A stretch of 64,000 bases of DNA from Narthecium ossifragum (lineage: Eukaryota; Streptophyta; Magnoliopsida; Dioscoreales; Nartheciaceae), in NCBI GenBank assembly GCA_963920575.1, contig OY986969.1, forward strand, positions 20,569,288-20,633,287, written 5' to 3'. Below are positions 1 through 64,000 of this stretch, piece by piece. A model generated the notes under the pieces. That model saw only the letters and a list, made by a program, of their open reading frames with translations. It was not told the origin of the DNA and searched no databases. How positions within the stretch are numbered: position 1 is the stretch's first letter; every line of letters begins with the position of its first letter. A program made the position numbers and the translations under genes.

Positions 1-854
1 CAAACCTACAAAAGAAGACTGGGTAGCACAGTTGCTGACAGTAAGACATTGAAAGAAGTCCTTATGTTACTAAATTCCACTCGATAGTATACAGCAGTAG
101 TATGCAAGAGTAACTTTGCAATGTTGTGCAATACAAGGTAGACAAAATTTGAGGTAAGGAGGTAATAGACAAGAATGAACAACGAAGAAACTATCAGGAA
201 AGGAGGTAGTAAAAAAAGCTTAAAATTGCCGAATAGCTCCATTGTCTCATTAGAACCATTTTCTCACAACTCAAAAGACATCCTGTTGACTCGTTTTGTT
301 CAAACCAAAATACAGATTCAAAATTGTTTAATACTTCCATTGCATGTGAGTTTTAATTATATGGTCAAGACATACTTCTATATACAAAAATAATCAGCTC
401 AAAACAATAGCTTTGACAGGATAGCAGCAGGATCTTCATCAAATGTACTACAATTGTATTCCAGATGAAAAGCAAACATATATTATCAAGGAAATATTTT
501 GAAGGTAGCCTTTTTCCGCATTTCCATTCACCTATTTCATTTAGCTATCCACTAGAGCATCAGAGTCTATCCATGGCAAGTTTAGATAAGGACATAATAA
601 TTAGCTTCCAAACAGACCCTTTTCATCCTGTAAAACGAATTTTCCGACGTTAATTCTCAGGAAGATTCTATCATGCACAATACCAAAGACAACTGACGCT
701 GAAAAGTAATAGCCTAAAACTATCATATCAACTGGCATTGGACAAAAGAAGACTGTGAAGCATCTATGTACAGGCTATAACTCCACTCCACAGGATAATA
801 ACCCAAGTCCCGCGGCAAACGTCAACTATCAGAGGAGGTCTACGATGCCCATAC
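1..854. other. No recognised gene; probably intron of the TARBP1-like remnant
   Basis: No coding exon could be recognised on either strand. The stretch lies 3' of the last recognisable exon (855-1014) of the minus-strand methyltransferase remnant, so it is probably intron or decayed sequence of that locus. The first bases read on the minus strand as a possible splice acceptor at the window edge. Confidence 0.4.
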
Positions 855-1082
855 CGCAGAGTCTAAGAGGTCCAGAAGAAATGTCTTCCCGCAGTTATTA
901 GCAGCTTGACAATCTTCATTGTCCTTTTTCCCTTCCCAGGCTAGACAATTTGGCAAGTTTGTAGAAGAGAACAGCAACAGATACACGAGCATACAACTCT
1001 GAGTTGATAAAGACCTGAAAAATGTAAAAGCAACACGATTGTGATCAAGTAGAAGGTCGCAACTAGTGCTAACAAAAGAATG

Positions 1083-1784
1083 TGATGCAGGACGACCTCC
1101 AAGAATCACCACCCGGAAAGTCGTCCTCTAACCCTAGGAATCACCACCTAGGGGAGCCTTGGGCATCACCACCCAAAGGAGAAGAAACTATTCTTCAATT
1201 TTCATTCATCATAACTTGGCCCTAATGGGCATACAAATCCCTTATTTATAGCCTTTTCAAGAGGCTAACTATAATAGAAAATCTAAACAAACATCAACCA
1301 AAATCCTAACAAATCAACCAAAATAAGAAACTGATCCTAAGAAATCAAATAAAAAATCCTAACAAATCAATTTCAGATCTGAATCTGATTTTGAATTTCA
1401 GATTCAAATCCAAATTCAAATTTCAGATTTGAATCCAAAATTGAATTTATTCCAATTATGGAATTTGCTCCCGCATCATTCTCTACCGGTTGGAGAGAGC
1501 TCGTCCGCGAGCTGAAGTTGTGACTTGATAGAGACCTCATCTTCATACTTGGATAGATAGTTGATGTCGCGCCAGCTTCAAGAATCACCACCTGAAGTTG
1601 ACGATGACGCCTAGGAATCACCACCTAGGATTAGCAAAGTCGATGCCAATAGCCCCTAAGAATCACCACCTAGAGGACAATCCGCCAACCCTAGGAATCA
1701 CCACCTAGGGGAACCTCGCTCTGAATACCAAAAATATTCAGAGCATGACTCAAAATTCCAATTATGGAATTTGCTCCTGCATCA
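1083..1784 (-). mobile_element. Solo LTR, 702 bp, in a TARBP1-like intron
   Basis: The element starts TGATGCAGG and ends CCTGCATCA, and is flanked by the direct repeat GAATG (1078-1082 and 1785-1789), a 5-bp target-site duplication. A minus-strand TATA box (TATAAATAAGGG, near 1240-1255) supports minus orientation. No internal region or second LTR is present, so it is a solo LTR or a very short non-autonomous element. It sits between exons 2443-2543 and 855-1014. A roughly 30-bp sequence near its right end is repeated at about 1446-1475. Confidence 0.8.
1098..1712. repeat. Hairpin motif ATCACCACC, seven copies near both ends of the solo LTR
   Basis: Seven copies of ATCACCACC occur, each bracketed by short complementary arms, for example CCCTAGG before and CCTAGGG after. 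Three lie at 1098-1185 and four at 1578-1712. The loop is nearly constant while the arms vary but stay complementary (CTTGGG/CCCAAAGG, CCCCTAAG/CTAGAGG). This suggests maintenance of stem-loops rather than simple sequence identity. Function unknown. Confidence 0.7.
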
Positions 1785-4700
1785 GAATGACTCAGAAGTT
1801 GCAAGGAAAAATATTAAACAACACAAAGACCAGTTAATAACACGGAGAATGCTAGTCATGTATGCAGTCAAAAGGCATCGGTTACATTTCACTATTGTTG
1901 TATGAGATTACAGGAGAATAATCATACAGAATCAAAAAAACTGGCATCACCAAGGACTGAATGATGCAGGTTGATGATAATCATTAATCTTCAATGTATG
2001 ACATGGGATATCCAATATGCAGGTGTTATCCGATTTCCTAAGCAACAAAACAAGCTCATGCATCAAGATAGAGGGAAAAAAACAAGTAAACCAGGTAGCA
2101 AAATTCTCCAGACCTCTAGCAAAGATGCTTCAACCAATTACGTTATGGTCTGTTCAAGCATTGGTAGTTTGGAAGAAATCTAACGTAAAAGCAATCAAAT
2201 ACATCTGTGAGAATTCTAAAGAAGTTTTGAGTTAAATCGTTGTTAAAGATTTTTCCTCATAACTTTAATAACTAAGAGGCTAAGAGTATGAACAAAACTT
2301 AAACAAAAAATATGTGCTTATTTAGTCCTCTTTTCTATTTTATTGACCCCCTCTATTGAGTCCGTCAAATACTGTCATTTCTTGCTTCTCGAACATTCAA
2401 GCGGTGGTATTAGTTATGTCCATGATTACATATTAAGAATACCTCTGTAAATTCCCGATCTGGGCTTTGAGCTAATAACGAAACTTCATTTCTTGCCTCT
2501 GAATTTTCTGTAAGTTCAGCTTCAAAGTCCTCGTCAAAAGCCACTGCAAAGAAAAAAAAATTAAGAGGAAAAGGAAATATTAAAAAAGAGCTGAATGGTA
2601 TTGACCACAAATTCAATCACTGGAAATACTAGAAAGACAATGTCATTAATGGCAGAACAGTATTTGCCAAGGAAACCAATTTTGTAAAGCACAAAGAGAA
2701 GAATTTACCAGAGCCATATAGTGCTAGCAACCTCAACTCTTTAATGTGATATTTCAGAGTCTTCGGGTACAAGAGCCATAAACCCGTCAAATGTAAAGCT
2801 GCGAGTCGAATGGTTCGTGGGCTTTTCATACCTTCCTCAAGGAGTTGTCCAGTAAACTGCAGAGTCCAAATAGACCGATGAGTGCTAGTTTACCACATGA
2901 TATTTAAAGCCCTAATACATTAACAGCTGCAGCACACAAAGTTTAAGCTGTTATAAACCTTTGGTGTGCTGAGCAGAAGTATAATCTTGAAGTGAAGAAT
3001 GCATCAAAGCTCATGGTTATGGAGATCCATAATCTAAAGAACTTGCACATGTAGACAGCTTCTAAAAAAAGACATGAAATAAACTGATAGCAAACGGCCT
3101 GGATTGTTGTCGCAAGTTTCATGCATGGTCGACAAACTGAACACTGATGGATGCAAGACCGCCGATAGAAGTGCGGCAATAGGTGCAACCCTACGCTTTT
3201 TGCAGCTGCTATGTAGAATCCAGGAAGATTGGACTAACTGATACATCATCTGCATACGAAAGCAAAATATCATCTAAAAGGCCATCAGACATAAAAGACA
3301 AATTCTGGAAATCTTTAGGCACTTGGTCAAAAAGAAAAGATGAAGCTCCTTTTCACTCTACTCTCCTATGGACTATGGGTAAAGGAAATAAATTAGCAGA
3401 CATTTTTCTGGAAGAAACAAAAATGGTACAGTAAATTATAGCAGTCATCTGTTAAAAGTATCATAGGTAGGCATTGTAGAAATGATGCAGCATATAAGGA
3501 AATTAGAACTGATGCAACATGCAAGGAAATTAAAGTTAGCACAATAGGTTACCCGATTTTGGAGAAAGGAGACAGAAGTGAGAAATTAAATTCGGAGAAA
3601 TGATTACCAATGCACCACCAATAACAAGGGAAGTATGAAGCCAGAAAAGGCTTATGTTAGATGTTTACCAATGTACCATTGAAATCCACATAATAGCCTC
3701 ATATACATAGAACCTAACTGCATTTCATCTAAGGTTTGAGGACACTTTTATGCACTACCTTATATCATCCGATCCTTAACTGCGGCTTAACACAGATACG
3801 AGAGCTAGAGCATAGATGGTAACAAGTAACTACCATATAGAATTTTAAAAACCTAAATGGACCAGAAAAAGATCCATTGTATTCATGAAACAGAGTCCTG
3901 GGAAACCTACACATTTGTTCCAAAGAAGACATGTAAAAATTTTACAAAAATTCTTTATCATCAAATAAAAAACCCTTTTTGCAGTTCAGACCTAAAGGAT
4001 CACCAAGACAGGAAGAGAATTCTTCTCCATAACCATTATGACATATATAAATGCAGAGCCAGTGCCTTGGGCCCACAGAAGGTTTGACAGAAATGAGTAA
4101 TACACATAAGTTACCGTGTAGTTAATATCTTGCAGCTTTTCCTCCTACCCCAGGCTACCTTTCAACAGCTTGCAAATTCCAACCACCCAAGTTATGACAG
4201 AAACATAGATGCTTGGAGAAAATTATACAGTGAACATTCAAACAAATGATCTACCAGAAAAACTTAAACCAATAGTGGATACACCCAAATCAGTGCTTTA
4301 ATGATGATAAAAGAATGCTGGTCAACATAATAAAAGGAATGAACCAGCAGATATTGCTGTCAAGCCAATCTCCGTATCCTCAACTGAAAAGGTGCTCTTG
4401 AATTCGGCAACTACTTCAAAAGTTCAGCCTAACAGAAGTACTAAAAGCCTGTGGTCAATTATGGAGAGAGCTGAGAGCGAGGAAGTTTAGCAGGTCAAAG
4501 GCAGCACAATGGAACGACAAAAGCTGTGTTGTGGATATCTTCCTGCATGATTAAGAATCTGCAAGGGCAAAAACATTGCATCCTTTACCTCTCGACTATG
4601 TCAACAAAAGCACATCTGAGAGTTGAATCTGAGAAGAAGAAATATGCTCCCCTTTGATGAATTCCATTCCCGATGATGTTGTAAGGAATCCACAATAAAG

Positions 4701-5064
4701 AGTCTAGACATAAGCACTGAAGATAGTCACTGAATAGTTAGCTTGCACTCCAAATTTAAAAAATAACCAGATAATTCGAAGAATTTACACGAGAAAGAAA
4801 TTAATGGAGTGCGAAAATGGCAGTCGGGTAACTTCCAATTCATTAAAACTGCGCGTCGACTCCATGTCAAGGCTCTATCAATAAGAAGACCATTTATATT
4901 TTGAAGGAAAGTAAGAACTAATGGATCAAGTAGAGGTTCCTCTTCCCCAAACAGGCACAATGATCTGTTGTAAACCATTATGTGTTCAGACACTAATCGA
5001 GAGAGAGTCTTAGACATTGCTCCGAAGACAAATACCAATGTTTCATATGCTGCCAGATGAAGCT

Positions 5065-6498
5065 CTGCACCAATCTAGCTAGGAAATGAAGTTAATCAGG
5101 TCCAGTACTTTCCATTTGCCAAGATAAAATTAACAATGCAAATGCCTGACTATTGAGATCAGAAAAAGGTACAAGCCAATAGAAAGTAATAGCACTCATT
5201 TTGAATTTAGACCGATAAAACTTGGAAGATCTTCATATCTTGATTTCATACCAGGCATGATTCACCCTTTCACAGGATGAAAACAAGCCTTGTTAGATCT
5301 TGAATGAAGCATCATAACTCAGTCAATTAGTTGATAATAGCGTGCTATAACTTGGCCAATAAAAAGGATAAATCGTAATAGATTCGCATGTACTTATAGA
5401 TATTTTACTTACTTTGCTACTAAAGCAAGTCTCTATGCACTAATCCAGATAAAGCTTCCTATTTGCGGTACTAGCACCATTTTCTTACGTCTAAAGATGA
5501 TTTTGGTACGAGCTTATTTGGATAGTGTACAGATGGAACATTTTGATCCCAATTTTGTTCGTTGCAATGCAAATGAAGAAAATATGCATGCTTTCAACAT
5601 ATCCTCAAGAGACCATACCAGATCTTCTATGAGCTGTTTTCCCAATGTAATTACATCTTCACACTCATTGTTTAAGCAATCATTCTTATCAGGACATACA
5701 TTACATCAAAATATGACGCCAACATAAAATTTACAGGATTATGTGACAATAGAGACATCCATATCTATCGAGTGATTGCTAATACAGAGGAGCGTTGCCA
5801 AGTAAATTAGCTAGCGTGGTTTTTTACATCTTCAAGACACAAATTCTGTGTTGAAAAGCATCTAGATCGGCCTTTCATTCCATGGTCCAAACCAGACAAA
5901 AGGAGATTCTCAAGCACGATTTCTGTCATGCACTACAAGTTTGTGATAAGGTAAGCTCTGGACCACATAGCTTGCTGTTATTGAATTGATTAGCTAGTAA
6001 CTGACTAACTGGGTAACATACTTTAAGTAACCAAGGTAAGGATGTCACTGCCTTTTGAATCGACCTTTTGACTTGGGCTTTTTAAATTTACTAGTGTGCC
6101 TTCGCTTAAAGTATGAACCAGAGTTAAGGATTGTGACTGGAGTTGAATAAAAAAATAGGAAATGTCAAATGATGAAGATGTAAGTAACCAAGGGAAAAGG
6201 GAACTTGCTTGAAAGAAGTGTAGATGACAAGAGCATGATAGAGAATTTGATACATCAAGAGGAGAACAAGGACAAAGATAAACTTGCAAATTCAACTCAA
6301 GAGGGAGAAAGGATTGGCATCCCATGCAGCAAATCAATTCTAGCCTCACCCATCTGTTGTTTCTAGAGCCTCAACATAAAACCATGCCCACAAAATTATT
6401 ACTCTCTCTCATACCTTGAGAGCTATAGATACAAGCTCAAAACCAGATAAGCAGCTGAATCTTCCTCTATCAATGATTAGTGAAGGATCAAACGTTAC
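5065..6498. other. No recognised gene
   Basis: Short open frames on both strands lack family signatures. The expected N-terminal exons of the TARBP1-like protein were searched for on the minus strand and not found. A possible small exon near 6425-6470 with a GTATGAG donor could belong with the coiled-coil exon at 6499-6678, but nothing identifies it. Confidence 0.4.
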
Positions 6499-6678
6499 CT
6501 CGTTCTCGAGTTGATCAATTCTGGTGAGTGCCTTTTCATGCTCTTATTCGATTTCCTCGAAGATTGTCTCAATCACCTTCCTATCTCTTGTCACGATCTG
6601 CAGTTGTTCTTGAATTTCTTTGTTTTGGCGGAGTAGGGTGTCCAACTGCAATCGCATTTCATGCAGGTGCAACCCAAG
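6499..6678 (-). pseudogene. Coiled-coil exon of an unrecognised protein, with an internal stop
   Basis: A minus-strand stretch of exactly 60 codons lies between a good acceptor (TTTGCAG) and a donor (GTAACG). It reads as a charged heptad-rich coiled coil, with LRQNKEIQEQLQIVTRDRK followed by a Glu-rich segment and ALTRIDQLENE. One in-frame TAA falls in the Glu-rich segment where GAA or GAG would be expected. I do not recognise the family. It could be a decayed exon of a neighbouring gene; it does not resemble any part of TARBP1 known to me. Confidence 0.45.
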
Positions 6679-7394
6679 CTGCAAACACCCAATATAGAAT
6701 CATGATGAAACTCAAAACACGATGGCAACAGATACGGACACTACTAGAAGAATTGTTTGGCAATGCCTGGAAACTAGCAGATATATGTGATAGGATCGCT
6801 CCTAGCAACAATAACAATGTCTATAAAGCAAAAGAAAGGGGGCTGATACAATATAAGGCTTCCACCATCAGAAGGAACATGAATATCCCATCTTTTTAGG
6901 AGCGAGTCATTTGCAATTGGTTGCTGAGAAGGTGGATTTTACTAGATCAGCAATTTGTTGTATTGTAGCAGGGACATGCTATACTAAAAATCTTCCATAT
7001 AACCCGCAGGTTACATGAGAAGATTTTATATTCAAAATTTGATCTTCCGGGTTTTATAGGTCCAGCAGTCCGGGTCGGCACTTGGATATGGCTGTTCCTA
7101 TACATCTCTAACTTTTACCAACCAGTACTGCATATATAACAACAATTTAGAAATGCGAGAAGTGGGGTGCATGCATTTATACATACCGTCCTCTCCCTTT
7201 GTAAAGCTGTGAGAATACACAGGGGAAGGGAAATGAGTTCGACCGTGCAGACAAGGATGCTCCATGCTAAAATGGGGGGGTGTGCGACGCTCCTCAGGCC
7301 GATGAGAAAGAGGAGCCTGACCAACAAGAAAGAGTTGACGAAAAACAAGGATTTTGTCATCAACTCAAGACACAACCCTCCTATCAAGTATCAA
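6679..7394. other. No recognised gene
   Basis: Overlapping open frames exist on both strands at 7115-7501, but the plus-strand ones run into the AT microsatellite and none shows a family signature. A minus-strand frame ending at a GTATGTATAAATG donor-like site near 7185 could be an exon; this is unsupported. Confidence 0.35.
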
Positions 7395-7407
7395 TCTGGC
7401 GCGCGCG

Positions 7408-7466
<59 letters not shown>
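7395..7466. repeat. (CG)n followed by (AT)28 microsatellite
   Basis: A short GC-alternating tract is followed by 56 bases of uninterrupted AT (7411-7466). It abuts the left end of the Mutator-like element exactly. The right flank of that element also begins with an AT run (CTATATATATAAG), so the element inserted into an AT-rich target and the exact target-site duplication is hidden by the repeat. Confidence 0.95.
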
Positions 7467-7468
<2 letters not shown>

Positions 7469-8371
7469 AAATTTTCGGTGACCAACCAGTTCGGTAAGTA
7501 GTGTTACATACCGAATCATGATCCTGACCGTCCGATCCCATCATACGGTCAGGATCGAATATAAGTCCACCGAGGTCAATCGCCCTACCTCCCTCAGTTT
7601 CTTCCTCTACATCTCTGCCCTGCCGACAGTCTCGCCACTACCGCCCTCAAGCGCCCTCAAGCGCCCTCTACCTCCCTCGAGCTTCCACTCCAGCTTCTCC
7701 AAGCTTCGTCACTATCGCCCTCGAGCGCCGTCGATCTCCCCTTCTTCGGCATCACCGATCTCCATCGCCCCTCCCCCCTCGAGCCTCGAGCCTCGAGCGC
7801 CGCGCCGCCCTCGACCTTCCACTCCAGCTCTCAGCTACTCCAAGCTTCGCCACTACCGCCCTCAAGCGCCGTCGATCTCCCCTTCTTCGCCATCACCGAT
7901 CTCCATCGCCCCTCCCCCCTCGAGCCTCGAGCCTCGAGCCTCAAGCGCCGCGCCGCCCTCGACCTTCCACTCCAGCTCTCAGCTACTCCAAGCTTCGCCA
8001 TCACCCGTCACCAGATCGCCGTCCCACCATATCTCCAGGTCGCAACTCCTCCACAGCCACCGCTTCTCCACCGACCATCGTCGCCCCGCGGCCGGCCAGC
8101 CCCCGACCAGAGCTCGCTCCTCTCGCCATGGATGACCCAGAGCTCTTCAAGAGGTGAGATAGAGCAGGATTTTTTGCTAATTTTTCATCACTTTTTTGTT
8201 CTCATCTAGATTTTAGTTCTTCATTCCTTGCGAATGGAATTCCTTTGTATGATTCATAAAAATTAGTTGTCCATTAGTTGTTCATTAGTTGTTCATATCC
8301 ATCAGTACTGTGATTTTAGTTGTTCATATCTTCTAGTTGTTCATTCCTACGTGTATGGAATTCATTCTTTA
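7467..8371 (+). repeat. Left TIR of the MULE, with promoter/leader and first exon of the GRF gene
   Basis: Inverted copy of 13500-14304. It contains Pro/Ser-rich open frames made of about three degenerate repeats of roughly 141-148 bp (AAGCTTCG landmarks at 7701, 7842 and 7990), which I regard as leader sequence. Near its inner end is a 26-bp coding exon, 8128-8153, with ATG in a good context (GCCATGG), encoding MDDPELFK plus two bases, then a GTGAG donor. This exon fits the GRF gene in frame. Confidence 0.88.
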
Positions 8372-9166
8372 TAACTGAATCACATTGCATTAATTTTATG
8401 GGCATATATATGCCGAGCTAGACACTACTAGTGGAAGCAATACAAGTAATGATTTTCTTAGAGATCGCATTGTGGCCATTGCACTGCTCTATTTAGCCTG
8501 TCGAAGTTTCATTTCCTATAACTGAATCGCATTTCCTATAACCTCCATCCATTCCACCAATCTGCATTTGATTGGATGCATTGGTGGCCAGATGCATGTC
8601 GGCGAAATCACCATCGAAGGGGAGTTCCAACCTTAGTGGAGTTTCAGTCACCATGCCGAGGAGGGAATATCACCTCTGTCACTGTGGAGTGAAGGCTGCT
8701 CCGAGGACTTCGTGGACGGCATCAAATCCTGGAAGGAGATTCTTAGGTTGTGCAAACTATCAGGTGAGGAGATTTTTTAGCTTCTTATTGATTTGCCAGT
8801 CATTTCATTTTTCCCCTAAGCTGCTGGTTGTTACAACTAACCCAATCATTTCCCTTTTCCTTGTAGGATGGTGACTGCAACTTCTTCAAGTGGTTTGATA
8901 CGGACGTAGGTGAGCGTGACAAAGATGTTGTTATCAAGGACTTGAGAGATAAGCTGCAAAAAATGAAGACAATGTTGGATTCTTGTTACGCAAAGAAGGA
9001 GAAGGCCATGGTAGATGTGCAAGCCATGAAGAGTTGCATGGCTGATAAAGAAGAGTTAATTGCTGCACTTGAGCTGCAGAATGGTCAATTAAAGTCCAGA
9101 GTTAGAACAAGTTTGATTATTTTGGTGTTGTCTTGGATAGTGGGAATTTTGTTGTTATGTCCCTAG
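8128..9166 (+). CDS. GRF-type zinc-finger protein carried by the MULE
   Basis: Three exons: 8128-8153 (in the TIR), 8592-8763 and 8867-9166. They total 498 bp and encode 165 aa, with GT..AG introns and matching phases. After the shared MDDPELFK start comes a GRF zinc finger at about residues 36-77: CHCG, a Thr/Ser-rich strand, NPGRRFLGC, then CNFFKW. A coiled-coil segment follows, then a hydrophobic C-terminus (SLIILVLSWIVGILLL) that is a likely membrane anchor. GRF fingers bind single-stranded or structured nucleic acid in proteins such as NEIL3, TOP3A and APE2. Small plant GRF proteins with this architecture are common and uncharacterised. An alternative start without the TIR exon exists at 8572. 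Expression from the left TIR, opposite to the transposase, suggests an accessory role in transposition; that is inference. Confidence 0.85.
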
Positions 9167-9387
9167 TTGTTTGGATACTAGGAATTTCTATGCAATTAAT
9201 CAAACATTATGGTCAATTGAGTGTGTACATACAGGAATTTCTCAGCATGAAGAAAGCTATAAGAATGTTTATAAAGCGAAAAAGTATCATATGCGTGTAT
9301 GGTTTGGCTTGTGATGTATTCTGCTCTTCAGACTGGGTCAGCCGATTGTGCACTTTAATATGCGAAAAATCTGGGTTTCTAACAACT

Positions 9388-9830
9388 TGGATCGATCCAA
9401 TATGGGTCTGATGTAGCAGAGAATCATAGTTCTCTGGAAAGGGCTTATGGATCGATCCATTAACTATTTGGATCGATCCAATGTGTACCAGAGAATCATG
9501 GCTCTCTGGAAAAGGATTATGGATCGATCCATTAAGAATCTGGATCGATCCAATATGTACCAAGCTCTCTGGAGAAAGATTTTTGGATCAATCCATTAAG
9601 GATCCGGATCGATCCAATAGTTGACAAAAAGTCTGGCTCTCTGGAAAAGGCTCTAAATTCCTGGATCGATCCAAACCACTTTAAGATCCAAACCACTTTA
9701 AGATCCAATAGTTGACAAAAAGGATCGATCCAATAGTTGACAAAAAGGATCCGGATGATCGATCCAAACCACTTTAAGATCGATCCAAAAATTCCTAGAT
9801 CGATCCAAATGTTCTGGATCGATCCAAATA
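9388..9830. repeat. Array of TGGATCGATCCA palindromes inside the MULE
   Basis: More than a dozen copies of GGATCGATCC or close variants occur in about 440 bp, often spaced by short AT-rich phrases (CATTAAGAATC, AATAGTTGACAAAAAG) and the recurring word CTCTCTGGA. The array lies downstream of the GRF gene and upstream (minus sense) of nothing recognisable. Open frames through it are low-complexity artefacts. Confidence 0.9.
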
Positions 9831-10748
9831 AGGCTGAATCTGTATAATTGATGTCTTTTTGACTCGAAATCGATGCAACTCTCTTCGTAAGCTCTTGTAC
9901 CTGAAACCATATGAAAAGATATTGAAAATGCATTGCTTGAGAGCTAACAAAACCCAATTGAATGGGTGAATTATGTATATTTCGTAACTTATCACCTAAC
10001 ATGATTGCTGTTTGACAAGCCTGCAAGCTTCCTCAGTAGATAATCCCCTTAAATCTTATAGATATGCATATATTTTGGAACCATCTAATAGATATGCAGA
10101 ATACAGGATAAGTACAAATATTCCAACCATTCCTTGTACAAACAACCATTAGGATAAGCACAAATACCACCAAATAGGACATGAAACATACAACCATTCC
10201 TTATACATACAAATTATAAATACAACCATTCCTTGTACATACAAATTATAAATACAACCATTCATTGTACATACATATTAAATGTGTTTGCTCCAAAGAT
10301 TGCAATGAGTCGAAGGAGATCATGAGCTCATCATCTCTGAGAAACTGGCATTTATTGCATCTTCTTCTCGTTCCAAGCAAATCTATCACGTATCCTTTTT
10401 TTTGCTTTCTTCTCGTTCTTCTCGTTTTAGTTTATCATAGGATCCTCCCTGTACATTATTGGTAAATTTCATCTCACTCTTTGAGCATTTTAAACTTTGG
10501 AAAAATTATGAAGATTGGTATAATAGAAATAACTTCAGAGGGAGCATTATCTCACTCTTTGAACAAGGCGAAGAGCTGAAATCCATCGAGCTTGAAATGT
10601 CTCTTGCCAGCTAGCTTTGTTAGTTACTTGGAGTGTTCTTACCAATTCTTCAACAAAAACAAGTTTCAAACAACCATATTCAAGATGAAGCTATGAGACA
10701 GAAGCATAAGAATAAGATGCTATCATCTCATTATATGCTCAAGAATAC
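9831..10748. other. MULE spacer without a recognised gene
   Basis: AT-rich spacer between the palindrome array and the captured exon. On the minus strand, exon-like stretches with acceptors (for example after GTTTCAG near 9900, reading VQELTKRVASISSQKD) may be further captured host pieces. They could not be assigned. Confidence 0.4.
10189..10283. repeat. Three tandem copies of a 32-bp repeat
   Basis: The unit begins ACAACCATTCCTTGTACATA and is repeated with starts near 10190, 10222 and 10254, diverging in the last copy. Confidence 0.85.
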
Positions 10749-10825
10749 CTCTTTATAATGCTACTATCAGTGTTCGCACCATGCTCAACTACCTCTCCAG
10801 TTATCTCATGACCCAAATGTCTGCC
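10749..10825 (-). pseudogene. Captured exon of a zinc-dependent alcohol dehydrogenase
   Basis: The minus-strand peptide GRHLGHEITGEVVEHGANTD followed by SSIIKR lies between a canonical acceptor (TTACAG) and a donor (GTATTC). GHEITGEVVEHG is the catalytic-zinc region of medium-chain Zn-dependent alcohol dehydrogenases, in which the His-Glu pair lies next to the metal site. No other exon of such a gene is visible nearby, so this is a single captured host exon, as in Pack-MULEs. It lies 88 bp downstream of the last transposase donor in the same orientation. Joining the two would shift the dehydrogenase frame and end translation within about eight codons. Confidence 0.72.
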
Positions 10826-10913
10826 CTGTAAGTCATTCAAGAACAGTAATTGAGGAATAAAAGAATTACAAAGCCTAGCTTTTGCAACTTGCAGTTACAG
10901 TTAATATACTTAC

Positions 10914-13710
10914 TGAGTAGAGGATAGTTTCTTTTATCATGTTTCACTCCGCGTTGCTTGCAAGAAGTACAAAGCCTAGCTTTTGCAACTTGCTTCTCCA
11001 ACGTTGACTTCAAGCGCTTCCCACACCCCTTAGGTCTTGGTCTTGCTATATCTGGTTCCTTGATACACAGCTCACTAGTATCCACCATGTTTCCCACACT
11101 TGAGGAAACTTGTAAAATTTCATCATTTTCCACAATTATTTCCACATCCATGACTTTGTCTTTCCTTTTATCTGCTTTCATCTTTTGAATTTGCTCTCTA
11201 ATATCACGTAAACTGCTCATGGCGAACGAGAATGTCTCATTCTCATCAAGTGCGTCATCAATAAGTTGGTTGGCAACATAACTTAACTCAGACCTTTTTG
11301 TCCTGCTAACAGAACAATCATCCACATTTTTCACCCTAACTGTGGCACTCCTTGTCCAACGGTGCTAAATATATTCCCCAGGTAGCATCATGTGATTGAG
11401 ATACTTCAACACAGCTAACAAATGCCTACATGGGATGCCATGGAACTCCAAAAGCTTACATGGCCATTTTCCCATATTTGTTTCCTTACAAATGACAACC
11501 TTTTTTTGGCTTTCTTTTCCTAATTCTTGGATGAGATATACCTTCCCACCCTCATCTTCACCACCAACGAAGATATTATGCGTCAAGCTTGATACAACTT
11601 CTTCTTGGAACTTATAAAAGAGCTTTTTGGTATAAATTTGTGACATTTGTTTCTCTAAAGACCATGCAGTTTTCAGCTTTGGTTGATAATCAATGGTGCG
11701 ATGCTCGTCCTCCAATGCATCTTGTCGCTGCTCTTCAAGACCATTAGTAAACCTTGCATAAAAGTCCAACAAAGTATTCTTTTCAGTGGAGTATTTCTTT
11801 AAGAAACTGTTCAAGCTTTCACTCCTTTGGCTACTATGCATCCCCGCAAAGAAACAATTCTTCAAATAAAGAGGGATCCATTGATTTCTCATTTCATACA
11901 TGCTGGCCAACCAATCATTGTCACTGAGGTGATGTTCTGTTATAATGCTTGCCCAAGTTGCACAAAACTCCTCATCAGTCTCGGTATTCCAAATACATGA
12001 AGTTATTTTCTCAATGACTTCAATTTTATTTTCTATCCCTCCTAACTTCTCAGTCAACTTTTTGGTTATGTGCCAAATACAAAACCTATGACGAGCAAAG
12101 GAAAAAACCTATTCGAAGAAGGAGAGAGGGATTAGAGCAGTGATGAACATGACAGATTGAAGCTAGCTAATATGAGATCATACAAAATAAAATACTCCAA
12201 ATGTATATGCTTTCTATAGGATATTTTCCATGATAAAAACAAAGAGAGAGGAATTGAACCTGATGGATGGCAGCTCTCATTGCAGGATCTTGATCTATTA
12301 TAATTGTGATAGGATGTCTACCACTTGCTTCAAACCAAGTTTCAAACAACCATATAAATGAATCGATGGTTTCATCCTTCATAAAGCCACATCCGAGAAT
12401 CACTGTGTTGAAGTGGTTGTCTATTCCAGAAAATGATGCAAAAATCATCGAATACTTGTTAGTGTTATATGTTGTATCAAATGCTAACACTTCCCCGAAG
12501 TTTCTGCACTGCAATCTGGACTGCACATCCATCCAAAAACAATGTGTCAGCTTGCCCTCCGTATCACATAGAATATTGAAAAGAAACTCGGGACTCTTTT
12601 TTTGCTTTCCTCTGAAAATTTCTAACAGCAACTCTACATCATGCCCTCTAACCTCTTCTCTCATATCCCTCTTCAAATTCCAAGCATCTCTCTTTGTGAA
12701 ACCAATCTTGTCATGTCCTCCACTCTCATTTCGTAGGATTCCCATTGTTTGTGAAATACGGATGTTCACTGACTGGTGATCCTTAAAGAGCCTCTGCTTG
12801 GCTTCAACTATTTTTCGGCGATTTCTAAGGAAATGTCTCCTAGTGGGGGTGCACAACTCGTGATTATGTTCTTCCACAAATTTTCCCACGATATATTGTC
12901 TTGTAGCCATATCCAACTTAAATCGCACCATAGCCTTACAATCAGTCTTTGCCGTGCCACATTTTCTGACCGTCGATCTATCTTCCCACTTACCATGCTT
13001 GTAACAAACCAAGATCCTTTGACTCACCACTCTTTCGTCACTGCCCTTCACATTTTGATTTTTCTTTACATCTTTAGCAAAATCAAATCCAACAGCACAT
13101 GCATATGTTGCATAGAAGCTTTCACACTCATCCAAAGTATTAAAAGTCATACCGATAGTTGGTATTAATTTAGAATCCACCTTTGGCACACCCTTATAAA
13201 CAGTGGCACTCTGACTGCTATCATCAATCTCCCTTGAAACATGATCTGTTGTTTCACTGTCAACTTGGGAACTACATAAAAAAGAATTAACAATGCATCA
13301 GTTATAGTGGAAAGAACTAATAATGCAAGTTACATAGTTCTATTCAACTTGATGGGATATACATCCATTTATTAAAAATTGCATAGAGAATGAATTAATA
13401 TCCATGCAATGTGTTAGGAGAAATAATAAGCAAAATCTTTCTAATGCAATTCTGAATTGAAGAGAACCACAATTGTTTTTCTGATCAACAAAAGAATTTT
13501 TATGAATCATACAAAGGAATTCCATACACGCAGGAATGAACACCTAGAAGATATGAGCAACTAATGGACAACTAATTTTTATGAATCATACAAAGGAATT
13601 CCATCCGCAAGGAATGAAGAACTAAAATCTAGATGAGAACAAAAAAATGATGGAAAATTAGCAAAAAATCCTGCTCTATCTCACCTCTTGAAGAGCTCTG
13701 GGTCATCCAT
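10914..13710 (-). pseudogene. FAR1/FHY3-type MULE transposase, one nonsense codon
   Basis: Exon 1 (13685-13710, 26 bp, in the right TIR) encodes MDDPELFK. Exon 2 is 12260-13271 and exon 3 is 12108 down to about 10914, where a GTAAGT donor implies a further exon. Exons 1 and 2 total 1038 bp and join in phase 0 to exon 3. Exon 2 carries the FAR1 DNA-binding domain (from about residue 45; zinc-ligand region CGTAKTDCKA, then EEHNHELCTP) and the start of the MULE transposase domain, with DTTY and IIIDQDPAMRAAI as expected for acidic catalytic residues. Exon 3 gives RHRFCIWHI, then a SWIM zinc finger (CKLLEFHGIPCRHLLAVLKYL region). An in-frame TAG at 11365-11367 interrupts just before the conserved HRWTRSA motif; the frame then stays open to 10914 with a CxxC C-terminal region. 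The enzyme would bind TIRs and move the element. Here it is probably truncated. Confidence 0.88.
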
Positions 13711-14304
13711 AGCGAGAGGAGCGAGCTCTGGTCGGGGGCTGGCCGGCCGCGGGGTGACGATGGTTGGTGGAGAAGCGGTGGCTGTGGAGGAGCTGCGACC
13801 TGGAGATCTGGTGGGACGGCGATCTGGTGACAGGTGATGGCGAAGCTTGGAGTAGCTGAGAGCTGGAGTGGAAGGTCGAGGGCGGCGCGGCGCTCGAGGC
13901 TCAAGGGGGGAGGAGCGATGGAGATCGGTGATGGCGAAGAAGGGGAGATCGATGGCGCTCGAGGGCGGTAGTGGCGAAGCTTGGAGTAGCTAAGAGCTGG
14001 AGTGGAAGGTCGAGGGCGGCGCGGCGCTCGAGGCTCGAGGGGGGAGGGGCGATGGAGATCGGTGATGGCGAAGAAGGGGAGATCGACGGCGCTCGAGGGC
14101 GGTAGTGGCGAAGCTTGGAGAAGCTGGAGTGGAAGCTCGAGGGCGGTAGTGGCGAGACCGTCGACGGGGCAGAGATGTAGAGGAAGAAACTGAGGGAGGT
14201 AGGGCGATGGACCTCGGTGGACTTATATTCGATCCTGACCGTCCGATCAGAATCGTGGTTTGGTATGTAACACTTACCGAACTGGTTCGCCACCGAAAAT
14301 TTCC
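13500..14304 (-). repeat. Right TIR of the MULE, with promoter/leader and first exon of the transposase
   Basis: Inverted copy of the left TIR. The minus-strand exon 13685-13710 (ATG at 13710-13708) has the same coding sequence as the left-TIR exon and ends in the same donor, but splices to the transposase exon at 13271. The left/right difference in TIR length comes mostly from the number of GC-rich internal repeats. Confidence 0.88.
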
Positions 14305-15551
14305 CTATATATATAAGTTCACCTTCATCTGTAAATAGGAACACATAGGGAAAGAAGAGAGAGGCGTGATGTGATGCGATGCGGGAGAATAACAAGGGGA
14401 ATCCAAGGAGTAGTACCTTCTATATATTTTATTACTCATGACTCCAGCGGCAACGGTGGCCCTTCCCTTTCGTATGGTAAACCGTGAACGAGGAGTCAGA
14501 TGCGGCGGATGAACATGAGTTACAAGGACACGTTGCGGTATGGCGACGGCTCCTCACAAGAGAATGAGTTACAAGGACACGTTGCGGTATGGCGACGGCT
14601 CCTCACAAGAGACATTCGCGCCAGTCGGTTTCTGCTGCTCATTTTGCTTTGTTTTTATGATTCCATCGCAGCTCTATGATTTTGTAATTGTGTGACAATG
14701 CGAGTCATCAAAATAACAAGATTTATTTTTTCTATGCTCAATACAAGATACAGCAACAAAACTGCCTACAAGCTCCAGTCCTAACATCAATTGATGTGCT
14801 TGTTACCCTCTTCCTTCCGTGTGTGGATGTGGACCACTATGGAAATAGTCTTCAATTTGTTGTTAGCTTCCAGTTTATTCTAAGGAAATCAATGTTCTAA
14901 AAACTTTTGTGCTCGTGTTTCCACATGTTCAAAACTCTTGCCCATCACAAGATTCACTACTCGTCTCTCTGCAGATACTCATATCGCAAAAGCTCTTTTA
15001 GAATGAGATTCATCATACAGCCTGCACAGAAGTCCGTGACTCTTTATAATGTTGAATAGCCGCCATTATTCAACAGGAAAAACTTCGTTATCCTATAGCC
15101 GCAGCCACAAGTAAAAAAAGTTCAAAACCTTTCCTCCCTGCTGCAATGCATGGCAACTGCTGATATCACCCAACTCCATACATGTTCTCAACGTCATTTA
15201 CATATTCGAGAATCACGGATATACAAAAACAAATATGAAAAAATGATAATTTTATTGAAAATAAGATTCATTATACATACTGCCACTGGCCACTCGTAAG
15301 AACACAAGCAAGCCCCGAGGATGACTAGCATGAAAAGGAAAAATCACCACGAAACGAACAAGCTAAATAGCAAAATTACCTTTACACAACCACAAATCAT
15401 TACATTGTGCATGTCATAATATTTAACATCAAACAGACCCCAGTGTATCCAGCATGCTTTCATTTGAAAAAAAACCAGATATTGCACATGCTCTCAGAAA
15501 ACACTACATTAGAATTATGGATTGCATTGAAGCAGCCAGTGAAATCAATGA
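14305..15551. other. Intergenic spacer downstream of the syntaxin gene
   Basis: No gene recognised. It holds the right flank of the MULE, a 49-bp tandem duplication (14515-14612) and AT-rich sequence that would include the 3' UTR of the minus-strand syntaxin gene immediately below 15552. A short plus-strand frame at 14688-14900 has no family signature. Confidence 0.5.
14515..14612. repeat. Perfect 49-bp tandem duplication
   Basis: Two adjacent copies beginning ATGAGTTACAAGGACACG start at 14515 and 14564, with no differences seen. It appears to be a recent local duplication. Confidence 0.95.
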
Positions 15552-18500
15552 TCATGCTGCAAGGACTATGATCAAGATCAGCAGGACAATCCCGAAAATA
15601 ACTAAGAGCAGGCAACTCTGCACAGACGAAACAATCGTTACCACAATCGTAGAAAAAACGTACTCCGATAAGAAACGACAGGCCAGATTAGGGACATACC
15701 AGAGAGGACTTTGACCTCTGCGTTTTGGATGCTTTTGCAAGTTGAGTCTTAGCCTGTGCAGTTGCTGCAACCGAGTTCTCGATATGGGAGTGAATATCAT
15801 CTGCAAATAGCAGACATTAGGCCGAAAATCATAAAAAAGTTACCATTGTCAGCTAAAAATCTGTATTAACTTACCAATCGTAACTCCTTGATCATGAACC
15901 AGAACAGCAAGGTCTTTGAAAATTTCATTCACCTCACCAATTTGATTTTGAATCTCCTGTATGCCCTGCTCTCGCTCCTCAATGATAGCCTCGTTGAAAA
16001 CAATCTCGTTATCCAATAGCAGTACCTCTTGTCTAGAATGCATACCAAAGAAGACCAAGCTACTAATCAGAAAGTCGCAAGGTGTGATATTTAAGAAGCA
16101 AGTTGTATGCCCTTTGTAGGAAAGAAATTGGACAATGAAGAAGCGACGAACAGCTGGCTATAAGAGCAGAGTGGCCAATGTTTTGAACTATGCAATCAGT
16201 TATTCTCAGGCAATAGATTACATATATCATTTAGTCACTTTACAGGTTGTACTAAAAGAGAGGTGGAGCTGCCCTCCTAGAAAACAAATAATCATGGTGC
16301 AAACAAAGCATTACTATTAGAGGAAACATCACGACACTCATATTATAATCATTGCAATAGTCAACACTTGAATGTACAGGTCTAAATAATTTGGCCTGCT
16401 GTCATGAATAATGAAACATTTAAATTAAAAAGTGAGCTGTAGTGTAATTCGAATTTCCTCGGAGTAAGCATGTTCCTCATAATATTTTTTTGCCTGATAA
16501 TTACATCCTCATAAAAGTTATTATCCATTTTATGCACATTCTAAAAGTGCGCCATACAAAGTTCCTGCCTAAGATGCAAACAGTTCTTATAATTGGTGTC
16601 ACAAATTCGTAAAGACTATAAAGGATGAAGTGTGGTCAGATATCCTCAAATGATCGGCTGCAGAGAGGCTTCTGCCTCAAGGCACCTATTTAGGTTTAAT
16701 AGATGATTAAGCAATTTTAAACTTGCTCTTGGTATGCATAGATAAGGATTAGAAGATAATTCTGATCATGAACCAGAACCATTAGATCCAAGGCCTATGT
16801 TTGACAAGAATTGATTCCAAAATCAAGGATCATTGGAAGGCCATAGTACTTTGCTCCAAAAGTTATTGAAAGACGAAGCAAGAGATAGACGCATGACAAC
16901 CTACAAAACTAGCATATATTATAATATAGAAATTTACTTTAAAAATTATTCTGAGAACAAATACTTTTTCCTTAAATAGCCTAAATTTATTTAATAAATG
17001 ATATGGGAAATTGCTACTAATAAGCCATGAAACAACTTCAAAAAATAGTACATGTTGAAGCATTATGTAAGCTTACTAGTTTATGGACGTTTCGCTGTAG
17101 TCCTATAACCGAAAAAAAGCATGATGAATCACTGGCAATGCTACTAAGCAATGAAATATAGATATGACAGACAACAAGAAAGCAATTCATTCATATGACA
17201 CGTGCATGCAGACCGCTGACTTTAAAAGAGCACTCTCATATAAACCCAGCACCAAAGGTATGTTTATAGCAAGTTTTTAACAAACTAAAATGGCACTAAT
17301 ACGGATATACAAATGATCACAACTTTGAGAAACCCAATCAGCTTCTTGTATAACCATAGAATCACCAAAATTGTTTACCTTCTAGACTCCACAAGGAGTG
17401 CACGTTGTTCAGGTCCTTTCTCAGAATTCAGATCTATCTCACTTGCTATATAGCTGCATAACGATAATCAGGAGATGATATAAGACAAACATGAGGATAT
17501 ACAAGGAAAAAAGCGTGCAAACTCGTTGTCAATCTTATTGTTCAAATTAATATGTGCAAGATACCTCGAGGGAAGAATTGCTTGGGGAACGAAAGGCGCA
17601 TATGCAGTTTCTCGTTCAGCTGCAAGACGTTGGGCTTTCTGAAATTCTTTCAGAACTGCCTGAAAATCCTTTGCGAGTTTTGCATCAGCGATCCTTTTGC
17701 TTGCCTGAAAGTAAGAAATTGGATTATAAGATAGTGTCAGAAGCTATTACATTTTAAACGTGTCACCAGGAAAGGGGACATGCGACTTCTAGGGATTAAT
17801 AAAACCCTTCTTGAAACAAGGTCAAATTTCTCCAGTATTATCAATCACTAAACAAGCCAGTAAAAGTCACAACAACTTGAATGATTGGTTAGCTATAATA
17901 TCCAAACTATTCTACAGTACCGAACAAGCAAAATATTCTTAAATGCAATCAGGAAGCTAAAAAGGCCTTTGTGCGTGTCAAAAGCCAGTAGGCCTGTAGG
18001 CCTGTAGGCAAGAGAAATCAAAGAAAAATTATCAACACTCACACTAGCTTCACGGTGATGATCTGTTTCACTGGCTTGTTTAAGCTTTGCTGAAGTATCT
18101 TTAACTAGTTGTCCAATATGTAGTCGTGCCTTGTGCCTGCCACAAAACAACTTAATCAGAAGAGGCTTATCGAGCTAAACTTGAACCATTTACAGCAAGC
18201 AATAGCAACTTAATAAATTGCATCTTATGTAAAACAATACATGTCAATTGTTTCCACATCAGAATAAGACCCGTCATTGATATCCCATATAGTTTCAAGA
18301 TGCTCCTTGTCGTTCCAGAAAACTGGAGATGGTAATATTGTTTACGATTTGGTGCTATATAGTGGAACTTGAAACCAAGCACAAAGATTATACAACCAGC
18401 TACTGAATCGAGCTCTACAAATAATTGATTTCGCAAAGAAAGATTTGTAACAAAGGCAACCTATGTAGCTATGCTATTCAAAAACAGAAAATAACAAGAA

Positions 18501-19289
18501 TGTTATTTTGAACAAAGCAATTGTGGCTTGAATGATGATTTGTAGCAAGCATTTTCTTGAATAACTGGGTATTCGAAGTGGATGCGTCACAAGATTTGGT
18601 TAATGAAAAGGCAGCGATAGCTGTGGTGTTGGACAGGAACAATGGAAAACATTGGATTAAAGGTATGGAGGTTTCAGCAATCAATTCCATTGAAGCTGAA
18701 TCTATAGCTGTGATGAAGGCATTAGAATGGGCTGTAGAGAGATGTAGAAGACGAATCATCATTGAAACAAATGCTAAAGATGTGGTGGAGATGATTAATG
18801 GCATTAGAATATGGCCGAGAACGGTGGAGAAGTTTGCTAAACAGATTTGGAAGCTGGTACAGGGCTTCGAATCCGTGTTGTTGTGTCGCTAAATGGTGCA
18901 GAATTAATTGTACCAGTTTTGAGTGGCAGCAGGAGAATGGGGTGGAGGCCCTAACTAATTTGCTGTAAATAAGACAGCCTACGGGCTCAATTCATCAAAA
19001 ATCATCAATCAAAAAAAAAACAGGAAGGAGCACTGGAAAAAGCTTACGAATAGAAAGCAAAGAAAAACAGAGAAAGGGGATGAAAAAGAAGGATAGCTTA
19101 CAGTTTCTCGCGGAGCTCGGGGGTGTCCTTGGGCGTCCCGAGGGTGTTAACGAGCCTCTGGAAGGTGGATACGGCAGTATTGATCTGGAAAACCCCGGAC
19201 GCGACCGCCTGCGTCGGGTCCTGCTTCCCGTTTATCAGATCCCTCCGCCCCGCCAGCGGCCGCCCCGATTCCAGATCTTCGAAGCTCAT
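15552..19289 (-). CDS. SYP22: Qa-SNARE syntaxin of the SYP2 family (SYP22/VAM3-like)
   Basis: Seven exons on the minus strand: 19102-19289, 18043-18136, 17565-17704, 17379-17453, 15875-16032, 15700-15800 and 15552-15617. All introns are GT..AG. The coding length is 822 bp, exactly 274 codons including the stop, giving 273 aa (Arabidopsis SYP22 is 268 aa). The start [10 protein letters not shown] matches the family start. An N-terminal regulatory helical region is followed by the SNARE helix (about residues 175-235) with its central zero-layer Gln in VHDQG at about residue 214, then a C-terminal membrane anchor [19 protein letters not shown] with almost nothing beyond it, so the protein is tail-anchored. 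SYP2 proteins act at the prevacuolar compartment and vacuole, pairing with Qb-, Qc- and R-SNAREs for vacuolar membrane fusion. No damage was seen. Intron 1 carries an antisense RNase H fragment. Which SYP2 member it is (21, 22 or 23) is not certain. Confidence 0.95.
18557..18962 (+). pseudogene. RNase H-like (RVT_3) fragment, antisense in SYP22 intron 1
   Basis: The plus-strand frame 18557-18892 reads as a plant RNase H-like fold: EVDASQD for the first Asp, [18 protein letters not shown] for the catalytic Glu helix, and [16 protein letters not shown]. Such domains occur at the C-terminus of plant LINE polyproteins and as stand-alone genes. Compared with the copy at 49305-49732, about 43 bp is deleted here after VLL, which removes the end of the domain. 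It was present before the segmental duplication, because both copies have it at the same intronic position. Confidence 0.8.
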
Positions 19290-19540
19290 CTCTTGGGCTT
19301 AAGGAAAGGAGCGGGCGATCGAGGCCGACAAAGAACGACGGGTTGTCCAGCTGGTGAGGAAGAAGGGCAGAGAGGAACGGATGATCTCCGCGTGGGATAA
19401 GAGGCAAAGGATCGGGAGAGGCAAGTGAGGAAGATGGAAAACTTGCTGGAAGATGATCTCCGCGTGGGATAAGAGGCAAAGGATCGGGAGAGGCAAGTGA
19501 GGAAGATGGAAAACTTGCTGGAAACCGTTTCCGGTCATAA
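19290..19540 (-). promoter_or_regulatory. SYP22 leader and proximal upstream region, with a 91-bp deletion
   Basis: The sequence next to the ATG is CTCTTGGGCTTAAGG. In the copies at 47680 and 50057 the same word lies 91 bp further from the ATG, separated by a GC-rich leader that contains AAACACTAACCCTA-type words. The intact gene therefore lacks 91 bp of leader, with a GAG microhomology at the junction. A spliced leader is unlikely because no GT donor is present. No TATA box was identified with confidence. Confidence 0.7.
19381..19524. repeat. 72-bp tandem duplication upstream of SYP22
   Basis: Two copies starting ATGATCTCCGCGTGGGATAA begin at 19381 and 19453. The related copies near 48245 and 50550 have a single version, so the duplication arose in the intact gene's leader region. 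Confidence 0.93.
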
Positions 19541-19839
19541 TATGGCTAAACCGGTTCCGGTCACAATATGGCTAGAAACATTTGACTGAAATGGGCTTCA
19601 ATGCAACGGATTCCACGGAAACAAACACCTCAACTATCATTCCATTCCAATCATTCCAACTAATTTTTCACGAAAACAAACACAAAAAGGAGAAAAAAGA
19701 AATAACAACCAAACACTCGCTTTATCCTGGGATAAGATAAAGGGTGATTCCTATACCGGGATAGAAACTATCGTGGGTTCCAGCATTTATATCTGGAGAT
19801 TCATTTCTTTCATCGCATAAACATTTTTGAATATTTTAT

Positions 19840-20640
19840 TCAGAATTACCGATGAATATATGTATTATAATATTAATGAAACGAGAAAATATTATTAATT
19901 AAATTATATGCATTATCATATTATATGTATTATCATATTATTAAGTAATTGATTAAAGCCAAGGTGAATATTATATGTATTATCATATAATTAATTAAAC
20001 TACCAATATGTCTCATAAAAATTTCAAAAGTGGAATTTGCTTATTTTATATTATTTTAATAATATATATGAAAATAATATTTTTATATATATATAAATGT
20101 GTCCGCATGGGGATGCATTGATGTGTATGACCATGTCATGTGACGATGCGATCCTTCTTCGCATCCGTCGTAGGTGGAGGCCAAGTGTACGTCGCCAGCG
20201 ACGAACGTCCTCAACATGACCGAGCCATACGACCCCGTGGAGGACGGACGGGCATCGATGTCGACGATGGTGGAGGAGCGGGCGTCCGTCGGAGATGGCA
20301 AATAACCGGGCGTGTTGGTATGAGAGGGATTTGCCGATGGAGGTGTCGAACAGAATGGGTGGGATAATAATATTATACTTTATTATAATATATTCATATT
20401 GATTATGTCGAATATGTTATTCAGTAGTTGAGGTGAATATATGCGTCATAATATTATGTTATTCATAAGTTGATGTGAATATATGCATCATAATATTAAT
20501 AAAACGTGAAAATATTATTAATTAAATTATATGGTTTATCATATTATATGTATTATCATATTATTAAGTAATTTATTAAAGCCATTATCATATTATTAAT
20601 TAAACTACCAATATGTCAAATAAAAAATTCAAAAGTGGAA
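19840..20640. repeat. Direct AT-rich repeats around a GC-richer core
   Basis: About 190 bp of very AT-rich sequence (phrases such as ATTATATGTATTATCATATT and ACTACCAATATGTC) occurs near 19840-20035 and again near 20440-20640, in the same orientation. The GC-richer block 20100-20370 between them recurs at 51130-51338. No coding function recognised. Confidence 0.75.
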
Positions 20641-20690
20641 TTTACTTTCCACCTCACCAATCACTGATCCTATTCCACCTTTTTCATCCA

Positions 20691-21513
20691 AGGGCGTGTT
20701 TGGTTGGCTTGAAGTTGAGTTGGAATCACTTTTTTTGAAATGACTCCAACCACTTCGGTTGTTTGGTGGTGTTGATGTAAGATTGAAGTCACTTCAAGCC
20801 ACTTCACCCCCAAGACAATTTTAGCTCCCACTTCTGAATTTGACTTCCGGTGATTTTGGCCCAAAGTCGTTGAAGTGGCTCGCCAGGAAGTGGCAAATAG
20901 TATAAATAATATCATTCTATAATAAAATATTAATATAAGTGGGTCCTACATGCCACTTGTCACCTCATGATTGGTCCACATCACCCAAAATAGTATTATT
21001 TTAATATTTTAATTTTTAAATTATTAAAATATTAATATAAGTGGGTCCTACATGCCATGTGTCACCTCGTGATTAGTCCACTTCATCCAAAATAGTATTA
21101 TTTTAAATTTTTAATTTAAAAATTATTAAAATATTAATATAAGTGAGTCATACATCTCATGTGTCACCTCGTGATTGGTCCACATCATCCAAAATAGTAT
21201 TTATTTTAATATTTTTAATTTAAAAATTATTAAAATATTAATATAAGTGTGTCTTACATGCCACGTGTCACCTCGTGATTGGTCCACAACAGCCAAAATA
21301 GTATTATTTTAATATTTTAATTTAAAATTATTAATATTATAATAATTTAATATTAAAAATATTATTAAAAATCCCTGAAATTGCCCACAGTTGGGAGTGA
21401 CCATATCTCCATTTCAAGCACCAACCAAACATCAGAATTCAGAAAATCCCAAAAAGTCACTCCTCAGAAAGTCACTCCACTTCAACTCACTTCTCAGCAA
21501 CCAAACAGGCCCT
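20691..21513. mobile_element. MITE-like element, 823 bp
   Basis: The ends are imperfect inverted repeats, AGGGCGTGTTTGGTTG at the left and CAACCAAACAGGCCCT at the right, with further inverted similarity inside (GAAGT..GAGTTGGA against TCCACTTCAACTCACTTC). There is no coding capacity. The internal part is a tandem array. The AGGGC..TGTTTGG ends are typical of plant hAT- or Harbinger-derived MITEs. The target-site duplication is not clear, so the superfamily is open. Confidence 0.75.
20924..21335. repeat. Four tandem copies of a ~102-bp unit inside the MITE
   Basis: Units start at 20924, 21026, 21128 and 21232 with AAAATATTAATATAAGTG. Each contains a conserved island (ATGTGTCACCTCGTGATTGG with small changes) within AT-rich sequence. 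The island is more conserved than the AT-rich remainder. Confidence 0.9.
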
Positions 21514-22200
21514 AACACCATTTCATTATCTCAAGTAATCATTACTTCATTATCCCTACTTTTCAACCAAACACTAAAGTGGAATAACTTTTATCCCACA
21601 ACTTATCCCATATACTAATCCCTATCCTCTCTAATCTCAGAATAGACTATTTCGTAACCAAACGGGACAAAAGAGAAGAGAGAAGAGAGAAGAGAGAAAA
21701 GAGAGAAAAAGAAGAGGGTTCGAATTAATTTCTAAATCGATTGTATATAACGTGGGTTTTTGTTGTCGATTTTTTTGACAGAAGAAGAGAAGTCTTCATA
21801 ATTAATTAATTAAGATTAATCGTAAAGGAGTCGGAAAGACGGAGGTAAATACTAATTAGAAGAAGGTATTTTTACTTATATGTCCAGTCCAGAGAGGCTC
21901 GATGGGTCCCACGCCAACCAGTTGGACTTGAACGGTCATAATAGAGGGATCTCTCTATCATATTGGAACAACGAACACATAGGGCTCGTTTGGTACGGGG
22001 ATAAAAGTTATCTCGGGATAAAAGCTATTTCAGGATAAATAGTAATGATTACTTGGGATAAGGAAAAAATAGAGAGGAGTAGTAGGTGGAATGAGGATAA
22101 CTTTATAATGAGTGTTTGGAGATAAAGTATGAGATAAGAGGAATATTCCTCACTTAACCCCGGGGTAATATCTAATGCTATGCTCAAAGACAACATGTCA
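21514..22200. other. MITE fragments and displaced SYP22 upstream sequence
   Basis: 21514-21660 and 21985-22180 hold words resembling MITE arms (CTCGTTTGGTACGGGGATAA and its counterpart AACCAAACGGGAC). 21665-21850 matches the GA-rich block plus TAATTTCTAAATCGATTG and GGAGTCGGAAAGACGGAGG. In the tandem units that block lies within about 0.6 kb of exon 1. It is therefore probably ancestral SYP22 5'-flanking DNA pushed about 2.4 kb away by insertions. Confidence 0.65.
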
Positions 22201-24304
22201 CAATCCCGTATATAATAGAGAGTCTTGTTTGTCTTGAGACTTGGACCAGGTATTGATTGGTTTTAATGTATACAATTGTTATTTGTATTTAAAGTCTTTT
22301 ATTATGGGTCTGTCATGGATTAAACACATATATAAATAAACCTATAAAAGGTCAACACAGACTTGTAGCCAATTTGAACATCAACACTGCTAAATTTTGA
22401 AGAGAAAATGACAATGATGTTGTCTTGCTAATGGAAATCGCATGTTAATTTGGTCACTGTTTAAAATCATCTAAAAAATTATGTGTAGATGGATCAAAAT
22501 TGTCCAAATTTTCATTTTATTGGGTTAATCTGCCACTATCAAACATGTTGCACCATTCTATCAAACAATTATGAAAAAACCACATCAACCCGGTTGCCTA
22601 CCTACACGAAAGAATCTCAACCACTTTGTCAAACAATTACAAAAAGATGCCTCTACATTTTTGCACCATTCTATCAAACATCTAATATGCACAAGGTAAA
22701 ATGAAAAGGCGAGAAAGACTCTAACCCTTTATCAAGGCAAAGATTGGGGTGGGCCGGAAAGCTCCTCCAACAACAAAGCTAATTAACAGAAGAGAAGGAG
22801 AAGCCCTTGCAGACGATAGTCATTCATGCCGACTTTTGCAAGGAAAGAAACCCCCATCATGGTCTCCAGCACCTCCATTGTCTTCAACTAAAGGGTTGTT
22901 TGGATGCGTCGAATCGGACGAATATGAGGAATAGCGATTTCGTGGAACAGGCTGAATGAGGATTCAACGAATCTGATAATTCCGATGAATGCTGATTTTG
23001 TTATTTGACTGGCATGTATGGAGCGAGCCGAACCAGCTCATTCTGATGCGGTTTTGGTGTTTGGTTTGTTTGAATGGAATGAGCCGAATCTCTTGGTTTT
23101 GTGGACCTTTATTAATAAAGAGCTCACTTTTACTATGACTTTTTTTTTTATATATTGGATTGTTTTTGGGGAAAGATTATTAACATATCTACAATATGGG
23201 AATTTGTTTAAACTTGATCATACTCATGTGCTAATGCCATACTTCTTGACTTTGAAAAAAAAAATCTCGAGTTCCACTCTTGTTCGCCATATAACTGCTG
23301 AACTTAGCAATATCCATTTGATGCTCAATCTCAGAACTCAAATAAATAAAAAAGAAAATTCCAAAAAAAATTGGAATTATTAGACCAATCCCTTAAAGCT
23401 CTTTACATGAAAACAAGTTGTTATAAACATAAAACAATTTCATCATCAATTCCCAAAGTTTCTGCTCCACCACATTAAATCTTTTTATAAAGACATCAAA
23501 ATCTCATTTAATTTGCATCACTTTTGACTTCTTTGCAAACTAAAGCATAATCTAACAACTTCCAAAGAGCTCTCTCCAAGTAATAAAATGACTCTAAAAT
23601 TACTTCAAAACAAAAGTCATGATAATAAAAACAAGCAAAGCTCAAATAATTCCATTAAAACATAACTATTACACAAAAGCATCAGATAAATAGCTCCACA
23701 GTTAATCCATGCTACAGTTTGATATGGACAAAAAACAAACTTCTGACTCAAGCAAACTACATAATGCTGGACTAAAACTTTAAAAAACATCTCCCAAAAA
23801 TGAAAGTCTAAGCTCTGCCAACAGTAAACCAAATACCATATGTTACACATGTGGAAATTCAAATAATAACTGCAATGAAAATTCAACAACAGTAATAACC
23901 AGCCTTTGCCTAGGTCAGGGACAAACCAAAATAAAACATGATAGCTGCATGCACAACTTCAAAGAAGAACACAGAATGCAAGCTAATACAAAAGGCAGTT
24001 GGATGAATGAAGAACAAATAAAATGGAAGATTCAGACCATCCAAATGCAAAAAGCCACACATGCAAATGTTTGCATGCTCAATAAGGTTGGGAGGCAGTA
24101 TCGTAAAATTATAGATCTGAAAATCTCAGACCATAGTTCCTACCAAAAACCATTATCCTGGGCAGAAGAATTAACACAGAACCAGTATGTAGCATGGAGA
24201 TTGTCACGGACAGCATCACCGTACGCGTATCTTGGAGATACAGGTACCTCAGATGTCTCAGTTGGTCTATAGTGTCTGGCAGGCTCTTATGGGTCTGGGC
24301 GCGA
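22201..24304. other. No recognised gene
   Basis: AT-rich intergenic DNA. Short frames at 22489-22704, 23018-23383, 23617-23889 and 23949-24272 have no family signatures. A transposon-end-like phrase (GGGTTGTTTGGATGCG) occurs near 22893. The junction to SYP22-derived DNA is at about 24300. Confidence 0.5.
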
Positions 24305-24397
24305 CAAACTTCACGATGATGATCTGTTTCACTGGCTTGTTTAAGCTTTGCTAAAGTATCTTTAACTAGTTATCCAATATGTAGTCGTGTCTTGTGC
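24305..24397 (-). pseudogene. Copy of SYP22 exon 2, fragment
   Basis: It matches exon 2 of the intact gene (the [15 protein letters not shown] region) with several changes, including a TAA where the family has Gln before LVKD, and loss of the donor end. Intron-1-like sequence follows to about 24830 without the RNase H insertion, leading into the tandem array. It marks the exon-2 side of the first array copy. Confidence 0.85.
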
Positions 24398-25689
24398 CTG
24401 CCACAAAACAACCTAATCAGAAGAGGTTTATTGAGCAAAACTCGAACCATTTATAACAGGCAATAACAACTTAAAAAATTGCATCTTATGTAAAACAATA
24501 CATGTCAATTGTTTCCACATCAAAATAAAACCCGTCATTGATATCCCATATAGTTTCAAGAAGCTCCCCGTCATTCTAGAAAACTGGACATGGTAATATT
24601 GTTTAAGATTTGGTGCTATATAGTGAAACTTGAAACCATGTACAAAGATTATAAAACCAGCTGTCGAATCGAGCTCCACAAATAATTGATTTCACAAAGA
24701 AAGGTTTGTAACAAAGGCAGCCTATGTAGCTATACTATTCAAAAACAGAAAATAACATGAATGCTATTTTGAATAAAGCAATTGTGGCTTGAATGATGAT
24801 TTATAGCAAGCATTTTCTTCAAATATTTAAGTTACCATACCTGAATAGCAATAAGTGCATTATTGTCACCAAATTATCACTGATCTATCGATTAGTTATA
24901 CGCAATAATAAGAGTGTTATTTTTGACAAAGCAATTGTAGCAAGTATTTTCTTAAAATAACTACATTTCCATCCATGGCAATCAATAAGTGCATTATTCC
25001 AACCAAATATTCACAAATCTAAGGACGAGTTATCTGCTATCTCCACAAGATAGTGGTAAACCATCACAAAGATTGTCCGCAGCACAATTCGAGGTATCAA
25101 GCTCATGAAAGTTGAATATTTTCATTGTATGCAAATGCTCGACCCATCATCAAGAATTTTTTTGAAACTAAGCTAACAATCTATAATTGCAGCAGCTCCA
25201 AATACTTCTCGGTCCATCAATGAAACTATCATAAGGGTTGGAGACCTAAGCCAAATAAAATAGAAAGCTTATTCAACTCGTAATGGTCAGAGACATCCAG
25301 CCTCACACACTTGCAAATGCCTTAAATGCCAAAACACACCGAACCATGATGCATTCCCAACCAAGAAATGGCCGCAAACAACAAATCTTGAAAGTCGATG
25401 ACTAACATAAAGAATCCAGTGTAATACTTTACCTAAATTCCGATTCGCGAGAATCACAGTTGAGATATTCATCGCCAACAACAATCAAGGCAGGGAATGG
25501 CATAAAGAGGGATTGGCACCGAAGTCTTCAATCCCAATTCATCTATCCTGCTATTCAGAGCGATTGGTTCTGGAATATGTTCCCATAATCAGTTATGATA
25601 ACAACAGGAGAGGATCACTGGAAAAAGTGGATGAATAGAAAGAAAAGAAAAAAGAGAAAGGGGGATGATAAAGAAGGCGTTAGCTGGCA

Positions 25690-25877
25690 GATTCTCGCAG
25701 AGCTCGGGGGTGTCCTTGGGCGTCCCAAGGGTGTTAATGAGCCTCTAGAAGGTGGATACGGAGGTATTGATCTGACAAAACCTCGGAGGTGACCGCATGC
25801 GTTGGGACCTGCTTCCCGTTTATCAGATCCCTCCGCCCCGCCAGCGGCCGCCCCAATTCCAAATCTTCCAAGCTCAT
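25690..25877 (-). pseudogene. SYP22 exon 1 copy in unit A
   Basis: It keeps ATG and [21 protein letters not shown], then carries the 1-bp insertion shared by all tandem units (CAAAACC for AAAACC on the plus strand), which shifts the frame after the ASG position. The donor GT is changed, so it could not splice as exon 1. Confidence 0.92.
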
Positions 25878-27232
25878 CTCTCCCTTCTTGATAAGGCAGG
25901 AGAAATCCTAAATCTATGAGGGCTTCACCGATCTGAGACAGGAGGCGGCGTCGACGATCATGATCTCTTGGGCTTCAAGAAAGGAGCGGGCGATCGAGAA
26001 CCGACAATTATGGGAAAGGTAACATAAATATAGAAGCTGACGGGACGTGGGTTGTTCTTGTGATAAATTTAGAAAGAGAGAGAGAGAAGGGAGAAGGGAG
26101 AAGAGAAGCGGGTTCTAATTAATTTCTAAATCGATTGTATATAACGTGGGGTTTTGTAACCGATTTTTAGACATAAGAAGAGAAGCCATAATTAATTAAT
26201 TAAGATTAATTGCAAAGGAGTCGGAAAGACGGAGGCAAATTGTCACGCCCCAGCCCAATTAAAACCAAATTATCCCAAAATTACCGAAAATTTCAACATG
26301 ACCCTTGGACACAGACACGTGAGAACACAATTTACAATCATCCGACCACTAATATCACACAATTTGACATACATCATTAATTTTTTTTCAACAATTGAAA
26401 TCCCAGGGGACACTTTCGCCCTATACATACATCACAATTACCATACGCAATAATAAGAGTGCTATTTTCGACAAAGAAATTGTAGCAAGTATTTTCTTGA
26501 AATAACTACGTTTCCATCCCTGGCAAGCAATAAGTGCATTATTCCAATCAAATATTCACAAATCTAAGGATGAGTTATCTGCTATCTCCGCAAGATAGTG
26601 GTTAACCATCACAAAGTTTGTCCGCAACACAATTCTAGGCCTCAAGCTCAAGAAAGTTGATTATTTCCACTCTATGCAAATGTTGGACCTGTCATGAAGA
26701 ATTTTTTTGAAACTATGGTAACAATCTATAATTGCAGTAGCTCCAAATACTTCTTGGTCCATCAATGAAACTATCATAAGTGTCGGAGACATAAGCTAAA
26801 TAAAACACAAAGCTTATTCAACTCGCAATGGTCGGAGACATCCAGCCTCACACACGTGCAAATGCCTTGGTTGCCAAAACACACCGAACCATGATGCTTT
26901 CCCAACCAAGAAATGCTCGCAAACAACAAATCTTGAAAGTCAATGACTAACACAAAGAATCCAATGTAATACTTCACCTAAATTCCGATTCGCGAGCATC
27001 ACAGTTGAGATATTTATCACCAGCAACAATCAAGATAGGGAATGGCATAAAGAGGGATTGGAACCTAGTCTTCAATTCCAATTCATCTATCATGCTATTC
27101 AGAGCGATTGGTTCTAGAATATGTTCTCATAATCAGTTATGATAACAACAGGACAGGAGCACCGGAAAAAGTGGATCAATAGAAAGAAAAGAAAAGAGAC
27201 AAAGGGGGATGATAAAGAAGGCGTTAGCTGAT

Positions 27233-27421
27233 AGTTTCGGGCGGAGCTCGGGGGTGTCCTTGGGCGTCCCGAGGGTGTTAGCGAGCCTCTAGAAGGTGGA
27301 TACGGCGGTATTGATCTGGCAAAACCCCGGAGGCGACCGTCTGCGTCGGGACCTGCTTCCCGTTTATCAGATCCTTCCGCCCCACGAGTAACCGCCCCGA
27401 TTCCAGATCTTCCAAGCTCAT
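27233..27421 (-). pseudogene. SYP22 exon 1 copy in unit B
   Basis: It carries the shared 1-bp frameshift and the C-to-T change that gives CTAGAAGG on the plus strand. The donor GT is lost (ATCAGC on the minus strand). The leader, with its ACCCTAACCCTACGAGGG word, follows directly. Confidence 0.92.
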
Positions 27422-28252
27422 CTCTCCCTTCTTGATAAGGTAGGAGAAACCCTAACCCTACGAGGGCTTCACCGATATGAGACAGGAGGCGGTGCTGATG
27501 ATCAGGATCTCTTGGGCTTCAAGAAAGGAGCGGGCGATCGAGAACCGACAATTATGGGAAAGGTAATAGAAATATAGTAGCCGACGGGACGCGGGTTGTT
27601 CTTGTGATAGATAGATAGATAGATTATAGGAAAAAATGCTAAATTTAGAAAGAGAGAGAGAAGAGAGAAGAGAAGCGGGTTCTAATTAATTTCTAAATCG
27701 ATTGTATATAACGTGGGGTTTTGTTGCTGATTTTTAGACAGAATAAGAGAAGCAATAATTAATTAATTAAGATTAATTACAAATAAGTCGGAAAGACGGA
27801 GGAAAATTGTCACGCCTCGCCCCAATTAAAACCAAATTATCCCAAAATTACCAAAAATATCATCATCACCCTTGGGCACGGGCACGTGAGAACACAATTT
27901 ATAATCTTCCAACCACTAATATTACACAATTTCACATACATCAATAATTATTTTTCAACAATTGAAATCCCAGGGGACACTATCGCCCCATACATACATC
28001 ACAATTACCAAACGCAATAATAAGAGTGTTATTTTCGACAAAGCAATTGTAGCAAGTATTTTCTTGAAATAACTACGTTTCCATCCATGGCAAGCAACAA
28101 GTGCATTATTCCAACCAAATATTCACAAATGTAAGGACGAGTTATCTGCTATCTCCGCAAGATAGTGGTAAACCATCACAAAGTTTGTCCGCAGCACAAT
28201 TCTAGGTCTCAAGCTCATGAAAGTTGAATATTTCCACTGTATGCAAATGCTC

Positions 28253-30434
28253 TGTGAGGACCTGTCCCTCTACTCTTGTGGCTCGTTGTGGACCGCAAGG
28301 GCAATTTGGTAAATTGCGACTTGTCGGCTTGCTTCACACCCGCGTGTGCACCCACTGACCTTGGTTGTGTTAGCGTTTGATTAGAACGGTTAGTTTGACC
28401 CGGGATCGAAAGATCCGGGCTTGGGCTTGAGTTCTTGCCAAAGTCTAGCTTTCTGTACAAATGAGATCGATCTTCTTTGGCTAAGAGATCGATCCCCTTT
28501 GTGCCCGAAAGTCAAGCTCTGATCGTCATGCGAGATCGATCTCGCTTGAGGGGAGATCGATCCCGCATAGGTTGGTTCGTTCGCCTATAAAGCGGACGTG
28601 GCGGATTTCCTTGAATCCTTTTGAAATCCGTGGATCTTGAGCTCAAATTTGGGGATTTTGAGAGTGATTGAGGACGATCCAAAGCCTAGGAGTTGGGATT
28701 GAAGCTGCTCTTGTCTAGGTAGGGATCCTACCTATAAGTTTTCCGGGTTTTTGGAAGTTTTCTGCTTTGATTGTGATCTTTTGCTTAGATCTGTTAAAAT
28801 ACATGTTGGTTTTCCATGCTATCAACGGTTTTGGACTCGTGGTCTTTCGTACTACCATATCCCAGAGTTTTGTAGGGTTTGGTAGAGTTTTCCGGCGGTA
28901 TTTCTCGCCGTCTGGCCACCGGTGAACCCATTCAGATCGATCTCGTGAGGTCAGATCGATCTTTTGTGGGGCGTCACGCCCAGCCCGAGCGAGAGAGATC
29001 TTCCGGTGGGGAAGATCGATCTTTTCTTGGCTGACGTCGACGGGTCCCGGGTCACAAATCAGATCGATCTTTCTGTGAATGAAGATCGATCTCTTTTGGC
29101 TTGACTAGGACGGGAACTCCCAAACTCTAAAAAGATCGATCTCGTTGGTAAAGGAGATCGATCTCTTTAGTGCAGGGAAGAGTTTTCAAGTGGCTTTTGT
29201 CGTGGGGCTTTGTATGTCGGTTTTCTTTATCATTTTATATCTGATACATACTGTTAAGCATGTTAGCCCTATAATAGGGGCAGTGGTGAACCGGTGGAGT
29301 GATGACTCCCAGGATGTTTAGAATAAACGGGCGGGTAGCCCTACAGCTTTCCCTAGCCTTACATGCCGGCGTGCGCCGAGGGCTTTATCTGTGTTGTCTA
29401 TGAGCTGTTGTTTGTGGAGCTGCTTCCCGATGCAGGTGTTGCTTGTGAACGGGCTGGCAGTTGGTGTGGTACCACTACAGCCGTTCCTGACCTTACTTTA
29501 TGTTCACCACCCCGGGCCGGCAGGGTGCCGTGCCCAGACCTTGTTTAATGCTATCATCACATATTGCTGCATGCTTATTTGTTTTATCTACGTGTGATCA
29601 TAGCATGCATTGATTGTGCATTAGTTGCATAAGGATAGGGCGTGGGTGATGGGTTGATCGCCGATCCGGGGCTTTCGGGTAGCTCGGATCTAGCTCTAGG
29701 ACAGTGGCGGGTAGCGTGGTCCAGGTTTTGATTTGTAGTATTCAGTCGACATCGATGATAGGCTTAGATGACTTGAATACGTGTTGTTTGATGTTTAGAG
29801 GTCGTGTCGGCCTCGAGTCGAGTTCTGAGGTGTAGTCGGTGTCCGGTGATCTTCGACTCTTGAGTGGAGGGTGTGCCTACTCAGCGGTGTCATTTCCTGC
29901 CAGCAGTGTCGGTTTTCTGCTGTGAGTCAGCAGTGCTCTTAGCCTGCGTTCAGGGACACACGGTGGGGTTATGAGACCCCTGTATACACCTAGGCTTTGC
30001 TCGAGGGCGACACTGTTGTGTTCCCTCCCTTTGTGTGTGTCGTAGTGTAGTTTCCCTGCTGAGCTTAGTGCTCACTCCTATCCGGGCTGCGTTTTGCAGG
30101 TGCTGGCGCTAGCTCTTTTTCGGTCGCCCCTACCTGGCAGGTCTTTGGTGGCGCGGCGGTGTCTGGCGGTGCTTGAGGAGCGGCGATCCCTGTGTACCCT
30201 TTTTGGTTAGATAGTTTCCTACGGGAGTGATGTATAATATGTTAAACCCCTTTTTGAGAATATGTATTATTATATTCAATTTGAGGTTGTGTTAATTGTT
30301 GTAATTTAAGGGTATTTATGAATTGCTAGGGAGACCACTAGGTTAGAGGGAAACCTCGCCAAAATTTTCGCAGTTTGTTAGGTTTTCGTTCGTGTCACCA
30401 GCCCGGTTGGGCCTACGCAGGTCGGGGAGCGACA
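28253..30434 (+). mobile_element. Solo LTR, 2.18 kb, Tekay-like family, inserted in unit C
   Basis: It begins TGTGAGGACC and ends GCGACA, flanked by the direct repeat TGCTC (28248-28252 and 30435-30439), which interrupts the array phrase GCAAATGCTCGACCC exactly. The start and the CCGGGCTGCGTTTTGCAGG region resemble the LTRs at 52772, 53066 and 61100. No coding region is present; short frames inside are not genes. Confidence 0.93.
28463..29168. repeat. GAGATCGATCTC palindrome array in the solo LTR
   Basis: About ten copies of AGATCGATCT or close variants occur, often in pairs 10-20 bp apart (GAGATCGATCTCGCTTGAGG, then GAGATCGATCCC). They lie both before and after the probable promoter region of the LTR. 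Confidence 0.9.
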
Positions 30435-30987
30435 TGCTCGACCCATTATGAAGAATTTTTTTGAAACTAAGGTAACAATCTATATTTGCAACAGCTCCAA
30501 ATACTTCTCGGTTCATCAATGAAACTATCATAAGGGTCGGAGACCTAAGCCAAATAAAACAGAAAGCTTATTCAACTCGCAATGGTCGAAGACATCCAGC
30601 CTCACACACGTGCAAATGCCTTGGTTGCCAAAACACATCAAACCATGATGCATTCCCAACCAAGAAATGCTCGCAAACAACAAATCTTGAAAGTCGATGA
30701 CTAACACAAAGAATCCAGTGTAATAGTTCACCTAAATTCCGATTCACGAGCATCACGATTGAGATATTCATAGCTAGCAACAATCAAGGCAGGGAATGGC
30801 ATAAAAAGGGATTGACACCTATATCTTCAATTCCAATTCATCTATCCAGCTAGTTAGAGCAATTGGTTCTGTAATATGTTTCCATAATAAGTTATGATAG
30901 CAACAAGAGAGCAGCACAGGAAAAAGTGGATGAATAGAAAGAAAAGAAAAAAGAGAAAGGGGCATGATAAAGAACGCGTTAGCTGAT

Positions 30988-31176
30988 AGTTTCTTGCGGA
31001 GCTTGGGGGTCTCCTTGCGCATCCCAAGGGTGTTAACGAGCCTCTAGAAGGTGGGTACGGTGGTATTGATCTGGCAAAACCCCGGAGGCGACCGCCTACG
31101 TCGGGACATGCTGCCCGTTTTTCATATTCTTCCGCCCCGCCTGTGGCCGCCCCAATTCTAGATCTTCCAAGCTCAT
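30988..31176 (-). pseudogene. SYP22 exon 1 copy in unit C
   Basis: It has the shared 1-bp insertion, CTAGAAGG variant and lost donor GT, plus further private changes (GCGCATCCCAAGG, ACATGCTGCCCG). Confidence 0.9.
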
Positions 31177-32448
31177 CTCTCCTTTCTTGATAAGGCAGGA
31201 GAAACGCTAACACTACGAGGGCTTCACCGATCTGAGACAGGAGGTGGCGCCGAAGATCAGGATCTGTTGGGCTTCAAAAAAGGAGTGGGCGATCGGGAAC
31301 CGACAATTATGGGAAAGGTAAAAGAAATATAGAAGCCGATGGGACGCGGGTCGTTCTTGTGAGAGATAGATAGATAGATTACAGGAAAAAATGCTAAATT
31401 TAGAGAGAACGAGAGAGAAGAGAGAAGAGAAGCGGGTTCTAATTAATTTCTAAATCGATTGTATATAACGTGGGGTTTTGTTGCCGATTTTTAGAAATAA
31501 GAAGAGAAGCAATAATTCAATCATTAAGATTAATTGCAAAGGAGTCGGAAAGACGAAGGCAAATTGTCAAGCCTCGCCCCAATTAAAACCAAATTATCCC
31601 AAAATTACAGATAATTTGAGCATGACCGTTGGGCACGGGTACGTGAGAATAAAATTTACAACATGCCAACCACTAATATTACACAATTTGACATACATCA
31701 ATAATTTTTTTTTCAACAATTGAAATCCCACAGGACACATTCGCCCCAAATATACATCACACTTACCATACGCAATAATAAGAGTGTGATTTTCGACAAA
31801 GCAAAGGTAGCAAGTATTTTCTTTAAATAACTAAGTTTCCATCCCTGGCAAGCAATAAGTGCATTATTCCAACCAAATACTCACAAATCTAAGGACAAGT
31901 TATCTGCTATCTCCGCAAGATAGTGGTAAACCAACACAAATTTTGTCCGCATCACGATTCTAGGTCTCAAGCTCATGAAAGTTGAATATTTCCACTATAT
32001 GCAAATGCTCGACCCATCATCAAGAATTTTTTTGAATCTAAGGTAACAATCTATAATTGCAGCAGCTCCAAGTACTTCTCGGTCCATCAATGAAACTATC
32101 ATAAGGGTCGGAGACCTACACCATATAAAATAGAAAGCTTAGTCAACTCGCAAGGGTCGAAGACATCCAGCCACACACACGTGCAAATGCCTTGGTTGCC
32201 AAAACACATGGAACCATGATGCATTCCCAACCAAGAAATGCTCGCAAACAACAAATCTTGAAAGTCGATGACTAACACAAGGAATCCAGTGTAATACTTC
32301 ACCTAAATTCCGATTCGCTAGCATCACAGTTTAGTTATTTATCACCAGCAACAATCAAGGCAGGGAATGGCATAAAGAGGGATTGGCACGTAAGTCTTCA
32401 ATTCCAATTCATCTATCCTGCTATTCAGAGCGATTGGTTCTGGAATAT

Positions 32449-34137
32449 TGATGATGATGCATAATGTTATATTTTTATCCCTTAATACTTAGTCTCCTGT
32501 GCTTATTTAGTTCCTAAATACACTCATTATTCTTATATTTTGATTTAGGATGCAATTGAAGTCCTTAAGTCGAAAAGAAGCTGAAAAGAGTGCATGGATC
32601 AAATTTAAAGATTTATCTGTACCTGCTCATGAAGCACCAGAGGATGTATCATATATGGTTGGAAAGCTCTTGAAGTCTAGATTCTGGAGAATTTTACGGT
32701 TCATGATTCCGAGTTTCCTAGATGAAGTTACGGCAATTTTAGTACCGATGGCGCAGTCTGGATGGCAGAACAGTAATAAGCTGAACAGTCCGATCGATCC
32801 AACACCCAGGGTCCGATCGATCCAACACCCAGGGTCCGATCGATCGGACTATGCAGAATCGTGACAGAACATGTATTTTTTGGCTGAACATAGTCCGATC
32901 GATCGAACCATCAATCCTAATGAGCCAGATCGATCCGACTCCTAGAGTTGGATCGATCGGACTAGGGAAATGTTAGAAATTGCAGATTTTTATGAGCCAA
33001 ATCGATCGGACACCTAAAGTTCGATCGATCGGACTCAAACATACCCAGAGAAGGTGGATTTTTACGCATCCGATCGATCCAGCGCCCATAGTTCGATCGA
33101 TCGGACTCGGGCGTAAATAGAAGTTGAAGAGTTTAATGAGACTGATCGATCCAGCACGCCGAGAAGGATCGATCGGGCTTTCCCAGTAACGAAAATCAAC
33201 GATTGTGATCTAATCCGAGGGTGGATACACTTGAGGCTATAAATAAGACTCTTTCTAGGGTTTGAGGGGGGATTCTTGGACACTTTTGGCTGCTCTTTCT
33301 CCTCCTTTATATTTTTTCTAGGTTTTCTTTTGCTTTATGAAATCTTTTGGAGGATTGTTCTTGATGGTCCTGCGTGGCTAAATCTTGATTCTTGGTCGAG
33401 AAAACTGAAACCTCGGAATCAATGAAACTGTGAGATCTAATTTATTTTTATTGTTCAGTTTATACATGAGTATTGGATATTCTTCTGAGATTAAATCTTT
33501 ATGATTACCTTGTCTAATTGCTAGGAGGCCTAGTAGTTTATTATTCATGGTGATCTACTGCTAGGTTTGATATCAAATCCGGAATTGTTTGATCCCTCTA
33601 ATCTGCGAAGCAACTAGGATCTAATAATTTACTGCTGATCAGATTTTGTTAGATCTTAGGAAGAATATTCAACTAGATTAAATGCAACCGCTTGTGCTTG
33701 TGTTGTTTAGCTTCATCGATCTCCCTATTCTTAACGCTGCTACTAGATTAAATCTACAGCGCTTGTCTTAGGTTGTTTAGTAGTTAGGGTTGATTAGATC
33801 GCTTGTTTCTAATTAACTAAGATTGAGGAGAGATTCGAATTGAATTCGGACGGTGAATATTCATGGTATAAATTGATTAATACTTGCATCTATGATCAGT
33901 TGTTGGATTCCGATGGTGGATGTTGACTAAGACCAAGGTTTGTTCTATTGATTCGACTTGTTTCTTCGCTTTAGATTATTTGTTTATTGTTTTTCCTCAC
34001 GTTTAAAACCCCCCATCTTTGTTCACTAAGCACAAAACAAGACTGAACACTCTTCGTGGGATCGACTCGTACTCGCACTACTACATTTATTTTAACGAGT
34101 ACTGGATTTATTTTTGAGTGCCTGCGACAGCACATCA
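32449..34137 (+). repeat. 5' LTR of the Athila-type element
   Basis: 1,689 bp, from TGATGATGATGC to GCACATCA. It holds the palindrome array at 32789-33178, a TATA-like GGCTATAAATAAG near 33233-33245 and a plausible transcription start after it. Frames inside are not genes. Confidence 0.9.
32789..33178. repeat. CCGATCGATCGGA palindrome array in the 5' LTR
   Basis: About ten copies of CGATCGATCC/GGATCGATCG variants, upstream of the TATA-like box. One 23-bp unit is duplicated relative to the 3' LTR (41567-41933), so the array changes by unit gain or loss. Confidence 0.92.
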
Positions 34138-34142
34138 AATTT

Positions 34143-34160
34143 TGGCGCCGTTGTCGGGGA
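34143..34160 (+). other. Primer-binding site of the Athila-type element
   Basis: TGGCGCCGTTGTCGGGGA lies five bases after the LTR end. This is the standard PBS form in plant Athila/Tat elements, usually read as complementary to the 3' end of tRNA-Asp. Confidence 0.88.
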
Positions 34161-34282
34161 GTGATTCTAGTTGATTTTTGTGTTTATTGTGATCTTTATT
34201 TTCATAAAAAAAATAAAAAAAAGAGTTATTCGAATTTTCTTGATTTCTTTTTCTCGTTTTGCCGGAATTCTCTTGATTGTTT

Positions 34283-37200
34283 ATGAGTATAGCTCGATCT
34301 TTTAATCAAGGTGATTTGCAGTACGATCCAGAAATAGAAAGAACTCTGCGCAGGTTAAGGAGAGAAGCTCGGATAAATCCTGAGGAGGACGATTTGGCTC
34401 TTGATCACGTATTTATCAGTGATTCGGAATTAGAAGAGGAAGAAGTCTCTTGATCACGTATTTATCAGTGATTCGGAATTAGAAGAGGAAGAAGTCATGG
34501 CCGGAAATCGGACTTTGAAAGAACTTGCAGCCCCAGATTTGAATCAACAACCCTTATGCATTACATTCCCTACTTTGGATGTTGCTACTAGTTTTGAATT
34601 AAAATCTGGACTAATACACCTCTTACCTACTTTTCATGGACTTTCAGGTGAGGATCCTCACGAGCATTTAAAGGAGTTTCATGTTGTGTGCACAAGTATG
34701 AAACCCATGGGGGTGACTGAAGATCAAATCAAATTGAGAGCCTTTCCATTTTCTTTGAAGGATTCGGCTAAAGATTGGCTTTATTATTTACCATCTGGGA
34801 GTATTACCACATGGAACGAGATGAAGAGGTTGTTTTTAGAGAAGTATTTTCCAGCCTCAAGAGTGGCCAACATTAGGAAAGAGATCTGTGGTGTGAGGCA
34901 ACATAATGGAGAATCTCTACATGAATATTGGGAACGTTTTAAGAAATTATGTGCAAGCTGTCCCCATCATCAAATTAGTGAGCAATTACTTATTCAATAT
35001 TTTTATGAGGGCTTACTAATCAATGACAGGAGTATGATTGATGCCGCTAGTGGAGGAGCTTTGGTGGATAAAACTCCTGAAGCCGCGAGGAACTTGATTG
35101 CAAATATGGCAGCTAATTCTCAACAATTTAATACTAGGCTTGATTCTTATTCGAAACATGTTAATGAGGTAAATGTTTCATCTCTTGAACAACAGATTGC
35201 GAGTCTAACTTCTCTTGTTCGTCAAATGGCTGTAGGTAACATGCAAACAGCGAAGGTTTGTGGAATTTGTTCGGTGGCGGGACATCCAACTGATATGTGC
35301 CCAACTCTTCAAGAGGAACCCATTGAACAAGTAAATGCAGCTGGGAGTTTCCCAGGACCACCGCAAAGGAAGTATGATCCCTATTCAAACACGTATAATC
35401 CGGGATGGAGGGATCACCCCAATCTCAACTATGGGAATCCACAAGTAAATCAGCCTACAACTCAATTTCGTCCGACTGGACAGCAATATCAACAATATAG
35501 ACCGCCATACCCCCCGAGACAACAACCAAACCCAACTCATGATTCTGGTATGTCTTTAGAAGATATGGTTAAATATCTTGTTACTAATAATTCGCAAATT
35601 CAACAGGAGACGAAGGCTAGTATTCAAAGATTGGAACATCATGTGGGCCAGATGGCGTCAGCAATTAGCAAGCTAGAGGCGCAAAATTCGGAAAAATTAC
35701 CCTCTCAAACGGTAATAAATCCAAGAGAGAATGCAAGTGCAATCATTTTGAGAAGTGGTAAAGAAATTGAGACTCCAATCAAGGAAATTCCTGCATCTTC
35801 TCTGCAAGGAAACGAGCAAGACATCGTCGCGGACAAAATCTTTCCCGATGACGACGACGTACCTAAACGTAAGTTTCCACCTCTTTCTGATTATAAACCT
35901 GTACTTCCTTTTCCTCAGGCTTTGACAGAATCAAGAAAATATGAGAAGAATTCAGATCTATATGAGACTTTTCGCCGATGCGAGTTAAATATTCCACTCT
36001 TAGATGCTCTTAAACAAGTACCTCGTTATGCTAAATTCTTGAAGGAATTGTGCACAATTAAGAGGAAGCAGAAACTTAAAGGATGTGAGAAGGTGAAAGT
36101 AGGGGAAAATGTTTCTGCAATTCTTCAAAAAAAAATTCCTACAAAGTGTAGGGATCCAGGTATGTTTACTATCCCATGTACAATTGGTAACACCAAATTT
36201 GAGAAAGACATGTTAGATTTGGGAGCTTCTATCAATGTCATGCCATATTCTATATATTCTTCTTTAAAACTTGGGTCTTTGAATGAAACTGGTGTTGTGA
36301 TTCAATTGGCTGACAGATCTAACGCCTATCCTAAAGGTGTAGTTGAAGATATTCTTGTGCAGGTCAATGATTTAGTTTTCCCTGTTGATTTTTATGTGCT
36401 TGATATGGAGAATGGTGATCATAGTACTCCTATTTTGTTGGGAAGACCTTTCTTGAAGACATCCAAGACTAAGATAGATGTCCATAGTGGCACACTTACC
36501 ATGGAATTTGATGGTGAAACTGTTAAGTTTAATATATATGATGCCATGAAATATCCTGCTGATGATTGTTCAGTGTATTCAATTGATGTGATTGATTATT
36601 TATCACATGAAGTTTTTGAACTTAGTGATAAAGATGAATTGGAAGTGGCTATTAGCAAATCTCTTGAGGAAGAAAATGAGGAGCTATCTTTGAGTACTAA
36701 TTTGCAGGAAACTGTTGCAATACTGAATGATTTTTCGATAATTCAGCAATCAGGTAATGATTCTTCTAGTTCAATACTTGTATCTAATGAGAAATCATTA
36801 CCTTCTGAATTACAAGCACCTAATCCAGATCTGAAACCTCTTTCTAATCATCTTAAATATGTTTTTCTTAGAGATGAAGGAGTGTTACCAGTGATTATTT
36901 CCAATAACCTTAGTGCACCACAGGAAGAAAAACTTGTGCAGGTTCTTAAGGAGCATAAGACAGCTATTGGTTGGACAATTGCAGACATCAAGGGAATCAG
37001 CCCGAGTACATGTATGCATCGTATCTTGCTTGAAGAGGGAGCGAAACCTTCCCGCCAACCACAAAGAAGGTTAAATCCGCCCATGATGGATGTTGTAAAG
37101 AAGGAGATCCTCAAACTGCTTGAAGTTGGAGTGATCTATCCTATTTCGGATAGCACTTGGGTTAGTCCAGTTCAAGTTGTTCCTAAAAACACAGGAATAA

Positions 37201-39725
37201 CCGTGGTGAGAAATCACAAAGATGAGTTAGTTCCCACCCGTGTGCAAAATGGGTGAAGGGTTTGTATTGATTATAGAAAATTAAATGCTATAACCCGCAA
37301 GGACCACTTCCCTTTACCTTTTATTGATCAGATGCTTGAAAGATTAGCTGGTCATTCTTATTATTGTTTTCTTGATGGTTATTCAGGTTACTTTCAGATT
37401 GCAATTGCCCCTGAAGATCAGGAAAAGACGACGTTCACATGCCCATTTGGAACTTTTGCATATCATCGCATGCCTTTTGGTCTTTGCAACGCCCCAGCTA
37501 CTTTCCAAAGGTGTATTGTTAGTATATTCTCAGATTATATTGAACAGATCATAGAGGTTTTTATGGATGATTTCACAGTTTATGGAAACTCTTTTGATAA
37601 TTGTTTACATAACCTTACACTTGTTCTTCAAAGATGCATAGAAACTAGCATTGTGTTAAATTCTGAGAAATGTCATTTCATGGTTGAACAAGGTATAGTT
37701 TTGGGTCATGTTATTTCATCTAAAGGAATTGAGGTTGATAAAGCTAAAGTTGATGTCATTCAATCTTTACCTTATCCCACTAGTGTGCGGGAAGTTCGTT
37801 CTTTTCTTGGACATGCAGGTTTTTACCGAAGATTCATCAAGGACTTCTCTAAAATAGCATTACCGTTATGCGCGTTGTTACAAAAGAATAAGGTTTTTGA
37901 GTTCGATGATGCATGCAAAGAGGCATTTGATAAACTGAAAGAATTATTGACTTCAACCCCAGTTATTCAGCCCCCAGACTGGAGCGTTCCTTTCGAGATA
38001 ATGTGTGATGCAAGTGATTATGCAGTGGGCGCAGTTTTGGGTCAAAAGATTGGAAGAGCTTCTCATGCAATTTACTATGCTTCCAAGACTTTGGATGATG
38101 CCCAGAGAAATTATTCTACAACTGAAAAAGAACTTTTAGCCGTTGTGTTTGCTTTAGAAAAATTTCGTTCTTATTTACTTGGTACTAAAGTCATTGTTTA
38201 TTCTGATCATGCAGCCCTTCGTTATTTAATGACGAAGAAGGAGGCAAAGCCGAGATTAATACGATGGATACTTCTCTTTTGTGAATTTGATTTGGAGATA
38301 AAAGACAAAAGAGGAACAGAAAATCGAGTTGCAGATCATCTGAGTCGATTAGTTCATGTGGAGGATAAACTTCGTCTACAGGAAACATTCCCTGATGAAC
38401 AATTGTTTTCTGCAACTGTGACATTACCTTGGTATGCAAATATTGTGAATTATTTGGTTACTAATATGTTACCTTCTGATTTGTCTAAGGCTCAAAGAGA
38501 TAAGATTAAAAGTGATGCTAAATATTATGTGTGGGATGACCCATATTTATGGAAGCATTGTGCAGATCAAGTAATAAGAAGATGCGTTCCTGAAAGTGAA
38601 ATTATTTCTATACTCACTTTTTGTCATTCTTATGCTTGTGGAGGTCACTTTGGAGTTAAGAGAACGGCCAGAAAAGTGTTAGAATGTGGTTTTTATTGGC
38701 CTTCTTTATTTCGAGATTCATACTCTCTTTGTAAGTCATGTGAGAATTGTCAGAAGACAGGAAATATATCCCAAAGGAATGAGATGCCACAAACCCCCAT
38801 ATTATTTTGCGAAATTTTCGATGTTTGGGGCATTGATTTCATGGGTCCGTTCCCTATATCTTTTGGTTATGTTTATATTCTACTTGCTGTGGATTATGTT
38901 TCAAAATGGGTAGAAGCTAAAGCTACCAGGACTGATGATTCTAATGTTGTTGCAGATTTTATCAAGTCTAACATATTATCCAGGTTTGGAATTCCAAGAG
39001 CTTTCATAAGTGATCGAGGCACGCACTTTTGCAATCGAACTGTGGAGGCCTTGCTAAGGAAGTACCATGTGACCCATAAGGTGTCAACCGCCTATCATCC
39101 GCAAACTAGTGGACAAGCGGAAGTGTCAAATCGAGATATCAAGTCCATCATTGAAAAGACGGTAAATCCAAATAGAAAAGATTGGAGTTTGCGTTTGGAT
39201 GATGCGTTGTGAGCATATAGGACTGCATATAAGACACCCATCGGTATGTCACCTTATCGCTTGGTATTTGGGAAACCATGTCACCTTCCAGTTAAGTTAG
39301 AACATAAAGCTTATTGGGCTATCAAGAGCTTTAATATGAACGTGGATGAGAGTGGAGAACACAGGAAGTTGCAACTGCAAGAATTAGAGGAAATTCGCAA
39401 TGATGCCTATGAGAGCGCTAGGATTTATAAGGAAAAGACAAAAGCTTTTCATGATAAGATGATCTCTAGAAAGGAGTTTAAAGTTGGTCAAAAAGTTCTC
39501 CTTTACCAATTACGCTTACGTTTGTTTCCAGGTAAGTTGCGTTCTCGTTGGATTGGACCTTTTATTGTTACTAATGTTTTTTCTCATGGTGCAGTTGAAA
39601 TTCAAAGTTTAGCCACTTCCAAAATGTTTACGGTGAATGGCCATCGACTTAAACCTTTCTATGAAGGCGTTCCAACAGAAAAGTTGGAAAAATTGGACCT
39701 TGAGGAATCAACTTATACTGATTAA
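34283..39725 (+). pseudogene. Athila-type gag-pol polyprotein with three lesions
   Basis: The probable start is the ATG at 34283. A 49-bp tandem duplication (34399-34447 and 34448-34496) shifts the frame and gives a stop; the long frame resumes at 34497 with ATG. In that frame, gag has a CX2CX4HX4C zinc knuckle near residue 255 and a protease motif DLGASINVMP near residue 571. Reverse transcriptase runs across a TGA at 37254-37256 into the frame 37332-39212, with FMDDF at about 37564, RNase H ([13 protein letters not shown]), and integrase with an H-C zinc region, [20 protein letters not shown] and [11 protein letters not shown] second TGA at 39210-39212 is followed by the integrase C-terminal part (39246-39725). 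Both TGA codons stand where the family has Trp. The protein would drive reverse transcription and integration of the element. Confidence 0.9.
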
Positions 39726-41226
39726 AGAAGCAAGCATGAAGTCGAGCCAATGACAATAAACAAAGGCGCTGCTTGGGAGGCAACCCAAGGGGAGTTCGTT
39801 CCTTTCTCTTTTTATTTTCGCATTTCTATTTTAGTTATTTTTGCTTTTCTTTGCATTCCACCTTCCATTGGGGACAATGTCAGTTTCAAGTGTGGGGGAG
39901 GAGATCTAGGTTGCATTTGCCATGAGCGAGAACCAGTTAAGCTTGACATATTCATAACATGATTGAATGAGTAATTTTGCGACTAGGAATTAATTAGTTG
40001 AGTTATTTTCCTTGAGATGGTAGTGACTAAATGAGTAGACAAAAGCTGGTGAGATTTTGAGCCTTTAGACTGACACATTCATATCAGTCTCACTATTTTC
40101 TTTCATGAGAGATATTCTTCCATGGATCTGTTTCTCTAGAACTTGCTTTGATTCTATTCGAGGTCACATCGACACGTGCAGAAATGAACATGATTAAGGC
40201 CATCTTTGTTATAAGCTATATAAGCCAAATAGCCTACCTTTTGATTAAATCCTTTTGCTAAACACCTTTGAGCTTTATTGACTTCATTGTTAACCCACAT
40301 TACATGCTTTAAACCTGGAAAAAAAAAAAATATTTCCGTTACCCAAGCCATAAAACTAGTGGAGCATTGATCATCATTATGATATGTATGGGTGCAAAAG
40401 TTCAAGTGTGGGGGTGTTTGGATTTGTGGTATGGCTATGATTGGTAAAGTGGAGTTTATTTTCATACTCAATTTGTGAGTATGTTGTTTCTGAAAAAAAA
40501 AATCAGAAAAAGAAAAAGAAGAAAAGAAAGTGAAGGAGGAAATTGTTTCTCATGTTACAAAATATGTTTATGAATCCTCCTAATATTCCAAGAAAGGGGG
40601 ATGTTTATGTATGATCTCTACAAAGGTGGAAGTTTTTGTAAAAGATTGTTCACTATTTCAGTTAAAAAGTATTCCTTTGAACAATCTCTTTGCCAATGTG
40701 GTAATGTTTTATGAGTTGAGTATGTTAATGCTAAGTTGAAGAAAGTTGTTGAATGGAGTAATTGGTTGTACATGTCTTATTGATGCATTTTTGCTCCATT
40801 AGTTCCATTAGCTTTTGAGCTACATTCCCAAATATTTCCCACCTTAATCCTGGACCCCATTACAACCTTTTGAAGTCCTTATGATTTGTATTATGCATGT
40901 GATTCTACTGGTGGAGAATGAGAAGATATGCAAGCTTATGGTAGATCATTTTCATTGGAATGAATTTGAGTGAAATACATACCCTTCAAACACATGAGAG
41001 TTGAATGTTAATTTCCGTGAGGGTCTACTTATTTATTTTGCACCATATTCAAGTGAAAATGCTTATTGATTGATTTTTAAGTTGTTTAAAAATGTTTGTT
41101 CATGATATGTTATGGGTTGTGAAGAGCTTGATTGTTCTTTGTTGATGGCGTTGCAACCTTGATATCTTGAGTAGAGTGAATTTTAGTTTTGCCCGAGGAC
41201 GAGCAAAAGCTAAGTGTGGGGGAATT
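39726..41226 (+). other. 3' non-coding region of the Athila-type element
   Basis: There is no convincing envelope-like frame. The word AAGTGTGGGGG occurs three times, at about 39888, 40404 and 41212. The last directly precedes the 3' LTR and acts as the polypurine tract; the others may be secondary tracts. Confidence 0.75.
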
Positions 41227-42884
41227 TGATGATGATGCATAATGTTATATTTTTATCCCTTAATACTTAGTCTCCTGTGCTTATTTAGTTCCTAAATACA
41301 CTCATTATTCTTATATTTTGATTTAGGATGCAATTGAAGTCCTTAAGTCGAAAAGAAGCTGAAAAGAGTGCATGGATCAACTTTAAAGATTTATCTGTAC
41401 TTGCTCATGAAGAACCAGAGGATGTGCCATACATGGTTGGAAAGCTCTTGAAGTCTAGATTCTGGAGAATTTTACTGTTCGTGATTCCGAGTTTCCTAGA
41501 GGAAGTTACGGCAATTTTAGTAACGATGGCGCAGTCTGGATGGCAGAACAGTCATAAGCTGAACAGTCCGATCGATCCAACACCCAGGGTCCGATCGATC
41601 GGACTATGCAGAATCGTGACAGAACATGTATTTTTTAGCTGAACATGGTCCGATCGATCGAACCATCAATCCTAATGAGCCAGATCGATCCGACTCCTAG
41701 AGTTGGATCGATCGGACTAGGGAAATGTTAGAAATTGCAGATTTTTATGAGCCAAATCGATCGGACACCTAAAGTTCGATCGATCGGACTCAAACATACC
41801 CAGAGAAGGTGGATTTTTACGCATCCGATCGATCCAGCGCCCATAGTTCGATCGATCGGACTCGGGCGTAAATAGAAGTTGAAGAGTTTAATGAGACTGA
41901 TCGATCCAGCACGCCGAGAAGGATCGATCGGGCTTTCCCAGTAACGAAAATCAACGATTGTGATCTAATCCGAGGGTGGATACACTTGAGGCTATAAATA
42001 AGACTCTTTCTAGGGTTTGAGGGGGGATTCTTGGACACTTTTGGCTGCTCTTTCTCCTCCTTTATATTTTTTCTAGGTTTTCTTTTGCTTTATGAAATCT
42101 TTTGGAGGATTGTTCTTGATGGTCCTGCGTGGCTAAATCTTGATTCTTGGTCGAGAAAACTGAAACCTCGGAATCAATGAAACTGTGAGATCTAATTTAT
42201 TTTTATTGTTCAGTTTATACATGAGTATTGGATATTCTTCTGAGATTAAATCTTTATGATTACCTTGTCTAATTGCTAGGAGGCCTAGTAGTTTATTATT
42301 CATGGTGATCTACTGCTAGGTTTGATATCAAATCCGGAATTGTTTGATCCCTCTAATCTGCGAAGCAACTAGGATCTAATAATTTACTGCTGATCAGATC
42401 TTGTTAGATCTTAGGAAGAATATTCAACTAGATTAAATGCAACCGCTTGTGCTTGTGTTGTTTAGCTTCATCGATCTCCCTATTCTTAACGCTGTTACTA
42501 GATTAAATCTACAGCGCTTGTCTTAGGTTGTTTAGTAGTTAGGGTTGATTAGATCGCTTGTTTCTAATTAACTAAGATTGAGGAGAGATTCGAATTGAAT
42601 TCGGACGGTGAATATTCATGGTATAAATTGATTAATACTTGCATCTATGATCAGTTGTTGGATTCCGATGGTGGATGTTGACTCAGACCAAGGTTTGTTC
42701 TATTGATTCGACTTGTTTCTTCGCTTTAGATTATTTCTTTATTGTTTTTCCTCACGTTCCCATCTTTGTTCACTAAGCACAAAACAAGACTGAACACTCT
42801 TCGTGGGATCGACTCGTACTCGCACTACTACATTTATTTTAACGAGTACTGGATTTATTTTTGAGTGCATGCGACAGCACATCA
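41227..42884 (+). repeat. 3' LTR of the Athila-type element
   Basis: 1,658 bp, colinear with the 5' LTR. It lacks one 23-bp palindrome unit and a short C-rich stretch near 42756. The palindrome array is at 41567-41933. Confidence 0.92.
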
Positions 42885-42999
42885 AATTTTTTCCCATAAT
42901 CAGTTATGATAACAACAGAAGAGGAGCACTGGAAAAAGTGAATGAATAGAAAGAAAAGAAAAAAGACAAAGGGGGTTGATAAAGAAGGTGATAGCTGAC

Positions 43000-43188
43000 A
43001 GTTTCTCGCGGAGCTCGGGGGTGTCCTTGGGTGTACCGAGGGTGTTAACGAGCCTCTAGAAGGTGGATACGGCGGTATTGATTTGGCGAAACCCCGGAGG
43101 GGACCGCCTGCGTCGGGACCTGCTTCCCGTTTATCAGATCCCTCTGCCCCACGAGCAACCACCCCGATTCCAGATCGTTCAAGCTCAT
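43000..43188 (-). pseudogene. SYP22 exon 1 copy in unit D
   Basis: It has the shared 1-bp insertion (GGCGAAACC on the plus strand) and CTAGAAGG variant, but keeps a GT at the donor (GTCAGC). It is separated from the rest of unit D by the Athila-type element. Confidence 0.92.
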
Positions 43189-44519
43189 CTCTCCCTTCTT
43201 GATAAGGCAGGAGAAACCCTAACCCTACGAGGGCTTCACCGATCTGAGACAGGAGGTGGTGTTGATGATCAGGCTCTCTTGGGCTTCAAGAAAGGAGCGG
43301 GCGATCGAGAACCGACAATTATGGGAAACGTAACAGAAATATAGAAGCCGACGGGATGCGGGTTGTTCTTGTGATAGATAAATAGATATATTACAGGCAA
43401 AAACGCTAAATTTAGAGGGAGAGAGAGAGAGAAGAGAGAAGAGAAGTGGGTTGTAATTAATTTCTGAATTGATTGTATATAACGTGGGGTTTGTTGCCGA
43501 TTTTTAGAAATAAGAAGAGAAGCAATAATTGATTCATTAATAATAATTGCAAAGGAGTCGAAAAGACGGAGGAAAATTGTCACGCCCCGCCCCAATTAAA
43601 ACCAAATTATCCTAAAATTACCGAAAATTTCAGCATGACTATTGGGCACGGGCACGTGAGAATATAATTTACAACCAGCCAACCACTAATATTACACACA
43701 TTCGCCTCATATATACATCACAATTACCATACGCAATAATAAGAGTGCTATTTTCGACAAAGCAATTGTTGCAAGTATTTTCTTGAAATAACAACGTTTC
43801 CATCCCTGGCAAGCAATAAGTACATTATTCCAACCAAATATTCATAAATCTAAGGACGAGTTATTTGCTATCTTCGCAAGATAGTGGTAAACCATCAAAA
43901 ATTTTGTTTGTAGCACGATTCTAGGTCTGAAGCTCATGAAAGTTGAATATTTCCACTGTATGCAAATCCTCGACCCATCATCAAGAATTTTTTTGAAACT
44001 AAGGTAACAATCTATAATTGCAACAGCTCCAAATACTTCTCGGTCCATCAATGAAACTATCATAAGGGTCGGAGACCTACGGCAAATAAAATAGAAAGCT
44101 TAGTCAACTCGCAAGGGTCGGAGACATCTAGCCTCACACACGTGCAAATGCCTTGGTTGCCAAAACAAGCCGAACCATGATGCATTCCCAACCATGAAAT
44201 GCTCGCAAACAACAAATCTTGAAAGTCGATGACTAACACAAAGAATCCAGTGTAATACTTCACGTAAATTCCAATTCGCTAGCATCACAGTTGAGCAATT
44301 TATCCCCGGCAACAATCAAGGTAGGGAATGGCATAAAGAGGGATTGGCACCTAAGTCTTCAATTCCAATTCGTCTATCCTGCTATTCAGAGCGATTGGTT
44401 CTGGAATATGTTCCCATAATCAGTTATGATAACAACAGAAGATGAGCACTGGAAAAAGTGGATGAATAGAAAGAAAAGAAAAAAGACAAAGGGGGATGAT
44501 AAAGAAGGCGTTAGCCGAT

Positions 44520-44708
44520 AGATTCTTGCGGAGCTCGGGGGTGTCCTTGGGAGTCCCGAGGGTGTTAATGAGCCTCTAGAAGGTGGATACGGCGGTATTG
44601 ATCTTGCAAAACCCCGGAGGAGATCGCCTGCGTCCGGACATGCTTCCCATTTATCAGATCCCTCTGCCCTGCGAGTAGCCGCCCCGATTCCATATCGTCC
44701 AAGCTCAT
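44520..44708 (-). pseudogene. SYP22 exon 1 copy in unit E
   Basis: It has the shared 1-bp insertion, CTAGAAGG variant and lost donor GT (ATCGGC), plus private changes (CTTGCAAAACC, GTCCGGAC). Confidence 0.9.
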
Positions 44709-44927
44709 CTCTCCCTTCTTGATAAAGCAGGAGAAACCCTAACCCTACGAGGGCTTCACCGATCTGAGAAAGGAGGCGGTGCCAATGATCAGGATCTCTT
44801 GGGCTTCAAGAAAGGAACGGGTGATCGAGAACCGACAATTATGGGAAAGGTAACAGAAATATAGAAGCCGACGAGTCGCGGGTTGTTCTTGTGATAGATA
44901 TATAGATAGATTACAGGCTAAAATGCT

Positions 44928-44969
<42 letters not shown>

Positions 44970-45803
44970 GAAGCGAGTTCTAATTAATTTCTAAATTGAT
45001 TGTATATAATGTGGGGTTTTGTTGCCGATTTTTAGATATACGAAGAGAAGCAATAATTCAATAATTAAGATTAATTGGAAAGGAGTCGGAAAGACGGAGG
45101 CAAATTGTCACCCCCCGCCCCAATTAAAATCAAATTTTTCCAAAATAACTAAAAATTTCATTATGACCCTTGGGCACGGGCACGTGAGAATATAATTTAC
45201 AACATGCCAATCACTAATATTACAGAATTTGGCCAACATTAATAAATTTTTTTCAACAATTGACGTCCCAAGAGACACTTTCGCATCACAATTCTTGGTC
45301 TCAAGCTCATGAAAGTTGAATATTTCCACTGTATGCAAATGCTCGACCCATCATCAAGAATTTTTTTGAAACTAAGGAACCAATCCATAATTGCAACAGC
45401 TCCAAATACTTCTCGGCCCATCTATGAAGCTATCATAAGGGTCGGGGACCTAAGCCAAATAAAACAGAAAGCTTATTCACCACGCAATGGTCGGAGACAT
45501 CCTGCCTCACACACGTGCAAATGCCTTGGTTGCCAAAACACACCGAACCATGATGCATTCCCAACGAAGAATTGATCCTAAACAACAACTCTTGAAAGTC
45601 GATGACCAACACAAAGAATCCAGTGTAATACTTCACCTAAATTCCGATTCGCAAGCATCACAGTTGAGATATTTATTGCCAGCAACAATCAAGGCAGGGA
45701 ATGGCATAAAGAGGGATTGGCACCTAATACTTCAATTTCAATTCATCTATCCTGCTATTCAGAGCGATTGGTTCTGGAAAATGTTCCCATAATCAGTTAT
45801 GAT

Positions 45804-46560
45804 AAGGGGGTGTTTGTTTCAATGGAAAAGTGGTTGGAATGCCTGGAATGGAATGGCATTCCAGTCATTAGGGTGTTTGTTTCACTAGAATGGCAATCCG
45901 TTTAATCGGGGCGACCACCTGCGTCGGGTCCTGCTTCCCGTTTATCAGATCCCTCCGCCCCGCCAGCGGCCGCCCCGATTCTAGATCTTCGAAGCTCATC
46001 TCTCCCTTCTTGATAAGGCAGGAGAAACCCTAACCCTATGGGGACTTCGTCGATCCAAGACAGGAGGGAGGCGGCGCCGACGATCGGGATCTCTTGGGCT
46101 TAAGGAAAGGAGCGGGCGATTGAGACTGACAAAGAACTCGGGTTGTCCAGCTGGTGAGGAAGAAGGGTAGAGAGGAACGGATGATCGCAACCCAGGGAGC
46201 CCCTCAGATCTTCACAACTCCCGTGGTCTCTTGTCCAGCTGAAGTCCCGTAGCCTCTTGACAGTGCAAGTGTGGAAAAAGGAGTTGCCGTTTGATGGTCT
46301 CTCCGGATCTCGTGGTCTCTTGACGGTCGGCGGAACGAGAGAACCAGGGGAGGAAGAAACCCTAGATCTGGTGGTGAAGGACGGAGGAGGATCGAGAACC
46401 GACAATTATGGGAAAGGTAAAAGAAATATAGAAGCCGACTGGACGCCGGGTTGTTCTTGTCACAGATAGATAAATTATGGGAAAAAATGCTAAATTTAGA
46501 GAGAGAGAGAGAGAGTAAATCTGGTAATGAAGGACTGGACGCCGGGTTGTTCTTGTGACA
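45804..46560 (-). pseudogene. Chimeric copy F: MITE end, partial exon 1 and leader
   Basis: Unit F stops at GTTATGATAA and continues with a MITE-like end (GGGGGTGTTTGTTTC..., 45806-45905). It then joins the middle of exon 1 (45911-45999), which keeps the ATG side and is of the intact-gene type, without the tandem-unit frameshift. The leader and upstream block follow to about 46515, ending in a GA tract. The fusion joins intron-side sequence of the tandem type to exon-side sequence of the intact type. Confidence 0.8.
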
Positions 46561-46563
46561 TAA

Positions 46564-46940
46564 TCAAAACTCATTCACACCACCTTCAAATTTTTGCCCA
46601 ACTTCAGAGACAGCTTCATCCCACCCAACAGTCATCAATGACTTCTTCTCATGATGACAAAAACTAGGTAGAAGATCACACTCGACGTCATCAGTAAAAT
46701 CAACAGAATATGAACTTCCATCATCGATCGGTTGTACAACCATCGTTCGTACCATTACTATCCAAAACATCAATTTTAATACGTACAATACATAACCAGC
46801 ATGCTACCAAAACCATACCCTCTAAGTCATCATCTGAAGTAAGGATGCATCTCGAATGCTGAGGAATTGAATAATGTATTTGTATATTGTCCCTTGATAA
46901 ATTAAGCCATTTCCCGCAAAGATATCTCACAAACCCGTCC
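46564..46940 (-). pseudogene. N-terminal fragment of a MuDR-type transposase
   Basis: Two overlapping minus-strand frames. The upstream one (46721-46930) has KWLNLSRDNIQIHYSIPQHS followed by a DDDLEGM stretch, the PB1-like N-terminus found in plant MuDR-family transposases. The other (46564-46788) ends in WDEAVSEVGQKFEGGVNEF, which resembles the start of the following MuDR DNA-binding region. A short intron probably separates them. The sequence breaks off at the junction with copy F. It differs from the FAR1-type transposase at 10914-13710. Confidence 0.6.
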
Positions 46941-47330
46941 TAAGAACAACCACTTCATACTCTGCAAATGGCAGTCTCTACACCATACTTGCATAGCAGC
47001 ACCAAACTATCACCCATTATTATTCCTATCCACTAACACATAATCAAAGCATACAATAATTAGAAACATGAACAGAAAAGCGAAAAGAGAAAAGTGCAAA
47101 CAGAGAAAAGAGAATTTTGAACGTACCATGCATATAAGATCATACACTCTAATAATAGGTTTAGATGTCTAGAAAATAAGATGATCTACAAACAGAGCAC
47201 ACTCAGCATAATGCAATTACACTAGTTGAAACATGAACAACAAATAGAAAAGGGAAAAGGGAAACGAGAAAAGAGAAAAGTGCAAATAGAAAAAAGAGAA
47301 TTTTGAGTGATAGCGGGAGGATGGGGCGGA
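46941..47330. other. No recognised gene
   Basis: AT-rich sequence with A/G-rich runs (GAAAAGAGAAAAGTGCAAA repeated at about 47085-47110 and 47270-47295). It lies between the MuDR-type fragment and copy G. Confidence 0.5.
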
Positions 47331-48443
47331 GGCGCTAACTAATTTGTTATAAATAATACAAAGCCTACGGGCTCAATTCATCAAAAATCATCAATCAAAA
47401 AAGAAAACAAGAGAGGAGCACTGGAAAAAGCGGACAAATAGAAAGCAAAGAAAAAAAGAGAAAGGGGATGATAAAGAAGGCGTTAGGTTACAGTTTCTCA
47501 CGGAGCTCACGGGTGTCCTTGGGCGTCCCGAGGGTGTTAACAAGCCTCTGGAAGGTGGATACGGCGGTATTGATCTGGAAAACCCCGGACGCGACCGCCT
47601 GCGTCGGGTCCTGATTCCCGTTTATCAGATCCCTCCGCCCCGCCAGCGGCCGCCCCGATTCCAGATCTTCGAAGCTCATCTCTCCCTTCTTGATAAGGCA
47701 GGAGAAACACTAACCCTATAGGGACTTCGCCGATCCGAGACAGGAGGGAGGCGGCGCCGACGATCGGGATCTCTTGGGCTTAAGGAAAGGAGCGGGCGAT
47801 TGAGACTGACAAAGAACGCGGGTTGTCCAGCTGGTGAGGAAGAAGGGCAGAGAGGAACGGATGATCGCAACCCAGGGAGCTCCTCAGATCTTCACAACTC
47901 CCGTGGTCTCTTGTCCAGCTGAAGTCCCGTGGCCTCTTGACAGTGCTGGTGAGGAAAAAGGGCTGCCGTTTGATGGTCTCTCCGGATCTCGTGGTCTCTT
48001 AACGGTTGGCGGAACGAGAGAACCAAGGGAGGAAGAGACCCTAGATCTGGTGGTGAAGGATAGAGGAGGAAGAGCCCATCATGAGAGAACTCATTGCGGC
48101 GGTGAGGAAGAAGAGATCTCCAGGTATCACCGGCGGAACGAGAGAAAGATCGCGAGAGGAAGACATGGCGGCTAGTGTTGAGGAAGATTGCGAGAGGAAG
48201 ACATGGCGGCGGCTAGTGGTGAGGAAGATCGGGAGAGGCTTGGGATCTCCGCGTGGGATAAGGGAGCGCTTGGAAAAGTGAGCGATGGAAAACTTTTGCT
48301 GGAAACCGGTTCCGGTCACGATATGGCAAGAACCATTTTGACTGGAATGGGCTGAAATGCAATGGAGTCCGGTGAAACAACCACCTGAACTATCATTCCA
48401 TTCCAATCAATCCAGCCAATTTTTTAGCGAAACAAACACCCCT
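47331..48443 (-). pseudogene. Copy G: end of intron 1, exon 1 and full leader of SYP22
   Basis: Exon 1 is 47492-47679, 188 bp as in the intact gene, with an open frame [20 protein letters not shown] and onward, and a usable donor (GTAACC). The preceding intron end (from 47331) includes the tail of the RNase H fragment, so this copy derives from the intact-gene type. The leader keeps the 91 bp missing from the intact gene and runs to a MITE-like end (GAAACAAACACCCCTTA) near 48440. No exon 2 belongs to it. Confidence 0.88.
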
Positions 48444-48769
48444 TAGAGATTGGATTATAAGATAGTGTCAGAAGCTATTACGTTTTAAACGTGTCACTAG
48501 GAAAGGGCACATGCGACTTCTAGGGATTAAGAAAACCCTTCTTGAAACAAGGTCAAATTTCTCCAGTATTATTAATCACTAAACTAGTAAGACAGCAAAA
48601 GTCACAACAACTTGAATGATTGGTTAGCTATAATATCCAAACTATTCTCCAGTACCGAACAAGTAAAATATTCTTAAATGCAATCAGGAAGCTAAAAAGG
48701 CCTTTGAGCGTGTCAAAAGCCAGTAGGCCTGTAGGCAAGAGAAATCAAAGAAAAATTATCAACACTCAC

Positions 48770-50056
48770 ACTAGCTTCACGGTGATGATCTGTTTCACTG
48801 GCTTATTTAAGCTTTGCTGAAGTATCTTTAACTAGTTGTCCAATATGTAGCCGTGCCTTGTGCCTGCCACAGAACAACCTAATCAGAAGAGGCTTATCGA
48901 GCTAAACTCGAACCATTTACAGCAAGCAATAGCAACTTAATAAATTGCATCTTATGTGAAACAATACATGTCAATTGTTTCCACATCAAAATAAGACCCG
49001 TCATTGATATCCCATATAGTTTCAAGATGCTCCCTGTCGTTCCAGAAAACTGGTGATGGTAATATTATTTACGATTTGGTGCTATATAGTGGAACTTGCA
49101 ACCAGACACAAAGATTATACAACCAGCTGTTGAATCGTGCTCTACAAATAATTGATTTCGCAAAGAAAGATTTGTAACAAAGGCAGCCTATGTAGCTATG
49201 CTATTCAAAAACAGAAAATAACTAGAATGTTATTTTGAACAAAGCAATTGTGGCTTGAATGATGATTTGTAGCAAGCATTTTCTTGAATAACTAGGTATT
49301 CCAAGTGGATGCGTCACAAGATTTGGTTAATGAAAAGGCAGCGATAGCTGTGATGTTGGACAGGAGCAGTGGAAAACATTGGATTAAAGGTATGGAGGTT
49401 TCAGCAATCAATTCCTTTGAAGCTGAATCTATAGCTGTGATGAAGGCATTAGAATGGGTTGTAGAGAGATGTAGAAGACGAATCATCATTGAAACAGATG
49501 CTAAAGTTGTGGTGGAGATGATTAATGGCATTAGAATATGACCGAGAACGGTGGAGAAGCTTGCTAAACAGATTTGGAAGCTGGTACAAGGCTTCAAATC
49601 TGTGTTGTTTCTATATATTGATAGGTTATTTAATGTAGTAGCTGACAGTGTCGCTAAATGGTGCAGAATTAATTGTACTAGTTTTGAGTGGCAGCAGGAG
49701 GATGGGGCGGTGGCCTTAACTAATTTGTTGTAAATAATACACAGCCTACGGGCTCAATTCATCAAAAATCATCAATAAAAGAAAAACAGGAGAGGAGCAC
49801 GGGAAAAAGCTTTCGAATAGAAAGCAAAGAAAAAAAGAGAAAGGGGATGATAAAGAAGGCTAACTTACAGTTTCTCGCGGAGCTCGGGGGTGTCCTTGGG
49901 CGTCTCGAGGTTGTTAACGAGCCTTTTGAAGGTGGATACGGCGGTATTGATCTGGAAAATCCTGGACGCGACCGCCTGCGTCGGGTCCTGCTTCCCGTTT
50001 ATCATATCCCTCCGCCCCGCCAGCGGCCGCCCCGATTCCAGATCTTCGAAGCTCAT
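48770..50056 (-). pseudogene. Copy H: SYP22 exons 1 and 2
   Basis: Exon 1 (49869-50056) is open, with a good GTAAGT donor and a few changes (DMINGKQ, ASRIFQ, NNLETP). Exon 2 (48770-48863) has intact splice sites but a CAA-to-TAA change after KLK, so the product would stop at about residue 80. No exon 3 follows. The fragment could still be transcribed and spliced, giving an RNA nearly identical to the 5' part of the SYP22 mRNA. Confidence 0.9.
49305..49732 (+). pseudogene. RNase H-like fragment in intron 1 of copy H
   Basis: Counterpart of 18557-18962, but keeping the C-terminal part (YIDRLFNVVADSVAKW, ending in TNLL and TAA). A TGG-to-TGA change splits it after NGIRI. Comparison with the intact-gene intron shows what was lost there. 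Confidence 0.85.
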
Positions 50057-51344
50057 CTCTCCCTTCTTGATAAAGCAGGAGAAACTCTAAGACTACGGGG
50101 ACTTCGCCGATCCGAGACAGGAGGGTGGTGCCGCCGACGATCGGGATATCTTGGGCTTAAGGAAAGGAGCGGGCGATCGAGACCGACAAAGAACGCGGGT
50201 TGTCCAGCTGGTGAGGAAGAAGGGCAGAGACGAACGGATGATCGCAACCCAGGGAGCTCCTCAGATCTTCACAACTCCCGTGATCTCTTGTCCAGCTGAA
50301 GTCCCTTGGCCCCTTGACAGTGCAGGTGAGGAAAAAGGGTCTGCCGTTTGATGGTCTCTTCGGATCTCGTGGTCTCTTAACGGTCGACAGAACGAGAGAA
50401 CCAGGAGAGGAAGAGCCCATCGTGAGAGAACTGATGGCGGCGGTGAGGAAGAAGAGATCTCCAGGTATCACCGGCGGAACGAGAGAAAGATCGCGAGAGG
50501 AAGACATGGCGGCGGCTAGTGGTGAGGAAGATCGGGAGAGGCTAAGGATCTCCGCGTGGGATAAGAGAGCGCTTGGAAAAGTGAGCGATGGAAAAGTTTG
50601 GCTGGAAACCGTTTCCGGTCACGATATGGCCATAACCATTTGACTGGAATGGGCTGGAATGCAATGGAGTCCGCTGAAACAACCACCTCAACTATCATTC
50701 CATTCCAATCAATCCAGTCAATTTTTTAGAGAAACAAACACCCCTTAGAGAGGAGAAAAAAGAGATAGCAGCCAAACACGCTAAGGGTGATTCCTGTACC
50801 GGGATAGGAACTTTCGCGGGTTCCAGCATTTATATCTCGAGATTCATTTCTTTCATCGCATAAACATTTTTGAATATTTTATTCAGAATTATCGAAGAAT
50901 ATATGCATTATAATATTAATGAAACGAGAAAATATTCTTAATTAAATTATATGCATTATCATATTATATGTATTATCATATTATTAAGTAATTGATTAAA
51001 GCCAAAGTGAATAATATATGTATTATCATATAATTAATTATACTACCAATATGTCTCATGAAAATTTCAAAAATGGAATTTACTTATTTTATATTATTTT
51101 AATAATATATATGAAAATTATATTATTATATTTATATAAATGTGTCCGTATGGGGATGCATTGATGTGTATAACCATGTCATGTGAGAATACGATCCTTC
51201 TTCGCATCCGTCGTAGGTGGAGGCCAAGTGTACGTCGCCGTCGACGAACGCCCTCAACACGATTGAGCCATTCGACCCGGTGGAGGACGGACGGGCATCG
51301 ATGCCGGCGATGGTGGAGGAGTGGGCGTCCGTCGGAGAGTTGCA

Positions 51345-52640
51345 GTTCCAGCTGACCCGGCGTTGCGAGAGGAGATTCTTCACGAGTTCCACCACTCCTG
51401 TTTCGCCGTTCACCCCGGGAGCACCAAGATGTACCACGACCTTCGCCGACAGTTCTGGTGGTGCGGGATGAAGAGGTCAGTAGCTGAGTTCGTCTCCAGA
51501 TGCCTCACATGTCAGAGGGTGAAGGCAGAGCACAGGCGGACCCCAGGTTTGTTGCAGCCACTTCCCGTGCCAGAGTGGAAGTGGGAACATATAGCTATGG
51601 ACTTCGTCACCGGGCTACCCAGGTCACCGAGGGGAAATGATGCGATTTGGGTCATTGTCGATCGACTGACCAAATCGGCTCATTTCCTCCCCATGAGGAC
51701 TATAGATCCAGTTGCCAGATTGAGCCAGAGGTACATCGACGAGGTGGTACGACTGGACGGCATCCCAGTGTCGATAGTGTCAGACAGAGATCCCAGATTC
51801 ACCGGCAGGTTCTGGAGCAGCTTCCAGGACTCCTTGGGGACAGCGCTGACGTTCAGCACAGCCTTCCACCCTCAGACAGACGGACAGTCGGAGCGGACTA
51901 TCCAAATCTTGGAGGACATGCTCAGAGCATGTGTGCTAGACGCTGGAGGTACGTGGGAGCAGCACGTGACTTTGGTGGAGTTTGCCTACAACAACAGTTT
52001 CCAGGCCAGTTTGGGTTTTGCACCCTTCGAGGCGTTGTACGGCAGACCGTGTCGCTCACCGGTGTGTTGGACTAAGGTTTGGGAGGCGTCCCTTACCGAT
52101 CCGGACATCATCAGACAGTCGTCAGAGAGGTTGGCTCAGATCAGGCACATGCTTCTGACAGCGCAGAGCAGGCAGAAGAACTACGCTGACCACAGGCGAC
52201 GACCCCTAGAGTTCGCAGTTGGCGACAGAGTGCTACTGAAGGTGTCCCCGCGCAGAGGGTCGATCAGGTTTGGTAGCAGGGGCAAGCTAGATCCGAGGTT
52301 CATGGGTCCTTTTGAGATCGTCAGGCGCGTCGGAGCAATCGCCTAGCAGTTGGCTCTACCCCCGCACATGTCAGCAGTTCACCCCACCTTCCACGTGTCT
52401 ATGCTGAGGAAGTATATTCCAGATCCTTCTCACGTGATCAGACACGACGACCTCGAGGTTGAGGAGGATGCCACCTACATAGAGCAGCCAGTACAGATCT
52501 TGGACTGACGGGATCAGGTGCTCAGAGGCAGATCGTTACCGTTGGTCATGGTCAAGTGGAGACACGGCAGTGCAGAGAGCCTGACTTGGGAGCGAGAGGA
52601 TCGCATGCGTCGGGAGTTTCCCCGACTGTTCACCTCTTCA
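51345..52640 (+). pseudogene. Chromovirus integrase and chromodomain, two stops
   Basis: The frame to 52346 holds the integrase zinc region (HPGSTKMYHDL, CLTCQRVKAEH), the catalytic core (MDFVTGLP, IVDRLTKSAHFLPM, SIVSDRDPRF, FHPQTDGQSE) and YADHRRRPLEF. A TAG near 52344 and a TGA near 52506 interrupt the C-terminal part. After them come HPTFHVSMLRKY and a chromodomain-like end (LVMVKWRH, SLTWERED, FPRLF). In this family the chromodomain guides integration to heterochromatin. Confidence 0.9.
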
Positions 52641-53065
52641 GGTAGTTCCTTGTTGTGGGCGTTGGCGCCCCTAGCTATAGCCTTGTTTGTGCATGTAAGC
52701 TTAGTTGTTTCTCTTTTCCTCCGGCTTCAACCTTGAATTTCGGGACGAAATTCTTTTTAAGGTGTTTAGATTATGAGGGCCCGTCCCTCAGACCTGACTC
52801 GACCACGTGGGTCGAGAGCCGGTTTCCTGTTGATTTGGTTCCGCGTCGGGCACGATCGGGCGATCGTGTGGCGGTTTGGACCCCGGGGGCATTTTGGTAA
52901 ATATGCTCCTTGGTGGTCGGTTTCACCTGCGTTCCACACACTGACTTTGATTGATGTATGTTTTTGATTAGAATCCCTAGGATGCGTCCGATCGGAGGAT
53001 CGGAGCTCGATCGGGAAAGATCGATTTGGACGGCTGAGATAGATTTGGAGTGTCTATATAAGCCA

Positions 53066-55683
53066 TGTGAGGACCCGTACCTCCAACCTGGTCCGACCGC
53101 GTTAGGTCGAGGGTCTGGGTTTGTGGTTTGGCCCGGTTGGCCTTGGGATGCGATCGGTTGATCGCATCGCTGCTTTTGACCCCAGTGGCATTTTGGTAAA
53201 TATGCTCCCTGGTGGTCAGTTTCACACCCGCATTGCACACATGGCCTTTGATTGATGTATGTGTTTGATTAGAATCTTTAGGATGCGTCCGATCGAAAGA
53301 TCGGAGCTCGATCGGGAGAGATCGAATCGGACGGCTATGATGGATTCCAGCTTTCTATTTAAACCCCTTTCCTTTCTCTCTCTCTTTATTTTCTTCTTCT
53401 CCTGCGTTCTTTCTTCTCTCTCTCCTGCGGCCGGCTGTGCTAGGGCATTCGGAGGCGTGGCTTCGAGGAGCGGATCTTGGCGATCGGAGTTGGGGAATGC
53501 GTGGAGGAGCTGCCCTGCTTCATCAAGCAGGTGTTTCTACCCCGATCTTGTGGACGGGTTCTCCTAGGATAAGATTATTGCTCTTTCGCTATAGGAATAC
53601 TTGTTAGAATCCTATGTAACTCTTTGTGCATGTGGTATGGAGGATTTGAAGTATTCCTGTCTCTTGATTTCTGTATTTTAACGGTTGATTTCCGTTTTAT
53701 CGCCGTTTCGTCGGTTTTCATCCGTTTTGACCTAGATTAGATATTTAACCGTCAAAAATGTGATTTCTTTGCACCATTGGTTTCCCCATCGTTAATTATA
53801 CATGCATGCAAAGTTTCAATGATTTCCAACTAGTTTTGATCCTTAAAATCTAAGAAAATGGATTTCCGGTACTGTTCTGATGAACTGTGCCTGAGGCTCG
53901 ACGGTCGATCGGTGCATCGACCGTCAAGTATTGATTTGCTCTTTTTGGGCCTGACGGTCGACCGTCGGATCGACCGTCGGGCTCTGTCGGGATTTTGGCT
54001 TCCCACGGTCGATGGATCGATCGACCGTGGCTGTACCTTTGTTTTCATCCTGCCTCACGGTCGACCGTCGGATCGACCGTCGCATCGTCCGTGAGGCTCT
54101 GTCTCGTTTTGGGCTCTCGACGGTCGATGGGCCGATCGACCGTCGCCCATGTGATTTTCCTCGTTTTGGCCTCACGGTCGATCGGTGGATCGACCGTGAC
54201 ATCGTCCGTGGCCTCACGGTCGATCGGAGGATCGACCGTGACATCGTCCGTGGGCCCTTGAATGTGGTTTTCTGGCTTTTCTTGGATGGATTTGATTTGG
54301 GGTTAGTATCTAAACATGCTGGGGAGCATGTATGTGGGTTTTATGAGGTTTTCAAATGATTCCTATCGGGTTTGAGAATCGAATCGAGTATCTTCCCTTT
54401 TTGACAAATCTATGGTTTTGATCGCATTTAATACGTGTTTGATAAGTAGTTAAATGCTTATTGGGTGGCTTAACCATTAGCTAGCTATGAGTGCTAGTTA
54501 ATGTGGAATTGTGAAACCTTAGCCTGTTGCCGGCGAGTGCCGAGGGCTATTGTATAAATGTGGCCAGTTACCTGTGGGGTAACTGTGGAACCTTAGTCTG
54601 TCAGGTGCAAGAGAGCACTGAAGACTACTGTATATCTGTGTTTCATGCTTTGCTCAGATGTTGTATGGTTAGCATAGTTTATCTGTATATTTGAGGCCTC
54701 TGCTATGCTTACCCCCTTGGCTAGCTATGAGCTATGTCTGGCCCTGTATGATTATTGACATCTTGTTGCATGCTTATATCTTGTTATCTGTGCCTGAGCA
54801 TTGCATGCATCTTGATTGCATTAGAGGCATCTGAGGTTAGGCGGGCGATGGTTTGGGTCGCCGATCCGAGGCTCTCGGGTAGCTCGGATCTAGCCATTAG
54901 GACCGCGGCTAGGTAGTCAGGATTAGGGTGTGATTGTTTGATCAAGTCTCTTGTGATTGAGGATTGCGCTAGTTGACTCTGATCAGTGTTTGAGGTTTAG
55001 AGGTCGGGTTGTCTTCCGAAGCTAAGTTCTAAGGATGGGTGTCGACGTCCCTGACATGGTCCCCAGGCAGTGGTTTCCTGCTGGGTAATGGTGATCCTAC
55101 TGGTTCCGGTTCTTTCCTCCCAGCGTGTTGGTTGAGTTTCCTAGCGTGGTCGGTTGAGAAGAGTAGGATCCCTTGGGGAGTCGACAGGGTTGTGGGACCC
55201 GTGGCATCCGTTAGACTTGAGCTGGAAGACAACTCTGTTGTTGTTTTCCTCCTTTCAGTGTGCCGTAGAGTAGAACCCTACTGGGCTTTTTGCTCATTCC
55301 TACCCGGGCTGCGTTTGCAGGTGCAGGCGACAGTTCTTCTTCGGTGGAGCCGGCAGGATCGGCTTTTGGCGGCGCGAGTACTTCCAGAGGCGCTTGAGGT
55401 TGCTTGGAGGATTACCAGTTGTACCCTTTTGATATATATGTGTATATGATGTAAACTTCTGAGGATTTTGGAGTATTGTATTAAATCTATCTCTTGGGAG
55501 CTTTTGTATTAAATCTGAATTGTACAACTTGATGATATATGATGATTAAATCTGTTTACCCTCTGGAATATAATTGTTTAATTTGTCCGTCTTTTTCGCT
55601 TTGTATCGCGCCGGTTGAGATGAATAGTGTAGGTTTCCCCTCACGCCTCGGCTCGGATGGGTTTTCTGGGTCGAGGTGTGACA
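53066..55683 (+). mobile_element. Solo LTR, 2.6 kb, nested in the Tekay-like 3' LTR
   Basis: It begins TGTGAGGACCCG and ends GGTGTGACA, flanked by AGCCA at 53061-53065 and 55684-55688. It is related to the host LTR along much of its length, so one member of the family inserted into another and then lost its internal region by LTR recombination. Confidence 0.95.
53899..54252. repeat. ACGGTCGATCGG...ATCGACCGT palindrome array (nested LTR)
   Basis: About seven long imperfect palindromes of the form ACGGTCGATC-N-GATCGACCGT, with spacer phrases between them. Equivalent arrays lie at 56217-56570 and 61901-62237. The arms vary by paired changes in places (CGGTCGACCG against CGGTCGATCG). Confidence 0.93.
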
Positions 55684-56216
55684 AGCCAAGTCCCTTTCTC
55701 TCTTTCCTTCTCTCCTTCACCTGTCGTTCTCTCCCCTTCTCTCTCTCCTTCGGTTGAGGTAGGGTTTGGAGATTTGCTCTTCGGAGCTCGGATCTTATCG
55801 GCTTGACCAGCCGGACGCATGGAGGAGCTACCCTACTTGCTCAAGTAGGTGTTTCTACCTCGATCCTTGGATCGGGTTCTCCTAGGATAGGTTTTATGTG
55901 CTTTCACTGTAGGAATACATGTTAGAATGTCATGTAACTCTTTGTGCATGTAGTATGAAGGATTTAAAGTATTCCTACCTTGTGTTTTTCGTATTCTAAC
56001 GGTTGGTTTCCGTATTATCGCCGTTTTGTCGGTTTTTGTCCATTTGGACCTAGATAGTAGATTTAACCGTCAAAAGCTGGATTTCTTCATTCCATTAGCT
56101 TCCTCATTGCTAAATACTCTTGCTTGCAAAATCTCATCTTATTCCATCTTGATTTGATCCTTGAAATCCAAGAAATTGGATTTCCGGCACTGTTCTGAAG
56201 AACTGTGCCAGAGGCT

Positions 56217-56570
56217 CGACGGTCGATCGATGCATCGACCGTCCAGCATCATTTTGCCCTTTCTGGGCCTGGCGGTCGACCGTCGCATCGACCGTCGGGC
56301 TCTGTCGGGATTTTAGCCTCCCAGGGTCAATGCATGGATCGACCGTGGGAGTCCCTCCTTTTCGTCATTTACCTGACGGTCAACCGTCGGATCGACCATC
56401 GCATCGACCGTCAGGCGCTGTTTGGTTTTGGGCTTCTCAGGGTCGATGGGTGGATCGACCGTCGCCTTTGGCTTTCTTCGTATGGGTCTCACGGTCGATC
56501 GCCGGATCGACCGTGGCATCGTCCGTTGCCTCACGGTCGATCCTAGGATCGACCGTGACATCGTCCGTGA
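56217..56570. repeat. Palindrome array in the outer Tekay-like LTR
   Basis: Same design as 53899-54252, with ACGGTCGATCGATGCATCGAC as the first unit. Spacers contain TCGTCCGT words shared by all arrays of this family. Confidence 0.9.
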
Positions 56571-57806
56571 ACCCTTGAACTTGTTTTTCTGGCTTTTCTT
56601 GGATGGATTTGAATTGGGGTTAGTATCTAAACATGTTGGGAAGCATGTAGGGGGATTTGATGAGGTTTCCAAAGGATTTTCATCGGGTTTGAGAATCGAT
56701 TCGAGTAACTCTCTTTTTGGGTGAATCTATGGCTTTGTTTGCATTTAAATACATGTGTGATTGTCGTTAAATGTCTAGTTGATTGCCTAGCCATTAACTA
56801 GCTATGAGTGCTAGTTAATGAGGAATTGTGGAACCTTAGCCTCTTGCCGGCGAGTGCCGAGGGCTATTGTATATCTGTTGAACTTGTAACTGATGATGTG
56901 GCATATAGAGACATCTAGGATAGATGTTTACCTAGGCTCATGCATTGTATGCATTACAAGCATTTGAGGTTAGGCGGGCGATGGTTTGGGTCGCCGATCC
57001 GAGGCTCTCGGGTAGCTCGGATCTAGCCTTAGGGCCGTGGCTGGGTAGTCAGGAGTAGGGTGTGATTGTATGATCAAGTCTCTTGTGATTGAGGATGGCG
57101 ATAGTTGACTTGATAAGTGTTTGAGGTTTAGAGGTCGTGTTGTCTTCCAAAGCCAAGTGCTAAGGATGGATGTTGATGCGTTCCCGATGTAGTTCCCCAA
57201 GGCTTGGTATTCCAGCTTGGGTAAGGGTGATCCTGCATGTTACTGTTCCTTGGCCTCCTTGTAACTTGTTCATGAGAGAGGTTTCATGACAGGAGCCCTT
57301 GGGACATCAACTGGGTTATGGGACCCGTGGCATCCGTTAGACTTGAGCTGGGAGACAACACTGTTGTTGTTTTCCTCCCTTCAGTGTGCCGTAGAGTAGA
57401 ACCCTACTGAGCTTATCGCTCACTCCTACCCGGGCTGCGTTTGCAGGTGCAGGCGGCAGTTCTTCTTCGGTGGAGCCGGCAGGATCGGCCTTCGGCGGCG
57501 CAAGTACATCCAGGGGCGCTTGAGGTTGCTGGAGGATTACCTGTTGTACCTTTTTGATATATATGTATATGATGTAAACTTCTGAGGATTTTGGAGTATT
57601 GTATTATATCTATCTCTTGGGAGCTTTTGTATTAAATCTGATCTGTACAACTTGATGATATATTATAATTGAATCTGTTTCGCCTCTGGAATACAACTGT
57701 TAAATTTATCCGTCTTTTCCGCTTTGTACTGCGCCGATTGGAGATGAATAGTGATAGGAACCCTCACGCCCCGTCCTGGATGGGTTTTCTGGGTCGGGGT
57801 GTGACA

Positions 57807-58107
57807 TTGTTGGTGCGGTGCTCTCTAAATCCAGGGAAGCAACTTTGGCCTTTGGGAAACAGGTGACAGTCACTTTAGTGCTGGAGGGAGAATTATTGGC
57901 TATACTGGAGGCTCTTAAGATGGCAAGTTCCCATCGTTTGAGTAGTCTGGTCCTAGAATCTGATTCATTAACTGATGTCCAAATCCTGAATGGATTGAGA
58001 GGATGGCCTTCAACAATGGAAGATACAGTTCGAGAGATATGGTTCTTTGTCATGTATTTTGATTCTGTGTTGTTCATGTATATCTCTAAAGACTGTAACG
58101 TAATGGT
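57807..58107 (+). pseudogene. RNase H-like (RVT_3) fragment
   Basis: The plus-strand frame shows GAVLSKSREATLAFG, EGELLAILEALKMA with the catalytic-Glu helix, and LVLESDSLTDVQILNGL, then YISKDCNV, the last part of an RNase H fold. It starts directly after the LTR end and stops at the putative LTR of the next element. It is similar in type, but not identical, to the fragments at 18557 and 49305. Confidence 0.75.
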
Positions 58108-58399
58108 TGTACCCTTCGCTCTCCCGGCACCCAGGAGAGCGTGTATAGAGTACTTTAAATATGTTTTGAATGTTTTCAAGCCTTTGCAAAAGATCTAAGG
58201 CATGAGCATATGTGACAAGGGTAATTTCGTAAATATTACGAATTTAAGCCTTAGTCAAAATCGGTGTCAACACTAGCAAAATAGGAAATTAGCGAGGTCT
58301 ATCTTTGGTATGCCCTCATCTTTGGCAGGAATTGGTGATGCGTCAATTAGTCATGCCCCGAGTCGCTTTACGGCGATCCATCTGGTCCAAATAGGCGTA

Positions 58400-59715
58400 G
58401 GCTAGCTGCTTTACATCAGTCTCCCTTTCCTGAAAAGAACCCGACCTCGAGTTCACCGTCAACAAATCCGACTCCGGGGGATAGTATTCAAATAAGTCCT
58501 GCACATTGAAGGTCTTGGAGATGCCATAGGTATCAGGTAGGTCAATTCACATAGGCATTGTCGCTAATCTTGTGGAGGATACTGAAAGGACCAATTTCCT
58601 TTGGATTCAGCTCGCTATATGTTCCTGTAGGCACTCGTTCCTTCCGAAGATGTACCATCATCAAATCGCCCTCCTTGAAAAATTTGAGCCGTCGATGCTT
58701 ATCAACATCTTCTTTGTACTTGGCATTAGCATCCCCCAAACACATCTTCACCTCGGCGTGAACATTTGTCGATTTGGTTGCCATGTTTTCAGCAACCAGA
58801 TTATCACCTTGAACTCGTGGTAAAGAGGCGAGATCCACAGTGTGCCTTGGTGACCTGCCCAAGACGATTTCAAATGGTGACTTTCCAGTAGATCTATTCG
58901 TCATGTTGTTATAAGCAAACTCAGCCTAGGGAAGGGCAAGATCCCACTTCTTAGACCGATCACTAGATAAGCATCTGATCAGGTTGCCGAGAGTGCGGTT
59001 AACAACCTCAGTCTGGCCATCTGTTTGCAGATGACACGTGCTACTAAAGTGTAATGTAGTGTCATACCGCGCCCATAAGCACCGCCAAAAGTGGCTGAGG
59101 AACTTCGTATCAGAGGTGATGGTCTTTGGAAGACCATGCAACCGTACCACATCTCGGAAGAATAACTGGGCCACATGTGACGTATATGAAGTCTTCTTGC
59201 ACGCCATGAAGTGGGCCATCTTAGAGAAGCGATCCACCATCACGAACACTGAATATACTCCTCATTGTGTGCGGGGTAGCCCAAGGATGAAGTCCATGGA
59301 CAAGTCCCCCATGGCGCACTTGGCACTAGGAGTGGGGTGTAAAGGCCAGTATTCTGCGCTTGTTTCTTCGAAGCTTGGCAAGTGCAGCACCTCTGCACAA
59401 ATCGGTCGACATCTCGCATCAAGTGTGGCTAGTAATACCGCTCTTCTACCTGGGCTATGCTCTTGTCCTTCCTGAAATGACCGCCAAGGCCCCCGCCATG
59501 TAGTTCCCGAATGAGGTGCTCACGCAGGGAGGATCTCGGTATGCACGACCGGGTCCCCTTGAAGGAAAAGCCGTCGTGAAGCTAGTACTCTCCGCTATAA
59601 GGTTCCTCCTTCTGTAGCCTCTTCCACTTCTTGCCGAAGTCTTCATCATCAGCATATAGATCTTTCATATAGTCTAAGCCAATGATCTCACCCCGTGCAA
59701 CATTGAGTAGTACTG
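58400..59715 (-). pseudogene. Integrase of the minus-strand Gypsy element, frameshifted
   Basis: The zinc-binding region (VQRCCTCQASK) is in 59240-59422, the catalytic core ([27 protein letters not shown]) in 58926-59249, and the C-terminal part in 58542-58904. These are different frames with stops between them. Further frame-shifted pol sequence reads on to about 58400 (GISKTFNVQDLF). Confidence 0.85.
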
Positions 59716-59719
59716 CCCG

Positions 59720-60124
59720 TCAACTTAAGGCATCCGTGACATGATTGTGTTGGGCGGCCTTGTGCTTCAGCACGAATGTGAACTCCTGGAGGAAGGCAAT
59801 AAACTGAGCATGCATGCGATTTGGGGTAGTGGACTGATTGATGGTCTTCAAGGCCTGATGGTCGGTGTAGAGGATGAACTCCCGCTGGACCAGATAGTGC
59901 TTCCAATGCCGCAACGCCTGGACCACTGCATACAACTCCAGCTCGTATGTAGACCATTTTGTGCGCGCGTCACTCAGCTTCTCACTAAAATACGCCACTG
60001 GCCTCCCTTCCTGAGATAAGACAGCTCCAATGCCAACAATAGAAGCATCGCAGTCAACTTCGAATACCTTATCGAAGCATGGCAGAGCTAAAACAGGGGC
60101 GGTGGTAAGCTTCTCCTTGATCAA
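59720..60124 (-). pseudogene. RNase H domain of the minus-strand Gypsy element
   Basis: It reads [21 protein letters not shown], then [19 protein letters not shown] and [10 protein letters not shown], the conserved blocks of a Gypsy RNase H. A TAG separates it from the upstream reverse transcriptase. Confidence 0.88.
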
Positions 60125-60133
60125 GTGGAAGCT

Positions 60134-61099
60134 CTATTCTGCAGCAGGGGTCCAAGCTACATGAGTTTGCTTCAAGCACTCAGTGAGGGGGGCTGCAAGG
60201 GTGCTGAAATTTCTCACAAACCTCCTATAGAAGGTAGCCAGGCCATGAAAACTCCGCGCCTCGCTCACTGTCTTCGGCGCAGGGCACTCCCTGATGGCTC
60301 GCACCTTCTCTTCATCTACATGAATGCCAGAAGAACTGACAACATAGCCCAAAAAGATCAGCTTGTCAGTGATGAAAGTACACTTCTTGTTCAGGTACAA
60401 GTTACTTTCTTTCAGGACCTCAAATACTTGATGCAAGTGCTGCAAATGATCCTTTGTCGTCTGGCTATATATGAGGATATCGTCGAAGTAGACGACTACA
60501 AACTTCCCAGCGAATGGCTTCAACACTTGGTTCATCAGCCTCATGAAGGTGCTTGGAGCATTAAATAACCTGAACGGCATGATGAGCCACTCATAGAGGC
60601 CTTCCTTCGTCTTGAATGTTGTCTTCCATTCATCTCTTGCCCTGATGTGGATCTGGTGATAACCGCTCCGAAGATCCAGCTTTGAGAATACCTTTGACCC
60701 TGCAAGCATGTCCAATATGTCATCTAATCGGGGAATTGGGAACCTATATTTGATGGTGATTTTTTTGATGGCGCAGCTGTCAACGCACATGCGCCAAATC
60801 CCATCCTTCTTAGGTGTCAGTAGGGCTGGTACAACACATGGGCTCATACTGGTGCGAATCAAGCCCTTGCGTAGGAGGTCCTCCACTTGGTTTTGCAGGA
60901 TTTCGAACTCTCGAGGGCTCATCCGGTAGTGTGGTAGGTTCAGCAAACTTACACCAGGTACAAAATCGATGTGATGTTGAATCTCCCGATTTGGTTGTAG
61001 TCCTTCAGGAAGCTCGTCAGGCATGAGGCTATCGAACTCTGCTAATAAAGGAAGTATCTCAGGGGATACAGGTGCTGGTGCAATATCATTGACACTTAC
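60134..61099 (-). pseudogene. Reverse transcriptase of the minus-strand Gypsy element
   Basis: Family blocks in order: [54 protein letters not shown], and the active site [11 protein letters not shown] near 60485. The frame runs without a break to 61099, where the solo LTR begins; 61100-61267 of the same open frame is LTR sequence, not pol. Confidence 0.9.
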
Positions 61100-63470
61100 T
61101 GTGAGGGCCCGTCCCTCTGACCTGGCTCGACCGCATGGGTCGAGAGCCGGTTTCCTGTTGGTTTGATCCGGCGTCGGGCACGATCGGGCGATCGTGTGGC
61201 GGTTTGGACCCCGGGGGCATTTTGGTAAATATGCCCTCTGGTGGTCGGTTTCACACCCGCGTTGCACCCACGGCCTTGGATTGATGTGTGTGTTTGATTA
61301 GAATCTCTAGGGTGCGTCCGATCGGAAAAGATTGAATCAGACGACTGAGATAGATCCGGATTTCTATATAAGCCATGTCCCTTTCTCTCTCTTTCCTTCT
61401 CTCCTCCTGTCGTTTTCTTCCTCTCTCTCTCCTTCGGCTGTGTGCCAGGTCTTCGGATCGTGGATTTCGAGGAGCGGCTTCCGGCGATCGGACCTGAGGG
61501 ATCAGTGGAGGAGCTGCCCTACTTGCCCAAGTAGGTGTTTCTACCTCGATCTTAGGATCGGGTTCTCCTAGGATAGGTTTTATGCACTTTCGCTGTAGGA
61601 ATACATGTTAGAATGCTTTGTAGCTCCTTGCACATGTGGTGTAGCTCTTTTCCTGTATTCCTACGTTGCGAATTCGGTATTTCAACGGTTGGTTTCCGTA
61701 TTATCGTCGTTTTGTCGGTTTTCGTCCATTTGGACCTAGATAGGAGATTTAACCGTCACATATGTGATTTCTTTATACCATTGGATTCCCCATCGAGAAT
61801 TACACTTGCTTGCAAAATCTCAACTATTTCCAACTTGATTTGATCCTTGAAATCCAAGAAATTGGATTTCTGGCACTGTTATGAGGAACTGTGCCTGAGG
61901 CTCGACGGTCGATCAGTGCATCGACCGTCAAGTGTTGATACGCTCCTTCGGGGCTCGACGGTCGATCGATGCATCGACCGTCAAGTATCGACTTACTCTT
62001 TCTGGGCCTGGTGGGATCTTCTCCTTTTCGCCATTTACCTGACGGTCGACCGTCGGATCGACCGTCGCATCGACCGTCAGGTGCTGTTTGGTTTTGGGCT
62101 TCTCAGGGTCGATGAGTGGATCGACCGTCGCCCTTGGTTTTCTCCGCTTTGGTCTCACGATCGATCGCCGGATCGACCGTGACATCGTCCGTGGTCTCAC
62201 GGTCGATCCCCGGATCGACCGTGACATCTTTCGTGACCCCTTGAACTTGGTTTTCTGGTCTTTCTTGGATGGATTTGATTTGTGATTAGTATCTAAATAT
62301 GTTGGAAAGTATGTAGGTGAGTTTTATGAAGTTTTCAAAGGATTTCCATCGGGTTTGAGGGTCGATTTGAGTATTCCTTCCTTTTTGTGAAAGCCTATAG
62401 TTTCGATTGCATTTAATACATGTTTGGATGTAGTTAATTGCTTAATGGTGTGCTTAGCCATTAACTAGCTATGAGTGCTAGCTAATGAAGAATTGTGGAA
62501 CCTTAGCCTCTTGCCGGCGAGTGCCGAGGGCTATTGTATATCTGTGGAACTTATAACTGATGATGTGACATGTAGAGACATCTAGGATAGATGCTTATAT
62601 AGGTTCATGCATTGTGTGCATTAGAAGCATTTGAGGTTAGGCGGGCGATGGTTTGGGTCGCCGATCCGAGGCTCTCGGGTAGCTCGGATCTAGCCTTAGG
62701 GCCGTGGCTGGGTAGTCAGGATTAGGGTGTGATGGTTGAATCTGAATCTCTTGTGTTGAGGATTTGCGATAGTTGACTTTGATCAATGTTCGAGGTTTAG
62801 ATGTCATGTTGTCTTCCAAGGCCAAGTGCTAAGGATGGGTGTCGATGCGTTCCCGACGTGGTTCCCCAAGGCACGGTATTCCTGCTTGGGTAAGGGTGAT
62901 ACTGCATGTTACTGTTTCGTGGCCTCCTAGTAACATGTTCAGGAGAGAGGTTTCATGGCAGGAGCCCTTGGGACATCGGCAGGGTTGTGGGACCCGTGGC
63001 ATCCGTTAGACTTGAGCTGGGAGACAACACTGTTGTTGTTTTCCTCCCTTCTGTGTGCCGTACAGTAGAACCCTACTGAGCTTATCGCTCACTCCTATCC
63101 GGGCTGCGTTTGCAGGTGCAGGCGGCAGCTCTTCTTCCGTGGAGCCGGCAGGATCGGCCTTTGGCGGCGCGAGTACATCCAGAGGCGCTTGAGGTTGCCC
63201 GAGGATTAACTGTTGTACCTTTTTGATAATATATGTTGTAACTATTTGAGGACTTTTGGGATGTTGTATAAATCTGTCTATTGGAAGACTTTTGTATTAA
63301 ATGTTGAATAGTACAACTGATGTTATATAAATTGAATATCTGTTCGCCTCTGGAATATAATTGTTTAAATTATCCGTCTTTTCCGCTTTGTATCGCGCCG
63401 ATTGAAGATGAATAGTGATAGGAACCCTCACGCCCCGTCATGGATGGGTTTTCTGGGTCGGGGTGTGACA
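61100..63470 (+). mobile_element. Solo LTR, 2.37 kb, Tekay-like family
   Basis: It begins TGTGAGGGCCCG and ends GGGGTGTGACA, flanked by CTTAC at 61095-61099 and 63471-63475. It splits the pol frame of the minus-strand Gypsy element; the frame is continuous if the LTR and one CTTAC are left out. The palindrome array is at 61901-62237. Confidence 0.95.
61901..62237. repeat. Palindrome array in the solo LTR at 61100
   Basis: Repeats of CGACGGTCGATC...GATCGACCGTC, with TCGTCCGT words and one doubled first unit (61901-61930 and 61957-61985). Confidence 0.9.
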
Positions 63471-63502
63471 CTTACCACCAAGGCCATCACTTCCCCAATT
63501 TC

Positions 63503-63928
63503 TTATGATTCCCGCTCGATGTCACCGATCTGGAGGAACACCTCTTTTGCCTCGGGAGCACGAACATGCCCTTCTTTTCTCATGGGGGCGAGGGTGACCT
63601 TCATGCCATCTTTGTAGAAAGTGAAGGTGTTCTCCCGACCCTTGTGAACAACATCAACATCAAACTGCCAGGGTCGTCCGAGGAGCATGTGACAAACGTC
63701 CATATCTACCACGTCGAAGAGAACTTGATCTTTGTAGCGTTCGCCGATGGAGAAAGGAATGAGGCATTGCTTCATCACCTTCGTTTCTCCAACGGTCTTG
63801 ATCCACCCGATGGAGTAAGGGGTCAGATGTGGTTGGGTCGGCAATTTCAACTTGTCGACCATAAGTTGTGAGACAATATTCTCACTACTACCACCGTCAA
63901 TAATGAGGTCGCAAACCCTCTGGTTCAC
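63503..63928 (-). pseudogene. Retropepsin-like protease region of the minus-strand Gypsy element
   Basis: The minus-strand frame contains [15 protein letters not shown], where DGGSS is a variant of the Asp-Ser/Thr-Gly active site, and [16 protein letters not shown], the conserved second block. A stop lies just downstream, before the joint with the reverse transcriptase. Confidence 0.88.
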
Positions 63929-63989
63929 AGTGCATCAGGTCTTGAAGATGTTGTGTCGCTGTGATAGTATCTCCTGTTGGGGTGTGTAC

Positions 63990-64000
63990 TGTCACACCCC
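63990..64000 (-). mobile_element. Possible LTR edge at the window end
   Basis: TGTCACACCCC is the exact inverse of the GGGGTGTGACA end shared by the Tekay-like LTRs. It interrupts the minus-strand Gypsy frame, which suggests another LTR of that family in opposite orientation beginning here. Only 11 bp are visible. Confidence 0.4.

Follow-up and report, generated by a model that had tools for sequence, protein, structure and literature searches.

Why should two unrelated proteins, encoded from opposite ends of one transposon, be predicted to share their first eight residues? At this Narthecium ossifragum locus the predicted sharing arises because a tiny start exon lies in both of the transposon's mirror-image ends, and the question is whether that exon is the start of both genes, of one or of neither.

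The transposon is a Mutator-like element (MULE) of 6.84 kb (7467–14304/5), and no additional copies of it were found within the window, that is, the whole 64-kb stretch of DNA that was analysed. Its terminal inverted repeat (TIR) arms measure 0.8–0.9 kb each and are the long inverted repeats typical of the superfamily. The left TIR occupies 7467–8366 on the plus strand, with an ungapped match up to 8285 and an extra block at 8316–8366; the right TIR occupies 13514–14304 on the minus strand, perhaps with base 14305 also included. One pair of matching segments (7917–8285/13553–13921) extends over 369 nt at 95% identity, further pairs lie at 7769–7940/13884–14055, 7665–7815/14002–14152 and 7540–7652/14135–14247, and the outermost pair is 7456–7499/14272–14315. 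The arm-against-arm alignment comprised 795 columns with 35 substitutions plus indel blocks, and the homology was much stronger than expected by chance. Candidate 9-bp target-site duplications, TATATATAT, close to the length expected of MULEs, flank the element at 7458–7466 and 14306–14314; since the left copy sits, ambiguously, in an AT microsatellite, the pair is weak evidence of target duplication. In viral contigs, which should contain next to no plant DNA, an exact DNA pattern had no matches, and none of the pattern stretches retrieved with transposase exon 3 (three) or with the GRF query (23) was confirmed. A search with a retrotransposon polyprotein retrieved 7309 proteins, of which the 120 listed were 61–79% identical and came mostly from named angiosperms, none pointing to a close host.

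Each arm contains, in order, a TATA-like box, a C-rich leader, the 26-bp exon ATGGATGACCCAGAGCTCTTCAAGAG, a GT donor and the start of an intron. The TATA-like box (TATAAG) is found at 7560–7565 on the plus strand and at 14222–14227 on the minus strand, equivalent positions in the two arms. The earlier note had described inverted copies of an exon encoding MDDPELFK at 8128–8153 (plus) and 13685–13710 (minus), and these coordinates proved exact: the two copies, each of eight codons plus 2 nt, are identical, as are their donors (AG/GTGAGAT). It had also held that the inverted repeat provides promoter, leader and N-terminus to both proteins. The corresponding anatomy does lie inside both TIRs; we infer the promoter role from the TATA-like boxes. 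In neither arm is there an ATG between the box and the start codon of the exon, so that this codon, with a purine at -3 and G at +4, is the first AUG downstream of the box. Without splicing, its open reading frame yields MDDPELFKR and then a stop.

Two features of the arms that might be taken as signs of selection were rejected as such. The AUG-free leader is predicted by dinucleotide make-up alone: dinucleotide-preserving shuffles of the core leader gave an expected 0.38 ATGs for the left arm, with 65% of the shuffles free of ATG, and 0.51 for the right arm, with 57% free of it. The perfect identity of the exons, as a sign of selection or conversion, was not significant in simulations. With 35 randomly scattered substitutions, 31% of simulations left a particular 26-nt stretch unchanged and 6.7% spared a particular 57-nt stretch, like that from the ATG onward, while at least one unchanged run of at least 57 nt appeared somewhere in 98%.

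On the right side, the exon joins a FAR1-type transposase in frame, as the earlier note had proposed (13710–13685 + 13271–12260, 1038 bp, phase 0), and the reading frame runs on into exon 3 from 12108. Exon 2 (12260–13271, minus strand) carries the FAR1 domain and most of the MULE domain; exon 3 (11365–12108, minus strand) carries the end of the MULE domain and a degraded SWIM finger, up to an in-frame TAG. Beyond this stop, an open frame (10837–11364, minus strand) aligns with the C-terminal part of homologues and has no Pfam match of its own. In the spliced transposase, Pfam detected FAR1 (PF03101) at residues 60–149 (E 2e-13) and MULE (PF10551) at residues 270–363 (E 1.7e-27, profile positions 1–99 of 99). 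The motifs FDTTY, IDQDPAM and QRSES, which we take to be the sites of the three acidic (DDE) residues, are all present. The SWIM finger, usual after the MULE domain in the FAR1/Jittery clade but not defining for it, scored 19.2 bits, just under the Pfam cut-off of 19.6, and its first cysteine, conserved in 13 of 13 chosen homologues, is replaced by tryptophan. With the in-frame TAG (11367–11365) and two substituted cysteines, this transposase copy is decayed. Judged by domain content, the FAR1 DNA-binding domain ahead of the MULE domain would place the protein with the FAR1/Jittery clade; Jittery and FAR1 represent a single clade in the accessible text of PMC3903597.

Is the TIR exon where this transposase starts? 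Acceptor 13271 is strong (15 of 20 pyrimidines) and ranks top of the in-phase sites among the 17 listed right-side AGs, with an equal score at the out-of-phase acceptor 13263. The first in-frame ATG within exon 2 is at 13150, residue 50, and two out-of-frame ATGs (13242 and 13224) lie upstream of it. A protein search returned 124 proteins, the best listed (43% identity) being an FRS5-like protein of Asparagus, and many of those listed were named FAR1-RELATED SEQUENCE 5-like. We compared N-termini in the database gene models of the 120 listed homologues out of the 124. Residue 50 was covered by 77 of the 120, and 70 of these 77 reached at least 10 residues upstream of it (median 42). A DDPE/PELF-like motif was found in the first 150 residues of none of the 120, a point against the reading that we favour below.

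These data bear on a reading, highly unlikely in our estimate, in which the exon is noncoding on both sides: transcripts would begin at the TIR inner end or within intron 1, translation of the transposase would begin at 13150, and the exon's open reading frame would be incidental. Transcription of this kind has a precedent in TED and Jittery, whose cDNA begins near the TIR inner end and is untranslated there in the portion of PMC9569675 consulted; the unspliced exon, moreover, gives just MDDPELFKR and a stop, and a start at 13150 would retain the entire Pfam FAR1 match, with six of the 77 homologues beginning within two residues of that position. Against it stand the 70 homologues that extend at least 10 residues further upstream and the two out-of-frame ATGs that precede 13150. 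Three points together support the TIR exon as the predicted true start of the transposase: the homologue N-termini, the strong acceptor, and an exon 2 whose first in-frame ATG comes as late as residue 50.

On the left side, the earlier note's in-frame join to a GRF zinc-finger gene was likewise confirmed: 8128–8153, 8592–8763 and 8867–9166 add up to 498 bp and encode 165 aa and a stop. Exon 2 (8592–8763, plus strand) has a weak acceptor, and exon 3 (8867–9166, plus strand) encodes the rest of the GRF finger, a charged middle, a C-terminal hydrophobic stretch and the stop. The Pfam GRF domain covers residues 36–78 (profile positions 1–44 of 45) and bridges the exon 2/3 junction. Among solved structures, the NEIL3 GRF zinc finger gave a weak match (7jl5, E 2.1e-05), the small finger being all that the two proteins share.

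It is somewhat unlikely, in our view, that only the transposase begins with the TIR exon, the GRF gene relying instead on ATG 8596 or on an internal promoter, with a merely coincidental in-frame join on the left. The acceptor at 8592 has 9 of 20 pyrimidines, and two out-of-phase acceptors are richer, 8497 (14 of 20, giving a 16-residue product) and 8507 (13 of 20, giving a 14-residue product). The GRF frame also has an in-frame ATG of its own at 8596, 5 nt inside exon 2 (MSAKSPSKG...), and an in-frame join is expected about one time in three by chance, five of the 17 listed left-side AGs being in phase with the open frame; correct phase on both sides would arise by chance in roughly 1 in 9 cases. 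However, an mRNA that includes leader and exon would present the TIR exon AUG ahead of all others, and in one lacking that exon the start at 8596 would be disfavoured, because an out-of-frame ATG at 8592 comes earlier. The proposal that the TIR exon forms the N-terminus of both proteins thus fares differently on the two sides: it is supported for the transposase, while for the GRF protein it is plausible and less secure.

The GRF gene might instead be a captured host gene, useless to the element in the manner of a Pack-MULE, with the exon a by-product of TIR extension. We consider such a degenerate composite unlikely. The transposase is indeed decayed by its stop and two substituted cysteines, and the protein search with the GRF product (24 candidates, none at E 1e-3) returned no homologue that would mark it as a regular partner. 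But captured genes are usually fragments, whereas the GRF frame is intact across three exons with a near-complete domain in the very copy whose transposase is damaged, and the convergent two-gene layout resembles that of MuDR. A composite origin is compatible with the other explanations.

With moderate confidence, we favour a MULE of the TIR type that has two genes, one of them for a FAR1-type transposase, and in which the repeats have come to cover the first coding exon. The TIRs would have extended inward beyond promoter and leader, taking in this exon together with the beginning of intron 1. In either arm, the TATA-like box may direct transcription inward, and ribosomes would initiate at the arm's own AUG, given its context and its position as the first after the box. 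One donor would be used with a different acceptor on each side, and two proteins starting with MDDPELFK would result from the convergent mRNAs: the FAR1/MULE transposase, and a GRF protein whose C-terminal part bears a hydrophobic stretch. The shared exon was most likely original to the transposase gene and may have been copied to the other arm as the repeat lengthened, for instance through repair with the opposite arm as template; the present copy is now decaying.

How does this arrangement compare with known systems? FAR1/FHY3/FRS proteins, which are domesticated MULE transposases, share the FAR1, MULE and SWIM layout, whereas the transposase gene here lies within a bounded element with TIRs. 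Plastid ycf1 at the inverted-repeat boundary has its 5' part duplicated opposite, the second copy usually being a pseudogene; here, in contrast, splicing to a gene is predicted for both copies. As far as the accessible text of the cited papers goes, the TIR of described MULEs gives a promoter and an untranslated leader (MuDR, PMC3440606; TED and Jittery, PMC9569675). Maize MuDR, with mudrA and mudrB, likewise has two convergent genes, each read inward from a TIR promoter, a likeness of predicted layout, with the convergence of the two open reading frames read from DNA; the second gene is GRF-type here and mudrB there. MuDR TIRs, however, are described as about 215 bp long, with promoter and start site and no coding exon, compared with 0.8–0.9 kb and a coding exon here. 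Jittery and TED of maize are also TIR MULEs, with a 5' UTR beginning at the TIR inner end and, in Jittery, an additional spliced exon ahead of predicted exon 1 (PMC9569675); in the same partial account their TIR portion is untranslated and no second gene is described as sharing it. In the available parts of the open-access literature (including PMC6446971, PMC2563033 and PMC10359422), we found no MULE with a coding exon common to both TIRs.

Should transcripts bear it out, the new element here would be TIRs that span a coding exon, promoter-bearing TIRs being already known. We tentatively propose that each TIR serves as a portable cassette for starting genes, made up of a core promoter, a leader free of AUG, a start codon, a coding exon and a donor. 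Any gene brought between the arms could be given a translated start in this way, as is predicted here for two unrelated genes, and exchange between the arms would then hold the transposase and its helper to one and the same N-terminus. The exchange part is an inference, as a single copy provides no evidence of gene conversion. If true, the N-termini of two unrelated proteins would be tied to the element's repeats, and concerted evolution of the two protein starts would be built into the transposon ends. MULE ends carry promoters, and MULEs take up host genes. If the ends also supply a start codon and a donor, captured sequence may become a translated chimeric gene in a single step.

The sequence of the window suggests transposon-rich plant nuclear DNA. 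Arm matching delimited a Mutator-like element (MULE) at 7467–14304, with 14305 possible as its last base, bounded by terminal inverted repeats (TIRs, the arms). Its ends are GGAAATTTTCGG (left) and GGGAAATTTTCGG (right). The motif TATATATAT flanks the element on both sides, but this carries little weight given the AT microsatellite that makes up the left flank. The arms shared several matching blocks, the longest being 7917–8285 versus 13553–13921 (95%), and their end-to-end alignment comprised 795 columns with 35 substitutions, interrupted internally by six indel blocks that range from 3 to 42 nt. The leader of each arm contains an internal tandem repeat with a spacing of 134–148 bp (7665–8005 left, 13833–14146 right). 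A perfect 49-bp tandem duplication (14515–14612) lies ~0.2 kb beyond the right end of the element.

Left and right arms alike carry the 26-bp exon ATGGATGACCCAGAGCTCTTCAAGAG, followed by GTGAGAT, at 8128–8153 (plus strand) and 13685–13710 (minus strand). The exon encodes MDDPELFK plus two nucleotides; read unspliced, it gives MDDPELFKR and then a stop. In both arms a G occupies positions -3 and +4 relative to its ATG, a good start context. TATAAG is found at 7560 in the left arm, with a mirror-image counterpart at 14227 in the right, and no further ATG lies between the TATA-like box and the exon ATG in either arm; the single other ATG upstream of the exon in the left arm (7518) precedes the box. 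This absence is expected from the dinucleotides of the C-rich leader, and is thus consistent with a translated start without proving one. The repeats, the identical exon and donor, both reading frames and the domains can be read directly from the sequence, confirming the observation of an earlier note that the two exon copies join in frame to a GRF zinc-finger gene and a transposase.

On the minus strand, exon 1 joined to 13271–12260 and 12108–11365 yields a product of 593 residues that includes FAR1 and MULE domains as well as part of a SWIM finger. The acceptor at 13271 (15/20 pyrimidines, 14 T within the 22 bases preceding the exon) was the best in-phase candidate among 17 AGs listed on this side; 13263 also has 15/20 pyrimidines and is out of phase. 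Against the TIR exon, a transposase start at 13150 would leave the FAR1 match whole; this first in-frame ATG of exon 2 (residue 50) lies 10 residues ahead of the Pfam match, and two out-of-frame ATGs precede it. Residue 50 was covered by 77 of the 120 listed homologues, and in terms of database gene models 70 of these 77 extend at least 10 residues further upstream (median 42), one 3–9 and six 0–2 residues. The lack of an early in-frame ATG in exon 2, together with these extensions, makes an upstream coding exon likely; no candidate other than the TIR exon was identified. None of the 120 listed homologues has a motif resembling DDPE or PELF within its first 150 residues, indicating that MDDPELFK is not a conserved part of these FAR1 proteins.

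The case for the TIR exon is weaker for the GRF gene than for the transposase. Exon 1, 8592–8763 and 8867–9166 together encode 165 residues: a GRF finger assembled across intron 2 (residues 36–78, Pfam E 3.7e-10), a charged central region and a hydrophobic C-terminal stretch (residues 147–165, mean Kyte–Doolittle 2.45). Acceptor 8592 has 9/20 pyrimidines. Five of the 17 left-side AGs listed are in phase with an open frame (8592, 8625, 8637, 8661 and 8664), the last two with 11/20 pyrimidines each; the acceptors at 8497 and 8507, pyrimidine-richer than 8592, would give proteins ending after 16 and 14 residues, respectively. The GRF frame itself contains an ATG at 8596, upstream of which an out-of-frame ATG occurs at 8592. 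Neither a protein search nor a scan of viral contigs found relatives of the GRF protein. An irregular tandem array with units containing GGATCGATCC (9380–9830) is sited between the two convergent genes.

The transposase frame is interrupted by an in-frame TAG (11367–11365) after the SWIM region; the 175 codons beyond it (10837–11364) are still open and align with homologues. The first SWIM cysteine, present in 13/13 chosen homologues, is tryptophan here, and a cysteine of the C-terminal knuckle is tyrosine (cysteine in 9/9 of those among the 13 that have letters there). Given the stop and both substitutions, this copy is probably not autonomous. Arm divergence (4.4%) would correspond to about 1.7 My at a grass substitution rate of 1.3e-8, assuming no gene conversion.

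Elsewhere in the window, a probable Ty3-type LTR retrotransposon (32442–42890; LTRs 32442–34143 and 41221–42890, 97% identity) has gag (34434–37256) and pol in a single reading frame interrupted by two stops. It is flanked by repeated blocks (24898–32448 and 42885–45805) that align in pieces of 0.2–2.5 kb at about 82–95% identity. Pieces of further retrotransposon polyproteins, with integrase zinc-binding and reverse transcriptase domains, lie at 51267–52346 and 60134–61297.

MuDR has transcription start sites inside its TIRs (PMC3440606), leaders of TED and Jittery begin at the inner end of the TIR, and Jittery has an additional upstream exon (PMC9569675); a TIR-borne, untranslated leader is thus already known. 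No translated TIR leader used by two genes turned up in the portions of open-access literature searched. A MULE diversity survey describes elements that have a second ORF and whose TIRs measure 14–500 bp, and a keyword search of its text returned neither "GRF" nor "exon" (PMC6446971). In an Asteraceae comparative study, GRF-type fingers are listed along with SWIM-type ones among the notable domain families, next to (retro)transposon domains (PMC10359422). This gives a faint hint that transposons may carry GRF genes with them.

We propose that transcription would run inward from each arm, translation would start at the AUG of the shared exon, and one donor would be spliced to two different acceptors, one per gene. 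The transposase may have been the exon's first owner, since its side has the strong acceptor and needs the exon more; repair templated by the opposite arm could then have extended the TIR over it. The earlier reading of the TIR exon as a shared start is, for these predicted transcripts, supported on the transposase side and plausible on the GRF side.
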